64,000 nt of DNA. It comes from Nymphaea colorata. Lineage: Eukaryota > Streptophyta > Magnoliopsida > Nymphaeales > Nymphaeaceae. The notes under the pieces were generated by a model that saw only the letters and a program-made list of their open reading frames with translations, did no database searches and was not told where the DNA came from. The position numbers were made by a program, and so were the translations under genes. The stretch is from assembly GCF_008831285.2 (NCBI RefSeq), contig NC_045142.1, positions 997,001 to 1,061,000 of the forward strand, in the 5' to 3' direction. Shown here piece by piece: positions 1-64,000 of the stretch (position 1 is the first letter of the stretch; each line of letters starts with the position of its first letter).

Positions 1-1290
1 TTGGGATATAGTTGTGGTACTAGCGTAACCGGCATTATCCGAAGAGCAAGGCTGTGAAATCCTTCGAACATGCGACCCATAGTTCGATCACGGCTGCGTA
101 GTGCAACAAATAAAGTTGCTATAATACGCAACCTGTCTAATCAGATCTCTAGTTTATACTTCTCCCCTCTCCCTCTCTCTAAATCTTCATCTTTTTCACC
201 TATCCACCGAAGACCACGATCTCCTTTATCTTCGACAATTGAAACTTGAAGAAATTTCTTCAACCAACCTTAGAGTTGAGGTATTTCCGATGGATATTAA
301 GGACTTCTTCAAATTGTTCTTAATCCTTTTTCACTTGATCGACATCTCAATGCCAACAAAGAATTCATCACCTCAAGTTTCCATCAAATCTCAACTCCAT
401 TCACCATCGTTTAAGGAACTTATAATATATCTCCATCTGCCTTGATATTGACTTTGATTTCACATCATTTTCTCTTAGATCATCAGATCCTGTCCACTCC
501 AACATATCTCCTTCACGAGCGTAATCCCTATTGCAAGTTTCATATTCGCACGCCAATAACAAGCGACAAAGGAATAATACATGAGTCTAAGACGTACTAA
601 TAAAGCAAGACCTCATTTTCAACATCCACATCAATGTTCATCAAATCCATTTGCATCACCAATTCAGATCATCCTAGAACCCGAACTTTTTTTTCATAGT
701 AAATGTGCCTTATCAAAACCTCCACACTATCAGTGATTTTGGTTTATGAGATCTTCTACATTTATTGAGAATAGTATATTCCACTTGTAGCTCCCAATTA
801 GTGTCATATCCTATTTGAAAATTCTTGGACTAAAATAATGATGTTGGTCTAGATCAGTGGTCTACCTGATCTGAAGATCGTTGGATCAAAATCTGGCTAC
901 GACGTCGGATCAATGGTCATATCTGATTCCAGAATAGTTGGATTTGCTGGTTGTACATTTGGATCAGTGGTCTTATCTGATCCACAAATTGCTTCATTCG
1001 CATCTAGTTGTGGGTCAAGATCAGTGGCCTCACATAAAACGTAAATTAAGGATTTCTTTGGGTTCTGGTCATGGACTATGAGTCTTATCTGATTTGAGAA
1101 ATTGTTGAATTCAAATCATTTTGTGGGTCAAGATCAGTGGTCTTATCTGATCTAGAAATTGTTGGATTTGAACTTCGTTGCGAGATAGGATCGATGGTCT
1201 TATCTGATCCAGAAATTGTTGAATTGCATATATTGTTCATACGAACCAGCGGTCTTATCTGATCCGAAATTGTTGGATTTGGGATATGGT
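1..1290. repeat. Divergent left-edge satellite copy
   Basis: This partial first copy is the least like the others. Its first ~230 bases differ from the interior consensus by many substitutions as well as small indels. The remainder is close to consensus but carries a run of one- to four-base deletions, for example a shortened homopolymer stretch near 300-340 and a missing 4-base block near 1230. Two causes are possible. It may be a real variant monomer near the array boundary, or a poorly polished sequence end. The substitutions favour real divergence at the far left, while the scattered single-base losses favour consensus error. Confidence 0.8.
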
Positions 1291-3420
1291 TGTGCTATTA
1301 GCCTGCCAACATTATCTAAAAACAAGGCTGTGAAATCCTTTGAACACGCAACCCTCAGTTCGACCACGGCTGCGCAATGCAACAAATCAAGTTGCTACGA
1401 AACGCAAACTGTTAGATCTCTAGTTTTCTCCCTCTCTCCCTCTCTCTAAATCTTCATCTTTTTCACCTATCCACCGAAGACCACGATCTCCTTTATCTTC
1501 GACAATTGAAACTTGAAGAAATTTCTTCAACCAACCTTAGAGTTGAGGTATTTCCGATGGATATTTAAGGACTTCTTCAAAATTGTTCTTAATAACTCCT
1601 TTTTTCACTTGATCGACATCTCAATGCCAACAAAGAATTCATCACCTCAAGTTTTCCATTCAAATCTCAACTCCATTCACCATCGTTTAAGGAACTTATA
1701 ATATATCTCCATCTGCCTGATATTGACTTTGATTTCACATCATTTTTCTCTTAGATCATCAGATGCCTGTCCACTCCAACATATCTCCTTCACGAGCGTA
1801 ATCCCTATTGCAAGTTTCATATTCGCACGCCAATAACAAGCGGACAAAGGAATAATACATGAGTCTAAGACGTACTAATAAAGCAAGACCTCATTTTCAA
1901 CATCCACATCAATGTTCATCAAATCCATTTGCAATCACCAATTCAGATCATCCTAGAACCCGAACCTTTTTTTTCATAGTAAATGTGCCTTATCAAAACC
2001 TCCACACTATCAGTGATTTTGGTTTATGAGATCTTCTACATTTATTGAGAATAGTATATTCCACTTGTAGCTCCCAATTAGTTGTCATATCCTATTTGAA
2101 AATTCTTGGACTAAAATAATGATGTTGGTCTAGATCAGTGGTCTACTCTGATCTGAAGATCGTTGGATCAAAATCTGGCTACGACGTCGGATCAATGGTC
2201 ATATCTGATTCCAGAATAGTTGGATTGTGCCTGGTTGTACATTTGGATCAGTGGTCTTATCTGATCCACAAATTGCTTCATTCGCATCTAGTTGTGGGTC
2301 AAGATCAGTGGCCTCACATAAAACGTAAATTAAGGGATTTCTGTTGGGTTCTGGTCATGGACTATGAGTCTTATCTGATTTGAGAAATTGTTGAATTCAA
2401 ATCATTTTGTGGGTCAAGATCAGTGGTCTTATCTGATCTAGAAATTGTTGGATTTGAACTTCGTTGCGAGATAGGATCGATGGTCTTATCTGATCCAGAA
2501 ATTGTTGAATTGCATATGATTGTTCATACGAACCAGCGGTCTTATCTGATCCGAAATTGTTGGATTTGGGATATGGTTGTGCTATTAGCCTTGCCAACAT
2601 TATCTAAAAAACAAGGCTGTGAAATCCTTTGAACACGCAACCCTCAGTTCGACCACGGCTGCGCAATGCAACAAATCAAGTTGCTACGAAACGCAAACTG
2701 TTAGATCTCTAGTTTTCTCCCTCTCTCCCTCTCTCTAAATCTTCATCTTTTTCACCTATCCACCGAAGACCACGATCTCCTTTATCTTCGACAATTGAAA
2801 CTTGAAGAAATTTCTTCAACCAACCTTAGAGTTGAGGTATTTCCGATGGATATTTAAGGACTTCTTCAAAATTGTTCTTAATAACTCCTTTTTTCACTTG
2901 ATCGACATCTCAATGCCAACAAAGAATTCATCACCTCAAGTTTTCCATTCAAATCTCAACTCCATTCACCATCGTTTAAGGAACTTATAATATATCTCCA
3001 TCTGCCGTGATATTGACTTTGATTTCACATCATTTTTCTCTTAGATCATCAGATGCCTGTCCACTCCAACATATCTCCTTCACGAGCGTAATCCCTATTG
3101 CAAGTTTCATATTCGCACGCCAATAACAAGCGGACAAAGGAATAATACATGAGTCTAAGACGTACTAATAAAGCAAGACCTCATTTTCAACATCCACATC
3201 AATGTTCATCAAATCCATTTGCGATCACCAATTCAGATCATCCTAGAACCGAACCTTTTTTTTCATAGTAAATGTGCCTTATCAAAACCTCCACACTATC
3301 AGTGATTTTGGTTTATGAGATCTTCTACATTTATTGAGAATAGTATATTCCACTTGTAGCTCCCAATTAGTTGTCATATCCTATTTGAAAATTCTTGGAC
3401 TAAAATAATGATGTTGGTCT

Positions 3421-3880
3421 AGATCAGTGGTCTACTCTGATCTGAAGATCGTTGGATCAAAATCTGGCTACGACGTCGGATCAATGGTCATATCTGATTC
3501 CAGAATAGTTGGATTGTGCCTGGTTGTACATTTGGATCAGTGGTCTTATCTGATCCACAAATTGCTTCATTCGCATCTAGTTGTGGGTCAAGATCAGTGG
3601 CCTCACATAAAACGTAAATTAAGGGATTTCTGTTGGGTTCTGGTCATGGACTATGAGTCTTATCTGATTTGAGAAATTGTTGAATTCAAATCATTTTGTG
3701 GGTCAAGATCAGTGGTCTTATCTGATCTAGAAATTGTTGGATTTGAACTTCGTTGCGAGATAGGATCGATGGTCTTATCTGATCCAGAAATTGTTGAATT
3801 GCATATGATTGTTCATACGAACCAGCGGTCTTATCTGATCCGAAAATTGTTGGATTTGGGATATGGTTGTGCTATTAGCC
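3421..3880. repeat. Block of ~57-bp subrepeats inside each satellite unit (one unit shown)
   Basis: In this representative unit, subrepeats begin near 3421, 3478, 3534, 3591, about 3648 (degenerate), 3705, 3763 and 3819, a period of 56-58 bp. The shared core resembles gatcagtggtcttatctgat followed by a variable tail ending in attgttggattt-like sequence. The core has short inverted arms (GATCAG and CTGATC) around a 9-base loop, and includes TTATC, the complement of a GATA-type motif. The same block is present in every unit of the array, so the satellite is composite: a short minisatellite embedded in a longer unit. Confidence 0.9.
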
Positions 3881-5139
3881 TTGCCAACATTATCTAAAAA
3901 ACAAGGCTGTGAAATCCTTTGAACACGCAACCCTCAGTTCGACCACGGCTGCGCAATGCAACAAATCAAGTTGCTACGAAACGCAAACTGTTAGATCTCT
4001 AGTTTTCTCCCTCTCTCCCTCTCTCTAATCTTCATCTTTTTCACCTATCCACCGAAGACCACGATCTCCTTTATCTTCGACAATTGAAACTTGAAGAAAT
4101 TTCTTCAACCAACCTTAGAGTTGAGGTATTTCCGATGGATATTTAAGGACTTCTTCAAAATTGTTCTTAATAACTCCTTTTTTCACTTGATCGACATCTC
4201 AATGCCAACAAAGAATTCATCACCTCAAGTTTTCCATTCAAATCTCAACTCCATTCACCATCGTTTAAGGAACTTATAATATATCTCCATCTGCCGTGAT
4301 ATTGACTTTGATTTCACATCATTTTTCTCTTAGATCATCAGATGCCTGTCCACTCCAACATATCTCCTTCACGAGCGTAATCCCTATTGCAAGTTTCATA
4401 TTCGCACGCCAATAACAAGCGGACAAAGGAATAATACATGAGTCTAAGACGTACTAATAAAGCAAGACCTCATTTTCAACATCCACATCAATGTTCATCA
4501 AATCCATTTGCGATCACCAATTCAGATCATCCTAGAACCCGAACCTTTTTTTTCATAGTAAATGTGCCTTATCAAAACCTCCACACTATCAGTGATTTTG
4601 GTTTATGAGATCTTCTACATTTATTGAGAATAGTATATTCCACTTGTAGCTCCCAATTAGTTGTCATATCCTATTTGAAAATTCTTGGACTAAAATAATG
4701 ATGTTGGTCTAGATCAGTGGTCTACTCTGATCTGAAGATCGTTGGATCAAAATCTGGCTACGACGTCGGATCAATGGTCATATCTGATTCCAGAATAGTT
4801 GGATTGTGCCTGGTTGTACATTTGGATCAGTGGTCTTATCTGATCCACAAATTGCTTCATTCGCATCTAGTTGTGGGTCAAGATCAGTGGCCTCACATAA
4901 AACGTAAATTAAGGGATTTCTGTTGGGTTCTGGTCATGGACTATGAGTCTTATCTGATTTGAGAAATTGTTGAATTCAAATCATTTTGTGGGTCAAGATC
5001 AGTGGTCTTATCTGATCTAGAAATTGTTGGATTTGAACTTCGTTGCGAGATAGGATCGATGGTCTTATCTGATCCAGAAATTGTTGAATTGCATATGATT
5101 GTTCATACGAACCAGCGGTCTTATCTGATCCGAAATTGT

Positions 5140-5370
5140 TGGATTTGGATATGGTTGTGCTATTAGCCTTGCCATTATCTAAAACAAGCTGTGAATCCTT
5201 GAACGCACCTCAGTTCGACCACGTCGCATGCCAATCATTGCACGAAACGCAAACTGTTAGATCTTAGTTTTACTCCCTTCTCACTCTAATCTTCATCTTT
5301 CGACCACGCCGCAATGCAACAATCAGTTCTCGACCAACTGTTAGATCTCTAGTTTTCTCCCTCTCTCCTC
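5140..5370. repeat. Rearranged satellite junction
   Basis: One unit is about 60 bp longer than the rest. Between 5140 and 5370 the CT-rich, tgttagatct-containing part is present twice. The first version is degraded by many small deletions, and the second returns to consensus near 5338. This explains the 1350-bp interval between landmarks 4091 and 5441. It could be an unequal-exchange scar or an assembly join of two reads with uncorrected errors. Confidence 0.85.
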
Positions 5371-8300
5371 TCTCTAAATCTTCATCTTTTTCACCTATCC
5401 ACCGAAGACCACGATCTCCTTTATCTTCGACAATTGAAACTTGAAGAAATTTCTTCAACCAACCTTAGAGTTGAGGTATTTCCGATGGATATTTAAGGAC
5501 TTCTTCAAAATTGTTCTTAATAACTCCTTTTTTCACTTGATCGACATCTCAATGCCAACAAAGAATTCATCACCTCAAGTTTTCCATTCAAATCTCAACT
5601 CCATTCACCATCGTTTAAGGAACTTATAATATATCTCCATCTGCCTGATATTGACTTTGATTTCACATCATTTTTCTCTTAGATCATCAGATGCCTGTCC
5701 ACTCCAACATATCTCCTTCACGAGCGTAATCCCTATTGCAAGTTTCATATTCGCACGCCAATAACAAGCGGACAAAGGAATAATACATGAGTCTAAGACG
5801 TACTAATAAAGCAAGACCTCATTTTCAACATCCACATCAATGTTCATCAAATCCATTTGCGATCACCAATTCAGATCATCCTAGAACCCGAACCTTTTTT
5901 TTCATAGTAAATGTGCCTTATCAAAACCTCCACACTATCAGTGATTTTGGTTTATGAGATCTTCTACATTTATTGAGAATAGTATATTCCACTTGTAGCT
6001 CCCAATTAGTTGTCATATCCTATTTGAAAATTCTTGGACTAAAATAATGATGTTGGTCTAGATCAGTGGTCTACTCTGATCTGAAGATCGTTGGATCAAA
6101 ATCTGGCTACGACGTCGGATCAATGGTCATATCTGATTCCAGAATAGTTGGATTGTGCCTGGTTGTACATTTGGATCAGTGGTCTTATCTGATCCACAAA
6201 TTGCTTCATTCGCATCTAGTTGTGGGTCAAGATCAGTGGCCTCACATAAAACGTAAATTAAGGGATTTCTGTTGGGTTCTGGTCATGGACTATGAGTCTT
6301 ATCTGATTTGAGAAATTGTTGAATTCAAATCATTTTGTGGGTCAAGATCAGTGGTCTTATCTGATCTAGAAATTGTTGGATTTGAACTTCGTTGCGAGAT
6401 AGGATCGATGGTCTTATCTGATCCAGAAATTGTTGAATTGCATATGATTGTTCATACGAACCAGCGGTCTTATCTGATCCGAAAATTGTTGGATTTGGGA
6501 TATGGTTGTGCTATTAGCCTTGCCAACATTATCTAAAAAACAAGGCTGTGAAATCCTTTGAACACGCAACCCTCAGTTCGACCACGGCTGCGCAATGCAA
6601 CAAATCAAGTTGCTACGAAACGCAAACTGTTAGATCTCTAGTTTTCTCCCTCTCTCCCTCTCTCTAAATCTTCATCTTTTTCACCTATCCACCGAAGACC
6701 ACGATCTCCTTTATCTTCGACAATTGAAACTTGAAGAAATTTCTTCAACCAACCTTAGAGTTGAGGTATTTCCGATGGATATTTAAGGACTTCTTCAAAA
6801 TTGTTCTTAATAACTCCTTTTTTCACTTGATCGACATCTCAATGCCAACAAAGAATTCATCACCTCAAGTTTTCCATTCAAATCTCAACTCCATTCACCA
6901 TCGTTTAAGGAACTTATAATATATCTCCATCTGCCTTGATATTGACTTTGATTTCACATCATTTTTCTCTTAGATCATCAGATGCCTGTCCACTCCAACA
7001 TATCTCCTTCACGAGCGTAATCCCTATTGCAAGTTTCATATTCGCACGCCAATAACAAGCGGACAAAGGAATAATACATGAGTCTAAGACGTACTAATAA
7101 AGCAAGACCTCATTTTCAACATCCACATCAATGTTCATCAAATCCATTTGCGATCACCAATTCAGATCATCCTAGAACCCGAACCTTTTTTTTCATAGTA
7201 AATGTGCCTTATCAAAACCTCCACACTATCAGTGATTTTGGTTTATGAGATCTTCTACATTTATTGAGAATAGTATATTCCACTTGTAGCTCCCAATTAG
7301 TTGTCATATCCTATTTGAAAATTCTTGGACTAAAATAATGATGTTGGTCTAGATCAGTGGTCTACTCTGATCTGAAGATCGTTGGATCAAAATCTGGCTA
7401 CGACGTCGGATCAATGGTCATATCTGATTCCAGAATAGTTGGATTGTGCCTGGTTGTACATTTGGATCAGTGGTCTTATCTGATCCACAAATTGCTTCAT
7501 TCGCATCTAGTTGTGGGTCAAGATCAGTGGCCTCACATAAAACGTAAATTAAGGGATTTCTGTTGGGTTCTGGTCATGGACTATGAGTCTTATCTGATTT
7601 GAGAAATTGTTGAATTCAAATCATTTTGTGGGTCAAGATCAGTGGTCTTATCTGATCTAGAAATTGTTGGATTTGAACTTCGTTGCGAGATAGGATCGAT
7701 GGTCTTATCTGATCCAGAAATTGTTGAATTGCATATGATTGTTCATACGAACCAGCGGTCTTATCTGATCCGAAAATTGTTGGATTTGGGATATGGTTGT
7801 GCTATTAGCCTTGCCAACATTATCTAAAAAACAAGGCTGTGAAATCCTTTGAACACGCAACCCTCAGTTCGACCACGGCTGCGCAATGCAACAAATCAAG
7901 TTGCTACGAAACGCAAACTGTTAGATCTCTAGTTTTCTCCCTCTCTCCCTCTCTCTAAATCTTCATCTTTTTCACCTATCCACCGAAGACCACGATCTCC
8001 TTTATCTTCGACAATTGAAACTTGAAGAAATTTCTTCAACCAACCTTAGAGTTGAGGTATTTCCGATGGATATTTAAGGACTTCTTCAAAATTGTTCTTA
8101 ATAACTCCTTTTTTCACTTGATCGACATCTCAATGCCAACAAAGAATTCATCACCTCAAGTTTTCCATTCAAATCTCAACTCCATTCACCATCGTTTAAG
8201 GAACTTATAATATATCTCCATCTGCCTTGATATTGACTTTGATTTCACATCATTTTTCTCTTAGATCATCAGATGCCTGTCCACTCCAACATATCTCCTT

Positions 8301-11264
8301 CACGAGCGTAATCCCTATTGCAAGTTTCATATTCGCACGCCAATAACAAGCGGACAAAGGAATAATACATGAGTCTAAGACGTACTAATAAAGCAAGACC
8401 TCATTTTCAACATCCACATCAATGTTCATCAAATCCATTTGCGATCACCAATTCAGATCATCCTAGAACCCGAACCTTTTTTTTCATAGTAAATGTGCCT
8501 TATCAAAACCTCCACACTATCAGTGATTTTGGTTTATGAGATCTTCTACATTTATTGAGAATAGTATATTCCACTTGTAGCTCCCAATTAGTTGTCATAT
8601 CCTATTTGAAAATTCTTGGACTAAAATAATGATGTTGGTCTAGATCAGTGGTCTACTCTGATCTGAAGATCGTTGGATCAAAATCTGGCTACGACGTCGG
8701 ATCAATGGTCATATCTGATTCCAGAATAGTTGGATTGTGCCTGGTTGTACATTTGGATCAGTGGTCTTATCTGATCCACAAATTGCTTCATTCGCATCTA
8801 GTTGTGGGTCAAGATCAGTGGCCTCACATAAAACGTAAATTAAGGGATTTCTGTTGGGTTCTGGTCATGGACTATGAGTCTTATCTGATTTGAGAAATTG
8901 TTGAATTCAAATCATTTTGTGGGTCAAGATCAGTGGTCTTATCTGATCTAGAAATTGTTGGATTTGAACTTCGTTGCGAGATAGGATCGATGGTCTTATC
9001 TGATCCAGAAATTGTTGAATTGCATATGATTGTTCATACGAACCAGCGGTCTTATCTGATCCGAAAATTGTTGGATTTGGGATATGGTTGTGCTATTAGC
9101 CTTGCCAACATTATCTAAAAAACAAGGCTGTGAAATCCTTTGAACACGCAACCCTCAGTTCGACCACGGCTGCGCAATGCAACAAATCAAGTTGCTACGA
9201 AACGCAAACTGTTAGATCTCTAGTTTTCTCCCTCTCTCCCTCTCTCTAAATCTTCATCTTTTTCACCTATCCACCGAAGACCACGATCTCCTTTATCTTC
9301 GACAATTGAAACTTGAAGAAATTTCTTCAACCAACCTTAGAGTTGAGGTATTTCCGATGGATATTTAAGGACTTCTTCAAAATTGTTCTTAATAACTCCT
9401 TTTTTCACTTGATCGACATCTCAATGCCAACAAAGAATTCATCACCTCAAGTTTTCCATTCAAATCTCAACTCCATTCACCATCGTTTAAGGAACTTATA
9501 ATATATCTCCATCTGCCGTGATATTGACTTTGATTTCACATCATTTTTCTCTTAGATCATCAGATGCCTGTCCACTCCAACATATCTCCTTCACGAGCGT
9601 AATCCCTATTGCAAGTTTCATATTCGCACGCCAATAACAAGCGGACAAAGGAATAATACATGAGTCTAAGACGTACTAATAAAGCAAGACCTCATTTTCA
9701 ACATCCACATCAATGTTCATCAAATCCATTTGCATCACCAATTCAGATCATCCTAGAACCCGAACCTTTTTTTTCATAGTAAATGTGCCTTATCAAAACC
9801 TCCACACTATCAGTGATTTTGGTTTATGAGATCTTCTACATTTATTGAGAATAGTATATTCCACTTGTAGCTCCCAATTAGTTGTCATATCCTATTTGAA
9901 AATTCTTGGACTAAAATAATGATGTTGGTCTAGATCAGTGGTCTACTCTGATCTGAAGATCGTTGGATCAAAATCTGGCTACGACGTCGGATCAATGGTC
10001 ATATCTGATTCCAGAATAGTTGGATTGTGCCTGGTTGTACATTTGGATCAGTGGTCTTATCTGATCCACAAATTGCTTCATTCGCATCTAGTTGTGGGTC
10101 AAGATCAGTGGCCTCACATAAAACGTAAATTAAGGGATTTCTGTTGGGTTCTGGTCATGGACTATGAGTCTTATCTGATTTGAGAAATTGTTGAATTCAA
10201 ATCATTTTGTGGGTCAAGATCAGTGGTCTTATCTGATCTAGAAATTGTTGGATTTGAACTTCGTTGCGAGATAGGATCGATGGTCTTATCTGATCCAGAA
10301 ATTGTTGAATTGCATATGATTGTTCATACGAACCAGCGGTCTTATCTGATCCGAAAATTGTTGGATTTGGGATATGGTTGTGCTATTAGCCTTGCCAACA
10401 TTATCTAAAAAACAAGGCTGTGAAATCCTTTGAACACGCAACCCTCAGTTCGACCACGGCTGCGCAATGCAACAAATCAAGTTGCTACGAAACGCAAACT
10501 GTTAGATCTCTAGTTTTCTCCCTCTCTCCTCTCTCTAAATCTTCATCTTTTTCACCTATCCACCGAAGACCACGATCTCCTTTATCTTCGACAATTGAAA
10601 CTTGAAGAAATTTCTTCAACCAACCTTAGAGTTGAGGTATTTCCGATGGATATTTAAGGACTTCTTCAAAATTGTTCTTAATAACTCCTTTTTTCACTTG
10701 ATCGACATCTCAATGCCAACAAAGAATTCATCACCTCAAGTTTTCCATTCAAATCTCAACTCCATTCACCATCGTTTAAGGAACTTATAATATATCTCCA
10801 TCTGCCGTGATATTGACTTTGATTTCACATCATTTTTCTCTTAGATCATCAGATGCCTGTCCACTCCAACATATCTCCTTCACGAGCGTAATCCCTATTG
10901 CAAGTTTCATATTCGCACGCCAATAACAAGCGGACAAAGGAATAATACATGAGTCTAAGACGTACTAATAAAGCAAGACCTCATTTTCAACATCCACATC
11001 AATGTTCATCAAATCCATTTGCGATCACCAATTCAGATCATCCTAGAACCCGAACCTTTTTTTTCATAGTAAATGTGCCTTATCAAAACCTCCACACTAT
11101 CAGTGATTTTGGTTTATGAGATCTTCTACATTTATTGAGAATAGTATATTCCACTTGTAGCTCCCAATTAGTTGTCATATCCTATTTGAAAATTCTTGGA
11201 CTAAAATAATGATGTTGGTCTAGATCAGTGGTCTACTCTGATCTGAAGATCGTTGGATCAAAAT

Positions 11265-14200
11265 CTGGCTGCGACGTCGGATCAATGGTCATATCTGATT
11301 CCAGAATAGTTGGATTGTGCCTGGTTGTACATTTGGATCAGTGGTCTTATCTGATCCACAAATTGCTTCATTCGCATCTAGTTGTGGGTCAAGATCAGTG
11401 GCCTCACATAAAACGTAAATTAAGGGATTTCTGTTGGGTTCTGGTCATGGACTATGAGTCTTATCTGATTTGAGAAATTGTTGAATTCAAATCATTTTGT
11501 GGGTCAAGATCAGTGGTCTTATCTGATCTAGAAATTGTTGGATTTGAACTTCGTTGCGAGATAGGATCGATGGTCTTATCTGATCCAGAAATTGTTGAAT
11601 TGCATATGATTGTTCATACGAATCAGCGGTCTTATCTGATCCGAAAATTGTTGGATTTGGGATATGGTTGTGCTATTAGCCTTGCCAACATTATCTAAAA
11701 AACAATGCTGTGAAATCCTTTGAACACGCAACCCTCAGTTCGACCACGGCTGCGCAATGCAACAAATCAAGTTGCTACGAAACGCAAACTGTTAGATCTC
11801 TAGTTTTCTCCCTCTCTCCCTCTCTCTAAATCTTCATCTTTTTCACCTATCCACCGAAGACCACGATCTCCTTTATCTTCGACAATTGAAACTTGAAGAA
11901 ATTTCTTCAACCAACCTTATAGTTGAGGTATTTCCATGGATATTTAAGGACTTCTTCAAAATTGTTCTTAATAACTCCTTTTTTCACTTGATCGACATCT
12001 CAATGCCAACAAAGAATTCATCACCTCAAGTTTTCCATTCAAATCTCAACTCCATTCACCATCGTTTAAGGAACTTATAATATATCTCCATCTGCCTTGA
12101 TATTGACTTTGATTTCACATCATTTTTCTCTTAGATCATCAGATGCCTGTCCACTCCAACATATCTCCTTCACGAGCGTAATCCCTATTGCAAGTTTCAT
12201 ATTCGCACCCAATAACAAGCGGACAAAGGAATAATACATGAGTCTAAGACGTACTAATAAAGCAAGACCTCATTTTCAACATCCACATCAATGTTCATCA
12301 AATCCATTTGCGATCACCAATTCAGATCATCCTAGAACCCGAACCTTTTTTTTCATAGTAAATGTGCCTTATCAAAACCTCCACACTATCAGTGATTTTG
12401 GTTTATGAGATCTTCTACATTTATTGAGAATAGTATATTCCACTTGTAGCTCCCAATTAGTTGTCATATCCTATTTGAAAATTCTTGGACTAAAATAATG
12501 ATGTTGGTCTAGATCAGTGGTCTACTCTGATCTGAAGATCGTTGGATCAAAATCTGGCTACGACGTCGGATCAATGGTCATATCGGATTCCAGAATAGTT
12601 GGATTGTGCCTGGTTGTACATTTGGATCAGTGGTCTTATCTGATCCACAAATTGCTTCATTCGCATCTAGTTGTGGGTCAAGATCAGTGGCCTCACATAA
12701 AACGTAAATTAAGGGATTTCTGTTGGGTTCTGGTCATGGACTATGAGTCTTATCTGATTTGACAAATTGTTGAATTCAAATTATTTTGTGTGTCAAGATC
12801 AGTGGTCTTATCTATGTAGAAATTGTTGGATTTGAACTTCGTTGCGAGATAGGATCGATGGTCTTATCTGATCCAGAAATTGTTGAATTGCATATGATTG
12901 TTCATACGAACCAGCGGTCTTATCTGATCCGAAAATTGTTGGATTTGGGATATGGTTGTGCTATTAGCCTTGCCAACATTATCTAAAAAACATGGCTGTG
13001 AAATCCTTTGAACACGCAACCCTCAGTTCGACCACGGCTGCGCAATGCAACAAATCAAGTTGCTACGAAACGCAAACTGTTAGATCTCTAGTTTTCTCCC
13101 TCTCTCCCTCTCTCTAAATCTTCATCTTTTTCACCTATCCACCGAAGACCACGATCTCCTTTATCTTCGACAATTGAAACTTGAAGAAATTTCTTCAACC
13201 AACCTTAGAGTTGAGGTATTTCCGATGGATATTTAAGGACTTCTTCAAAATTGTTCTTAATAACTCCTTTTTTCACTTGATCGACATCTCAATGCCAACA
13301 AAGAATTCATCACCTCAAGTTTTCCATTCAAATCTCAACTCCATTCACCATCGTTTAAGGAACTTATAATATATCTCCATCTGCCTTGATATTGACTTTG
13401 ATTTCACATCATTTTTCTCTTAGATCATCAGATGCCTGTCCACTCCAACATATCTCCTTCACGAGCGTAATCCCTATTGCAAGTTTCATATTCGCACGCC
13501 AATAACAAGCGGACAAAGGAATAATACATGAGTCTAAGACGTACTAATAAAGCAAGACCTCATTTTCAACATCCACATCAATGTTCATCAAATCCATTTG
13601 CGATCACCAATTCAGATCATCCTAGAACCCGAACCTTTTTTTTCATAGTAAATGTGCCTTATCAAAACCTCCACACTATCAGTGATTTTGGTTTATGAGA
13701 TCTTCTACATTTATTGAGAATAGTATATTCCACTTGTAGCTCCCAATTAGTTGTCATATCCTATTTGAAAATTCTTGGACTAAAATAATGATGTTGGTCT
13801 AGATCAGTGGTCTACTCTGATCTGAAGATCGTTGGATCAAAATCTGGCTGCGACGTCGGATCAATGGTCATATCTGATTCCAGAATAGTTGGATTGTGCC
13901 TGGTTGTACATTTGGATCAGTGGTCTTATCTGATCCACAAATTGCTTCATTCGCATCTAGTTGTGGGTCAAGATCAGTGGCCTCACATAAAACGTAAATT
14001 AAGGGATTTCTGTTGGGTTCTGGTCATGGACTATGAGTCTTATCTGATTTGAGAAATTGTTGAATTCAAATCATTTTGTGGGTCAAGATCAGTGGTCTTA
14101 TCTGATCTAGAAATTGTTGGATTTGAACTTCGTTGCGAGATAGGATCGATGGTCTTATCTGATCCAGAAATTGTTGAATTGCATATGATTGTTCATACGA

Positions 14201-15180
14201 ATCAGCGGTCTTATCTGATCCGAAAATTGTTGGATTTGGGATATGGTTGTGCTATTAGCCTTGCCAACATTATCTAAAAAACAATGCTGTGAAATCCTTT
14301 GAACACGCAACCCTCAGTTCGACCACGGCTGCGCAATGCAACAAATCAAGTTGCTACGAAACGCAAACTGTTAGATCTCTAGTTTTCTCCCTCTCTCCCT
14401 CTCTCTAAATCTTCATCTTTTTCACCTATCCACCGAAGACCACGATCTCCTTTATCTTCGACAATTGAAACTTGAAGAAATTTCTTCAACCAACCTTATA
14501 GTTGAGGTATTTCCAATGGATATTTAAGGACTTCTTCAAAATTGTTCTTAATAACTCCTTTTTTCACTTGATCGACATCTCAATGCCAACAAAGAATTCA
14601 TCACCTCAAGTTTTCCATTCAAATCTCAACTCCATTCACCATCGTTTAAGGAACTTATAATATATCTCCATCTGCCTTGATATTGACTTTGATTTCACAT
14701 CATTTTTCTCTTAGATCATCAGATGCCTGTCCACTCCAACATATCTCCTTCACGAGCGTAATCCCTATTGCAAGTTTCATATTCGCACGCCAATAACAAG
14801 CGGACAAAGGAATAATACATGAGTCTAAGACGTACTAATAAAGCAAGACCTCATTTTCAACATCCACATCAATGTTCATCGAATCCATTTGCGATCACCA
14901 ATTCAGATCATCCTAGAACCCGAACCTTTTTTTTCATAGTAAATGTGCCTTATCAAAACCTCCACACTATCAGTGATTTTGGTTTATGAGATCTTCTACA
15001 TTTATTGAGAATAGTATATTCCACTTGTAGCTCCCAATTAGTTGTCATATCCTATTTGAAAATTCTTGGACTAAAATAATGATGTTGGTCTAGATCAGTG
15101 GTCTACTCTGATCTGAAGATCGTTGGATCAAAATCTGGCTACGACGTCGGATCAATGGTCATATCGGATTCCAGAATAGT
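11265..15180. repeat. Two-monomer higher-order duplication within the array
   Basis: Rare variants recur exactly two units apart. GGCTGCGACG (others have GGCTACGACG) is at about 11268 and 13847. A T in catacgaatcagcgg is at about 11620 and 14200. acaatgctg is at 11702 and 14282. ccttatagttg is at about 11916 and 14496. tatcggattcc is at about 12583 and 15164. Offsets are about 2579-2581 bp. The pair of monomers starting near 11.2 kb was therefore copied as a block to the adjacent position. A further variant (catcgaatcc) is shared by 14878 and 17460, again two units apart. Confidence 0.85.
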
Positions 15181-17649
15181 TGGATTGTGCCTGGTTGTAC
15201 ATTTGGATCAGTGGTCTTATCTGATCCACAAATTGCTTCATTCGCATCTAGTTGTGGGTCAAGATCAGTGGCCTCACATAAAACGTAAATTAAGGGATTT
15301 CTGTTGGGTTCTGGTCATGGACTATGAGTCTTATCTGATTTGAGAAATTGTTGAATTCAAATCATTTTGTGGGTCAAGATCAATGGTCTTATCTGATCTA
15401 GAAATTGTTGGATTTGAACTTCGTTGCGAGATAGGATCGATGGTCTTATCTGATCTAGAAATTGTTGAATTGCATATGATTGTTCATACGAACCAGCGGT
15501 CTTATCTGATCCGAAAATTGTTGGATTTGGGATATGGTTGTGCTATTAGCCTTGCCAACATTATCTAAAAAACAAGGCTGTGAAATCCTTTGAACACGCA
15601 ACCCTCAGTTCGACCACGGCTGCGCAATGCAACAAATCAAGTTGCTACGAAACGCAAACTGTTAGATCTCTAGTTTTCTCCCTCTCTCCCTCTCTCTAAA
15701 TCTTCATCTTTTTCACCTATCCACCGAAGACCACGATCTCCTTTATCTTCGACAATTGAAACTTGAAGAAATTTCTTCAACCAACCTTAGAGTTGAGGTA
15801 TTTCCGATGGATATTTAAGGACTTCTTCAAAATTGTTCTTAATAACTCCTTTTTTCACTTGATCGACATCTCAATGCCAACAAAGAATTCATCACCTCAA
15901 GTTTTCCATTCAAATCTCAACTCCATTCACCATCGTTTAAGGAACTTATAATATATCTCCATCTGCCTTGATATTGACTTTGATTTCACATCATTTTTCT
16001 CTTAGATCATCAGATGCCTGTCCACTCCAACATATCTCCTTCACGAGCGTAATCCCTATTGCAAGTTTCATATTCGCACGCCAATAACAAGCGGACAAAG
16101 GAATAATACATGAGTCTAAGACGTACTAATAAAGCAAGACCTCATTTTCAACATCCACATCAATGTTCATCAAATCCATTTGCGATCACCAACTCAGATC
16201 ATCCTAGAACCCGAACCTTTTTTTTCATAGTAAATGTGCCTTATCAAAACCTCCACACTATCAGTGATTTTGGTTTATGAGATCTTCTACATTTATTGAG
16301 AATAGTATATTCCACTTGTAGCTCCCAATTAGTTGTCATATCCTATTTGAAAATTCTTGGACTAAAATAATGATGTTGGTCTAGATCAGTGGTCTACTCT
16401 GATCTGAAGATCGTTGGATCAAAATCTGGCTACGACGTCGGATCAATGGTCATATCTGATTCCAGAATAGTTGGATTGTGCGTGGTTGTACATTTGGATC
16501 AGTGGTCTTATCTGATCCACAAATTGCTTCATTCGCATCTAGTTGTGGGTCAAGATCAGTGGCCTCACATAAAACGTAAATTAAGGGATTTCTGTTGGGT
16601 TCTGGTCATGGACTATGAGTCTTATCTGATTTGAGAAATTGTTGAATTCAAATCAATTTGTGGGTCAAGATCAGTGGTCTTATCTGATCTAGAAATAGTT
16701 GGATTTGAGCTTCGTTGCGAGATAGGATCGATGGTCTTATCTGATCCAGAAATTGTTGAATTGCATATGATTGTTCATACGAACCAGCGGTCTTATCTGA
16801 TCCGAAAATTGTTGGATTTTGGATATGGTTGTGCTATTAGCCTTGCCAACATTATCTAAAAAACAAGGCTGTGAAATCCTTTGAACACGCAACCCTCAGT
16901 TCGACCACGGCTGCGCAATGCAACAAATCAAGTTGCTACGAAACGCAAACTGTTAGATCTCTAGTTTTCTCCCTCTCTCTCTTTCTCTAAATCTTCATCT
17001 TTTTAACCTATCCACCGAAGACCACGATCTCCTTTATCTTCGACAATTGAAACTTGAAGAAATTTCTTCAACCAACCTTAGAGTTGAGGTATTTCCGATG
17101 GATATTTAAGGACTTCTTCAAAATTGTTCTTAATAACTCCTTTTTTCACTTGATCGACATCTCAATGCCAACAAAGAATTCATCACCTCAAGTTTTCCAT
17201 TCAAATCTCAACTCCATTCACCATCGTTTAAGGAACTTATAATATATCTCCATCTGCCTTGATATTGACTTTGATTTCACATCATTTTTCTCTTAGATCA
17301 TCAGATGCCTGTCCACTCCAACATATCTCCTTCACGAACGTAATCCCTATTGCAAGTTTCATATTCGCACGCCAATAACAAGCGGACAAAGGAATAATAC
17401 ATGAGTCTAAGACGTACTAATAAAGCAAGACCTCATTTTCAACATCCACATCAATGTTCATCGAATCCATTTGCGATCACCAATTCAGATCATCCTAGAA
17501 CCCGAACCTTTTTTTTCATAGTAAATGTGCCTTATCAAAACCTCCACACTATCAGTGATTTTGGTTTATGAGATCTTCTACATTTATTGAGAATAGTATA
17601 TTCCACTTGTAGCTCCCAATTAGTTGTCATATCCTATTTGAAAATTCTT

Positions 17650-17818
17650 GGACTAAAATAATGATGTTGGTCTAGATTGGTGGTCTTCTTTGATATGAAG
17701 ATCGCTATCTGGCTGTGAGATCAGATCAGTGGTCTTGTCTAATCCAAGAATTTTTGGATTTGTGTATGATTGTAGATCTGGATCAATGGTCTTATCTAAT
17801 CTAGAAATTGTTTTTTAA
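17650..17818. repeat. Degenerate right end of the satellite array
   Basis: After a normal unit, the sequence at about 17675 changes to a poorly conserved version of the 57-bp subrepeats (gatcagtggtcttgtctaat, gatcaatggtcttatctaat) for about 150 bp, then becomes unique at about 17815. Decayed repeats at an array edge are expected, because terminal copies take little part in homogenisation by unequal exchange. This appears to be the true right boundary. Confidence 0.85.
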
Positions 17819-18399
17819 TAACGGGTTCAAAAAAAGAGGCATGTAAAACAAAAAAGATTATGTAACAAATTGGATTTAGGTAACATTGAAGTCAGCACTA
17901 TTTTGAGTGTGTTAAAAAGAAGAGACATGATAGTGCCTCTTTCTTCTTATAAGTTATTGGATACATCTGACAGTGCCTCTTTCTTCTTGTAAGTTATTGG
18001 ATACATCTGACAATGAAAGAGTTCATACACAAGTGGTATATAAACCCAACACTAGAAACACATTGGATTAGATGACATCAAGGTAGTGTACATCAGAAAC
18101 AAACACACACATGTAAACCATAAGCTGCAAAGGCAAAACTATAAGGCAGAAAGCATAACAAATAAAAGATAAAAGGTTGCCAAATTAAGTTTCTATACTA
18201 GAATAAAATTATATGGTACATACAAAGATCTTTTTTTTCACCTATTATTTCATTTTCTGTAGGCTAACATTTCTAGTAAAAGTTATTCAACTATGTACCA
18301 GTAACAACAATTACACTCGAGTAAGAGTTTGAGCATAAACATTGGAATTTTGGAATTTGAATATGCTCCATTAAAAAAATATAGACAAAAGCAACATTT
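17819..18399. other. Unique AT-rich spacer, no gene seen
   Basis: Apart from the 40-bp duplication, I see no coding sequence, RNA gene or recognisable element between the array edge and the AAA-ATPase relic. Confidence 0.6.
17931..18012. repeat. Two-copy 40-bp tandem duplication
   Basis: A 40-bp segment beginning agtgcctctttcttctt and ending atacatctgac occurs twice in a row, with a single difference (ataag versus gtaag). It lies just outside the satellite boundary. Confidence 0.9.
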
Positions 18400-18958
18400 T
18401 GTTGTACTGGCTACCGAACAATCTCCACACTATCTGGGCCTGCTACATTTGTCTTGAAGAAAGTAAACTGAATAGACAACAAAAGATTTCTCGACATCTT
18501 TGAGAAACAAGAACTCTCATTGGGGACAAGCTGGGATAAAAAAAAACCCCATTTTAAATTGCAGAAAAGGCATGCACACATGTATGTAGGCACACAAGTA
18601 TGTATATGTGTATGACAATTCAATAACAACTAAAGGTACCTCAAACATTGCATTGGTCGAAATCTTGTCAATTTCCTCACTGCAAGAACTTTCTAAATGC
18701 AAGTAGTCAGCTGCAATACAAAACAAAATAGTCATCAAAATAGAGGAGAGAAAGAGAGAGAGACATCATCAAATGACTGAGTAAAGCCACTCGTTGAAGA
18801 AGAACAAACCACTACAAAAGAAGCTGTGATTTTCCACAGATAGACCACCAAGGTCATCTCCCTCCAGAACTGGATTATCAAATCTAACACAGACTTTAGA
18901 GGACCCATTTTTTTCATAAGCAAGCAGCACTTTGCCTTTACTACCATAGGATGGACCC
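18400..18958 (-). pseudogene. AAA-ATPase (large plant type) pseudogene fragment
   Basis: Three consecutive exon relics survive on the minus strand. Exon A (18958-18810) encodes GPSYGSKGKVLLAYEKNGSS followed by VRFDNPVLEGDDLGG. Exon B (18710-18640) encodes a stretch including CSEEIDKISTNAMFE. Exon C starts at 18530 and gives LVPNES, then FLKDVEKSF only after a frameshift, followed by an in-frame TAG. Splice sites are intact: TTTCAG before A, GTTTGT after A, TTGCAG before B, GTACCT after B, TCCCAG before C. Order and wording match the region before the AAA module in the large plant AAA-ATPases of the Arabidopsis At1g02890/At4g02480 group. No Walker A or Walker B exon and no N-terminal exons were found nearby, so this is a truncated, non-functional copy. 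Confidence 0.8.
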
Positions 18959-18959
18959 C

Positions 18960-19370
18960 TGAAAACCATAAGGAATGATATACATATTAGCACAGGGCAT
19001 ACTAACATGAACAGTCAGTAAACACTAACAAGTTATGCCAAATTTTGTTACACCATACCAATTAGAAATTTAATAATGAGTTCATTAATTAATGCCCATC
19101 TGAAACCAACTGAATCTTGGAAAGGAAAAAGATGGTAAAGCAAGTTTTCCAATCAGAACGCTTTGCCCTTTGCAAGATTACTTGAATGGTGTCACCTTGC
19201 AAATTAATGTAGGCATGCATGATCAAGTATGAAAATTAGAGTAAAAAAAAGCTCAGTTTGCTAATCTTCACATGGCTGTCAAAGTTAATAACAGCCAGTT
19301 GGGCAGTGTATCCACTAAAGGATGAAGAAGCTAAATGCCACCATATTGGTATTATGGGACCTCTCTTTCC
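18960..19370. other. Spacer upstream of the AAA-ATPase relic, no feature seen
   Basis: I looked for the exon that should precede GPSYG in the AAA-ATPase family and saw nothing convincing. No other gene-like signal is present. Confidence 0.5.
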
Positions 19371-19371
19371 C

Positions 19372-19600
19372 TTCGGCCCTGTTTGATTGCAAGGAAGAAT
19401 TTAACGTGGTAAATTTACCACGGTAAATTTTTTTGAAAAAAAATACAGGATGAAATTTTACCCTCTTCCGATTTGAGGCCCCTTTTGATTGCAGGAAAGT
19501 TTTTTGCAGGGTGAAATTAACTGTGTTTGATGCACATGGTAGTTTTTTGCAAGGTAAATTTAATTGTGTTTGGTGCACAGGGTAAAAAATAGGAGAGACT
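19372..19600. mobile_element. Possible transposon end with direct repeats and a palindrome
   Basis: The phrase ggccctgtttgattgc at 19375 is repeated imperfectly as ggccccttttgattgc at about 19482. A perfect 18-bp palindrome, CGTGGTAAATTTACCACG, lies at 19405-19422. The motif tgtttgatgcaca near 19527, with a variant near 19568, has a related copy (ctttgatgcacc) at about 21892, beyond the GA-rich minisatellite. These features resemble ends of non-autonomous plant DNA transposons and would bracket about 2.5 kb. I could not pair clear terminal inverted repeats or a target duplication, so the class and borders are open. Confidence 0.35.
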
Positions 19601-21287
19601 TTTTTCCTGACCGTTAGAAATTGTTGTTTTATTGGTTCTCCTCCAATTTCACGTGGGTAGAAATTGAAAGATGATGTAAACAAATTATTGATTAAAGCAA
19701 AACTGTTGCCAAATACAGTCAAGTTAATATAACAAAATTCCTGCAATTGTGAGGTCTAGAGGGCCTATACACAGTTGAAAGTTCAAGACCCTGGATCAAG
19801 TCACAACTTAGCCATTTCCTTCTCTAGTTTTTCTCTAGTGTTGTCTTAGCAAGGCTTGGTGGTTGGGCTCACTCTCATCATCCTAAAAAAATGGTGCCAT
19901 GATAGTGGTGAACGAAGGTGCAGGAATAATGATGGAGATGAAAGAATAGTGTCAATAAGAACTAACAATGGTGATCCTTATGTGACAGTCATGGCTAGGG
20001 AAAAAGGATTTGTATTTGGTGGTGGTGAAACTTGAAAGGATGATCAAGAACGATTGGGCATAATGATGATAATTATCATGATAGACAGATAGAAGTAGAA
20101 TAGATTCAACTGCCCTTCAAACTGGTGTGCCAATTGGCATCATCACAGGCATCTATCCATAGGCTACCATATGATACATACACAAACCTTAAAGGAACTG
20201 TATATCTCCAGTCAACAGCCCTATCAATTGACAATGCCAGTAACCTATGATGTCATAGTAACAATCAACAACTCTTCATAACTCTTCCCCAAAACCTGCT
20301 ATAGTGCCTCCTGATTCCTGAATTCTCACCCAATTTTCCATATAAAGAAGTCCCCAGTGTAGCTAAGTACAGCAAATTACCTTCTAAATGAATTGAAGTA
20401 TATGCTCCTTGCAAACGTGGGTTGCAGCTGAACCACACTATTCAACTATTTCAACAAACAATCTAACAAAAGTGGGTTGCAGATGAACCCAAACAGATCC
20501 AGGACTCCATGCATATATATGTCCGCTTTATACTGAAATAATTGGTAAGAGAATCTAATGATTCAGAACAGACATTATCAAAGGAAGCTATAACTTTATT
20601 TAAAGTAATACCCCAGAAATGATGGAGAAGTATCCTGAATCCCTGATGCAGTGTATCATGATTGTGGAGATCCCATAACCATCAATATGATTTATGATAA
20701 CCATTTATGCCAAAGGCAACAGGAACAACAAAATGTGGCAGTTAACATGTGACCACTGTATTCTTACTTCTTATTGCCATCAAGGAGTAATAAAACGAAG
20801 ACCCGAGCCTGTTGAATTACCAAAGAAGCAACTAATTGTAATATAAACATATGATTTCCTCTACTATGCAAATTGGACCACAATTGATGTTAAAGTACAT
20901 AAAGCAAAAAACTCCATCGGGATTAACAACTTTAGTCATAAACATGTGTGATTGCCATTATCTTGCTCCCAAAATGGTGATGTTCAACACCTACCTCCAT
21001 ATATACAAGTCCTCAAAGAAACAGAGACATTGTTAATGTACTCAGCTAGACGATAAACTACAACAAAAAGGGCGTTTCTCAGGAATATACATGCTTGAAT
21101 TGCAGAAAGCACAAAGTAAAGATTCAGTGAGCGACATACCTGAGTAAAGCAGCAGCGAAGAGGGATAAACCCAAATTTCCTGTTGAAGATGGTGCCTAAG
21201 TCCTGCGTGTGAAGAGAGAGAGATGGGTTATTGACAGAACGTGTGTGTGAGAGAGCGACAGAGAGACGCATAGGGCTCACCTGGGGC
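19600..21287. other. Spacer without recognised genes
   Basis: Only short, mostly non-ATG ORFs occur here, with no family resemblance on either strand. It may be the interior of the transposon-like element suspected between 19.37 and 21.96 kb. Confidence 0.5.
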
Positions 21288-21870
21288 TGCAAGCGGGCGA
21301 CGTTGGGGAAGGAGGGAGCGAGACAGCAGCGAGAGAGGAAGGAGGGAGCGAGGTTGGGGAAAGAGGAGAGAGAGGAGGGAGCGAGAGAGCAGCGAGAGAG
21401 GAAGGAGGGAGCGACGTTGGGGAAAGAGGAGAGGAAGGAGGGAGCGACGTTGGGGAAAGAGGAGAGGAAGGAGGGAACGAGAGAGCAGCGAGAGAGGAAA
21501 GGAGGGAGCGACGTTGGGGAAAGAGGAGAGGAAGGAGGGAGCGAGAGAGAAGCGAGAGAGGAAAGGAGGGAGCGACGTTGGGGAAAGAGGAGAGGAAGGA
21601 GGGAGCGACGTTGGGGAAAGAGGAGAGGAAGGAGGGAGCGAGAGAGGAAAGGAGGGAGCGACGTTGGGAAAAGAGGAGAGGAAGGAGGGAGCGAGAGAGG
21701 AAAGGAGGCAGCGACGTTGGGGAAAGAGGAGAGGAAGGAGGGAGCGAGAGAGCAGCGAGAGAGGAGAGGAAGGAGAGAGCAGCCGAGAGAGAGCGAGAGA
21801 GGAGGGGAATCGGCACTTCGACGGTGGGGAAAGCAGAGAGAAAAGGAGGGGAACGAGAAAGTTTGCCATT
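21288..21870. repeat. GA-rich minisatellite
   Basis: About 580 bp of strongly purine-rich DNA on the plus strand is built from variably ordered blocks: gacgttggggaaagaggaga, gaaggagggagcga and gagagagcagcgagagag. The gacgttgggg block occurs about nine times, at intervals of roughly 30-63 bp. Because the repeat lacks stop codons, it gives long ORFs on both strands (Arg/Glu/Gly-rich on plus; Ser/Leu/Pro-rich on minus). These are compositional artefacts. A long purine:pyrimidine tract of this kind can adopt triplex structure and often assembles poorly. Confidence 0.9.
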
Positions 21871-22450
21871 TTACCGGGTGGATTTTAACGGCCTTTGATG
21901 CACCACTTAACGAGTGAAATTCTCCCTCGCCGTACGTATTTCACCCGATGCGCATACAACCTGGCTTAAGAAAGGGAATTAGGGACCCTTTCATACAACA
22001 AGAAAATTTCAAAAACAATGAATCACACAAGTTTCCAATATTGTTACGAACGTCACAAATTTCCATGGTCAATCAATTAGCTCCGTAGCACTCTTCTATT
22101 AAACCCATGGTCTAAAAAACACCTAACATTTTGGGGACATACAAAATCACAGAGAAGCTTCAAGAGAAAGTTTGCCGTCATATGCAAGAATAAAATAGCA
22201 GTTGTTTATTATCTTTTCACTTAATGTAATCATAATTTAATCAAAATAAATTGAGAAACCTTACTAACCATTTTGAAGCATTCCTTTCTCCTCCTATTTT
22301 CTCCCAGATCGCGGAATCTGTCTTTGCTCTTTTTTCCTTATGAGCAGTAAGAGTAAGAGAAACAGGAAACTGAAGGATCAATAAGAAGAAGAGGAGCTGC
22401 TATAGGCAAGTTCAGTGATGGGAGGATAAAATAACAGAAAACATAGGCTA
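21871..22450. other. Spacer, no gene seen
   Basis: It contains the possible right end of the transposon-like element (about 21,890-21,965) and otherwise AT-rich unique sequence without supported features. Confidence 0.5.
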
Positions 22451-22645
22451 AAACCCTAAATAAATTTGCTCAAAGAAAAAGTTGCAGACCGATTATTTGC
22501 TTAGAAAAAGGCGCGATGATAATTTACGTAATAGAAAAAGAAGAAGAAGTTACCTTGTCTTGCAGAATTGCTCCAGCAAATCGACATCCTTACCGCTGTA
22601 GGGAAGCTCGAACAGAATGGAAGAAAGGACATCGATGATTTATTG
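22451..22645 (-). other. Unassigned possible exon with a telo-box nearby
   Basis: On the minus strand, 22634-22552 reads IIDVLSSILFELPYSGKDVD, continuing as a short Leu/Glu-rich stretch to CKTR. It ends at a good donor (AG, then GTAACTT). The frame has a stop just upstream (about 22637) and no in-frame ATG, so if it is an exon its start is missing. A telo-box, AAACCCTAA, lies at 22451-22459. I do not recognise the peptide. It could be the relic of another gene or chance. Confidence 0.2.
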
Positions 22646-25600
22646 GGCAAAGAGGAAGCCCGCGAAACTTCTTCACTCCCTCCCTCCTCCCTATTATGAA
22701 AATACTTGCTCGAAACAAAAAAGAAAAGAGCGTTGTGCAAGTATTTGCCCTTCTTTGCCAGCATTAAAAGTGGCAAACAAGAAGGCGGAGAGTGCCCTGT
22801 GAGCAAGAGGATAGACGATGGCGGGACGGTCACCCTCAATACTCTCGGTGTAAACTTCCCTCGCTTATTGCCTCCTGGTTTTTCGGGATCGCTTCTTTGT
22901 CGTTGCTTTTTGGTGTTTTATCTCCTTTCTTGGATCGTGAATCCATGACGGACGGTTATGGAAAGTCCTTCATTCATGTAACCGACGCGGTGATCTTAAT
23001 TTTTTACAAAGAATACAAGTTTAATGCGAATAAAAGTGTACCCATATCTAGCCGTTACATGCTTGCAAGTTGACTATTTCTTTTTTATCGTTCCTTAATT
23101 TGAACAGGACTGCCGTTGCAATCTATAGTCAAACGAAAGAATGAATAAACGTTAATCGACAGTAAAGTATGTTCATAAATTTGATTTTAGGTAGATACAA
23201 TCACACGTCTATCTTAAGTATTAATTAGAAATACCAATGATATTGATGTCTTTACATACCCAAAAAAATTGATCAGCTTGTTAATCGATATTAAATTGTA
23301 AGATGAAATTCATTTCATTTGAAAACTAACCTGGATCCTTCATTCCCCTTTCGTTCTCTTCTTTAGTCATTTTAAAATCCAGTTACTCAAGACATATAGC
23401 TGGCATGTAAAAGACACATAGCTAAATATTAAATTAAATAGCTGTTTCTTTCTTCTATCGTCATAATGATCCTAATGAGCAAGAGATTTTCCGGTTCCTC
23501 CTACCTCTATAGTTTTGAGCTGCATCTATGCCATAGTCTTGAGTTGCATCTATGCCAGTGATGGCAGTCGACTTTGATGTTGCGTCCTACCATACCATTT
23601 TATTATGCAAAAACACAACCCTCAAGTAGAACTAGAGATTTATCGTCCTACATGCCCTTAGCTCGACCAGCTAAACATGTCCCGTAAAGCATTGTCATGA
23701 TAGATTAAATTGTCGCGTGTGAGCTCATTTTGTTGAAGAAAACCATTGCACACAGTTTATTTCATATGTATAAAACTATGGAGACAGAGATCATATAGCC
23801 GTTTCTTCTTGTTCATACTAGAATGGACTCAACCAAACCTAAGACAAACTACCTTTTGGTACATACCTAAGCTAATAGCGTAACAGCCGAGAACAGTTCA
23901 TACTACCTAATAAAAAAATAGTAAAAGCTGCAAATTAACCTGACCAATAATTGTTCTGAAAGAAGAAAAATTATACAATAAAAAGGAGGAAAAATAATAA
24001 ATTATGCGAAAATCATCTTTCCGTTGCAATTTATTAAAATTGATTTAGCAATGTTTGATATTTGTCCTTACCCTTAATTTAAAAGCTCAAGTAAGCATTA
24101 CTCGTATAGCCACATTTTTACTTTGAGTCATTGTTGTTTTCGTGCTTTGATGCGTACAAGTGAACGTATTAGTGCATAATTTTTTGGTGCTTTGAAGCAT
24201 ACATGACAAGTCATTACACCCGTAATGGAGCAAGTTATCAATGATTGATAAAATTGATTTTTGTTCTTCGACACACATAAGTACATGCACCTCAACACAC
24301 ATTTTTACATTTGGATGCATATTTTCATGCTTTATCGCATACAAGTTTTAAATATTTACAAACATACAAGCCCCTGGATTCGTATTGGACTACAAGCACT
24401 CGCATTATATGAGATCTACAAGAACCCGTATTCGTATGTCATCTCTCTCCCATCAAAGCTGTGGAACATTCCTGTTGGCGGTTACTACACCCATACTGAT
24501 GATCATCCTTGCCTTTCTATACCTGCAATCTTAGTTTAACCGTGTCTGTCATTGCCCAGACGCACCGCACGGTGTATTGACTGAACATATAACATATTAG
24601 CTCTTTTCATCTCATTCATGGCAGTATCTCACTGAGGGCGAAGTATCTGGATCATTGGAAAAAGCGGGCCTCCAAACTGTGGCCTAAAGAATGTCATCCC
24701 TGCAACACAGATGTTTGCCATCGACGAAAGCATGCACTAGTGCTGGTAGTTTAAAGTTTAAACTTTAAACAAAGACCATTAGCATGATAAAGGGCGTATG
24801 AACTGCCATCAAGTCCACCAAATGGCAAGTCCATATCAGTTTCATAATCAAATTCTAGTGGAAAATTGTCATATCAACCTGCAATGCTTTCTATCTAAAT
24901 ATTTGAGCGTATTCATTCTTCGTAGAAGGCTGATTGCATGAATGCGATGTGCACGCCTAAAATCCTGAAAGTCTTTTCTTTTATCTTCATGGCTGAAAAA
25001 CTTGGAATCAACAGCATATTTTGTTCAACGCATAAATTTAAATATACAGAAATTTAAACCAATGTTCCGAATATGATTAACTTGCGAACTTGGAACATAT
25101 AAAAGAACAGGATTTTTGCGTCAATGTCAAGTCTCCTGGCACAAACACATCTATATGGCAATTACTACTGAGATTTGAGAGTGCGTCAGTTACCACTACT
25201 ATTCAGTTTTGTTTATCGCCGAAGCCATGAAAGAATAAAAGACATGACATTCCAGTAAGCCCAAAAACATTAATTTTTTTTAAAAAAATGGAAAACTAAA
25301 AACCTGTATCAGTTACCGACAGAGCGATATTGATAACAAATTCCTTTACAAGGGCTTGTTGTCCTCAAAAAGGACCATAAACGCGCTCTAGTTAACATGG
25401 CGAGACATCATGTTTATTCCCATCAACTTGAGAGTAGCATCTGCTCTCATCAACTACAACCATCAAATCTTTTTCTATTATGAACACCCAAGCAGAGCTG
25501 ACAGTCATACATATTCATGTGAAAGCAAAAGAAAATACTACTGTTTTTCCTTTTTGAGGAAGACTTTTGTAACCATTGATGGCAACGTCAAACCCCCAAC

Positions 25601-26442
25601 CATCTGCCTCAAGGCCTATGGCTATCTTGACTTGTAGAGAAAAACAATGCCCTTGAGAATTGAACAGCGTCAGTGTATTAAACAGGCAAAAGCTCGCTCT
25701 GACTTTGTGAACTTCCTCGGCCAAACACCTCAGTTGAACCAGGCTACCAGCAAGCTTTCTCACTGAGCATCATGTAACATTATGCAGAATGTAATGCCAG
25801 ATATCAAATTAGAATTGCACCTTGTAGTAACAAATAGAACCTCTACATTTTTACAATGATGTCTTGCAGTTTGGCGCTCCTCATGAGAGTTTACGTTTCC
25901 TTTCAGTACATGTTCCCCATGTGCTATATTGGTTAGAATCATGAAAAGAGGACGGCCCGCCATCAGAAAAGGTGTTGCACCAAGTGGAAAACAGGGAACA
26001 ATTTTTACTGCTCATCAAATGAGCACAGAACATCTCTTCTTTATTCCATTATATTTTGAAGAATAACAAAAACTCAACCATAGACAGAGACGCATTACAT
26101 TTAAAAAATGAAAATAAAAACAAAATAAAAAATTCAAGGCGACGAGTCATTTGTAGCAGGGTCACGCAAAAAATTCCTGCCGGGACCATCGCAGGAACAA
26201 CCTGAGACTAGACGGCTTTCCAATTTCCTCCTGAGGAGAGAGGATTTTAGGCATTTGAAGGGGAAAACCTATCACCACCACCGACTCTCAAGTCCACACA
26301 TCAAAGTTGCAGTTAATCACTGACACCTTAAAGGAACCTGATCGACTTTCGGTGGAGAGCATCCGTTACTCTGGAAGATCACCGCCACTGTTATCAGCAA
26401 ACAAAAAACTTTATATGCCAATTTATGGCTAATATACGAAGA
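22646..26442. other. Long AT-rich intergenic region, no gene seen
   Basis: No supported coding sequence in 3.8 kb. Minor structure: a two-copy ~25-bp repeat (ctgcatctatgcca-like) at about 23,519-23,562, and three dispersed copies of a motif like gctttgatgcgtacaagt near 24,152, 24,190 and 24,330. ORFs here are below 95 codons and lack family resemblance. Confidence 0.55.
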
Positions 26443-29400
26443 TCAGGAAACATAGACCGGACGCCTCCTGCCATCAAATCTCTCTCTCCCAATGCCATCA
26501 CGGATGATAGGCTTGAATAAACGCTCTATCTCGGCCTCGGATTGTAGCATAACTTTGAGCCTTCTCAGATCCTCTACACATTGGCCATTATCGAAGCATG
26601 AACCACAACCAATCTGATCATCAGGGTGGCCTTTCCTCTGACGTACAGATTGCCATTTTGACTGCAGATAAGTAAGAGACCTCCATGGTGGAAAAGACAT
26701 CGAATTCTGCTTCAGTGAGAACTTTCCAGCATCGACCATGGCTTGGAGAAACTGTTTCAACCTGGAGAAAGTGCCGACATAAATCACAGGAAGAGCATTC
26801 AGCATTGCATCATAGGATTCAGTAGCTCTTGCGATCTCAAAGTGACTGCGAAAATCAATTTCTATAATTATCCGTTCACAACTCCTGGAGTTCCCACTTA
26901 GGATAACATCAATATATTCATGATCACCTGAAAAGAACGAAGAAAAAAACAAAAAGATGATGAGACTCGTAAAAGAATCAGGGGAAGGAAGCAAGATGGT
27001 CTACGACAACAGAATTTTACCTCCAGGAACTTTACCAGAGGCCTCCCACTTGGAAGTGCATATGCTCGCATTATAACCAGAGAGCCTCAAAAGTTTAACA
27101 AGTGACCAACGAACGCAACTGCAATTGCATGGGTTGGCTCTCTTGTGTCGAAGATCAGTCTCACCAATAGAAAGAACGAGCATTCGTATTTTTCTTGATA
27201 AATCATCTTCCAACTGATCAGCCGAGTGTCTCAAGGACTGGTTATGAAATGAAAAAACAATGTTGTGAGCAATTGACAGTTACAAGATGAAGGCTAGTCA
27301 CTTATTCCGTAAATTTTGGCAGATCTGGAACAAAGTGGCTCAAGAACCACAATTGCTAGACAACCACAATTAATTTTCTACGAATCTCCCTTATAAAAGA
27401 TAAGGAAAACACCTAAAAAACAAAGATGTCCAGTTGTTTTCCTTAACCCTCTTTTTCTAAAAGCCATGCACAATTAATTTGGGAATCCAAGCAACAGAAA
27501 TCAGAAAACTTTTCATACATGTTATAAGGCTGGCTTTCGGAAACGCAACTAAATAAAGCAACACAATGTGCAAGCTTCATTGCCTGAAAAATGCTCATGA
27601 GAATAAAAATAAGTGGAAACAAGGCCATGACCTTTGCTTTTTCCTTTTGCATTCATAAAGAGGCAAAATATCCTAGGCACAACTGATCATCTGATGCTTC
27701 TCTTTTTGGATTCTGAGAAACTGAAGCACAATAAATCCTGAGAATGAGATTTACCAGGGCCAAGAGGACCTCACAGTCGAGAGGAATAGTTTGTGACAAC
27801 CACGTAATCCTTTTAGAAACTAGTAACAGGCATGACATAAATTATCATTCAACACATGCCTGTTCACCCTACATCATGTATGCAAAACCAAGCATCCAAC
27901 CTGTTTGGAGATTTCATTTAGAATTCTACTATTTACCATATTCACAGAAGCTACTATTTATTTCATACTGAACTTCATACATGGAATTCCCTTTCATATA
28001 TGACTGAGTTACTAACACAAGATGAAACAATATTATTTAACACATTGGTTAAAAAAGAGAACAATCAGGAAAATAAGACAATCAAACAGGTCCATTGACA
28101 TTCATGCCACAAGGATGACACAGCAGATACATGGACTAAATGGCCCCGATCAGTGTTATTTGTATCGAGGTGTATCGTATGATACGCATCATCTAGGTTG
28201 GCAAAACCTATAAAATATGCCTACGATACACAATTTTCACGTGTATCATAGGTGTATCGGCCATCAATACAGCTGCTAAGGTGCAATTTTTAAAAAAGAG
28301 GCATGGCAACCTTTTTTATTGATTTTCTTTTTTTAAGAAAGCCCCCTCCATTTCTAACACTTCTAAGTTCTAAGAGCTCTGGGGGAAAGAGTTTTTGCTG
28401 GTTTTGGAGAGAAATTGTCAATAAATAGTTGATTTTAGGGAAAATTCACCAGTTTCAAAGGAGATTTGCTCACAAAAAACTCATTCGTGTTTGGAAAAAG
28501 AGGGCTTTTGTGTTTCTTCTTCAATAATAGGTATACAATCTCTAAATTTCAAGATTTACATATATCTCTATTGTTTTCTAAAGTTTAACATAGGTTTCTA
28601 TTTATTTTATGAAGATATTTGTTTTTATTTTTTTAATGTGTTGTTAACATAATATGACTTATGAATGATGGAACCATGAATGATCATTATATGTGCGATA
28701 AATATTTTATATAGAACACATTTTTTATGATTTTTCATTATGTTTTCTGAATTTTCTCTATTTTTATTTTTTATGAATTAAAAAATAATTTTACGGTGTA
28801 TGGGTCGGCCCGACCGTTACACGTTACAATTATGCCTTTTACAACATTGGCTCTAATAGCATTAATAATGTGCAAGAGGATGTAACGCGAGAGATGAAAT
28901 AAATAATTCACATAGCCCGAAATGCAATCTAAACTACGGGCTTCTGATAAAATTACCATCTCATATGTTGACAAGCTTTACTCACAGGGGAAAAATGAAC
29001 TGAAGAGACACACAGACTGGTCCCTCCACGCATCCAAAATTGGGGCATGCCCACCAACGTAAAAAGCTTTCTGGTGTTTCCCTGGATCTCAACACACAAC
29101 TCTTCTTAGATTCTCAACAGCAATCGAGAACTAAGGAAGAGATCTAAAGAAATACAGTTACATCCTAAACAAAAATTTACAGGCCTGACGTCCATACAGA
29201 TTAAACTAAATCTGCAACCAGACTAGGCTGAACTTGAAAAATGGCACGACATGGGAAAACATGGGCCCAGCTCGTATCATAAAGCCTAAATGATGGTGTT
29301 GCCGCAGAAGCGATATAGGATTCTACCCTTTCCTTCTTTATTAAAAAATAAAGCAGACAAAAAGTCAACAGCGACAACTAATATGGAAGTTGATCGACGA

Positions 29401-29967
29401 CTAAAAAAAAGAACCAAGGCAATAACAGCCAAACACTATATATCCCACTAATATCAACCATAACAGTTATCAGAAATTATCTATTGATTTTCTATGGAAC
29501 TTCTAATCGTAAGAATCGCGCTTAAAATGCAGGCACCATTTCACAAGGAGTGAAACGACACAGATGGAAATGTAGATAATATATTCGCCACCTAAGTCCA
29601 CAATTAACCACGGAAAGACACTTGGGAAGAAAGAAAAGAAATCACATCAACATAATATCAATAGCTTTAAATATATTAAGAGTTTTATGGATGAAATTAA
29701 AATAAAGGGGAAAACATAATTTCAAAAACAACGTCCTCTAAATTCAGGCAATGTGCTTTCAGGGAAAAAAAGGAGACCTTCAGGCGTACTCACATAAATC
29801 TTCTTAGCACATTTTGAGAGATCCGTCCCGGAATCGCTGTCGCTGCTGCACCAAGACTCCTCACCGCCGCACCCGCTTTCCACGAAGTCCCTCACCAAGA
29901 TATCCAAGTCCTGCTCGCTCTCAAGACTTAAACCATCATTACCCTCCCTGCCCGTCGCGACCCACAT
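26443..29967 (-). CDS. DUF506 (PDDEXK-like superfamily) protein, 3 exons
   Basis: Exons 29967-29794, 27237-27021 and 26927-26443 join in phase through GTGAGT/CCAG and GTAAAA/TCAG splice sites to give about 291 residues. The N-terminal part has the family-typical acidic and serine stretch (residues ~20-58, CSSDSDSG). Exon 2 has the Cys-rich region CNCSC and NASICTSKWE. Exon 3 has the conserved core EYIDVIL, IIIEIDFRSHFEIARAT, LPVIYVG and FPPWRSLTYLQSKW. This order is diagnostic of DUF506 (PF04720), grouped with PDDEXK nucleases. No biochemical role is established here. The start chosen is the first in-frame ATG after an in-frame stop at 30094. It is uncertain because another upstream ATG opens an overlapping frame. 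Intron 1 is 2.56 kb and holds transposon-like DNA; intron 2 is only 93 bp. The C-terminal tail (RFDGRRRPVYVS) is basic. Confidence 0.9.
28151..28849. mobile_element. Possible hAT-like non-autonomous element in the DUF506 intron
   Basis: The left border reads cagtgttatttgtatcg. The right border, read on the other strand, begins caatgttgtaaaagg, so the ends form weak inverted repeats. The left end also contains a small palindrome (gtatcgtatgatac), and the interior is strongly AT-rich. Ends of the CAGTGTTG type are common in plant hAT-like MITEs. I could not find a clear 8-bp target duplication. Confidence 0.35.
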
Positions 29968-30191
29968 GTCGCCTGCCGGACCCCAAACCGTGCGACGGTC
30001 ACCATCGCCACCTCCACCACCCCTGCCACCGTCCCTCCGTCCCCTCCCGCCCAAGGCGGGGCCCCTGTTATAATCCCACGTCCCCAGCTTAACCTACAAA
30101 GGAACCCCCGCTCTATTCCTTCCGAGATCTTTGTTGGGAACCGAAATCCACCTTCCCTTTCTCCCAACAATTCCGTCTCCCCGATGAACAT
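29928..30191 (-). other. Upstream ORF overlapping the DUF506 start
   Basis: An ATG at 30191 opens 87 codons ending at 29928. It runs in a different frame and past the assigned main ATG at 29967. If the transcript starts near 30.5 kb without a leader intron, this ORF would be met first. Two readings are possible: a translation-limiting uORF, or an undetected leader intron or alternative first exon that makes this sequence part of the real protein N-terminus. Confidence 0.4.
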
Positions 30192-30302
30192 GGAGATCAG
30201 TTTTCCATCCCTGGAGACGAGAACAACCGTAACCCCCCTCCTCCGGGCACAAAAGAAAAGGGGAAAAAACCCGTCTCTGAGGGCACGCAATCGAGCGCAC
30301 TG

Positions 30303-30381
30303 AAACCCTAATCTTCCAAATTCTTTTGTTCCGTTCCTCCTACAGCGAACCGGATTGAGAGACAGAACTCAGAAACCCTAA
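30303..30381 (+). promoter_or_regulatory. Two telo-boxes in the DUF506 leader
   Basis: AAACCCTAA occurs at 30303-30311 and again at 30373-30381 on the plus strand, so it reads TTAGGGTTT along the minus-strand gene. Telo-boxes are known short elements near transcription starts of many plant genes expressed in dividing cells. Both lie between the TATA-like motif and the first exon. Confidence 0.55.
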
Positions 30382-30536
30382 TTTTTCTGGGTAGCCAAAT
30401 TCAATTCCTCATCGGTCCTCTTTTCTCGGAAGGAGAGGGAGAGGGAAGAAAGAAAGGACAGAGGCGATGGTCCGGAGGGCGAGGCGAAGGACCAGATACT
30501 CGACGGCGACGGGAGAGACGACAGGGAATCGGGAGA

Positions 30537-30543
30537 TTATATA
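30537..30543 (-). promoter_or_regulatory. TATA box of the DUF506 gene
   Basis: TATATAA on the minus strand, set in a GC-rich surround. It would place transcription start near 30,510, with a leader of roughly 540 nt before the assigned ATG. It is followed by a pyrimidine-rich leader (ctttctttcttccctctcc), typical of plant 5' UTRs. Confidence 0.5.
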
Positions 30544-30610
30544 GGGGAGGAACTTCGCGCCAGTTGACGAGAACCGATGCCCAAGATTTGAAAAATAACG
30601 GATGTGTCAC

Positions 30611-31490
30611 TCAGGCGGCTTTTGTTTATTTTCCTCTTCGCCTTCATGTTCTCCAAGGTTTTAAATGTTTAATAATAAAAACAAAAAGTTAAAATTAAAA
30701 AAAAAATATTTGGCATTGGATTGCAACTGAAAACCAGGTTTTGTAAATCCTAATTTTATCTTCAAAAATCTATTTCAAACATGTTTAAATGACATCTGTC
30801 AAAATCTAGTTTTGGATAAAACCTAATTTACAAAAGACATGAAAACCTGACTCTCCAAGAAAGTCTGACTTTTATCTCATCCCAAACTTTATCTTGTATG
30901 TAGGATTGGTTTTAAAAACAAGGTTTTAATCAGAATTTCATAAAAACTTGACTTTTAGAAAGCTATGCTTTTTTAGTCATTATAAAAAAAAAATACCATG
31001 TTTGAAATATAAAATGCATCATCCCCTTGGTCACTGATAAACAGGGAATAAAAACAATGAAAAATGATTTTTCGTAGATCTCCAGATGCAAGGGCAATTT
31101 CGTGATTTTATCGGAGCATACGGTTCGGGGCAATTCGGTATTAAACGAATTTTTCTTGTGTGGCAAGTTTGGACAGAAGGGTGAGGGTGTGGGTGACGTG
31201 TCATTGGTCCACGTCCGCCGAACTTGACGGAGTCCCAACCGGCGGACATGGGGCCCCTTCCTTGGCCAGTTCTTCCCCCCAAATATGGGCCCCACCGAAG
31301 CTGACTCGAGTGTCGGAAGACACCAGTGATGCTGTGGCAAACCAAATCAAATGGGCGTGCCTTGGTTGTGAATTAAAAAATATTTTTTAATAAATAAATT
31401 CACCTACAAAATTGTTTAAAGTTTAAAATTTTATAAAATCTTCTAAAAAGTTTAAAAAAAATCACACACATGCCGCTCTTGAATCTTTTA
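30611..31490. other. Spacer upstream of the DUF506 gene, no gene seen
   Basis: It has AT-rich sequence to about 31.05 kb, then a more GC-rich patch (31,100-31,340). ORFs in the GC-rich patch occur on both strands and show no family resemblance. Confidence 0.5.
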
Positions 31491-31495
31491 TCTAT

Positions 31496-31791
31496 CTATA
31501 TATATATATATATATATAAAAGAAATCCTTTCATTATTTTTTTGAGCTTCGTCTATTCACAGCCATAATGCATTGGGTAGATGTGATTCAATATTTAGGT
31601 GAAATTAAATACAAAACAAAATTACTTACCCATCTAATCTAATGAGGTTCGGTTACCAAATCTATCATCATGAACGGTTTAAAAAAATAATGAACATTTT
31701 CATATATTAGTTTATACATTTTTTTTTCAAAAAACTATTCATATGCTTAATATGAACAGTCCTATTAGATGATTTTGAATGGTCAGAGTCG

Positions 31792-31836
<45 letters not shown>
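31496..31836. repeat. Two (TA)n microsatellites
   Basis: Perfect TA runs at about 31,497-31,520 and 31,793-31,836. ORFs rich in alternating Ile and Tyr here are translations of the repeat. Confidence 0.95.
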
Positions 31837-31838
<2 letters not shown>

Positions 31839-32218
31839 CAAATAAACTGAATAAGATTGTCGGCTTAGGATTAATGTCTTAGTCTTCTTGATGTATCGTG
31901 TAGTTGATATAGAACCACTTGCTAGAGTGTTTTTATTGCAAAAACACAAGCAGTTTGATTTCTATTTACCACAACCACCCTTCAAACGGTCTCTATCAGT
32001 TGAAAACTCGCAGCTCAGCCTGAAGATCGGCGTTGATCAGTTTCTTTATGGTTTCGAGATCCATGAACTCGATTAGCCAATTTTGCACGTTCCAAGCTCA
32101 GCTCATTGGCAGGTTGGCCAACTCGGTTCACCCCAAGTCATCAATCGTAAGCAAGCAGTACCAAAAAAAAAAAGGGTTGTTGGTTCATCTCATTATTCCT
32201 CGTGACAGACGGATTATA

Positions 32219-32375
32219 TGTATGAGAAGTCAACCTCCTAATCATCTTTTTCATATTATCATCATCGTCATCATTCTCTCTCTCTCTCTCTCTCCCTATA
32301 TATATATATATATGAGAAGTCAACTTTCACTCAAGACTCTTAATCATCTTTATCATATTATCATCATCGTCATCA

Positions 32376-32395
<20 letters not shown>
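32219..32395. repeat. ~93-bp tandem duplication with CT and TA tracts
   Basis: tatgagaagtcaac, then aatcatctttttcatatta, then tcatcatcgtcatca and a CT run, occurs from 32,221 and again from about 32,312. The second copy has a short insertion (ctcaagactctt). The (TA)n of the first copy leads directly into the second, consistent with microsatellite-driven slippage. Confidence 0.9.

Positions 32396-32453
<58 letters not shown>
32376..32453. repeat. (CT)n-(TA)n-(GA)n inverted microsatellite
   Basis: A CT run (32,376-32,397) passes through tatctatc into a TA run (about 32,404-32,434), then into a GA run (to 32,453). The CT and GA arms are complementary and TA is self-complementary, so nearly the whole 78 bp can form one hairpin or cruciform. 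Confidence 0.95.
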
Positions 32454-32879
32454 GAGGACTAAATCAACTGTGTGTGTGTGTAGAGAGAAAGAGGATTTAG
32501 TATCATGACTTACATTTTGAACCAAGTAGCTTGTGCAACAAGTTGAGCCAACTCGAACTTGTTCGGTTAACCGTAACTCATTTGTAAACGAGTCGAGCTC
32601 AAGCTTAACTAAAAAGTTCAACTTATAAAGGAGAACTCAACTCGATTAAGCTCAAGTAAACTAGTTTAATGTAGGTTTTCTTTTTCTGTAATTTTCAAAT
32701 TTGAAACCAAAGAAAGACATCAAGTCAAACGATGAGCTGGTAAATAAGATTAAACAAGTGAAGCTCAAGCCACAACTTGAGATATTAAATCAAGCTCAAG
32801 CCAACCTTATACAGCTCGAGCTGAGCAAGACAGGAATGAAGCCAAGTCGACATCGACTCAGCTGGTGTACAACCCTAAT

Positions 32880-33480
32880 TGTAGGACCAATGGTCTGAAC
32901 AAAGTGACAGTTTATACAATTTGGAAAGGCACAACTCACTTTCGGCATCAAGGGTGATGAATTGAGATCAAAACGACCAGACTTTTAAAGATTACGGTAC
33001 AGGACCACTCCCCTTATCAGCGTTGCATGCATACTGATGTTTCCGTTTGCACAGAAAGGAAGTTGTGTGACTTGACCTGCATTCTTGCTATGCTATGACA
33101 TGTTGGCCACATATAAGCGTGTCATGTTTCATGCTTGTCCTTTCCTATTGGCATTTACAATATGATAATGTGTAAGATTGTCAACCTCTGCATTATATTT
33201 GGCCTTAAGCCAGTCCTAACCATATGGGTATAGGGATCAATAGGGATATTCCCTCTCGTTGCCCATCTAGAGCCCGCCGCGTATTACAGCAAAAAAACTT
33301 GCCTAGGTGAAAGCCAAACCTGCCCTTTAAATATTTTATTCTTGCTAAATGAACAAGCATATTCCCTTCCCAATAGGAACCTACACTGTGATGACGCATT
33401 ATGGTGAAATCATTTAGAATATAATAAATAATACTTTACTTTTAGTTCTCATATATATTAGCTGACATTTAGTCATTTAG
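32880..33480. other. Spacer, no gene seen
   Basis: No gene, RNA or repeat recognised between the microsatellite cluster and the CT/GT repeat. Confidence 0.5.
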
Positions 33481-33481
33481 A

Positions 33482-33520
<39 letters not shown>

Positions 33521-33523
33521 TGT
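33482..33523. repeat. Compound (CT)n(GT)n microsatellite
   Basis: About 11 CT units followed directly by about 10 GT units. Confidence 0.95.
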
Positions 33524-34213
33524 AAAGAAATAATATAATGCAGGAAGGCGCAAATACCATCCGACGCATGTTACCTTTCTATTTCTCTGTCGCGATACTT
33601 ATAAAAGCACTCTGGTCCTTAGAGGACTTTGTGCATTAGAATAGTGAAACCCCAGCTATTGACAGTACCACTTTTGGCCGCCAATACCAAATAAATGCTA
33701 TGACCTCACCAAATTCTTATGCTTGTGATTTCCATTCTCCTTAAATAAGGCACCGCCGAATTAGTTTGACCAAAATCCAACACAACTCATAAACTCGTGT
33801 ATTTCAACCAATAGCTCCCACTTAACACCCAAGTCTATGGCTGGATAAACATTACCGTACTCAAGAATGAGGAACTAAGTAAGAATAAACTAATGCTATC
33901 AAGCTCGCAGTAGTAATATAAGAAAACACAGGTAGACAAGATTGTCTTGTCAAAGTGGCAGAAAATCTAGAGAAAAAGCATGAAAAAAATATGAAAAAGC
34001 AATAATATGGCATCTCAATATGTTGAAATGCAAAAGGTACCATGATTGATGACGTAAGTCTAAATATGCATACCATGATACATATAACGATTGGCAGCAA
34101 TAGCTACTCCAAGGAATAGATCAACATTTTCATCCAGTCAGTCATTGTTATCAACATCATCATCCAGTTAGTCATTGTTAAAAGGACACCAGAAGAGTGG
34201 CAGCCATCAGCAT
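33524..34213. other. 3' flank of the PSF2 gene, no other gene seen
   Basis: Lies downstream of the minus-strand PSF2 stop codon. A 30-bp direct repeat (catccagtcagtcattgttatcaac, then catccagttagtcattgtt) occurs at about 34,132-34,180, probably in the 3' UTR. No polyadenylation signal was assigned with confidence. Confidence 0.5.
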
Positions 34214-37200
34214 CTATCGAGGACGCAGAGTACGCTACACGACAAAGGGAAAGTATGGTCAGCTGTGAGGAATTTGCTTGGTTAGGAACATGATGCACGT
34301 TCCCACAGTAACCACATGTCTTCTATCACGTAAATTTAAAGTTCACAAAAACCAAATGAGTGCAAAATAATGCAAGTGCACCACTATGTACCAATAGCCA
34401 AGGATCATGATGTCTATAAAATTTGATGCCAAGAACAAGCAATTGGGAAGGGGAAAGAAAAGGAAAGAAATTATATGAAATATGATACCTAATGAAGCAC
34501 AAGTTCTTACTTCTTAGCAACGAAATAAAAGATGTGAATATGGTCTCAGTGCTGTATCAGTTTGGTCACTGATATAGGAGATCGGCCTATATGCATTGCT
34601 GCATATCGGCTTGTATGCCCTATTTATAATTTTTAAATGCTATAAAATATTTTAAATTAATTTAAAAATAAGAACAATCTAAACCCGTATTGGCCAAGTA
34701 TCACCTTGGCAAGGGCCTGATATGATGTGTATTGGCTGATATGGACTGATATTAGCAACACTGGTGGATACAGAAATTTACTGGCTAGCAGTCATGTAAT
34801 TCAAAGATTGTGCATTATTGGTAAGTGTCCATCAGACTAAGTTTTGGTGTACAAAGATGATATATTTACCCGATACATTTTTGGAATATATGAAAGTCCA
34901 TAGTTATTCTAGTTGTGATGTGCACCTTCTCGTAATTCTCTAATATGTTCATTTCTACGGACAACCTAGACATGAACAAACAGTGGATACCTGGCCTAAT
35001 CAAAATTTAAATCATGAAAGTGAAACCCCAGTCAGGAAAGGGGAAAGAAGTAAAGTGAAACTCATATTAGGAGTGACAAATAATCATTACGATATTAACT
35101 ATCTAACTGGCCTACAAATATATACAGAAGAAGATGGTAGAAATTCATGATGATGAAAGATTGTATGGCCCCAACAATGAAACAGAAGAGAATGCTGGTT
35201 CATAATAACCAGAAAAAGATGGAGTTGCTTGCGCCATAAAAAAATAAAAAGGAAAAACCATCTCCTATGATCCAAAGAAACAAATCAAGCATCAAAGGTA
35301 GGTCGCGCTACTCTGGATAGGGCACAAATCACTTTTCAGGCCATATTTCTGCTTCTCTTTATCAAGCCCAACCATTTCAGCTTTACCAGTAAATGACAGA
35401 CACCAGAAGAAGCTTAGGGAATAGGGAGTGAAAGGAAAAATTGTTTGCAAGCAGAAAATTCATCTGCCATTGTAAATTAATCTCCAGGATTGATATCCTT
35501 TCTGAGAAAAGAAAAAAAGATAAGAATCCTCAGTACTTACACGTGGAGCATTATCAGCTACTCGTGGCCTGTTATCTTGTGACGTTGGTTGGTGTATCAT
35601 CTCAGGACTGTCATGTTTATAGAAAGCCTGCAAAGCTCTGATGATGAAAGGACGTATTATGTTCACTTCCATTGCAGAGAGATTTTTTAACTGCATAAAA
35701 TAAACAAATCCAAGGTGAGCATAAGGAATTAGGAAAGATCCACCTGAACTAGCAGAGATAGAGACAAGAAGTCATCCTTGAAGAAGGAGCAATAGCAAAT
35801 TTCCAATTTGTCCATTAGTTATTAGTTCCAAGCTCATTAGCATGAGGTAGAGTAGTCTGATTTTACGTACACAATATGTTCCTCAAGAGATACAAAACAA
35901 CATTATGATGCTGCTCACATATTAAAAATTCAGTTTGTTATAATTCAAGGGTGCATTATCCAATTGTGCACTGATCTCTCGTTCGTTTACCATTATAAAT
36001 CAGGATCAAGATATGACAAACTAAAGGGCTCTTTCACAAAAAACTGATTAATATAATGCAGTCAGAAGCACAAAGTGATTATCCTAAAGCATAGATGAAA
36101 AGATATGTACTAGAGGAATTTGGCACAACTCAGATTCAAGGGATAGTAAACTATCATATTGTCCAGGGTTTTCTAACTAAATAATGGCATTAAGTTGTGT
36201 TGTCCAATAACGCTTGGTTAAGTTGTCCATAAGGACCAGCATGTCAAGGTAGAACCCGCAAACTGTGACAACCTGCTATGCTGAGATTTGCTGGGCATCA
36301 TTACTGGTAAAACTGAGTATGTGCAGTACATGAAATCAACCGTGTGACAGAAAAAGTTATTACCTTCACAGCATGAGTACGATCAGAAATTGTAGCTAAG
36401 CCATTCTCAACCTTGTGAAATCTAACATTTCTGATGTCTTCCAGTGCAGATCGTACCTATCATGAAGTTGAATTAGTACATCCTCCACAGAACCTAAAGA
36501 CAGAATTTACCAATAAAAAAGAAAAAAGTAAACAAGGATAAAGAGAACAGTCAAACTGTGGAGCTCACCAAACACATTTCTGGTATGTCATCATGAGCAC
36601 TGATGTTCAGATAGATATTTCCCACCAAAAGGTGCAAAAAAGCTGTAAGAATCCCTGTACTAATATTGAAAGAAAAAGGAAAAAGTGCAGATGGCGTACT
36701 AATCAAACAATAGCCTTGAAATCTCAACATAATGAAAAGGCAATGGCTGGAATTCCCTAGGGGACTCGCGCTCAGCATCCAAGACATGTGTCAATTTTTC
36801 TGGTCCAGATATCAAAAAACAAGGAAAAGTAAATCATCCTGTAAACGTATTGATAAAATGATTTGTAAATAGTAACAAAACTTGATTGGAATCTGCTACG
36901 CCTACGTGCTATCCAGTGAACACTTTTTCCTAGTCTAAATCTCAAAATCTACAAGCAACCCTAACAGAAAGCAAAGATTTCCAAGATAAACTGTAAGCAA
37001 CATATTATACAGCCAGCTATGAGCAAACCTTCTGTTGTTTCTGTCTGTTGAGAAAATCGTGGAACAGCTCATGACAAGTATGAAAAGATGAACATATTTA
37101 GTTACAAGAAAAAATTGCTCAAGGTTATACTAGAATTCATCTCTGCTGAAAGTGTCAAATGATTCTAAGGGTAGTGGATTTTAGGTCACATTAGACCCAA

Positions 37201-38460
37201 ATGAAACTAGTCATGTAATTAATGTGCATAGAATATATGGGCACATTAAAGTTGTTGAAATATAAAAATAAGGGAGCAGAAAAGCATGAGCATAGAAGTA
37301 GGAGATCAAACAATACAAGAGTCAGGACTCAGGAGAACACAGTTGTACAAAATCTAGTGTAAGTTGTTCTACTTCTACCAATATAATGGTATCTACACAT
37401 TTCCAAAATGAATAAACATGTCCCATGACACATATTTTCAAATGACATGCAACACTACACATGTCCGTACATGTGTACAGTTGACTTGATGTTCCTCAAA
37501 TGTGACAACTACATATAAAGTCCAATACATAAAGGAAAGTTATTTAACTACGCAGGAAGTTACAACATCTCAAGAAAAGCATTAACTTTCAATAATCACT
37601 TTAACCATATGTGCATTGTAGTAGGCAGTACTTTGAGAACACCTAATAGGGTTCAACAAGCAACATCAAGCACATATGGACATTTAAGGCTATCAAAACA
37701 TGCCGCAAGCTATTTCAGCAGAAGCATAGTTTGTCTCTGCAGATACTATCTCTTGTCATGACAAGAGGCATGCATCATGTGAATTGTGAATCAACTTAGA
37801 ATAACAAGCAATTGATTAACATAAAATCCTAAATGTGCAAAGCTGCTGACAATAGTAGGCAACTGATTTGACTTACCATATGCATCTTACTCTTTGATTA
37901 GATTCTATGCATCATAGTATGTGCACTCCTAGCACACTTACATTCAGAAGATAGAGTGTTTTTCTGGCCTTTAACAAAATTGTTTGCATTACTGAGAGGT
38001 TGATAACCCTCCAGGCATAGTTGGCAAACTCGGCGATCCCACTCGGGAATCACCCGAGTCGGAAAGGGGTCATTCACTTAGTGGGTCACGGGTTAGGACC
38101 CCAGTGATCCACACCAAGAATTGGCTGAGATACGGCTGACTAGGCCGAGATACGGCTGACTCTTTTGACTCAGCCGAGTCAAGTCCAATTTGAGTTTTGG
38201 CGATATAAAACTAAGTTAATGATAAAAATTGATTTCGATTCCATTTTTCTTTCTTGCATCAATATGGAAAGATCAAAAAAAGGAGGAGGCTGAATTGGTT
38301 GATTATATATATGTATATACAAGACCAAAAAAGGAGGAGGTTGAATTGGTTGGTTGTGTATATATATATATATATATTCCTTTATGATGGACGGCAGACC
38401 ATTTGTTGGGGGCTTTTGCCTTTTTGACAACCCCCAAGCCTAAGACCTCAAACCAGCCTC

Positions 38461-38498
<38 letters not shown>

Positions 38499-40292
38499 AT
38501 GCCCCGAAAGTGGTCGCTCGGGCCATCGGTGACCTCCCAATACCGGGGAGAACATATCTCCTTTTTTTTATATATTTTAATGATTTCACCAAGTCTTTAA
38601 GCATTGAATAGTTAATTATATCATTTGGGAAAAATTAGAAAAAAAGAGAGAGCTATAGTCAAGTAACTCGGTTGCATGTCGATAGTCCGATTCTTAGTAC
38701 TTGGCCCGGCTAAGTCACTGAGTCAACCCACTGAGAAGCTGACCCGTTTGGCTGCCAATCCGAGCCCGATTCTCGAGTTTGCCAACTATGCCTCCAGGAA
38801 GCAAGCCTTGTTGGGTCCTCAACTCCATACCAACAAGATTCTGTTAAGTTGCATTTTACTATGACAATTCACTTTCACAGATCTCCACAAAAATTTAGTG
38901 GATGTATGATGAATCAATAGCACTATATAGTTTGATATAGCAACAAGTGAAAGAAACAGTAATGAGCAAGAAACAGAAAACTGACAATGAACTGAAATAC
39001 ATGTTTTCAAAATTAGAATTCAGACATAATTCAGTCAGGGTCCTAGAAGGACTAGCTAGTCGGGCTACTCTCAGTTTGGGTCCAACTATCTTTGCGTACA
39101 TGCACAGTTGCACACACATTACACATAGGTACTAACAAGAATGTGAAAAAAAAAAAAAGAAAACTAACAACTACACCAAAGATCTAAAAACCTTGTGGAC
39201 TAGTCTCTGATCACTGACTAGGCAAACTAGTCGGCCAGTCAGTTGCTAAATTGACAACACACACAAAGCAAAAAGGTATCTACAACATCAAACGAAAATG
39301 CTTAGGTAGTAGTTGGGTAACATTGTCATAGAACTAAAAGAGAAAGTCAAGAATCCTAAATTCCACAACATTTTTCATTCATTAGGTTAGTAATACTGAT
39401 ACTGTAAGATGTCTTGAAGAAAAATAAAGCACCCAAGAAAAATGCCAAACGACTAAGTTCATCAAAGGAGTATAATCTATAAAGCAGTTATAACAGAGGT
39501 GCAATAAACACATCCAATTTGGAAGGGTTACCAATGCTCATCCAGTCAGGTGGTTGAATTCTACACTTTCCTCGCTTCTTCAGGGCAACTGCTAGCCACA
39601 GTGGCACCTTGGCAGCTATTTGTGGATAGAATGGCCCAAAAACGCCCTGATTGCAACAATTCAAAAGCAAATCAATCCAAGACCTCTTATATATATGAAG
39701 GTCATGAAGAACAAAATCTCAAAGATTTAAGAAGACCAAAAATTTTCAGAAATAAATGAAAAAAAAAAAGTCTCCTTGGGAATTACACAGAACATATGGA
39801 GGGCGTCCATCTTCATATTGGGAACAACATCTACCAACTCATCTTCCGCAATAAACTCAACCTGAATTTCCACAGGACAGTCACAAAATTTCGTTGGATG
39901 AAGAATATAAGGAATATGAACGAAAATTTAAGCAAAAACAGGCATATAAAAGACACAGGTAAAATAGAAGCGAGGAAACAAAACCGAAGAGTTCAGCAAC
40001 GAAAAAAGGAAAAAATCAAACAGGCTACGAGGAATGCTCAAACAAACAAGAAAATGGGACTCAAAACCATAAGCTAAAGATTAAAAGAGAATCGGCAATG
40101 TCAAAATCTGAAAACAACGAACTAAATTGAACACAAGATACATATACATCAAAAGGGGAAAAAAACCAAATCCCCAAAAAAAAATGTAAATCGCGAGACG
40201 GAAATGGAGTAACGTAAAAAAGGGAAAGGAAATAAGCGACAGACCTCGGCAGCAGAGAACAAAGAAAGACAAGGATCGGATTGGCCGGCCAT
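34214..40292 (-). CDS. PSF2: DNA replication complex GINS subunit PSF2, 8 exons
   Basis: PSF2 is part of the four-subunit GINS complex, which with CDC45 and MCM2-7 forms the replicative CMG helicase in the nucleus. Exons: 40292-40245, 39861-39787, 39646-39532, 36799-36700, 36599-36569, 36456-36364, 35690-35541 and 34234-34214. All junctions are GT-AG, and the 633 nt read through to give 210 residues, the usual family length. Recognisable blocks in order: [32 protein letters not shown] (A-domain); [20 protein letters not shown] then [67 protein letters not shown]; and a short basic end, RTLRPR. Two codons are split across introns (Glu at exon 3/4, Tyr at 4/5), and both restore family-like residues. 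Intron 3 is 2.7 kb and contains a MITE-like element. No defect is visible, so the gene looks functional. Confidence 0.96.
34547..34763. mobile_element. Possible 217-bp MITE in PSF2 intron 7
   Basis: The left end is cagtgctgtatcagt and the right end, read on the other strand, is cagtgttgctaatatcagt, so the termini pair imperfectly. Repeated motifs such as gatatgg, ctgatat and tatcggc lie inside. No target duplication is clear, so this is probably an old, decayed insertion. Confidence 0.4.
38100..38165. repeat. Short tandem repeat of the gagatacggctgact motif
   Basis: gctgagatacggctgact is followed 22 bp later by gccgagatacggctgact, inside the left subterminal part of the inverted-repeat element. 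Confidence 0.8.
38268..38380. repeat. 52-bp tandem duplication with TA runs
   Basis: gaccaaaaaaggaggaggttg plus aattggttgg-like sequence is present twice (from about 38,271 and 38,323). Each copy ends in a tatatat run. Confidence 0.85.
38464..38496. repeat. (CT)n microsatellite
   Basis: Sixteen or so CT units within the inverted-repeat element in PSF2 intron 3. Confidence 0.95.
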
Positions 40293-40332
40293 CTCCCCGC
40301 CGGCGTCTCGGCTTGGTGAACTTTTCAGGGTG

Positions 40333-40340
40333 GCGCCAAA
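40333..40340 (-). promoter_or_regulatory. E2F binding site upstream of PSF2
   Basis: TTTGGCGC on the minus strand, inside tttggcgcca, matches the plant E2F consensus TTTSSCGC. It ends about 40 bp before the PSF2 ATG, in a GC-rich proximal region. E2F sites at this position are a known mark of S-phase replication genes, which fits PSF2. Confidence 0.75.
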
Positions 40341-40344
40341 CTTA

Positions 40345-41960
40345 AGAGGGCGGGAACGGGGGCGGGGCCCCGGGGCCCAAATGGGTCGGATTCGGGTCGG
40401 GTTAAACGGGTGGCTCTTGCTCTTGGGAAAATTTCGATTCAGCGCCCCTTTCCTTCAGACGACGATCTCTTAAAATAGCCCAAACATTTCATTCATTGAA
40501 TTGCTCATGGATTTCTCTGTTTTATGCTTCATTTGATCGAAGCAGGAAAGGTTTCTTAATGTATGTAAGTCACATCAGATATGAATATAAAGATATGGGT
40601 ACAGACACAATAACTTTAAAAACATGTGGGCATGAAAACAACGACAGTGTATACTTATAACACAAAAAATCAAATGAAAGCAATATTCAAATAAACAAGT
40701 GATACAAATAAGCACATTGCATGTCAATTTAAAACTAAAAATGGTTTGGATCAGTTTCGAACTACAAGTTATCAAGTGTATCCAAGTACCCAGCATGCTA
40801 TGTGGACATTACTGAAGTATCCATATGACTTAGAACACCATGTGAGCAAGAACATGAAAACAGTCTCATCAATGGTGGAACTAGCTAGAAAAAAGTTCAA
40901 TGCATCCACTAATATAGGTTTAGAAATTTTAGGAGGGATCTTGTTTGTGGTAGATATATGAAACTGTAGCTAGCTTGCAACTTACAATCGAGTGTCATGC
41001 ACCTCACAGTGCCCTGCGACACGTTATATTAGTTCATATTCACAGAAATCTTTATGTATCTCAATTTGAAGCTTATTCAAGCATCCTTCACATGCATGGT
41101 CTCTCGGACCTGATGACATTAGCTCGTACGAGAATTACCAACTTTTTGCTTTTTTTCAGGAAACCAATTAAGAGGCGTCTTTTTAGTCAAGACATGGCAT
41201 CCCTTTTCCTTTTGCCTGTTCATGTTGATCATGCAGCTCAACGATAAAGAAGAGGTACATGTTATGGAAACAATTCCTCATATTTCTACTTCAAATCGTT
41301 ATAAGAAAGACCGAATGCATCCATTTCGTGTCTTTCAATCACTCAACGAATTGAAGGGCCGACCTTGCAGAGATGGAACAAAGGTTATGAATATATATAC
41401 GGTTCTTGAACTTTTGGGAGCTCTTGAATGAAGAGAACTCGAATTACTCGATCGATTTGAATAGTTTGATCTCATGGTGTTACTCCATTTAGACTCTTTG
41501 TTTGTTCATTACTTTTTCTTTTCCCCTGTTAGGCGCAAGAACAACGTGATAATTTCATCCATTAACTTGATCACAGTGATAAAAGCACAACAGGATATGC
41601 CATTATTCAAATTATACGAAGTATATCTTTTTACAGCCTTTGGTTAAATGTGATAACAATTAGTGCAGGGGGGAATTGTCCTCTTCAATTTTTAGTAATT
41701 GTAGCAGAGAGCATGGTGAAACTGTCAATGCCTACCAATGGCAACAAGAATTCCGTAGTGAAGTCCGTTGTCTGAACTCTCTAAGCTAGTTGCAGGTATT
41801 AGGCCATCTTCAGAGAGGGGAAAGGAATCACAAGATTCACAACTAAAAAAATATACGCAAGCTTTCAAAGATGGGCCTTCTTGAAATTGTAGGAGTGCCT
41901 TTTTCTGCAATTCAGAATGTCACTGGAAGCTGGCCATTTCATTAAACTTAATCTTGATTT
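40345..41960. other. Spacer beyond PSF2, no gene seen
   Basis: After a GC-rich promoter patch (to about 40,420), the sequence is AT-rich. ORFs up to 90 codons occur (for example 40,975-41,247 plus) but match no family I recognise. Confidence 0.5.
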
Positions 41961-41965
41961 ACATT

Positions 41966-42625
41966 AAACTGCGTGGCCCCTTCCGCTCAAGGTGGGCGCT
42001 TGAATGGCAGCACCATAAGCAACAGCTTCGTTGGCATTGATGCTCTTACAGAGCTCCTTGCCATTGAAGAGCTCCTGCAAGAGTTGCTACCCCATCGGAA
42101 TTCTTGTCGACCCACCGACTAAAACGACCTGATGGACCGATCTCTTCTACATTTTAGCATCACGCAGGCATCTGTCGACCGGCACTATGCATTTCTTGAA
42201 CAGGTCCATGTTCAGCTACTCAAAGTTGGCTGGAGTAATGCTGGAGACGAAATCAATCCCTTCATAGAGGACGTCGATCTCGATGGCGGTGCGAACGGTG
42301 GACGAGAGAACATGCTTGGTCCGCTCGCAGTATGTCCGGAGTCGCCTGAGCGCCTTCACTTTTCCGCTGATATCCTTTTTGTGCTTCTCCTTAAACTCCT
42401 TGACAAAATGGGCCACCATTCTGTTGTCGAAGTCTCCTCCCCGCCAAGATGGGTTTCTCCGGCGGCGGATTTCACCTCGATGTTACCCCGTTTTATGGTG
42501 ACGAGAGAGACATCGAAGGTGCGGCCACCAAGATCGAACACAAGAACATTCTTCTTCTCCGCGTGCTCGGCATTCTTGTCGAAGCCATAGGCGATGGCAG
42601 CAGCTGTGGGCTCGTTAGTGATGCG
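41966..42625 (-). pseudogene. HSP70 fragment pseudogene
   Basis: The minus strand encodes the second half of an HSP70 nucleotide-binding domain. It begins [14 protein letters not shown], then a phosphate-binding loop reading [13 protein letters not shown] (family norm has GGG, so a key Gly is Arg), then [10 protein letters not shown] ~2-bp insertion near 42,413 shifts the frame. The match resumes as [75 protein letters not shown] and EAVAYGAA, interrupted by three in-frame stops (after PANFE, DAKM and RIPMG). It has no introns within the fragment and lacks the start and the substrate-binding domain. It is a dead, truncated copy, probably retrocopied or transposed. Confidence 0.93.
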
Positions 42626-42757
42626 CAGCTCCTTCTTCTTGTCCTTCACCATGTTCACCTCATCCATGAATAATGTAAGGTGGCCGCCCCTGGGGTTCAC
42701 CTTTAAGATCACTGTCCACACTTCATGATTTGAATTTCTTTCCCCACTGACAGACAT
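42626..42757 (-). other. Open frame fused to the HSP70 relic, not HSP70-like
   Basis: The frame leading into the HSP70 match stays open for about 44 codons (including [18 protein letters not shown]), but this part does not resemble the sequence that precedes NEPTAAA in HSP70. The break point suggests a deletion or insertion joined unrelated DNA here. Source unknown. Confidence 0.45.
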
Positions 42758-43998
42758 GTCAATAAGGATTGAAGTTATAAGAAAATTAGAGGGCGGATAT
42801 ATAGAAGTGTCACTTTAATTGCATTTTCGAGTGAATCGAGTGATTAAACTCACTTGGCCTGATCCAACCATTCACAACCAAAGTAGTGATATTGGCCTAA
42901 AACGTACTTCTATAATGCTTATATACATCATCAATTAAGTTCCATCTTTTTCTAAATAAAGTAATTCGAGCATCTAGTTTTTCGTATACTTCTCAAAATT
43001 TATGGAACTTTTTTTTTCCTCATGTCTTATGTAAGGATCCATCCCAAACTCTCAAGTATTTGAACCAACTCCATTGCTTATTCAGTTCATCAAGGTTGAG
43101 AAATGGGAGACCTAGTAGTAGATCATTTAGACTTTCATAGTCCATTTGACAACCAAAACAGTATGCAATTGTTTTATGAATATGACCCAATATAGGGATA
43201 GGTACATGAACACCTTAAAAGGCGTTCGGTCAATCTATTCTATTTTGTAGGATAGATTTATGGAACAAATTGTAACTATTTCATTTGCTAAATGGGCCCT
43301 TAGGTCTCATCCTATCTCAAGCTGATCGCGCAAGACTATTCTTTAGTGTTCATGACATACACACCGACGTTAAAATCCACCTTCTAAAGGCAATGCATGC
43401 ATAGAAGAACCTCAAGTCTGAACATTGAACTTACACTAAATACCAACCATAACTGCTTTAGGTCCCTTATTTAATTTAGTAGATCCCAACCCGACCTGAT
43501 CCGCTTTGGTTCACGTAATAAAAAGGGTAGAAACTAGGACAACTATTTGTACTACCTAGGGCAGCCAGCTGGATTTTGAACCCCTCATCCCTTCTCAAAA
43601 TGATCAGTAGGAGTAGGAGACTATTTTTAAGTGTGTTTCCGTCGTCTCAAGCATCAATTTTATTTCTCCAATAACATCTATATGAAAAGGCAACCTCTTT
43701 CTACAATGAAAAGTAAAAAAGGCTTGACAGTTGATGGCTGAATACATGTTTGAGTGACAACCAAAATTATGCAAGAAACTATACTTTCAGGTGTGGGAAT
43801 GTCTTAAAACCAAACTTCTTATATGATTTTACCGCACTTATGGGAATAGAAAAAGAGATGGATCTCATTGTGCCCCCCCTGTCTGCTCAGCTATACTATA
43901 TGCCCCTTTAGGGAGAAAGTTGAGAGAAATAAAAAACCAACCAACCTTAAAATGACTTGTTAGTGATAGTGCTTCCACCATAGTTGTTCAACAAAGCT
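42758..43998. other. Spacer, no gene seen
   Basis: AT-rich unique DNA. A short stretch near 43,215-43,305 (tctattttgtaggatagattt and gggccctta) resembles parts of a dispersed element seen again near 55.9, 57.7 and 60.7 kb. Confidence 0.45.
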
Positions 43999-44277
43999 TT
44001 ACAAATTGTCCCTTCTAAGCTCAAACTCTTTATGAGTGACCCATGGATCTACTCCAATCTTTGGAGCAAATTCATCATGAAACAATAGTTCTAGTGTTTG
44101 ATAATCCTCACATAATCTTTTAGACAGACTCATTGGACGCTTACAAGTTTCTTGCTGCCAAATGACCCTTATATGTTTTATGTATCTCCGAATCAGCAAC
44201 TGCACCCAGCCTGGTTCCAACAGTGGTGTTGAGCTAAAGACCTTGGACTGACTTTGCTCAACTTTCCATTTCCACAT
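43999..44277 (-). pseudogene. Possible Myb/SANT-like domain protein fragment
   Basis: An ATG-started 92-codon ORF contains LSKRLCEDYQTLELLFHDEF preceded by a basic helix-like stretch (RRYIKHIRVIW). The spacing resembles the end of the plant Myb/SANT-like DNA-binding domain (Myb_DNA-bind_3), where a Tyr-x-x-Leu-x-x-hydrophobic-Phe pattern follows. Such proteins are often linked to Harbinger transposons. The first domain half is absent and no neighbouring exon was found, so if real it is a remnant. Confidence 0.3.
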
Positions 44278-46114
44278 TTAACGTATAATATGTCATACTA
44301 ATGACAAATGAGTACTTATATGCCTAAACTCTCCACTTATTTTCCTTTTAAAAAAGAATATCAGTGACCCTTCTAGAGAAAATTGTGTTCATGCCTCTCT
44401 TCCTAGTAGTTAATCTCCTTCTCGCTTCAATGAAAGTGACTTATGATATGAAATCCTTGCCGACAAAAACGTAGGAATGTCAAAGGCTGAGATACATTGA
44501 CTAAATAATGTGAACACGAGCAAGAAGGCTAATACGATATCACATCGCGGCCCACTCTTTGGACCTTGTTTGTTTCACACACTTTCCTGTTAAAATATGT
44601 CGTGTTCTACCGAAAAGAGAAAATATATATTGTCCGAAACAATAGATACAAGAAAACATGTGGAAACCAACCCATGGACTCAGTAAGAAACTAATGGGGC
44701 CTTCGTAAAGTTGGTTCTCATTTCTTGCGAATACCAAGCCCAACTCCTCCATCCAGAGACCGGTTGACAATTTTATCGAGAAAGAGATGTCCCACGTTGA
44801 CTCAAAAACACAAGCGTGGATGAGGCACAGTTTGGTAGCGCGTTTGTTTTGGGTACAGAATTTTATAAGCATCATTGTTGTGTTAATGTTTCATGAATTT
44901 GAGACATATTCATCGAATACTGGACATGAGATTGATAGGTTCGGCCTAGACCTTTTCTTATGTGGTAAAAGATACAAAATTAGTATTAATAAGTGGAGTG
45001 AAAAGTGAAAACTTCAAATTTTAATTTCTTAGAAAAGCCTGGTTGATAATTTATCTTAAAAAAAAAAAGTTTGCAAGTAAATGCAGGTAAATTTTGTTGG
45101 ACGGACAAGAATTCATCCACATTTACAATAAACTTGTGTTAAATCGGTCTACTTTTAAAATATAAATTAAAAAAATGAAAAATAAACCGAACCTGTTTTC
45201 ATTTTAGGAAGTGGCTGACTCCAAATCCACTGACTAGTAAACCCTAGGATCTAGAACTTTTTGTCTCTGAAGAAAAAGCCTCACCAGTCCACACCGGTTC
45301 AACTTCATCGTCGCCTTGCTGACGGTGTAAAGTGCAAACGGTAAACCTTCGATAAAACGTTGACTCGGAAATTTGATCCCCGAGTGAGTTTTTGCCACTT
45401 GGATAAAGCAATAGTTGGATAAGCCAGACTAGTGACAAGAAGTTCGATTTTTTTTATCTCGGACATGTGATTCGCTTTTGGATCCATACGGCGGACCGCA
45501 TTTGTCCCAAGCACCAGACTTACGGGATAAGAAAGAAGGTCGGGCCATGCTTTTAACGCTGCGGGGGGGCCCAACTAAAAGGATCAAACGCTGGGGGTTG
45601 ACTTTTTTCATTGGGTATGAACCCATGAGACCGAGCCAAGGGACACCACTGTCGCGCATGTGACCCTTCTCACTCTTCCCACCTGAACGCTTCCATAGAC
45701 CCTAGATCCGGCCAACGCGGCCGACAGACCTGGGTCCTACCTTCTGCCCTGTTGCTGTTTGACCAGTTAAGAGTCAAATCTTGATCCCGTTTTAAAGTAA
45801 ACTTTACATGTCGCCAATTCTGGATGTTACTTCTTTAAACTATCAATAGTAAGTGTGTGACACTTAGTTCATAGGAGTCTCGCTCCCAACCCCGATCCCA
45901 AAACAATCTTGGACCCTAAGAGCAGAGAGATATAGCCTGTTAGGAAGCAATTTTAGAGAGAAAATTTGATCATGAACTCTCTTGATGGCAGCAACTAAGT
46001 TCTATAATTGCAGTCAAGTGCACTGAGTACGGGACATTGATATGGATCTAAAATGGGCACCCCATATGATTAGGCCTAAGTACAACACATGATAAATAAA
46101 ATTTTTATGAAAGA

Positions 46115-46340
46115 TTACACAGGCTGCGGTGGGCAATTGCCCACACCAGCCCCATGATAGCTCCGCTACTGGCCAAGTGGTAGAGCCAAAAACATTTGAA
46201 TGAGGGCATAATAATTTAAATTGCAGCTTCTATGGGCAGGCCATATATAAGTAAGTAAAATTACATGAGTATTAATGTGAAAATATACAGTTTATGTGAG
46301 AATGGTGCAGGCAATTGCCCACACCAGCCCACATATGCCA
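46115..46340. mobile_element. Dispersed repeat ends with a caattgcccacaccagccc core
   Basis: The core caattgcccacaccagccc occurs at 46,134 and 46,313, about 180 bp apart. The first is followed by atagctccgctact and includes the perfect 16-bp palindrome GTGGGCAATTGCCCAC (46,129-46,144). Both look like decayed termini of a high-copy plant element. Confidence 0.45.
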
Positions 46341-48412
46341 TCCTTATCCATTGGTAAGTTATTGATGAGATCTTTGTGATTGGTCACGAACTATATTATG
46401 TTCATTTATATATGCCATCCTTGAGTAGAAACCATGGTAATCTTCTATCTATCATTTCAAATTTATTGGACTTCAACGACTCACATTTTTTAATATTAAC
46501 TTAGTTCATATATATTTAGTCGATTTTGATAAAGAAAAAGAAAAAAGATCCCCTTGTTAGATTCTGATTTATATCCAAGTTTAATATGAAGAGAAGATCT
46601 AAACCAATTATGTAAATTTGTAACAAGTCTTGTCCCTAATAGATCTTAAAGCTCAAGTCCGAGTTTGGGATTAAATCGGAATTCATTTTTTTGTTAATAA
46701 AGGTAGGAAGCCCAACACAATGGGGAGAAGAGTCCGATCATTGACCCAAGGTCATCCGAAAATGGCAAAAAATATATGGGTAATTTAAAAAGAAGGAAAA
46801 GGAGGTGCTGCATGGAATTAGTTTTTTTCTTTTGAGTGATTATGAATTTCATGGAATTAACGAGGGGGCACAGGATATTTTTTCGTCGCCAGAGGGGACA
46901 ATCTTATCCGGCCGGCCAGCCTATGGTCCCCCAACCCGTTTGACCAGGGCGAAGATCGGACGTCCGAAACGCGACAAGGCGAGGGAATCTGCGGCTGAGA
47001 AAATCCCAAAAAAAGTCCCGTATGTCGACCAATGAGGAAAGAACTTGTGGTTGGTTTGAGGGAAGGGCCGTCATAATTGGCCGAACTGTCTAAAGGAGGC
47101 TCCGAACTAAACATATCCAGAGAGCCGGCTGTGGTTTTCAGAATTTACATGAAACAGCCTATCAACTGCGGCGTATGATATTTTCTCCGGTTCTTTTTTC
47201 TTTTTTTGTGATATTGTGTTTTGACTTGTAGTGATCTATTGCTTTCATAGTTTTAGATATATGACATATTTATCGATCTCAATTGGAAATTCAGTGGTTC
47301 ACGCATGCGTGTATGTATCTATCTTTTCAGACTAAATTCATGTTGTTTAGGCTTTAGTTGTGGCTATCATATTACTTTTATGTTTTATGTACTCCAAAAG
47401 ACGACAAGTGTGACATTTGAGTTGAAAAATGTATTATAAACTTGTCAAAGCCTTGAAACAAGCCTCAAGTTTGTAGGTATAAGGGTACTACTTTAGAGAT
47501 ATTTACAATATATGACAAAAAATTATGTCCCAACTGTGACGTTCTACACTTTAACAAACATCTTTCACTCATACTGTATGTTTCTTTCTAGAAATAATTG
47601 CTTCTTCATTCCTCAAAATTGGGCAAAATTTGGGGCGACGCAGAGTCGTCTCTGTGGCCCAACATCTTGCTTCGTAAAGCCATCAGGAATGGACAGCATT
47701 AATGCAAGTAGTAAGAACGAGACTCTTTAGAAACCCATAAAATTTACTTTTTAGAGTACTTAACTAAAACTTAAATTTATGAATCAAAATATTTAATTGT
47801 TATTTTAATATGCATGATTATAATAAGACATTGTATAATATCAATGAAGTTAATCGTCTGCTAAATGTTGTCATATGATTAAAAATCAAAAAGTCTTTAG
47901 CCAGAAGGACATCACATCAGTAATATTTGATATTGTAATGACCATAGGGTTCTAAGTTCTAACTTTGGTCAATTTTGTGAAGAATCTACAATCAATATCG
48001 CGAGTACCAGACAAGAATGGCGCAGACTTTATGAAAAGTTGGACAAAAAAGATAGGTAAAAAAATCGTAGCATTAAGATATCTGAAATATATTCAACATA
48101 CTTTATAACATGTAGACAAACCGGTAAACACAAAGTATTTGATGTCAGCGCGACCACGTGATATTCTGTATGCTTCCTCCCCATGATTCCCTAATTCATA
48201 AAGCAAGTTGAAAAGCATTGAAAACTGGAAAAAAAATCAAAAGTAAGAGGAATGAGAAAAACTCTTATATTATACGGTATGAACAGGTTGACTAAATGTG
48301 TAGGGTCTCTGCCTTTCCCATGTTCAGCCTGCAACCTTTGCCTGCAATGATTGAAAGAAAAATGTCTTGCTGCCATAATTTAATGGGTTGGAGAATCCAA
48401 ATACATTAGATT

Positions 48413-48480
48413 TGGTCCGTAGCGGAACTACATATAGGCTGGCGTGGGCAACGGTTCGCGCCAACAACAAAATTTTTATT
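48413..48480. mobile_element. Inverted copy of the same dispersed repeat end
   Basis: gtagcggaactacatatagg followed by ctggcgtgggcaacgg parallels the complement of 46,129-46,174 (agtagcggagctatcat, ggggctggtgtgggcaa). A weaker relative (ggcaattgcccacactgtgc) is at about 58,078. Confidence 0.45.
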
Positions 48481-50569
48481 TATTTTTACGTATTTTTACA
48501 TATATTTCTTACAATTACTTACTTATTTATATATGCTGTACCCCTTTAAAGAAAATGATAATTTCTATAGCAGTGGTGGATCTGATACTACCATCTTTAT
48601 TTCTTGTGCAAAGAACCATCTAAAACACTATTAATGGCCTCGTAAGAAAAGTCTGAAAAGATGAGCAACCAGCCGCCCTGTCTTACGGCCATATAACTAA
48701 AAGGAAAAGTCTTTTGATAAGCTCCGCCTGCCATGCCTTACCACTTAAGCAGGTCAACACAAACTTCTTATAAATTTGAGAGAAAGATCTAAATTTAAGA
48801 TCTTCGCTTTAATTCCATTTTAGATTTCCTTGTCGTAAATTCAAGTTTATAGATGATTTTACTACACAAGAAAGAGCTTCCATGTGCATTGTTGATTGAT
48901 ATGAATCGTTTCTAAATGCATTAATTCTAAAAAAAAGAAAAGAAAAGAAAAGAAATTCGAAACCTTTAATTCTATACCAAAGCGGACGGAAAATCCGGAA
49001 AAAATTGCGAAAGATATCAAAATAAATCCGGGACACGTTGTCCGGCATCAAGGGAGGAGATATCTCGAACACTTTATGTGGGGAATCAAACGTTCTCAAA
49101 TACACTTTCAGGCATCAACTTGGCCACATGGTTGAATTGATTCCATAAGTCCTCCAAAATCTTGGAGATCTAAACACGAGTCACGCCTTTTTAGGTGTTT
49201 TGGATCTGACCCGATCCGACCCACTTGCAAGAAGTCTAGGGGCCAAAAAAAAAAATTCTTCCGATAATAAAATGGGCGGAGAGACCGCCACCACGGTGAC
49301 ACGTCAGACAAAAATATCGCGAGTTCCGATTAAAACGTTAAGAATCAATATGATATTGTGTCTTACAAGTTAGTAACGACATACAAATGTACGTAAGGCA
49401 GTCGGAAAAATTCCTTTTTCCCGTCGGTTTCAGTAAAAAAAATTGTTATTTTTTGTGTTCCTTTCGCCCCCATTTCTTACATATCCTCTTAGGTTACTTT
49501 AGAATATGTGATATTAAATATCGACATATTAGAATGCTGCTATGTATTCTTAAAATGCTAGGTATTTAATATCGGATAGCTTTCATGTTTGGCATATATA
49601 TATCATTTTCGGTAATGATTTGAAACTTTTTGCTCCATATATTTTAGTTCTGTATTTGTTTATGCATAGAAGTTTTCTTGATGTACAAACATGATTAAAA
49701 ACAACAGTTAAAAGATTTTATTTATGAGACTAAAGTTTCAGAATTGTTATACGATCATTTTCTTGAGAGAACTTTTCATAGAATTTGAATTAAAGTTCAA
49801 CTTTTCAGTAAAATACTAGCAATTTCGGGAACTTACCGCGAGAATTTGCCCGGCGTTATTTTTCTCAGTTTAAACTTTAAAGTCGTCGTCAGCAGTCCCA
49901 GTGGTGGTACTTTTTGCTCAACTCACACGAATGCTTTTCTCATACACATTTCTACTCAAGCACTGAAAATTTGGCCTAATTTTAAAACACGCATTCTCAA
50001 AATCTTTAATTCAAATAACGGAAGACGAACGTCAAGTAGGAAGTCATATAGCTTAACCTCTTTGCACAATTTAGATTCTAAACTTTGCACTACCCAACAT
50101 CTTGCTATTTGTGGGAAAACAACGAAATTGAATGTAAAGTTTTTTTAGTGAATAGCAAGTTTCCAATTTATTGTTTGGAAAAGAAGCTCAAAAGCCCTCA
50201 CATTCTTTTATCTTAGGATTTTGAGTTATTTCGGCATTAGAAAAATCAATGGTCTACCATTTAATTTGGATGCTTCAGCGATATGAATCAAACTAGAGAC
50301 CAACATTAAAGAAGCCCCTAATCGGTTCAGCCAATGAACTAAATCATAGCTATTGTCGACAGTAAATTTTAAAAGCATCACATGCATGGAGGAGAAAATA
50401 AAAGGAGTGCAGTGCACCTTGATTTAAATACATCGAAAAGCGAGGTTATAAATGAATTTTTTGCACGTTGAGTGACGTAACTTCGTCCTCATACCGTGCT
50501 GCGGCTGAAGCCACGTCATCATCTCCGATCGTTAAATTCCCACTGCGAGTGAGACGAGCAACGCGAACT

Positions 50570-50585
50570 CTCTCTCTCTCTCTTT
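50570..50585. repeat. (CT)n tract in the kinase promoter region
   Basis: A short CT run about 85 bp before the TATA-like motif. Confidence 0.85.
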
Positions 50586-50669
50586 CTCGCTCGCTAACAG
50601 CTGGTGGTCAAAGTCGACGAGTTGGTTCCCACGCTGAACTTCCCGCCTCTAATCACCTTTACAGAAAGA

Positions 50670-50676
50670 TATAAAC
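50670..50676 (+). promoter_or_regulatory. TATA box of the RLCK-VII kinase gene
   Basis: TATAAAC, followed about 20-60 bp later by a CT-rich leader (ttttttctctctcgtc, ctccttcttcttcttc). It would give a 5' UTR of roughly 210 nt before the ATG at 50,914. Confidence 0.5.
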
Positions 50677-50913
50677 AAGCCTTTTTTCTCTCTCGTCACG
50701 GATTTCTCTCACCGCCCTCTCCTTCTTCTTCTTCAGCGCAAGGATCAAATTGCTGCAGCTACTGGTTGTTTTCGAGTGTTACGTTTGAGCTTCTCCTTTT
50801 CCTCTTCCCCGTCCTCCGCTTCCTTCCGCTTATTCTTCGTATCGTTCCTCTCGTTTCTCTTTTGCTTCTCCTTGTGCCTTGGATCTTGCTGTGGCGGCGG
50901 GGGAGAAGCGGCC

Positions 50914-53900
50914 ATGGGAAGTTGCTGGAGTGCGAGGATCAAGGCGGAGAGTCCGTCACACTGCGTCCTGGACACAGGTGACTTCGACGTCTCTCTCTTT
51001 CTCTGTCTCTTTCCCTCGCTCACTCGGATGCGTCGAGTTCGTTTGATTTCTGGGCGAATGGTTAGGACCTTCGCTTTTTACTTGTTTAGAGTTCGTGGAT
51101 TCTGTTGGACTCTTCTGAAATTGGTGGTGCGCTTGCCGTGACGGTCATCGGAGTTGAGATTGTTTCCATTTTTTGTTTTTGCTGTCGCTGAGTTTTTGTT
51201 CGTATTTTTGTGCTTCTAGGGTGTGTACATATTCCTAATTTGGGGATTGTAGCTAAAGTTTCTTTTTTCCCCTCTTTTTTTTTTTTGGGTGGGGTGGGTT
51301 GGGGGTTGGGGTGGGGAGGGGTGGTGGTGCTGAATGCTTTGCAAAACGTCTACCTAAAGTTTTAGCTCAGGGAGAGAACCGTAGGATTTTGAAAATCAGG
51401 ACCGAAGTTCTGATTGCGAGTGATGTATGTTGTTGTTGTCCGAATTTGGTCGATTACCCTGATTTCTGTGCGAATGCGAAGAGAAGTTTGATCGTTAACG
51501 GCGTCCTTGGAAATTTCTCTCCGGCTTATGTTTTTTCCCCGAATTTTTCTTTTCCAGATTCATTGTTTCCATGTAGAAGCCACCGAAATTTTCTTTTCCT
51601 TGCATGTTGTTGTACACCTCTTTGTTGTTTGCTGAAGTAATTCCTTGTTGATTCTTCTATCTTCAGTGCCCCTTTTGTTAAGTTGGTACTCTTTAATAGC
51701 TGTAGAAAATCTGACATAAGTTTAGCATCAGAGGGATGTCGGTTGCGGCACTATTTCTGCCGTTTTTATATCATCCAGTAAGAAGCCTTTACTAATATGG
51801 TTTTAATCGTCTATTGTACCATAGTCGTCATTTGTGGGCATGCCATTTGGGTCAAGCAGTTATAGTTTGGCTGGTTTTGCTTGTTAATGCTTATCTGCAT
51901 GAGGCATTGTTGTGTATTATTGTGATTTTTGCACAAATTGCTGCAATATGCTTCACATGCTGATGAATTTCCGATTAGATGCTAAGCAGCTAAAGTCATG
52001 TTCCTATTTTTATGTTACACCGTTCACTAGTGTGCCTTTTTCTTAAAAAATTCTTTCTGAATCGTGCTCTATTTCTCTTTTTCTCATTGAACTTTCGCTT
52101 TTAATCTGGTTCAGCTTACGATCCTTTTCCGGTGGTAATTTATGTCTTTCTTTTTTTCTTCTGTCGTTTCTATATTTATGGTGTAATTTGGTTTTCTTGT
52201 TGAAGGGGGCTCATCAAAGTATTCTGGAAAGGATGGGCCTGACCATGGAACTCTCAGCAAGTTTCCGTCAGGATCAGTGACTGCACCTCAAACTCCCAGA
52301 AGCGAAGGGGAGATCTTACAAGCCTCAAATGTCAAGAGCTTCACCTTTTCAGAGCTCAAGGCTGCCACCAGAAACTTCCGTCCTGATTCTGTTCTAGGAG
52401 AGGGGGGATTTGGTTCAGTCTTCAAAGGCTGGATTGATGAAAATTCTTTCACTGCAACCAAGCCTGGCACTGGCATCGTCATTGCTGTCAAGAAACTTAA
52501 CCAAGAGGGATTTCAGGGTCACAGAGAATGGCTGGTGAGACATATAGCCTTTGTTATCTTGTAATTTGCCTTTTCAACAGAATAATTTGTGGCATGCTCT
52601 GGAAACAAGTTTTAGCTGAAGTTGCAAAACTTTTTATTATGCATCTATTTGCGGTATTAGTTGTGCTTATATCAATTTTCTGTTTTGAAATCTGTAGGCA
52701 GAGGTGAACTATTTGGGGCAGCTGTCCCACCCAAACTTGGTGAAATTGATTGGCTATTGCTTAGAAGATGAGCACAGATTACTTGTTTATGAGTTCTTGC
52801 CTCGGGGAAGTCTAGAACATCATCTTTTCAGGAGTGAGTTTCTAGTATTAATTCCTTTTTGCATTGGATATGATTTAATATCAGCTTGGTTGCAACTGAA
52901 GTCTTAGTTCTAGCCTTCTAGGGCCTGTTTTCAAAGTTATAACTAGAAATTGATTCTTGTTCTAATCGAAGAATAGGCCACATTTTGCCTATCAAAAAGG
53001 AAAAAAAGGAAAAAAAAAAAGTCTGTAATCTGTATTTGGTAGATGGCATTACACGTGTGATTGTATTTAGCAAAAGTCATTGACAGCTCTCATTCTCTCT
53101 CACTCTCTCACTTTTTTTCTTTTTTAAAACCTTTTAATATATTCTAATGCTTCCAGAGTGATGGTTTTATACTATGCTTGCTCCATTTTTATACTCTGCT
53201 TGCTCCATGATTAAATCTCTTTGACCATTTAGATTTTTAGCAGTTGTTGGCGTTCATGTATCTCAACTATGTTCAACTGGAACTTTGTAACCTCTGGAAC
53301 TGATTAATAATTGGCATATACTCAACCTGAGCATCATGCCATTTTAATCATTGGAAAGTACTCAACATGAGCATCATGCCATTGGAAGAAGAGATTCCTC
53401 ATGTGCATCAGCTTAATTTTGTCGTTTTGACACATTCCATAAAAGTTTTTTAATGATTCAGGATGGTATATGGCCATGCATGTTTTGAACTCGTGTTCTG
53501 TTGGAAATTGTACTTCTTCATCTATTGATACTGTCAGAACGCAGTTTCAAATGTTTGACATGATTTTTGTTTCCTCCTGTTCTGCTTTTAGTGTTTGATG
53601 TTTTCTCCTTTTTGTATTGCTTGGTTTCTGTCAGAGTAGGATAACAGTGATGGAGTTTGGCTTGCAAGTTAGAGGAAGAATATCTTTGAATTTATCATAT
53701 GTTCTGATGTTGTAGGGGGCACATACTTCCAGCCACTTTCTTGGCATCTTCGAATGAAGGTTGCTCTAGGAGCTGCTAGGGGGCTCGCCTTTCTACACAG
53801 CTCTGAAACGAAAGTGATTTATCGTGATTTTAAGACATCAAACGTTCTGCTTGATTCGGTACGAGCTTCTATAACTTCACCTTCAACCTTAATGTGTACG

Positions 53901-54685
53901 TTAATTAATTGGGTTTCACCATTTGTATGTTTGTATATCTTGTTCTTGTATGTTTCTTTAATTCTTGCATCAGCTTGCACTTTCGGACCTTGTTGTCGAT
54001 TTTCAACTTTTATTTGGCTATGCACAGAATTACAACGCTAAACTTTCTGACTTCGGGCTGGCAAAAGATGGTCCAACCGGTGACAAGACTCATGTTTCCA
54101 CAAGAGTTATGGGAACATATGGATACGCAGCTCCTGAATACTTGGCAACAGGTATCATTTAGCATTGAAGAGAGAGAGAGAGAGAGAGAGTTTTTCTAAT
54201 GGGGTTTTGTTCAATTTTCAGGTCATTTGACTACAAAGAGCGATGTATACAGCTTTGGGGTTGTTATGTTGGAATTGTTGTCTGGACGACGGGCGGTTGA
54301 CAAGAACCGTCCTTCTGGGGAGCACAATCTTGTAGAATGGGCCAAGCCCTACTTAAGAAGCAAGCGTAGGCTGTTCCGCATTCTGGACGGGAGGCTCGAA
54401 GGCCAGTTTTCCATGAGGTCCGTTCAGAAGGCTGCTACACTCACACTCCTCTGTCTATCTTCCGAGCCCAGGTTGCGGCCTACCATGGCTGACATTGTAA
54501 TAGCACTGGAGAAGGTACAGGAAGCACCACCACCTCCATCCAAAGGCCCTCAATCTAATCAGAGGACAGGGCAAGAACGGAACCCCAGGGAGCCAGTGGT
54601 TCAGAAGAACCGCCGGTGGTCCGACGTTACAAACGGCGGAAGAGTTCCATATCCAAGGCCTTCAGGCTCACCACTGTATTCATAG
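50914..54685 (+). CDS. Receptor-like cytoplasmic kinase, RLCK-VII (APK1/PBL type), 6 exons
   Basis: A plasma-membrane-associated Ser/Thr kinase acting downstream of receptor kinases. Exons: 50914-50977, 52206-52534, 52698-52833, 53716-53858, 54028-54151 and 54222-54685; total 1260 nt, 419 residues. [14 protein letters not shown] has Gly2 and Cys4 for myristoylation and palmitoylation. Kinase features: GEGGFGSV P-loop (86-93), Lys117 in AVKK, Glu133, YRDFKTSN with Asp214, DFGLAK (Asp232), activation loop [18 protein letters not shown], and [20 protein letters not shown]. The C-terminus [11 protein letters not shown] is typical of the APK1A/APK1B subgroup. All introns are GT-AG and every split codon restores the family residue. 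No defect is seen. Subgroup assignment is firm; orthology to a particular Arabidopsis member is not established. Confidence 0.96.
53290..53390. repeat. Short duplication in kinase intron 3
   Basis: tactcaacctgagcatcatgc and tactcaacatgagcatcatgc lie about 39 bp apart, within the 882-bp intron 3. Confidence 0.8.
54168..54190. repeat. (GA)n microsatellite in kinase intron 5
   Basis: About 11 GA units in the 70-bp intron between exons 5 and 6. The tract fills about a third of the intron and lies 30 bp before the acceptor. Confidence 0.95.
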
Positions 54686-57060
54686 AAAGGAAAAGGAAGA
54701 CCGCGGCAGCGACATTTGAAGGAGCAAAACTTGGCAATGCTGTTGTATTCTACTACAGCTTTATGCACCAAGCTGGACTGCTGGTGGCGATGATTAAAGC
54801 ATCACGTTGCAGTCGGAGCCCGATGTTTCTCTTCGATCTTTGCCGCTATATCTGGAATTTGCTCTCAAATTGGTAGCTAGAGAAATCAACAATGTTTGAT
54901 GAGAGGTCTTTATACTTCTTTGCATCTTTCCCCTTATGGGGTGTGGAGGAGAGGCCTGAGGGGTTTCTGCCCGGTCGGCTATTTGGGGTTTCCGTTCGTT
55001 TGTTGTACTTGGTGCTTGCCTAATGCTGTAATCTTTTAATATGTTTCATCGCCCTCACTTGGGGGATGCGATTGTGTGTATGTATTTTTGCACAAATGTT
55101 AATCATCATTAACGGAATGAATTCATAGTATCAAGATCACAAAACATGTTTCTTTTGTGGACATGCTGCCTCCATTTACTGGAGGCTGTTTGTGGACTAA
55201 GGCCGGCCTGAGAAGTGGTTGGTGATGGTATTGTTGTTTCCCGATTGCGGAGAGGAAGAATATCATTGGGAGGATGAGAGGGAGAGGGGGCGGTGGTGTT
55301 TGGCCCCAATTATTGAAGTTGCCAAACCTCATTGTCTGGGCAGTTGTCACTTGTCATCAAGTAGATTGACGAAAGGGAAGGTCCTCATAACTCACAAGCC
55401 TCGTTTGAAAAGGTTGCGTTGGTTGGGTGGCTGACCACCTCCCCTTTTTCCCTTATCAGCAGATATCGGAGGCCGTGAGTCACGGGGTGTTGTGGGAGCC
55501 ACGCCTCAGAACTTCGTCCTCTTTAATGGCGGGTTGGTGCCATGGTGACCTACAGTTGCAGTCATAGCTTGTTAGCCGCAGGTGGACGTTCTGCTTGAAC
55601 AATAAATAGAGAAACCCAGTTTAGGTGGCTTTCATGTCATGTTCTACAACCGGATAAGCTCCGCTTGGCCCCTTCACTCCAAACCCAATCTTTGCCCTTT
55701 CACAGTTCGGATGGGTCAGGGTCAGCTTTTATATATACATATGGAACAGTGTTCCATTATATATATAAACAATGTAGTGTTCCGTGATCTTGCTTCCATA
55801 ATTGGAACAGATTGATTGGATATTATGACCGTTTCTGGTGTTATTTGGTATGAACGATACTATGTAAATGTCCTATGAATATGCCTTAATGATTGAGTAG
55901 ATTCGTGAAACAATATAACTAGCGGTATATGAATCTACCTCAATCTATGGATAAGTTCATAGGAGACTCATAGAGTGTCTTTACTATCAAACGCGCCCTT
56001 TAGAGATCATTTGGCACTCGTAACAGATTGTTATTCTGCCTAAAAGTTGACGCAGATTCATGAAACATTGTATTACCGAGTTCCATGAATTTGTCTTAAT
56101 TTTTAGCGCAGTTTCACTGGACAATAGTAGTTTGTTACTGCTGCGACACAGCCTCATGGACAATACTGTGAGAAAACTGTAGCGATAAAATAGTAGGATT
56201 ACCTAATCTAGTCTCTTCAACTTGGCACCTTTTACGTTTCCTTCTTACCATCTGCTCCACACTTGCAATGGCAAGATCTAGGTAATTCAAAGCATCCGAC
56301 GCACTTGAACCTCATTAGTTAGCCACCAAGATATCACAGAAATATAAGTTGGAGTTTTCTATAATTAAGAGCAAATGACAAACCCGTAGGCAAGACTTCC
56401 AAAAACATTTCTAAGAAAAGCTAGCTTACTGTAATTTGAATGGAGACCCACATGGGAGATAATTCTTTCAGGCTCAATGTCTATATTAATTAAACTTCAT
56501 TAATTCCTAAAGAGGTTGGATACGAAGTAAAGAAGCTCCAGAATTCAACGCGTTTCTTAGAATAAACAGGTAAGTGTGCTTGTCTGAGAAATTTTAAAAA
56601 GAAACTTCAAATGCTAATAATTACTCAAGGAATTATTGGCCTTTCAGTATGTGAAATGCCATGCAACCGTCGAATTCTTTGGATGTGCATGTTTCCTTTT
56701 CCTTTTTCTCTTTCTCTCTCTTTCCATAATGGCTTTAAGATTTCTATCAATGCGATGCATGTGAAATAATAGTTCCTTTTCTGGTGATATCTCTCTACTT
56801 TTTGTGCTTAATTCAAAGGAGTGACTTGTGAACTTCACCAAGTTGTAGGGATATCACGCGTTTGGTGCTACATTAAAGGGCACATTGCGGCCGCAAAGGG
56901 AAAGCTATGGGTATTGATTTTCTCTGGACTGGGGGACTCCAAAGGTTCAATCAAACAGTTGGTGATGGAGGTCTTTATTTGAACTGGCCTTCCTTTTCCA
57001 GTGTTGTGATGTGAACTTGGACCAGCATGGTCTGTCTTCTTCTAGCTGTTTTCTTTCTAG
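54686..57060. other. Kinase 3' UTR and spacer, no further gene seen
   Basis: The first ~400 bp are probably the kinase 3' UTR. The rest is AT-rich. At 55,800-56,160, phrases about aatatgccttaatgattgag and gattcatgaaacattgt recur in altered form near 57.65 and 60.6-60.8 kb, suggesting copies of a decayed MITE family. Confidence 0.45.
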
Positions 57061-57061
57061 G

Positions 57062-57218
57062 CTCTCAACTTGCACTTGGGTCGAGAGACTTTGTTATAAC
57101 TTTACTTTTAGTTTTGTGACTCGCAATTGCGTCGAGAGACTTTGTTATAACTTTACTTTTAGTTTTGTGACTCGCGCTCGAGTCGAGAGACTTTTAGTTC
57201 CGAGGTCGAGAGACATCG
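57062..57218. repeat. 51-bp minisatellite, about 2.5 copies plus partials
   Basis: gtcgagagactttgttataac followed by tttacttttagttttgtgac and a variable tcgc tail occurs at 57,080 and 57,131. Shortened copies start at 57,183 and about 57,205. The tails differ (caattgc versus gctcgag). Confidence 0.93.
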
Positions 57219-57234
57219 CAAGTCAAGCATAAAC

Positions 57235-59930
57235 CCATCTTCACCATTAAATTATTGAGTATTGTTCCTAAGATTGGTCCAGATCAATGATTTTTTTTTT
57301 TCCAGCAAACTTGACTAGGACTTCTTCCTCCATAAAACGTGTGCACTTTAACACGATGTGACACATTGGTTATAGTTAAGAGCTCGAAATTTCTAGCTAA
57401 GCGGTAATGTTACATTAAATTTTAAATTTAAAGGGGCACTTATATGTAAAAACATAAAATAAAATTAATGAAGTTTGTGTATGTAACTAAAACAAATTCC
57501 ATGGATTGGCATGGATACTTACCCACAATCTGGGTCCTACAGTATGAGAAAATGATTCTTCATTGGCAATAGAAAAAAATCTTGCCAATAAATGTAAAAA
57601 GAGTTAGTTAGTCATGGGACAATAACAAATAGATTGAGGTAGGTTGATGGAGAGCAATATGTTATAGTGTTCCATTAATATGCTTGGTAGAGATTCATGG
57701 AATTGTTTGTTCCTGTTCCCATTGTCCAACGGCTCCTTTACTAACTAGCTTTTATTCTACCATGACGTTATGTTATCATAATATGTTGGAAAGACACTTC
57801 TAATGCAACATTTTTTTGGAAGACATCGTAGTGTTATCGTTATATCGGTAGAAACAATGATTTTGCTTGTCTTTTTACTACATTTGCTGCAAAAATGTTG
57901 AAACCCATTTAAGTATTCGAATAATTTTCCTCAAAATGCTTATTCAGCAAGGAGTGAAGCCAGGGTAAGGAGCACTATTTATAAAATTTTAAATTTTTGA
58001 AAGGAATCAATATGTAAATGAGAAATTTTTTTCTAAAGTAACGATATGAAAAGTGAAATTTTTTGTGGGTTTGTATAGGCAATTGCCCACACTGTGCCCA
58101 CACCTGCTTCTCTGGGCACTCTGCCTCTTTCATATCCGTCGACACCCCTTGATAAATTAGTAAAGTCTCTTAAGAAAGTAATTTTAAACTTTAAGTCATT
58201 TCTGTTAAGAAGAACTTGAAATGCAGCATATATCTGCACACATCATTCTCATATAACTTTTTTTTTTTATTTAAGCTAAAAACCAATTTTTACAATATTA
58301 CATTGCTCTACATGTGTGGCATCAAGAAAGAGAACAAGCGAGCTATAAAAATTGGGGCTACACAAATTTGCACCAAGTAATCATCAAGTTGACCTGATGA
58401 CTTGTAGTGGCTCCAATGGATGACGCTTTCTGCTACTTTAAATACTTAAAGTTTCAAGGCAAGGGGTTGGATGGGAGTCTCGACTCTTTCCCGAATGGTG
58501 GGTCTCCTCGCTCACTCACCAGGGAATAATTAAGTCTTCCATTTGAACATTAATATCTAGGCACATGCATCTGCCCTTTAATTATAGTGCCTTAGCATAT
58601 GTTTGGTTGCATATACGCTCAAACAAAACATTTTCATCATTGGACACTTTGTCTTGTTCCCCGCTTTCCATTCCACCAAATAAGTGGAAGGATTCATACC
58701 CATTATTCAATGCAAAAATGACTCTTGTTTGTTTCCACTGCCGATCTAAGTCCTCCTAAGAGAGATAAACATAAAGGCCTCTTTGGTCGATATCCTTAAA
58801 TGTTGAAACATAGTTTTGCTTCCAAAATGACATTTAAGCCGTGTTTTAATGCCTACTTTAAACTCGTTATGAAGATGGCTAATGCTATATATCGACCGGC
58901 TGTCTCTTTCCTAGTAACCATTTTCACGTAGGGAAAGGGGGAGATACCTCAAAGAGGCCGAAGGCGCTGCCCCTTTCCCTTTACTTCCAAGGTCCAGGAT
59001 TGTTTTGGGATCTATCGAGACTTAGGTGTGCGGTGCAACACTTGTTAACTAAAGTGTCACATATCCACTGTTTGCAATTAGGAAGCAAACTGATGACTGA
59101 ACTTTAATCAGCATGTCAATCCAATCGGCTAAGCTGTGACAACCATTTTGATAAGACCAAGGGCTAAAAAAAACAGATTCTGTCGTACACAAAAACCGGG
59201 TTCAAAAAGGAACCCATAATCCAACATATAATAGGTGAACACAGTTAAATCAAGATGTTTGAAAAATCAACTTTTGACAAAGCACCATTTTAAAAAAGAA
59301 GTGAATAACCTCTCTCCTTCCCCCTGGCAAATTTTTTTAAAAAGAAGACTCTAACACCTAAAACATCGGTTAGGAGCAAATGGTAGAAAACTTAGAAAAA
59401 GGTGGAAGACATGCATGGGCGCAAAGTTAGACTACCAAAAAAAAAAGGGTCAAGGGAGCCCAGATCAATAGCCAAGAAGGCGACCAGCTGGCTCCTGTGA
59501 TTTGGGTAGTGGTAAGGGCAGCGGCAGAAACCCCAGAATTTGTTGTTAGGAGGGTTGAATTGTAGTTTCAAAATTTTAACAGGTGCTGAAATATTAATTT
59601 TTTCAAAATTTAATATAAACTAAACAAAAAATTGGTAAATACATGAAATTAAAAAAAAAAAATTGAGGGGGCTCAAGAGGCTTATGGACGTGCAACTTGT
59701 AAAATCATGTTTCTTCAATACAAAAATGTTCTTCCAACGCCTTCATCACCATGCATTTTTCAAATACTTTAAAGCCGTTTTTTTTTTTGTTGAAATCTGG
59801 CGTCCAAAGGTTCATAATTCTTGTCACATTAATCAAGTAGGCGACACTCAAACAATCAAATTTGCTCAAAACAACTGCAAAGATTCATCTAGTGGCAAGG
59901 AAGAGACACATTGCCAGTTAACATATGTAC
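57235..59930. other. Spacer, no gene seen
   Basis: AT-rich DNA with a weak copy of the caattgcccacac repeat at about 58,078 and MITE-like sequence at about 57,600-57,740. No coding feature is supported. Confidence 0.5.
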
Positions 59931-59931
59931 C

Positions 59932-60390
59932 TTGTTTGGCTGGCTGGATGAGAAAGACGTGGGCAGTTCGATTCGAATGGGTGCTGGACTACTGAGCTTT
60001 TTGAGAATTAATGTAGTTCCAAGTTAGCTGGTCGCATGAGAAAAGGCATGTGGCCAGTTTCATTTCAGTGGGCAATAGACTCCTGAGCCTTTTGAGATTT
60101 AGTGCAGTACCAAGTTGGGTGGGCGCATGAAAAATACATGTGGTCAGTTCAGTTCCAATGGGCAATAGACTCCAGCGTTTTGAGATTAAGTGCAGTACCA
60201 AGTTGGCTGGTCGCATGAGAATAGACACGTGGCAAGTTCGATTCTAGTGGGCACTAGACTTCTGAGCCTTTTGAGATTGAATGCAATATCAAGTTGGCTG
60301 GTTGCATGAGAAAAGACACATGGCCAGTTCGATTCCAGTGGATGCTATATTTTTAAGACTTTTGAGATTTAGTGCAGTACCAAGTTGACA
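59932..60390. repeat. Five-copy ~91-bp tandem repeat
   Basis: Units start near 59,932, 60,021, 60,113, 60,200 and 60,291. Each carries aagttggctggtcgcatgag, then gtggccagttcgattccagt, then cttttgagatttagtgcagt. The first unit is the most diverged, and the third is shorter by several bases. The ORFs spanning it are not coding. Confidence 0.93.
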
Positions 60391-63300
60391 GTTACAACTC
60401 TATGAGGGATTAGTCCCCTTAACCTTTCTAGTGGGAACTTGGGAACTCTGAACATTGAGAATTAAATGGCACTTTTGCATAATCATTTGCACCAGTTTTC
60501 AATGGATTTTAAAAATGTGTGAAGTTTAACATGGTTTCTAGAATGTTTGCGAATAGTAACAGTATGTTACTGTCTCATGCATCTAATCCAAAAATTTGTT
60601 AGGTTCATTCGACACTTCAAAAAGTGTTTTATGAATCTGCCCCATTTTTTGAGCAAATGCATAGAACAATACCAACATGTTAATGGTTCCAAACAGCCCC
60701 TTAAGAACTGTTTGACAACAGAAACATTTTGTAAATGTCGCATGAATATGTTTTAAAGATTTGACAGATTCAAAGAATATCAGAAACATTGTTCCAAACA
60801 AATTCATGGGATGCTCACAAAAGTGTCCATTTTGCAAATGACCCCTTAAGAGACAAGGTTTTTCAGCTAACACCCTTCACAATTCTCTCAATTGCCATCT
60901 CTTCACCAATTGCAATGTCCAATCTTCATTTTATAGTCTGTCTTACATATGTGGCTGAAGTATACATATTTGTGAGAGATCTCTGCTTGTCAAGTTAAAC
61001 TAGTTCAAGATCTTGGGGTTGAATTTCCAAGGAATATCAAACAGAAAAAAGTGTTTGGACTTTGGTGATACATAGTTCAACACTATTAGCTTGTGGTGGT
61101 GTACCTTGATTACATAAATTTGATGACAGGAAACATTGGATTCCAAAGCTTGTTTAATCAAACATTGTCCTTTCACTATTTTGGTTCTCCGAACTTAATA
61201 TCCCAACATGATTCTCCTGACCATTATTATGCCCAAGAAAACCGATCCATCAGATGGTCATTCGGCAAAAAAATTTCATGTGATAAACAAAGTTGATTTT
61301 AACCAAAAAGAAAAAAAGGGACATGCTTTTAGACGATACCACTGTGTTACACTATGTTGTGAGGTGAGCGTTCAAGGACATACAAGGGGGAAAAATGAAT
61401 TACCCATAATGGAGTACAATTTCATGTCTAATGAATAATGGTTTTAATATCCAATGACAATTTAATTAAATCAGTGAATACATATATATGTATATATGAT
61501 GAGTGAACGATGACTTCCGTTATCTACAGTCACCCAACCATCTAACCAAGGCTGTCTATCTAAAGCAGATGAATGGTTGAGAAAAAAGCATGGAAAAACA
61601 TGATTTTCTAAAAATATGTTGTCATAAAAATATGGAAAAAGCTCGTCTTAATGACAAAAGATTAACCTATATAGTTCCTCGTCCCTCCAGCAAAAACATG
61701 ATTCCTAGCACTTTATTTTAACTTCTTTTCCAATATTGCAATGAATTTTGGGGGACTCATAAGGGGTTACTTATAAGTGATTGATGATTGTCACCATTCC
61801 TTACCTTTTTATTCCTCCCCTTTTTACAATTGAAACCCAAGATGTTAGGGCGTGAGTTAGGATCCACTGTGGGACTACTAGGCCAGGTTGTTACACGATT
61901 TACAAATAAATCCGATAATAATAAGCTAAATGCATTGAATTTTGAGGATGAATAATGGCACAAACAAGAAGGAGAAAACACAACATTTTACACAACCCAT
62001 GCACTAAGATGATATAAAATGTCAGCGTTTTCAGCAGCTGACCACCAAACTATTCCTTCTGACATGAAATAATTGATTACTACTGTTTTTTCCTTCCTTC
62101 GGGAGGAAATCCCATTCTTCACTGAATTCAAACTGACACTCATGAAGCATTGGCTTATCATGCAATTCTCTGCAAGAGTCCAGATTGGTAGGACTTCAAA
62201 ACGAAGATGCTTCAAAGTTGAAATTGGAAATCGACCCCGAAAATCATTACTCTACATACTGTAACTGTTCCATTATCTTGCTTTTGTCCCCAAGTACTGA
62301 AGGCCAATATGAGGTCTAACAAGCACTCCTGCCTGCTAATTTCTCATGTCAATTAGATGCTTTGGATACCTTCTTATGATGGGATGTTAGCGGCAGCATC
62401 TTTCATTTGTTTCTGGAACCATTCTTGTCAAAGTTCAGACCATCGAATTACAGTGATTTCTGTCTTCTCAATGTCCCTGAATGTTCCATTGATTAATGGA
62501 ATCATTTCTTTGACAAGACAGGTGGGGGGTCGGCGGCGCTTTTGAAATGACAACCCTGGCTTTTCAATTGTTTGGATTGTGATCTAGATCCACCAAGTTG
62601 GATCTACTTAATCTACGCGTTGTAACAGGTATAAGCCCTGGTAACAAGATTCAACATGGTTTGCATATATCTGATCGGACGTGGTATGTGCAGAATGTCA
62701 GATCCACCCAAAGAAAACTGATTCAATCAGAGATACAAATGTAGATCCAGACCTGAAGGTTTCTGTAAATAAAGCCATGAGTTGAACTGCCATGGATTTG
62801 GTTTATAAACAACTATATAGGATGGGTTTAGGTGCAATTCATTAGTAGGATCTACTTCAGAAGTTTCTCTGGAGGATACAGATGGATTCTGTCTGGATTT
62901 GCTCTAGCAAATCCAAGTAATTCATCAGATAGATTGGGAAGGAAACCAAACCCAGATGCCGAAATAATTAGTCAGATTTGTTAAGTTGGGTGTAGATGTG
63001 ATTGAACATCAGACCAAAACTTGTTTGGAGCGATTTGCACGTGTGAGAGTTCTTTGTGCGATCACTACAAAGCATTTGAGGTTTTCAAGTGCTTTTTTTT
63101 TTTTTGCACAAAGCACTTATATGTTGAGAAATAGATTTATGGATGGTATCAAATATGCAGTATTTACAAAAAAAAGTATTTGGTTATTGGGGAACAATCA
63201 ATATACTTCTAAGTCGAATAAAGATCAATGAATCCAACTCTTGACTATGCATGTTATAGTCTCTAAACTGGAATGAATTTAAAGCATATAGGCATTTCAA

Positions 63301-63400
63301 ACTTCAACATAAGTATATTATAGATCAGTTCTGCAATTAAATTCAGATTTTATGCAGCATCTATGCAGGCAAGCCTTTACTTCTCCCCAGATCCTATAAC
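60391..63400. other. Spacer, no gene seen
   Basis: No gene is supported. At 60,590-60,850 the phrases ccaaacagccccttaag and tgaccccttaagagac, with repeated acagaaacatt motifs, suggest a decayed MITE-like copy. Confidence 0.45.
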
Positions 63401-63802
63401 ATGGAAGCCCAAGTTTCAACCCATTTCAATAATCTTGCTTACATGCCTAATCCAGAATCTAAAAATGAACATTTTCGTACAAAGTCGAGTTTTCATTTGA
63501 ATTCAGGCTCGCACTTACCCGGTCTTGACGATGGGGCCGAGTATGGGTCAGCCACAGTGACCAAAATTTTTAAGCCGGACCAGGCATTCGACGCAACCCT
63601 GAACCATGGGCTGTTCCACATTCACTTCTCATACAAAGACAAGCAAAAGAAGTTGGTAGGTGTTGATTTGATAGAGGGCATTGCATCCTGTCGTTTGGTT
63701 GCAAGCAATCAAAGACAGCCCGAGCCCTGCCCCTCTGCGCACCCTGCCACAGGTTCACTGCATTGTGCAAGCCAAGGTCTATCCAAGCCCTGTGCTCCAT
63801 GA
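63401..63802 (+). CDS. Unassigned 133-codon ORF, doubtful
   Basis: It begins at a true ATG and runs to a stop before 63,803. The middle (FDATLNHGLFHIHFSYKDKQ) and the Cys/Pro-rich end match no family I know. No splice-linked partner, promoter or membrane or signal segment is evident. It could be an exon of a gene continuing past the window, a transposon piece or chance. A telo-box-like AAACCCTAG follows at about 63,870. Confidence 0.2.
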   Translation: MEAQVSTHFNNLAYMPNPESKNEHFRTKSSFHLNSGSHLPGLDDGAEYGSATVTKIFKPDQAFDATLNHGLFHIHFSYKDKQKKLVGVDLIEGIASCRLVASNQRQPEPCPSAHPATGSLHCASQGLSKPCAP

Positions 63803-64000
63803 ACCACTTGCAGGAACACATGCTAAGAGCTCAGAAATTAATGGAGGCTTTCTTCTTTTGTCTTCCTCCAAACCCTAGCTGCTCATTCACATTTCAATGG
63901 TAATTCTTCCTTCCCTGATCTAAGGAAGAGAGTAGCAGCAAGTTGGGCGGTGTGAAAGACAGCGTTGTCAGCGTTGGTACCGGCACCATGTCGGCTTTTT

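What the first reader, a model, noticed from the sequence alone, without database searches (positions are those of the whole stretch)
1..17818. Large composite satellite: 1.29-kb units each containing eight ~57-bp subrepeats
Two nested periods (about 1290 and 57 bp) in at least 17.8 kb of near-identical DNA are directly visible. Long satellite units with an internal minisatellite can arise by amplification of a spacer or transposon piece. I know of no described family with this sequence. It may mark pericentromeric, subtelomeric or knob heterochromatin.
Basis: partly seen in the sequence, partly recalled or inferred. Interest (0 to 1): 0.72.

Follow-up and report, generated by a model that had tools for sequence, protein, structure and literature searches.

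The report
Plant satellite with long composite unit
The first 17.8 kb is a real tandem array of a roughly 1.29-kb non-coding DNA unit, apparently from a plant, that carries eight degenerate 57-base sub-repeats; I found no match to its sequence in the few collections I could search, but long-unit satellites of this general kind are already known in plants.

Summary
Window 1-17813 holds 14 head-to-tail units (consensus 1291 bp); 11 of 14 differ from the consensus at 0-10 positions. Each unit carries eight 56-58-bp sub-repeats, only 44-74% alike: an old, decayed minisatellite inside a recently amplified larger unit. Three units are irregular. U01 starts divergent and then shows mostly deletions. 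U05 opens with a deletion-riddled partial copy, probably an assembly seam. U14 turns at about 17678 into diverged sub-repeats and ends at 17813. Copy number is therefore uncertain. The unit has no ORF beyond chance, no Rfam match, no CENP-B box, no Helitron end, no rDNA start motif and no convincing primer site. The sub-repeats' inverted repeat shows no covariation. The flank has PDDEXK_6 and kinase coding pieces and no LTR pair. Best reading: ordinary long-monomer satellite DNA, like the 687-2033-bp satellites of Vicia faba (PMC5895790, passages read). Species, genome copy number, chromosomal position and source sequence could not be determined. New member of a known kind; low interest.

The parts
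1..17813 (.). Tandem array, 14 units in one orientation, consensus 1291 bp
   Evidence: BLAST of unit 2561-3850; unit alignment; autocorrelation against permutations
1..169 (.). Divergent start of the first unit U01 (unit positions 6-165): 30 substitutions and 9 inserted bases, no deletion
   Evidence: the 5 deletions that one search counts here are only the leading gap, as the window starts at unit position 6
170..1273 (.). Rest of U01: 9 substitutions and 22 deleted bases, no insertion; looks like poorly polished sequence
5140..5330 (.). Likely assembly seam in U05: 5140-5300 copies unit positions 1-190 with 3 mismatches, 30 missing bases and 1 extra base; from about 5299 a second copy starts near unit position 88; U05 is 1350 bp long
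   Evidence: BLAST rows
6490..7780 (.). Representative unit U06, identical to the 1291-bp consensus
7351..7805 (.). Block of eight 56-58-bp sub-repeats seen in U06 (unit positions 862-1291, the eighth running 25 bp across the arbitrary unit border); commonest core GGATCAGTGGTCTTATCTGATCC
16813..17813 (.). Last unit U14: 6 substitutions up to unit position 865, then (from about 17678) three diverged sub-repeats (r1 from 17674, r2 from 17723, r3 from 17780) and the end of the array
17814..64000 (.). Flank without a further copy of the unit (blastn, E 1e-5); PDDEXK_6 piece (26443-27000, -), HSP70 piece (42356-42814, -), kinase pieces (52187-54685, +)

Best explanation
This is an array of non-coding satellite-type DNA with a long composite monomer, apparently in a plant genome. 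A block of about 840 bp of unknown origin lies beside an old 57-bp minisatellite. The joint segment was amplified head to tail, and the copies were kept alike by unequal crossing-over and/or gene conversion or by re-insertion of circular copies. Shown: the anatomy and the contrast of identities (sub-repeats 44-74% alike, 11 of 14 units at 99.2-100% to the consensus, outermost parts much more diverged). Inferred: the order of events and the amplification mechanism. I think it has no sequence-specific product of its own and acts, if at all, only as repeat-rich chromatin.
For: 14 units in one orientation. 11 of 14 units differ from the consensus at 0-10 positions; U06-U13 differ pairwise by 0.47% substitutions and 0.10% indel columns. 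Variants shared by non-adjacent units (A911G and C1263T in U09 and U11; G55T, G269T and T936G in U10 and U12) are what exchange or multi-unit duplication leaves. The right end is more diverged: r1 and r2 match the sub-repeats of the same position best (80% to s1, 75% to s2). No ORF above chance: longest 86 codons, reached by 86 of 200 shuffles. Long-monomer satellites are a described class in plants (PMC5895790, passages and part 1 of the Discussion read).
Against: Genome-wide abundance, part of the usual meaning of satellite DNA, is not measured: this could be one local array of about 14 copies. The visible flank looks genic rather than heterochromatic. r3 does not match its positional partner best (85% to s3, 88% to s6 and s7). 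The + strand of the sub-repeat block folds as RNA better than its shuffles (z -3.59, 0 of 100 shuffles; the other strand z -1.99, 2 of 100), which a pure bystander would not need, although a repeated inverted repeat gives this by itself and its pairs do not covary.
Confidence: 0.83

Rival explanations
1. Tandem array of a transposon piece (a refinement of the best explanation rather than its opposite): an LTR or 3' untranslated region with tandem sub-repeats, or a non-autonomous DNA element with sub-terminal repeats, multiplied in place.
For: Ogre/Tat LTR retrotransposons carry tandem sub-repeats in the 3' untranslated region and have given rise to satellites (PMC7004042, passages read). A minisatellite beside a unique block would fit such an element. 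The two blocks have opposite GC skew, as chimeric sequence can have (base counts).
Against: No primer-binding site clearly better than shuffles (best 3 mismatches of 12; shuffle means 3.28-3.86), no Helitron 3' end on either strand of the unit (the same search gave 5 and 2 hits in the two strands of the 46-kb flank), no LTR pair in the flank, no second copy of any part of the unit in the other 46 kb. The primer-site list is recalled, and these tests are weak for a piece of an element.
Confidence: 0.3
2. rDNA-spacer-derived satellite, as in tomato or potato.
For: IGS-derived satellites carry about 53-bp sub-repeats (tomato) or long monomers with sub-repeat clusters (~3-kb 2D8 of potato) (PMC2679016, passages read).
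Against: No rRNA match in Rfam at gathering score anywhere in the window; no Pol I start-like TATATA..GGG motif on either strand of the unit. The plant's own IGS could not be compared.
Confidence: 0.05
3. Partly an assembly artefact (compatible with the best explanation): the array is real, but its copy number and the irregular units U01 and U05 come from joining and poor polishing.
For: U01 after unit position 200 shows 9 substitutions, 22 deleted and 0 inserted bases. The first 161 bases of U05 lack 30 of 190 unit bases with only 3 mismatches, and are followed by a step back to about unit position 88.
Against: The other units carry distinct substitutions, and the right end passes into unique sequence, so a tandem array as such is not in doubt from the sequence. 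The first ~169 bases of U01 have too many substitutions (30, of which 23 transitions) for mere poor polishing.
Confidence: 0.6
4. A functional array, for example of hairpin RNAs or of protein-binding dyads in the sub-repeats.
For: The commonest core is an inverted repeat (7-base arms, 9-base loop); one search gives z -3.59 for the + strand as RNA.
Against: Over 11 sub-repeats (s1-s8, r1-r3) 79.2% of arm cells pair, a value reached by 420 of 500 shuffles; the covariation score is reached by 286 of 500. One of the eight (s4) keeps only 2 of 7 pairs (read from the alignment). No Rfam match.
Confidence: 0.04

Closest known systems
Long-monomer satellites of Vicia faba (17 families, 687-2033 bp; PMC5895790, passages and part 1 of the Discussion read)
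   Same: Non-coding plant tandem repeats with monomers around 1-2 kb and high identity between monomers
   Different: In that paper only VfSat8 of the 17 showed internal sub-repeats, and irregular ones; here eight sub-repeats at 56-58-bp spacing are present. No sequence comparison was possible.
Solanum long satellites (Sobo 4.7 kb, potato centromeric satellites up to 5.4 kb; as cited in the Discussion of PMC5895790)
   Same: Long, complex monomers
   Different: Most of those are said there to resemble retrotransposons or to be built from different genomic repeats; no such similarity was found here with the limited means at hand
IGS-derived satellites (tomato, potato 2D8; PMC2679016, passages read)
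   Same: Sub-repeats of about 53 bp (tomato) or long monomers with sub-repeat clusters (2D8)
   Different: No rRNA or Pol I start motif here; relation to the plant's own IGS untested
Ogre/Tat retrotransposon-derived satellites of Lathyrus sativus (PMC7004042, passages read)
   Same: Tandem sub-repeats as possible seed of a satellite
   Different: Here the sub-repeat is part of a larger amplified unit, and no LTR pair was found in the flank

Membership tests
Plant satellite DNA (long-monomer) | Head-to-tail array of a non-coding unit with high identity between units | tested here: met
   14 units, 11 of them at 99.2-100% to the consensus; no ORF beyond chance
Plant satellite DNA (long-monomer) | High copy number in the genome, long arrays | not testable with these tools
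   No genome held for the window; about 17.8 kb in this window, with uncertain count
Plant satellite DNA (long-monomer) | Chromosomal position (pericentromere, subtelomere, knob), CENH3 association | not testable with these tools
   Needs FISH or ChIP; the unit has no CENP-B box and no TTTAGGG
rDNA IGS-derived satellite | Similarity to rRNA genes or IGS | tested here: inconclusive
   No Rfam match, no start-like motif; IGS of the species not available
LTR-retrotransposon-derived repeat | Primer-binding site, LTR pair or coding domain | tested here: inconclusive
Helitron | 3' hairpin followed by CTRR | tested here: not met
   0 on either strand of the unit for stems of 6-11, loops of 2-6 and gaps of 3-12 bases

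The most novel reading that the evidence does not exclude
A species-specific satellite family, unrelated in sequence to any described one, whose dyad-bearing 57-bp sub-repeats drive its amplification or mark one centromere or heterochromatic block.
Probability: 0.05. Interest if true: 0.45.

Novelty: new member of a known kind. Interest (0 to 1): 0.2.

Why it matters
It documents a two-level tandem repeat in which an old, decayed minisatellite was caught in a recent amplification of a larger unit, with outer parts that keep an older state. It is useful for repeat masking and as a possible cytogenetic marker of the species. It does not change what is known about satellites.

Tried and rejected
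Matches elsewhere: the plasmid collection and exact patterns in viral contigs and prokaryote genome contigs gave none; these collections are not meant to hold plants, so this says little. The window's own genome is not held.

Hairpin or dyad function: the fold of the + strand of the sub-repeat block looked promising (z -3.59; the other strand -1.99; the remainder of the unit, 2561-3390, -1.28, 3 of 20 shuffles), but the pair count gave no support. Nucleosome-type 10-bp periodicity: 35 of 35 flank pieces scored at least as high as the unit. CENP-B box and TTTAGGG: none in the unit. tRNA genes: none in the window. Bacterial promoter/terminator scan: not relevant to a plant; 1 promoter-like site (shuffle mean 3.9) and 0 terminators (0.6).

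Species: I could not identify the plant. 'Plant' rests on the PDDEXK_6 piece, on kinase pieces in separate frames as if split by introns, and on general knowledge; it was not tested. Literature (open-licence library only): searches gave no paper; one search gave one listing (PMC7010299, listing only), which concerns maize centromeric retrotransposon RNA; some searches were general and, apart from the three papers named next, were seen as listings only. Passages were read in PMC5895790 (plus part 1 of its Discussion), PMC7004042 and PMC2679016.

Full report
Observation. The window starts inside a tandem array. One unit used as a BLAST query finds 14 consecutive copies between 1 and 17813, all in one orientation, and none in the remaining 46 kb at E 1e-5. 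The consensus is 1291 bp. Eleven of 14 units (U02-U04, U06-U13) differ from it at 0 to 10 positions; U06 and U07 are identical to it. Pairwise, U06-U13 differ by 0.47% substitutions and 0.10% indel columns. Both periods exceed permutation controls: 55.7% against at most 27.8% in 5 permutations for lag 1291, and 47.2% against at most 37.2% in 1000 permutations for lag 57 within the sub-repeat block.

Anatomy of the unit. About 840 bp, of which the last ~57 hold a degenerate extra sub-repeat (position 807), are followed by eight sub-repeats of 56-58 bp (unit positions 862 to 1291, the last running 25 bp over the arbitrary border). The one at position 1034 was placed by spacing; the motif scan with up to 6 mismatches found the other seven and the degenerate one. 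The eight are 44-74% alike. A 176-bp segment recurs 285 bp further on, five sub-repeats apart, at 73%, so the block grew partly by multi-unit duplication. The two blocks have different strand composition: C 24% and G 13% before position 862, C 16% and G 24% after it. This suggests a composite of two sources; that is inference.

Irregular units. U01 begins at unit position 6. Up to position 165 it has 30 substitutions (23 transitions, 7 transversions, counted from the list) and 9 inserted bases; from position 200 on it has 9 substitutions and 22 deleted bases, no insertion (the 5 deletions that one search counts before 165 are only the leading gap). U05 is 1350 bp long; its first 161 bases copy unit positions 1-190 with 3 mismatches, 30 missing bases and 1 extra base, and from about 5299 the sequence goes back to about unit position 88. 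I read the rest of U01 and the start of U05 as poorly polished or joined assembly, so the true copy number is unknown; the first 169 bases of U01 have too many substitutions for that and are probably truly diverged. U14 follows the consensus up to unit position 865 with 6 substitutions and then passes sharply into three diverged sub-repeats. r1 and r2 resemble the sub-repeats at the same position best (80% to s1, 75% to s2); r3 does not (85% to s3, 88% to s6 and s7). Differences of r1-r3 from s1-s3 are 19 transitions and 10 transversions. The right end thus looks like a remnant of an older unit that escaped homogenisation.

How it most likely works. Inferred order: a 57-bp minisatellite arose and decayed; a segment holding it and the 840-bp block was duplicated in tandem; the array grew and was homogenised by unequal exchange, gene conversion or re-insertion of circles, leaving the outer parts behind. 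Variants shared by non-adjacent units (A911G and C1263T in U09 and U11; G55T, G269T and T936G in U10 and U12) fit exchange or duplication of more than one unit. With a recalled plant substitution rate of about 6.5e-9 per site and year, 0.47% corresponds to roughly 0.4 million years since the inner units were last alike; this is a rough figure only.

Tests for a product or an origin. The longest reading frame is 86 codons, reached by 86 of 200 shuffles. No Rfam family at gathering score in the whole window, no tRNA gene. The commonest 23-bp core of the sub-repeats is an inverted repeat, and the + strand folds as RNA better than its shuffles (z -3.59, 0 of 100 shuffles; the - strand z -1.99, 2 of 100). 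But over 11 sub-repeats the arms pair no better than with shuffled partners (79.2%; 420 of 500 shuffles reach it) and the covariation score is ordinary (286 of 500). Slid versions pair less (14.5-50.6%), as expected for any inverted repeat. In s4 only 2 of 7 pairs remain; s5 keeps 5 of 7, three of them G-T (read). No CENP-B box, no TTTAGGG, no Helitron end, no Pol I start-like motif, no primer-binding site clearly better than shuffles, no 10-bp periodicity.

Surroundings. Ten open frames of the flank were sent to Pfam: five had no match at E 0.01; one is PDDEXK_6 (26443-27000, E 3e-40), one holds an HSP70 piece (42356-42814, E 9.1e-25), and three between 52187 and 54685 match successive parts of the protein-kinase profiles, the first two below Pfam's cut-off and the third above it for PF07714. 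No LTR-like direct repeat pair was found from 17700 to 64000 (only tandem repeats and microsatellites). This side of the array therefore looks genic. The other side is outside the window.

Compared with what is known. Long-monomer satellites are an established class. In Vicia faba 17 of 26 examined families had monomers of 687-2033 bp, predominantly pericentromeric, four of them in primary constrictions; only VfSat8 of the 17 had internal sub-repeats (PMC5895790, passages and part 1 of the Discussion). Satellites from Ogre sub-repeats (PMC7004042, passages) and from rDNA spacers (PMC2679016, passages) show two ways such units arise; neither origin is shown here. No paper was found by the core sequence, by '1290 bp', '1291 bp', '1.3 kb' or '57 bp' with sub-repeat terms (one unrelated listing), in an open-licence library only. 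I file it as a new member of a known kind, with genome-wide abundance and chromosomal position untested.

Noticed in passing
window 21307-21809: GA-rich minisatellite with periods of about 33, 53 and 64 bp.
   Followed up: no
window 19375-19500: Two MITE-like starts close together (GGCCCTGTTTGATTGCA at 19375, GGCCCCTTTTGATTGCA at about 19477). The MITE label is from recall and untested.
   Followed up: partly
window 59936-60387: Five copies of a 91-bp tandem repeat, 77% matches.
   Followed up: no
window 57068-57194: 51-bp repeat, 2.5 copies, 90% matches.
   Followed up: no
window 42356-42814, minus strand: Short HSP70 piece (65 residues matched, profile positions 164-225 of 599), possibly a fragment or pseudogene.
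   Followed up: no
window 31467-32464: Cluster of long TA and CT microsatellites with overlapping palindromic stretches.
   Followed up: no
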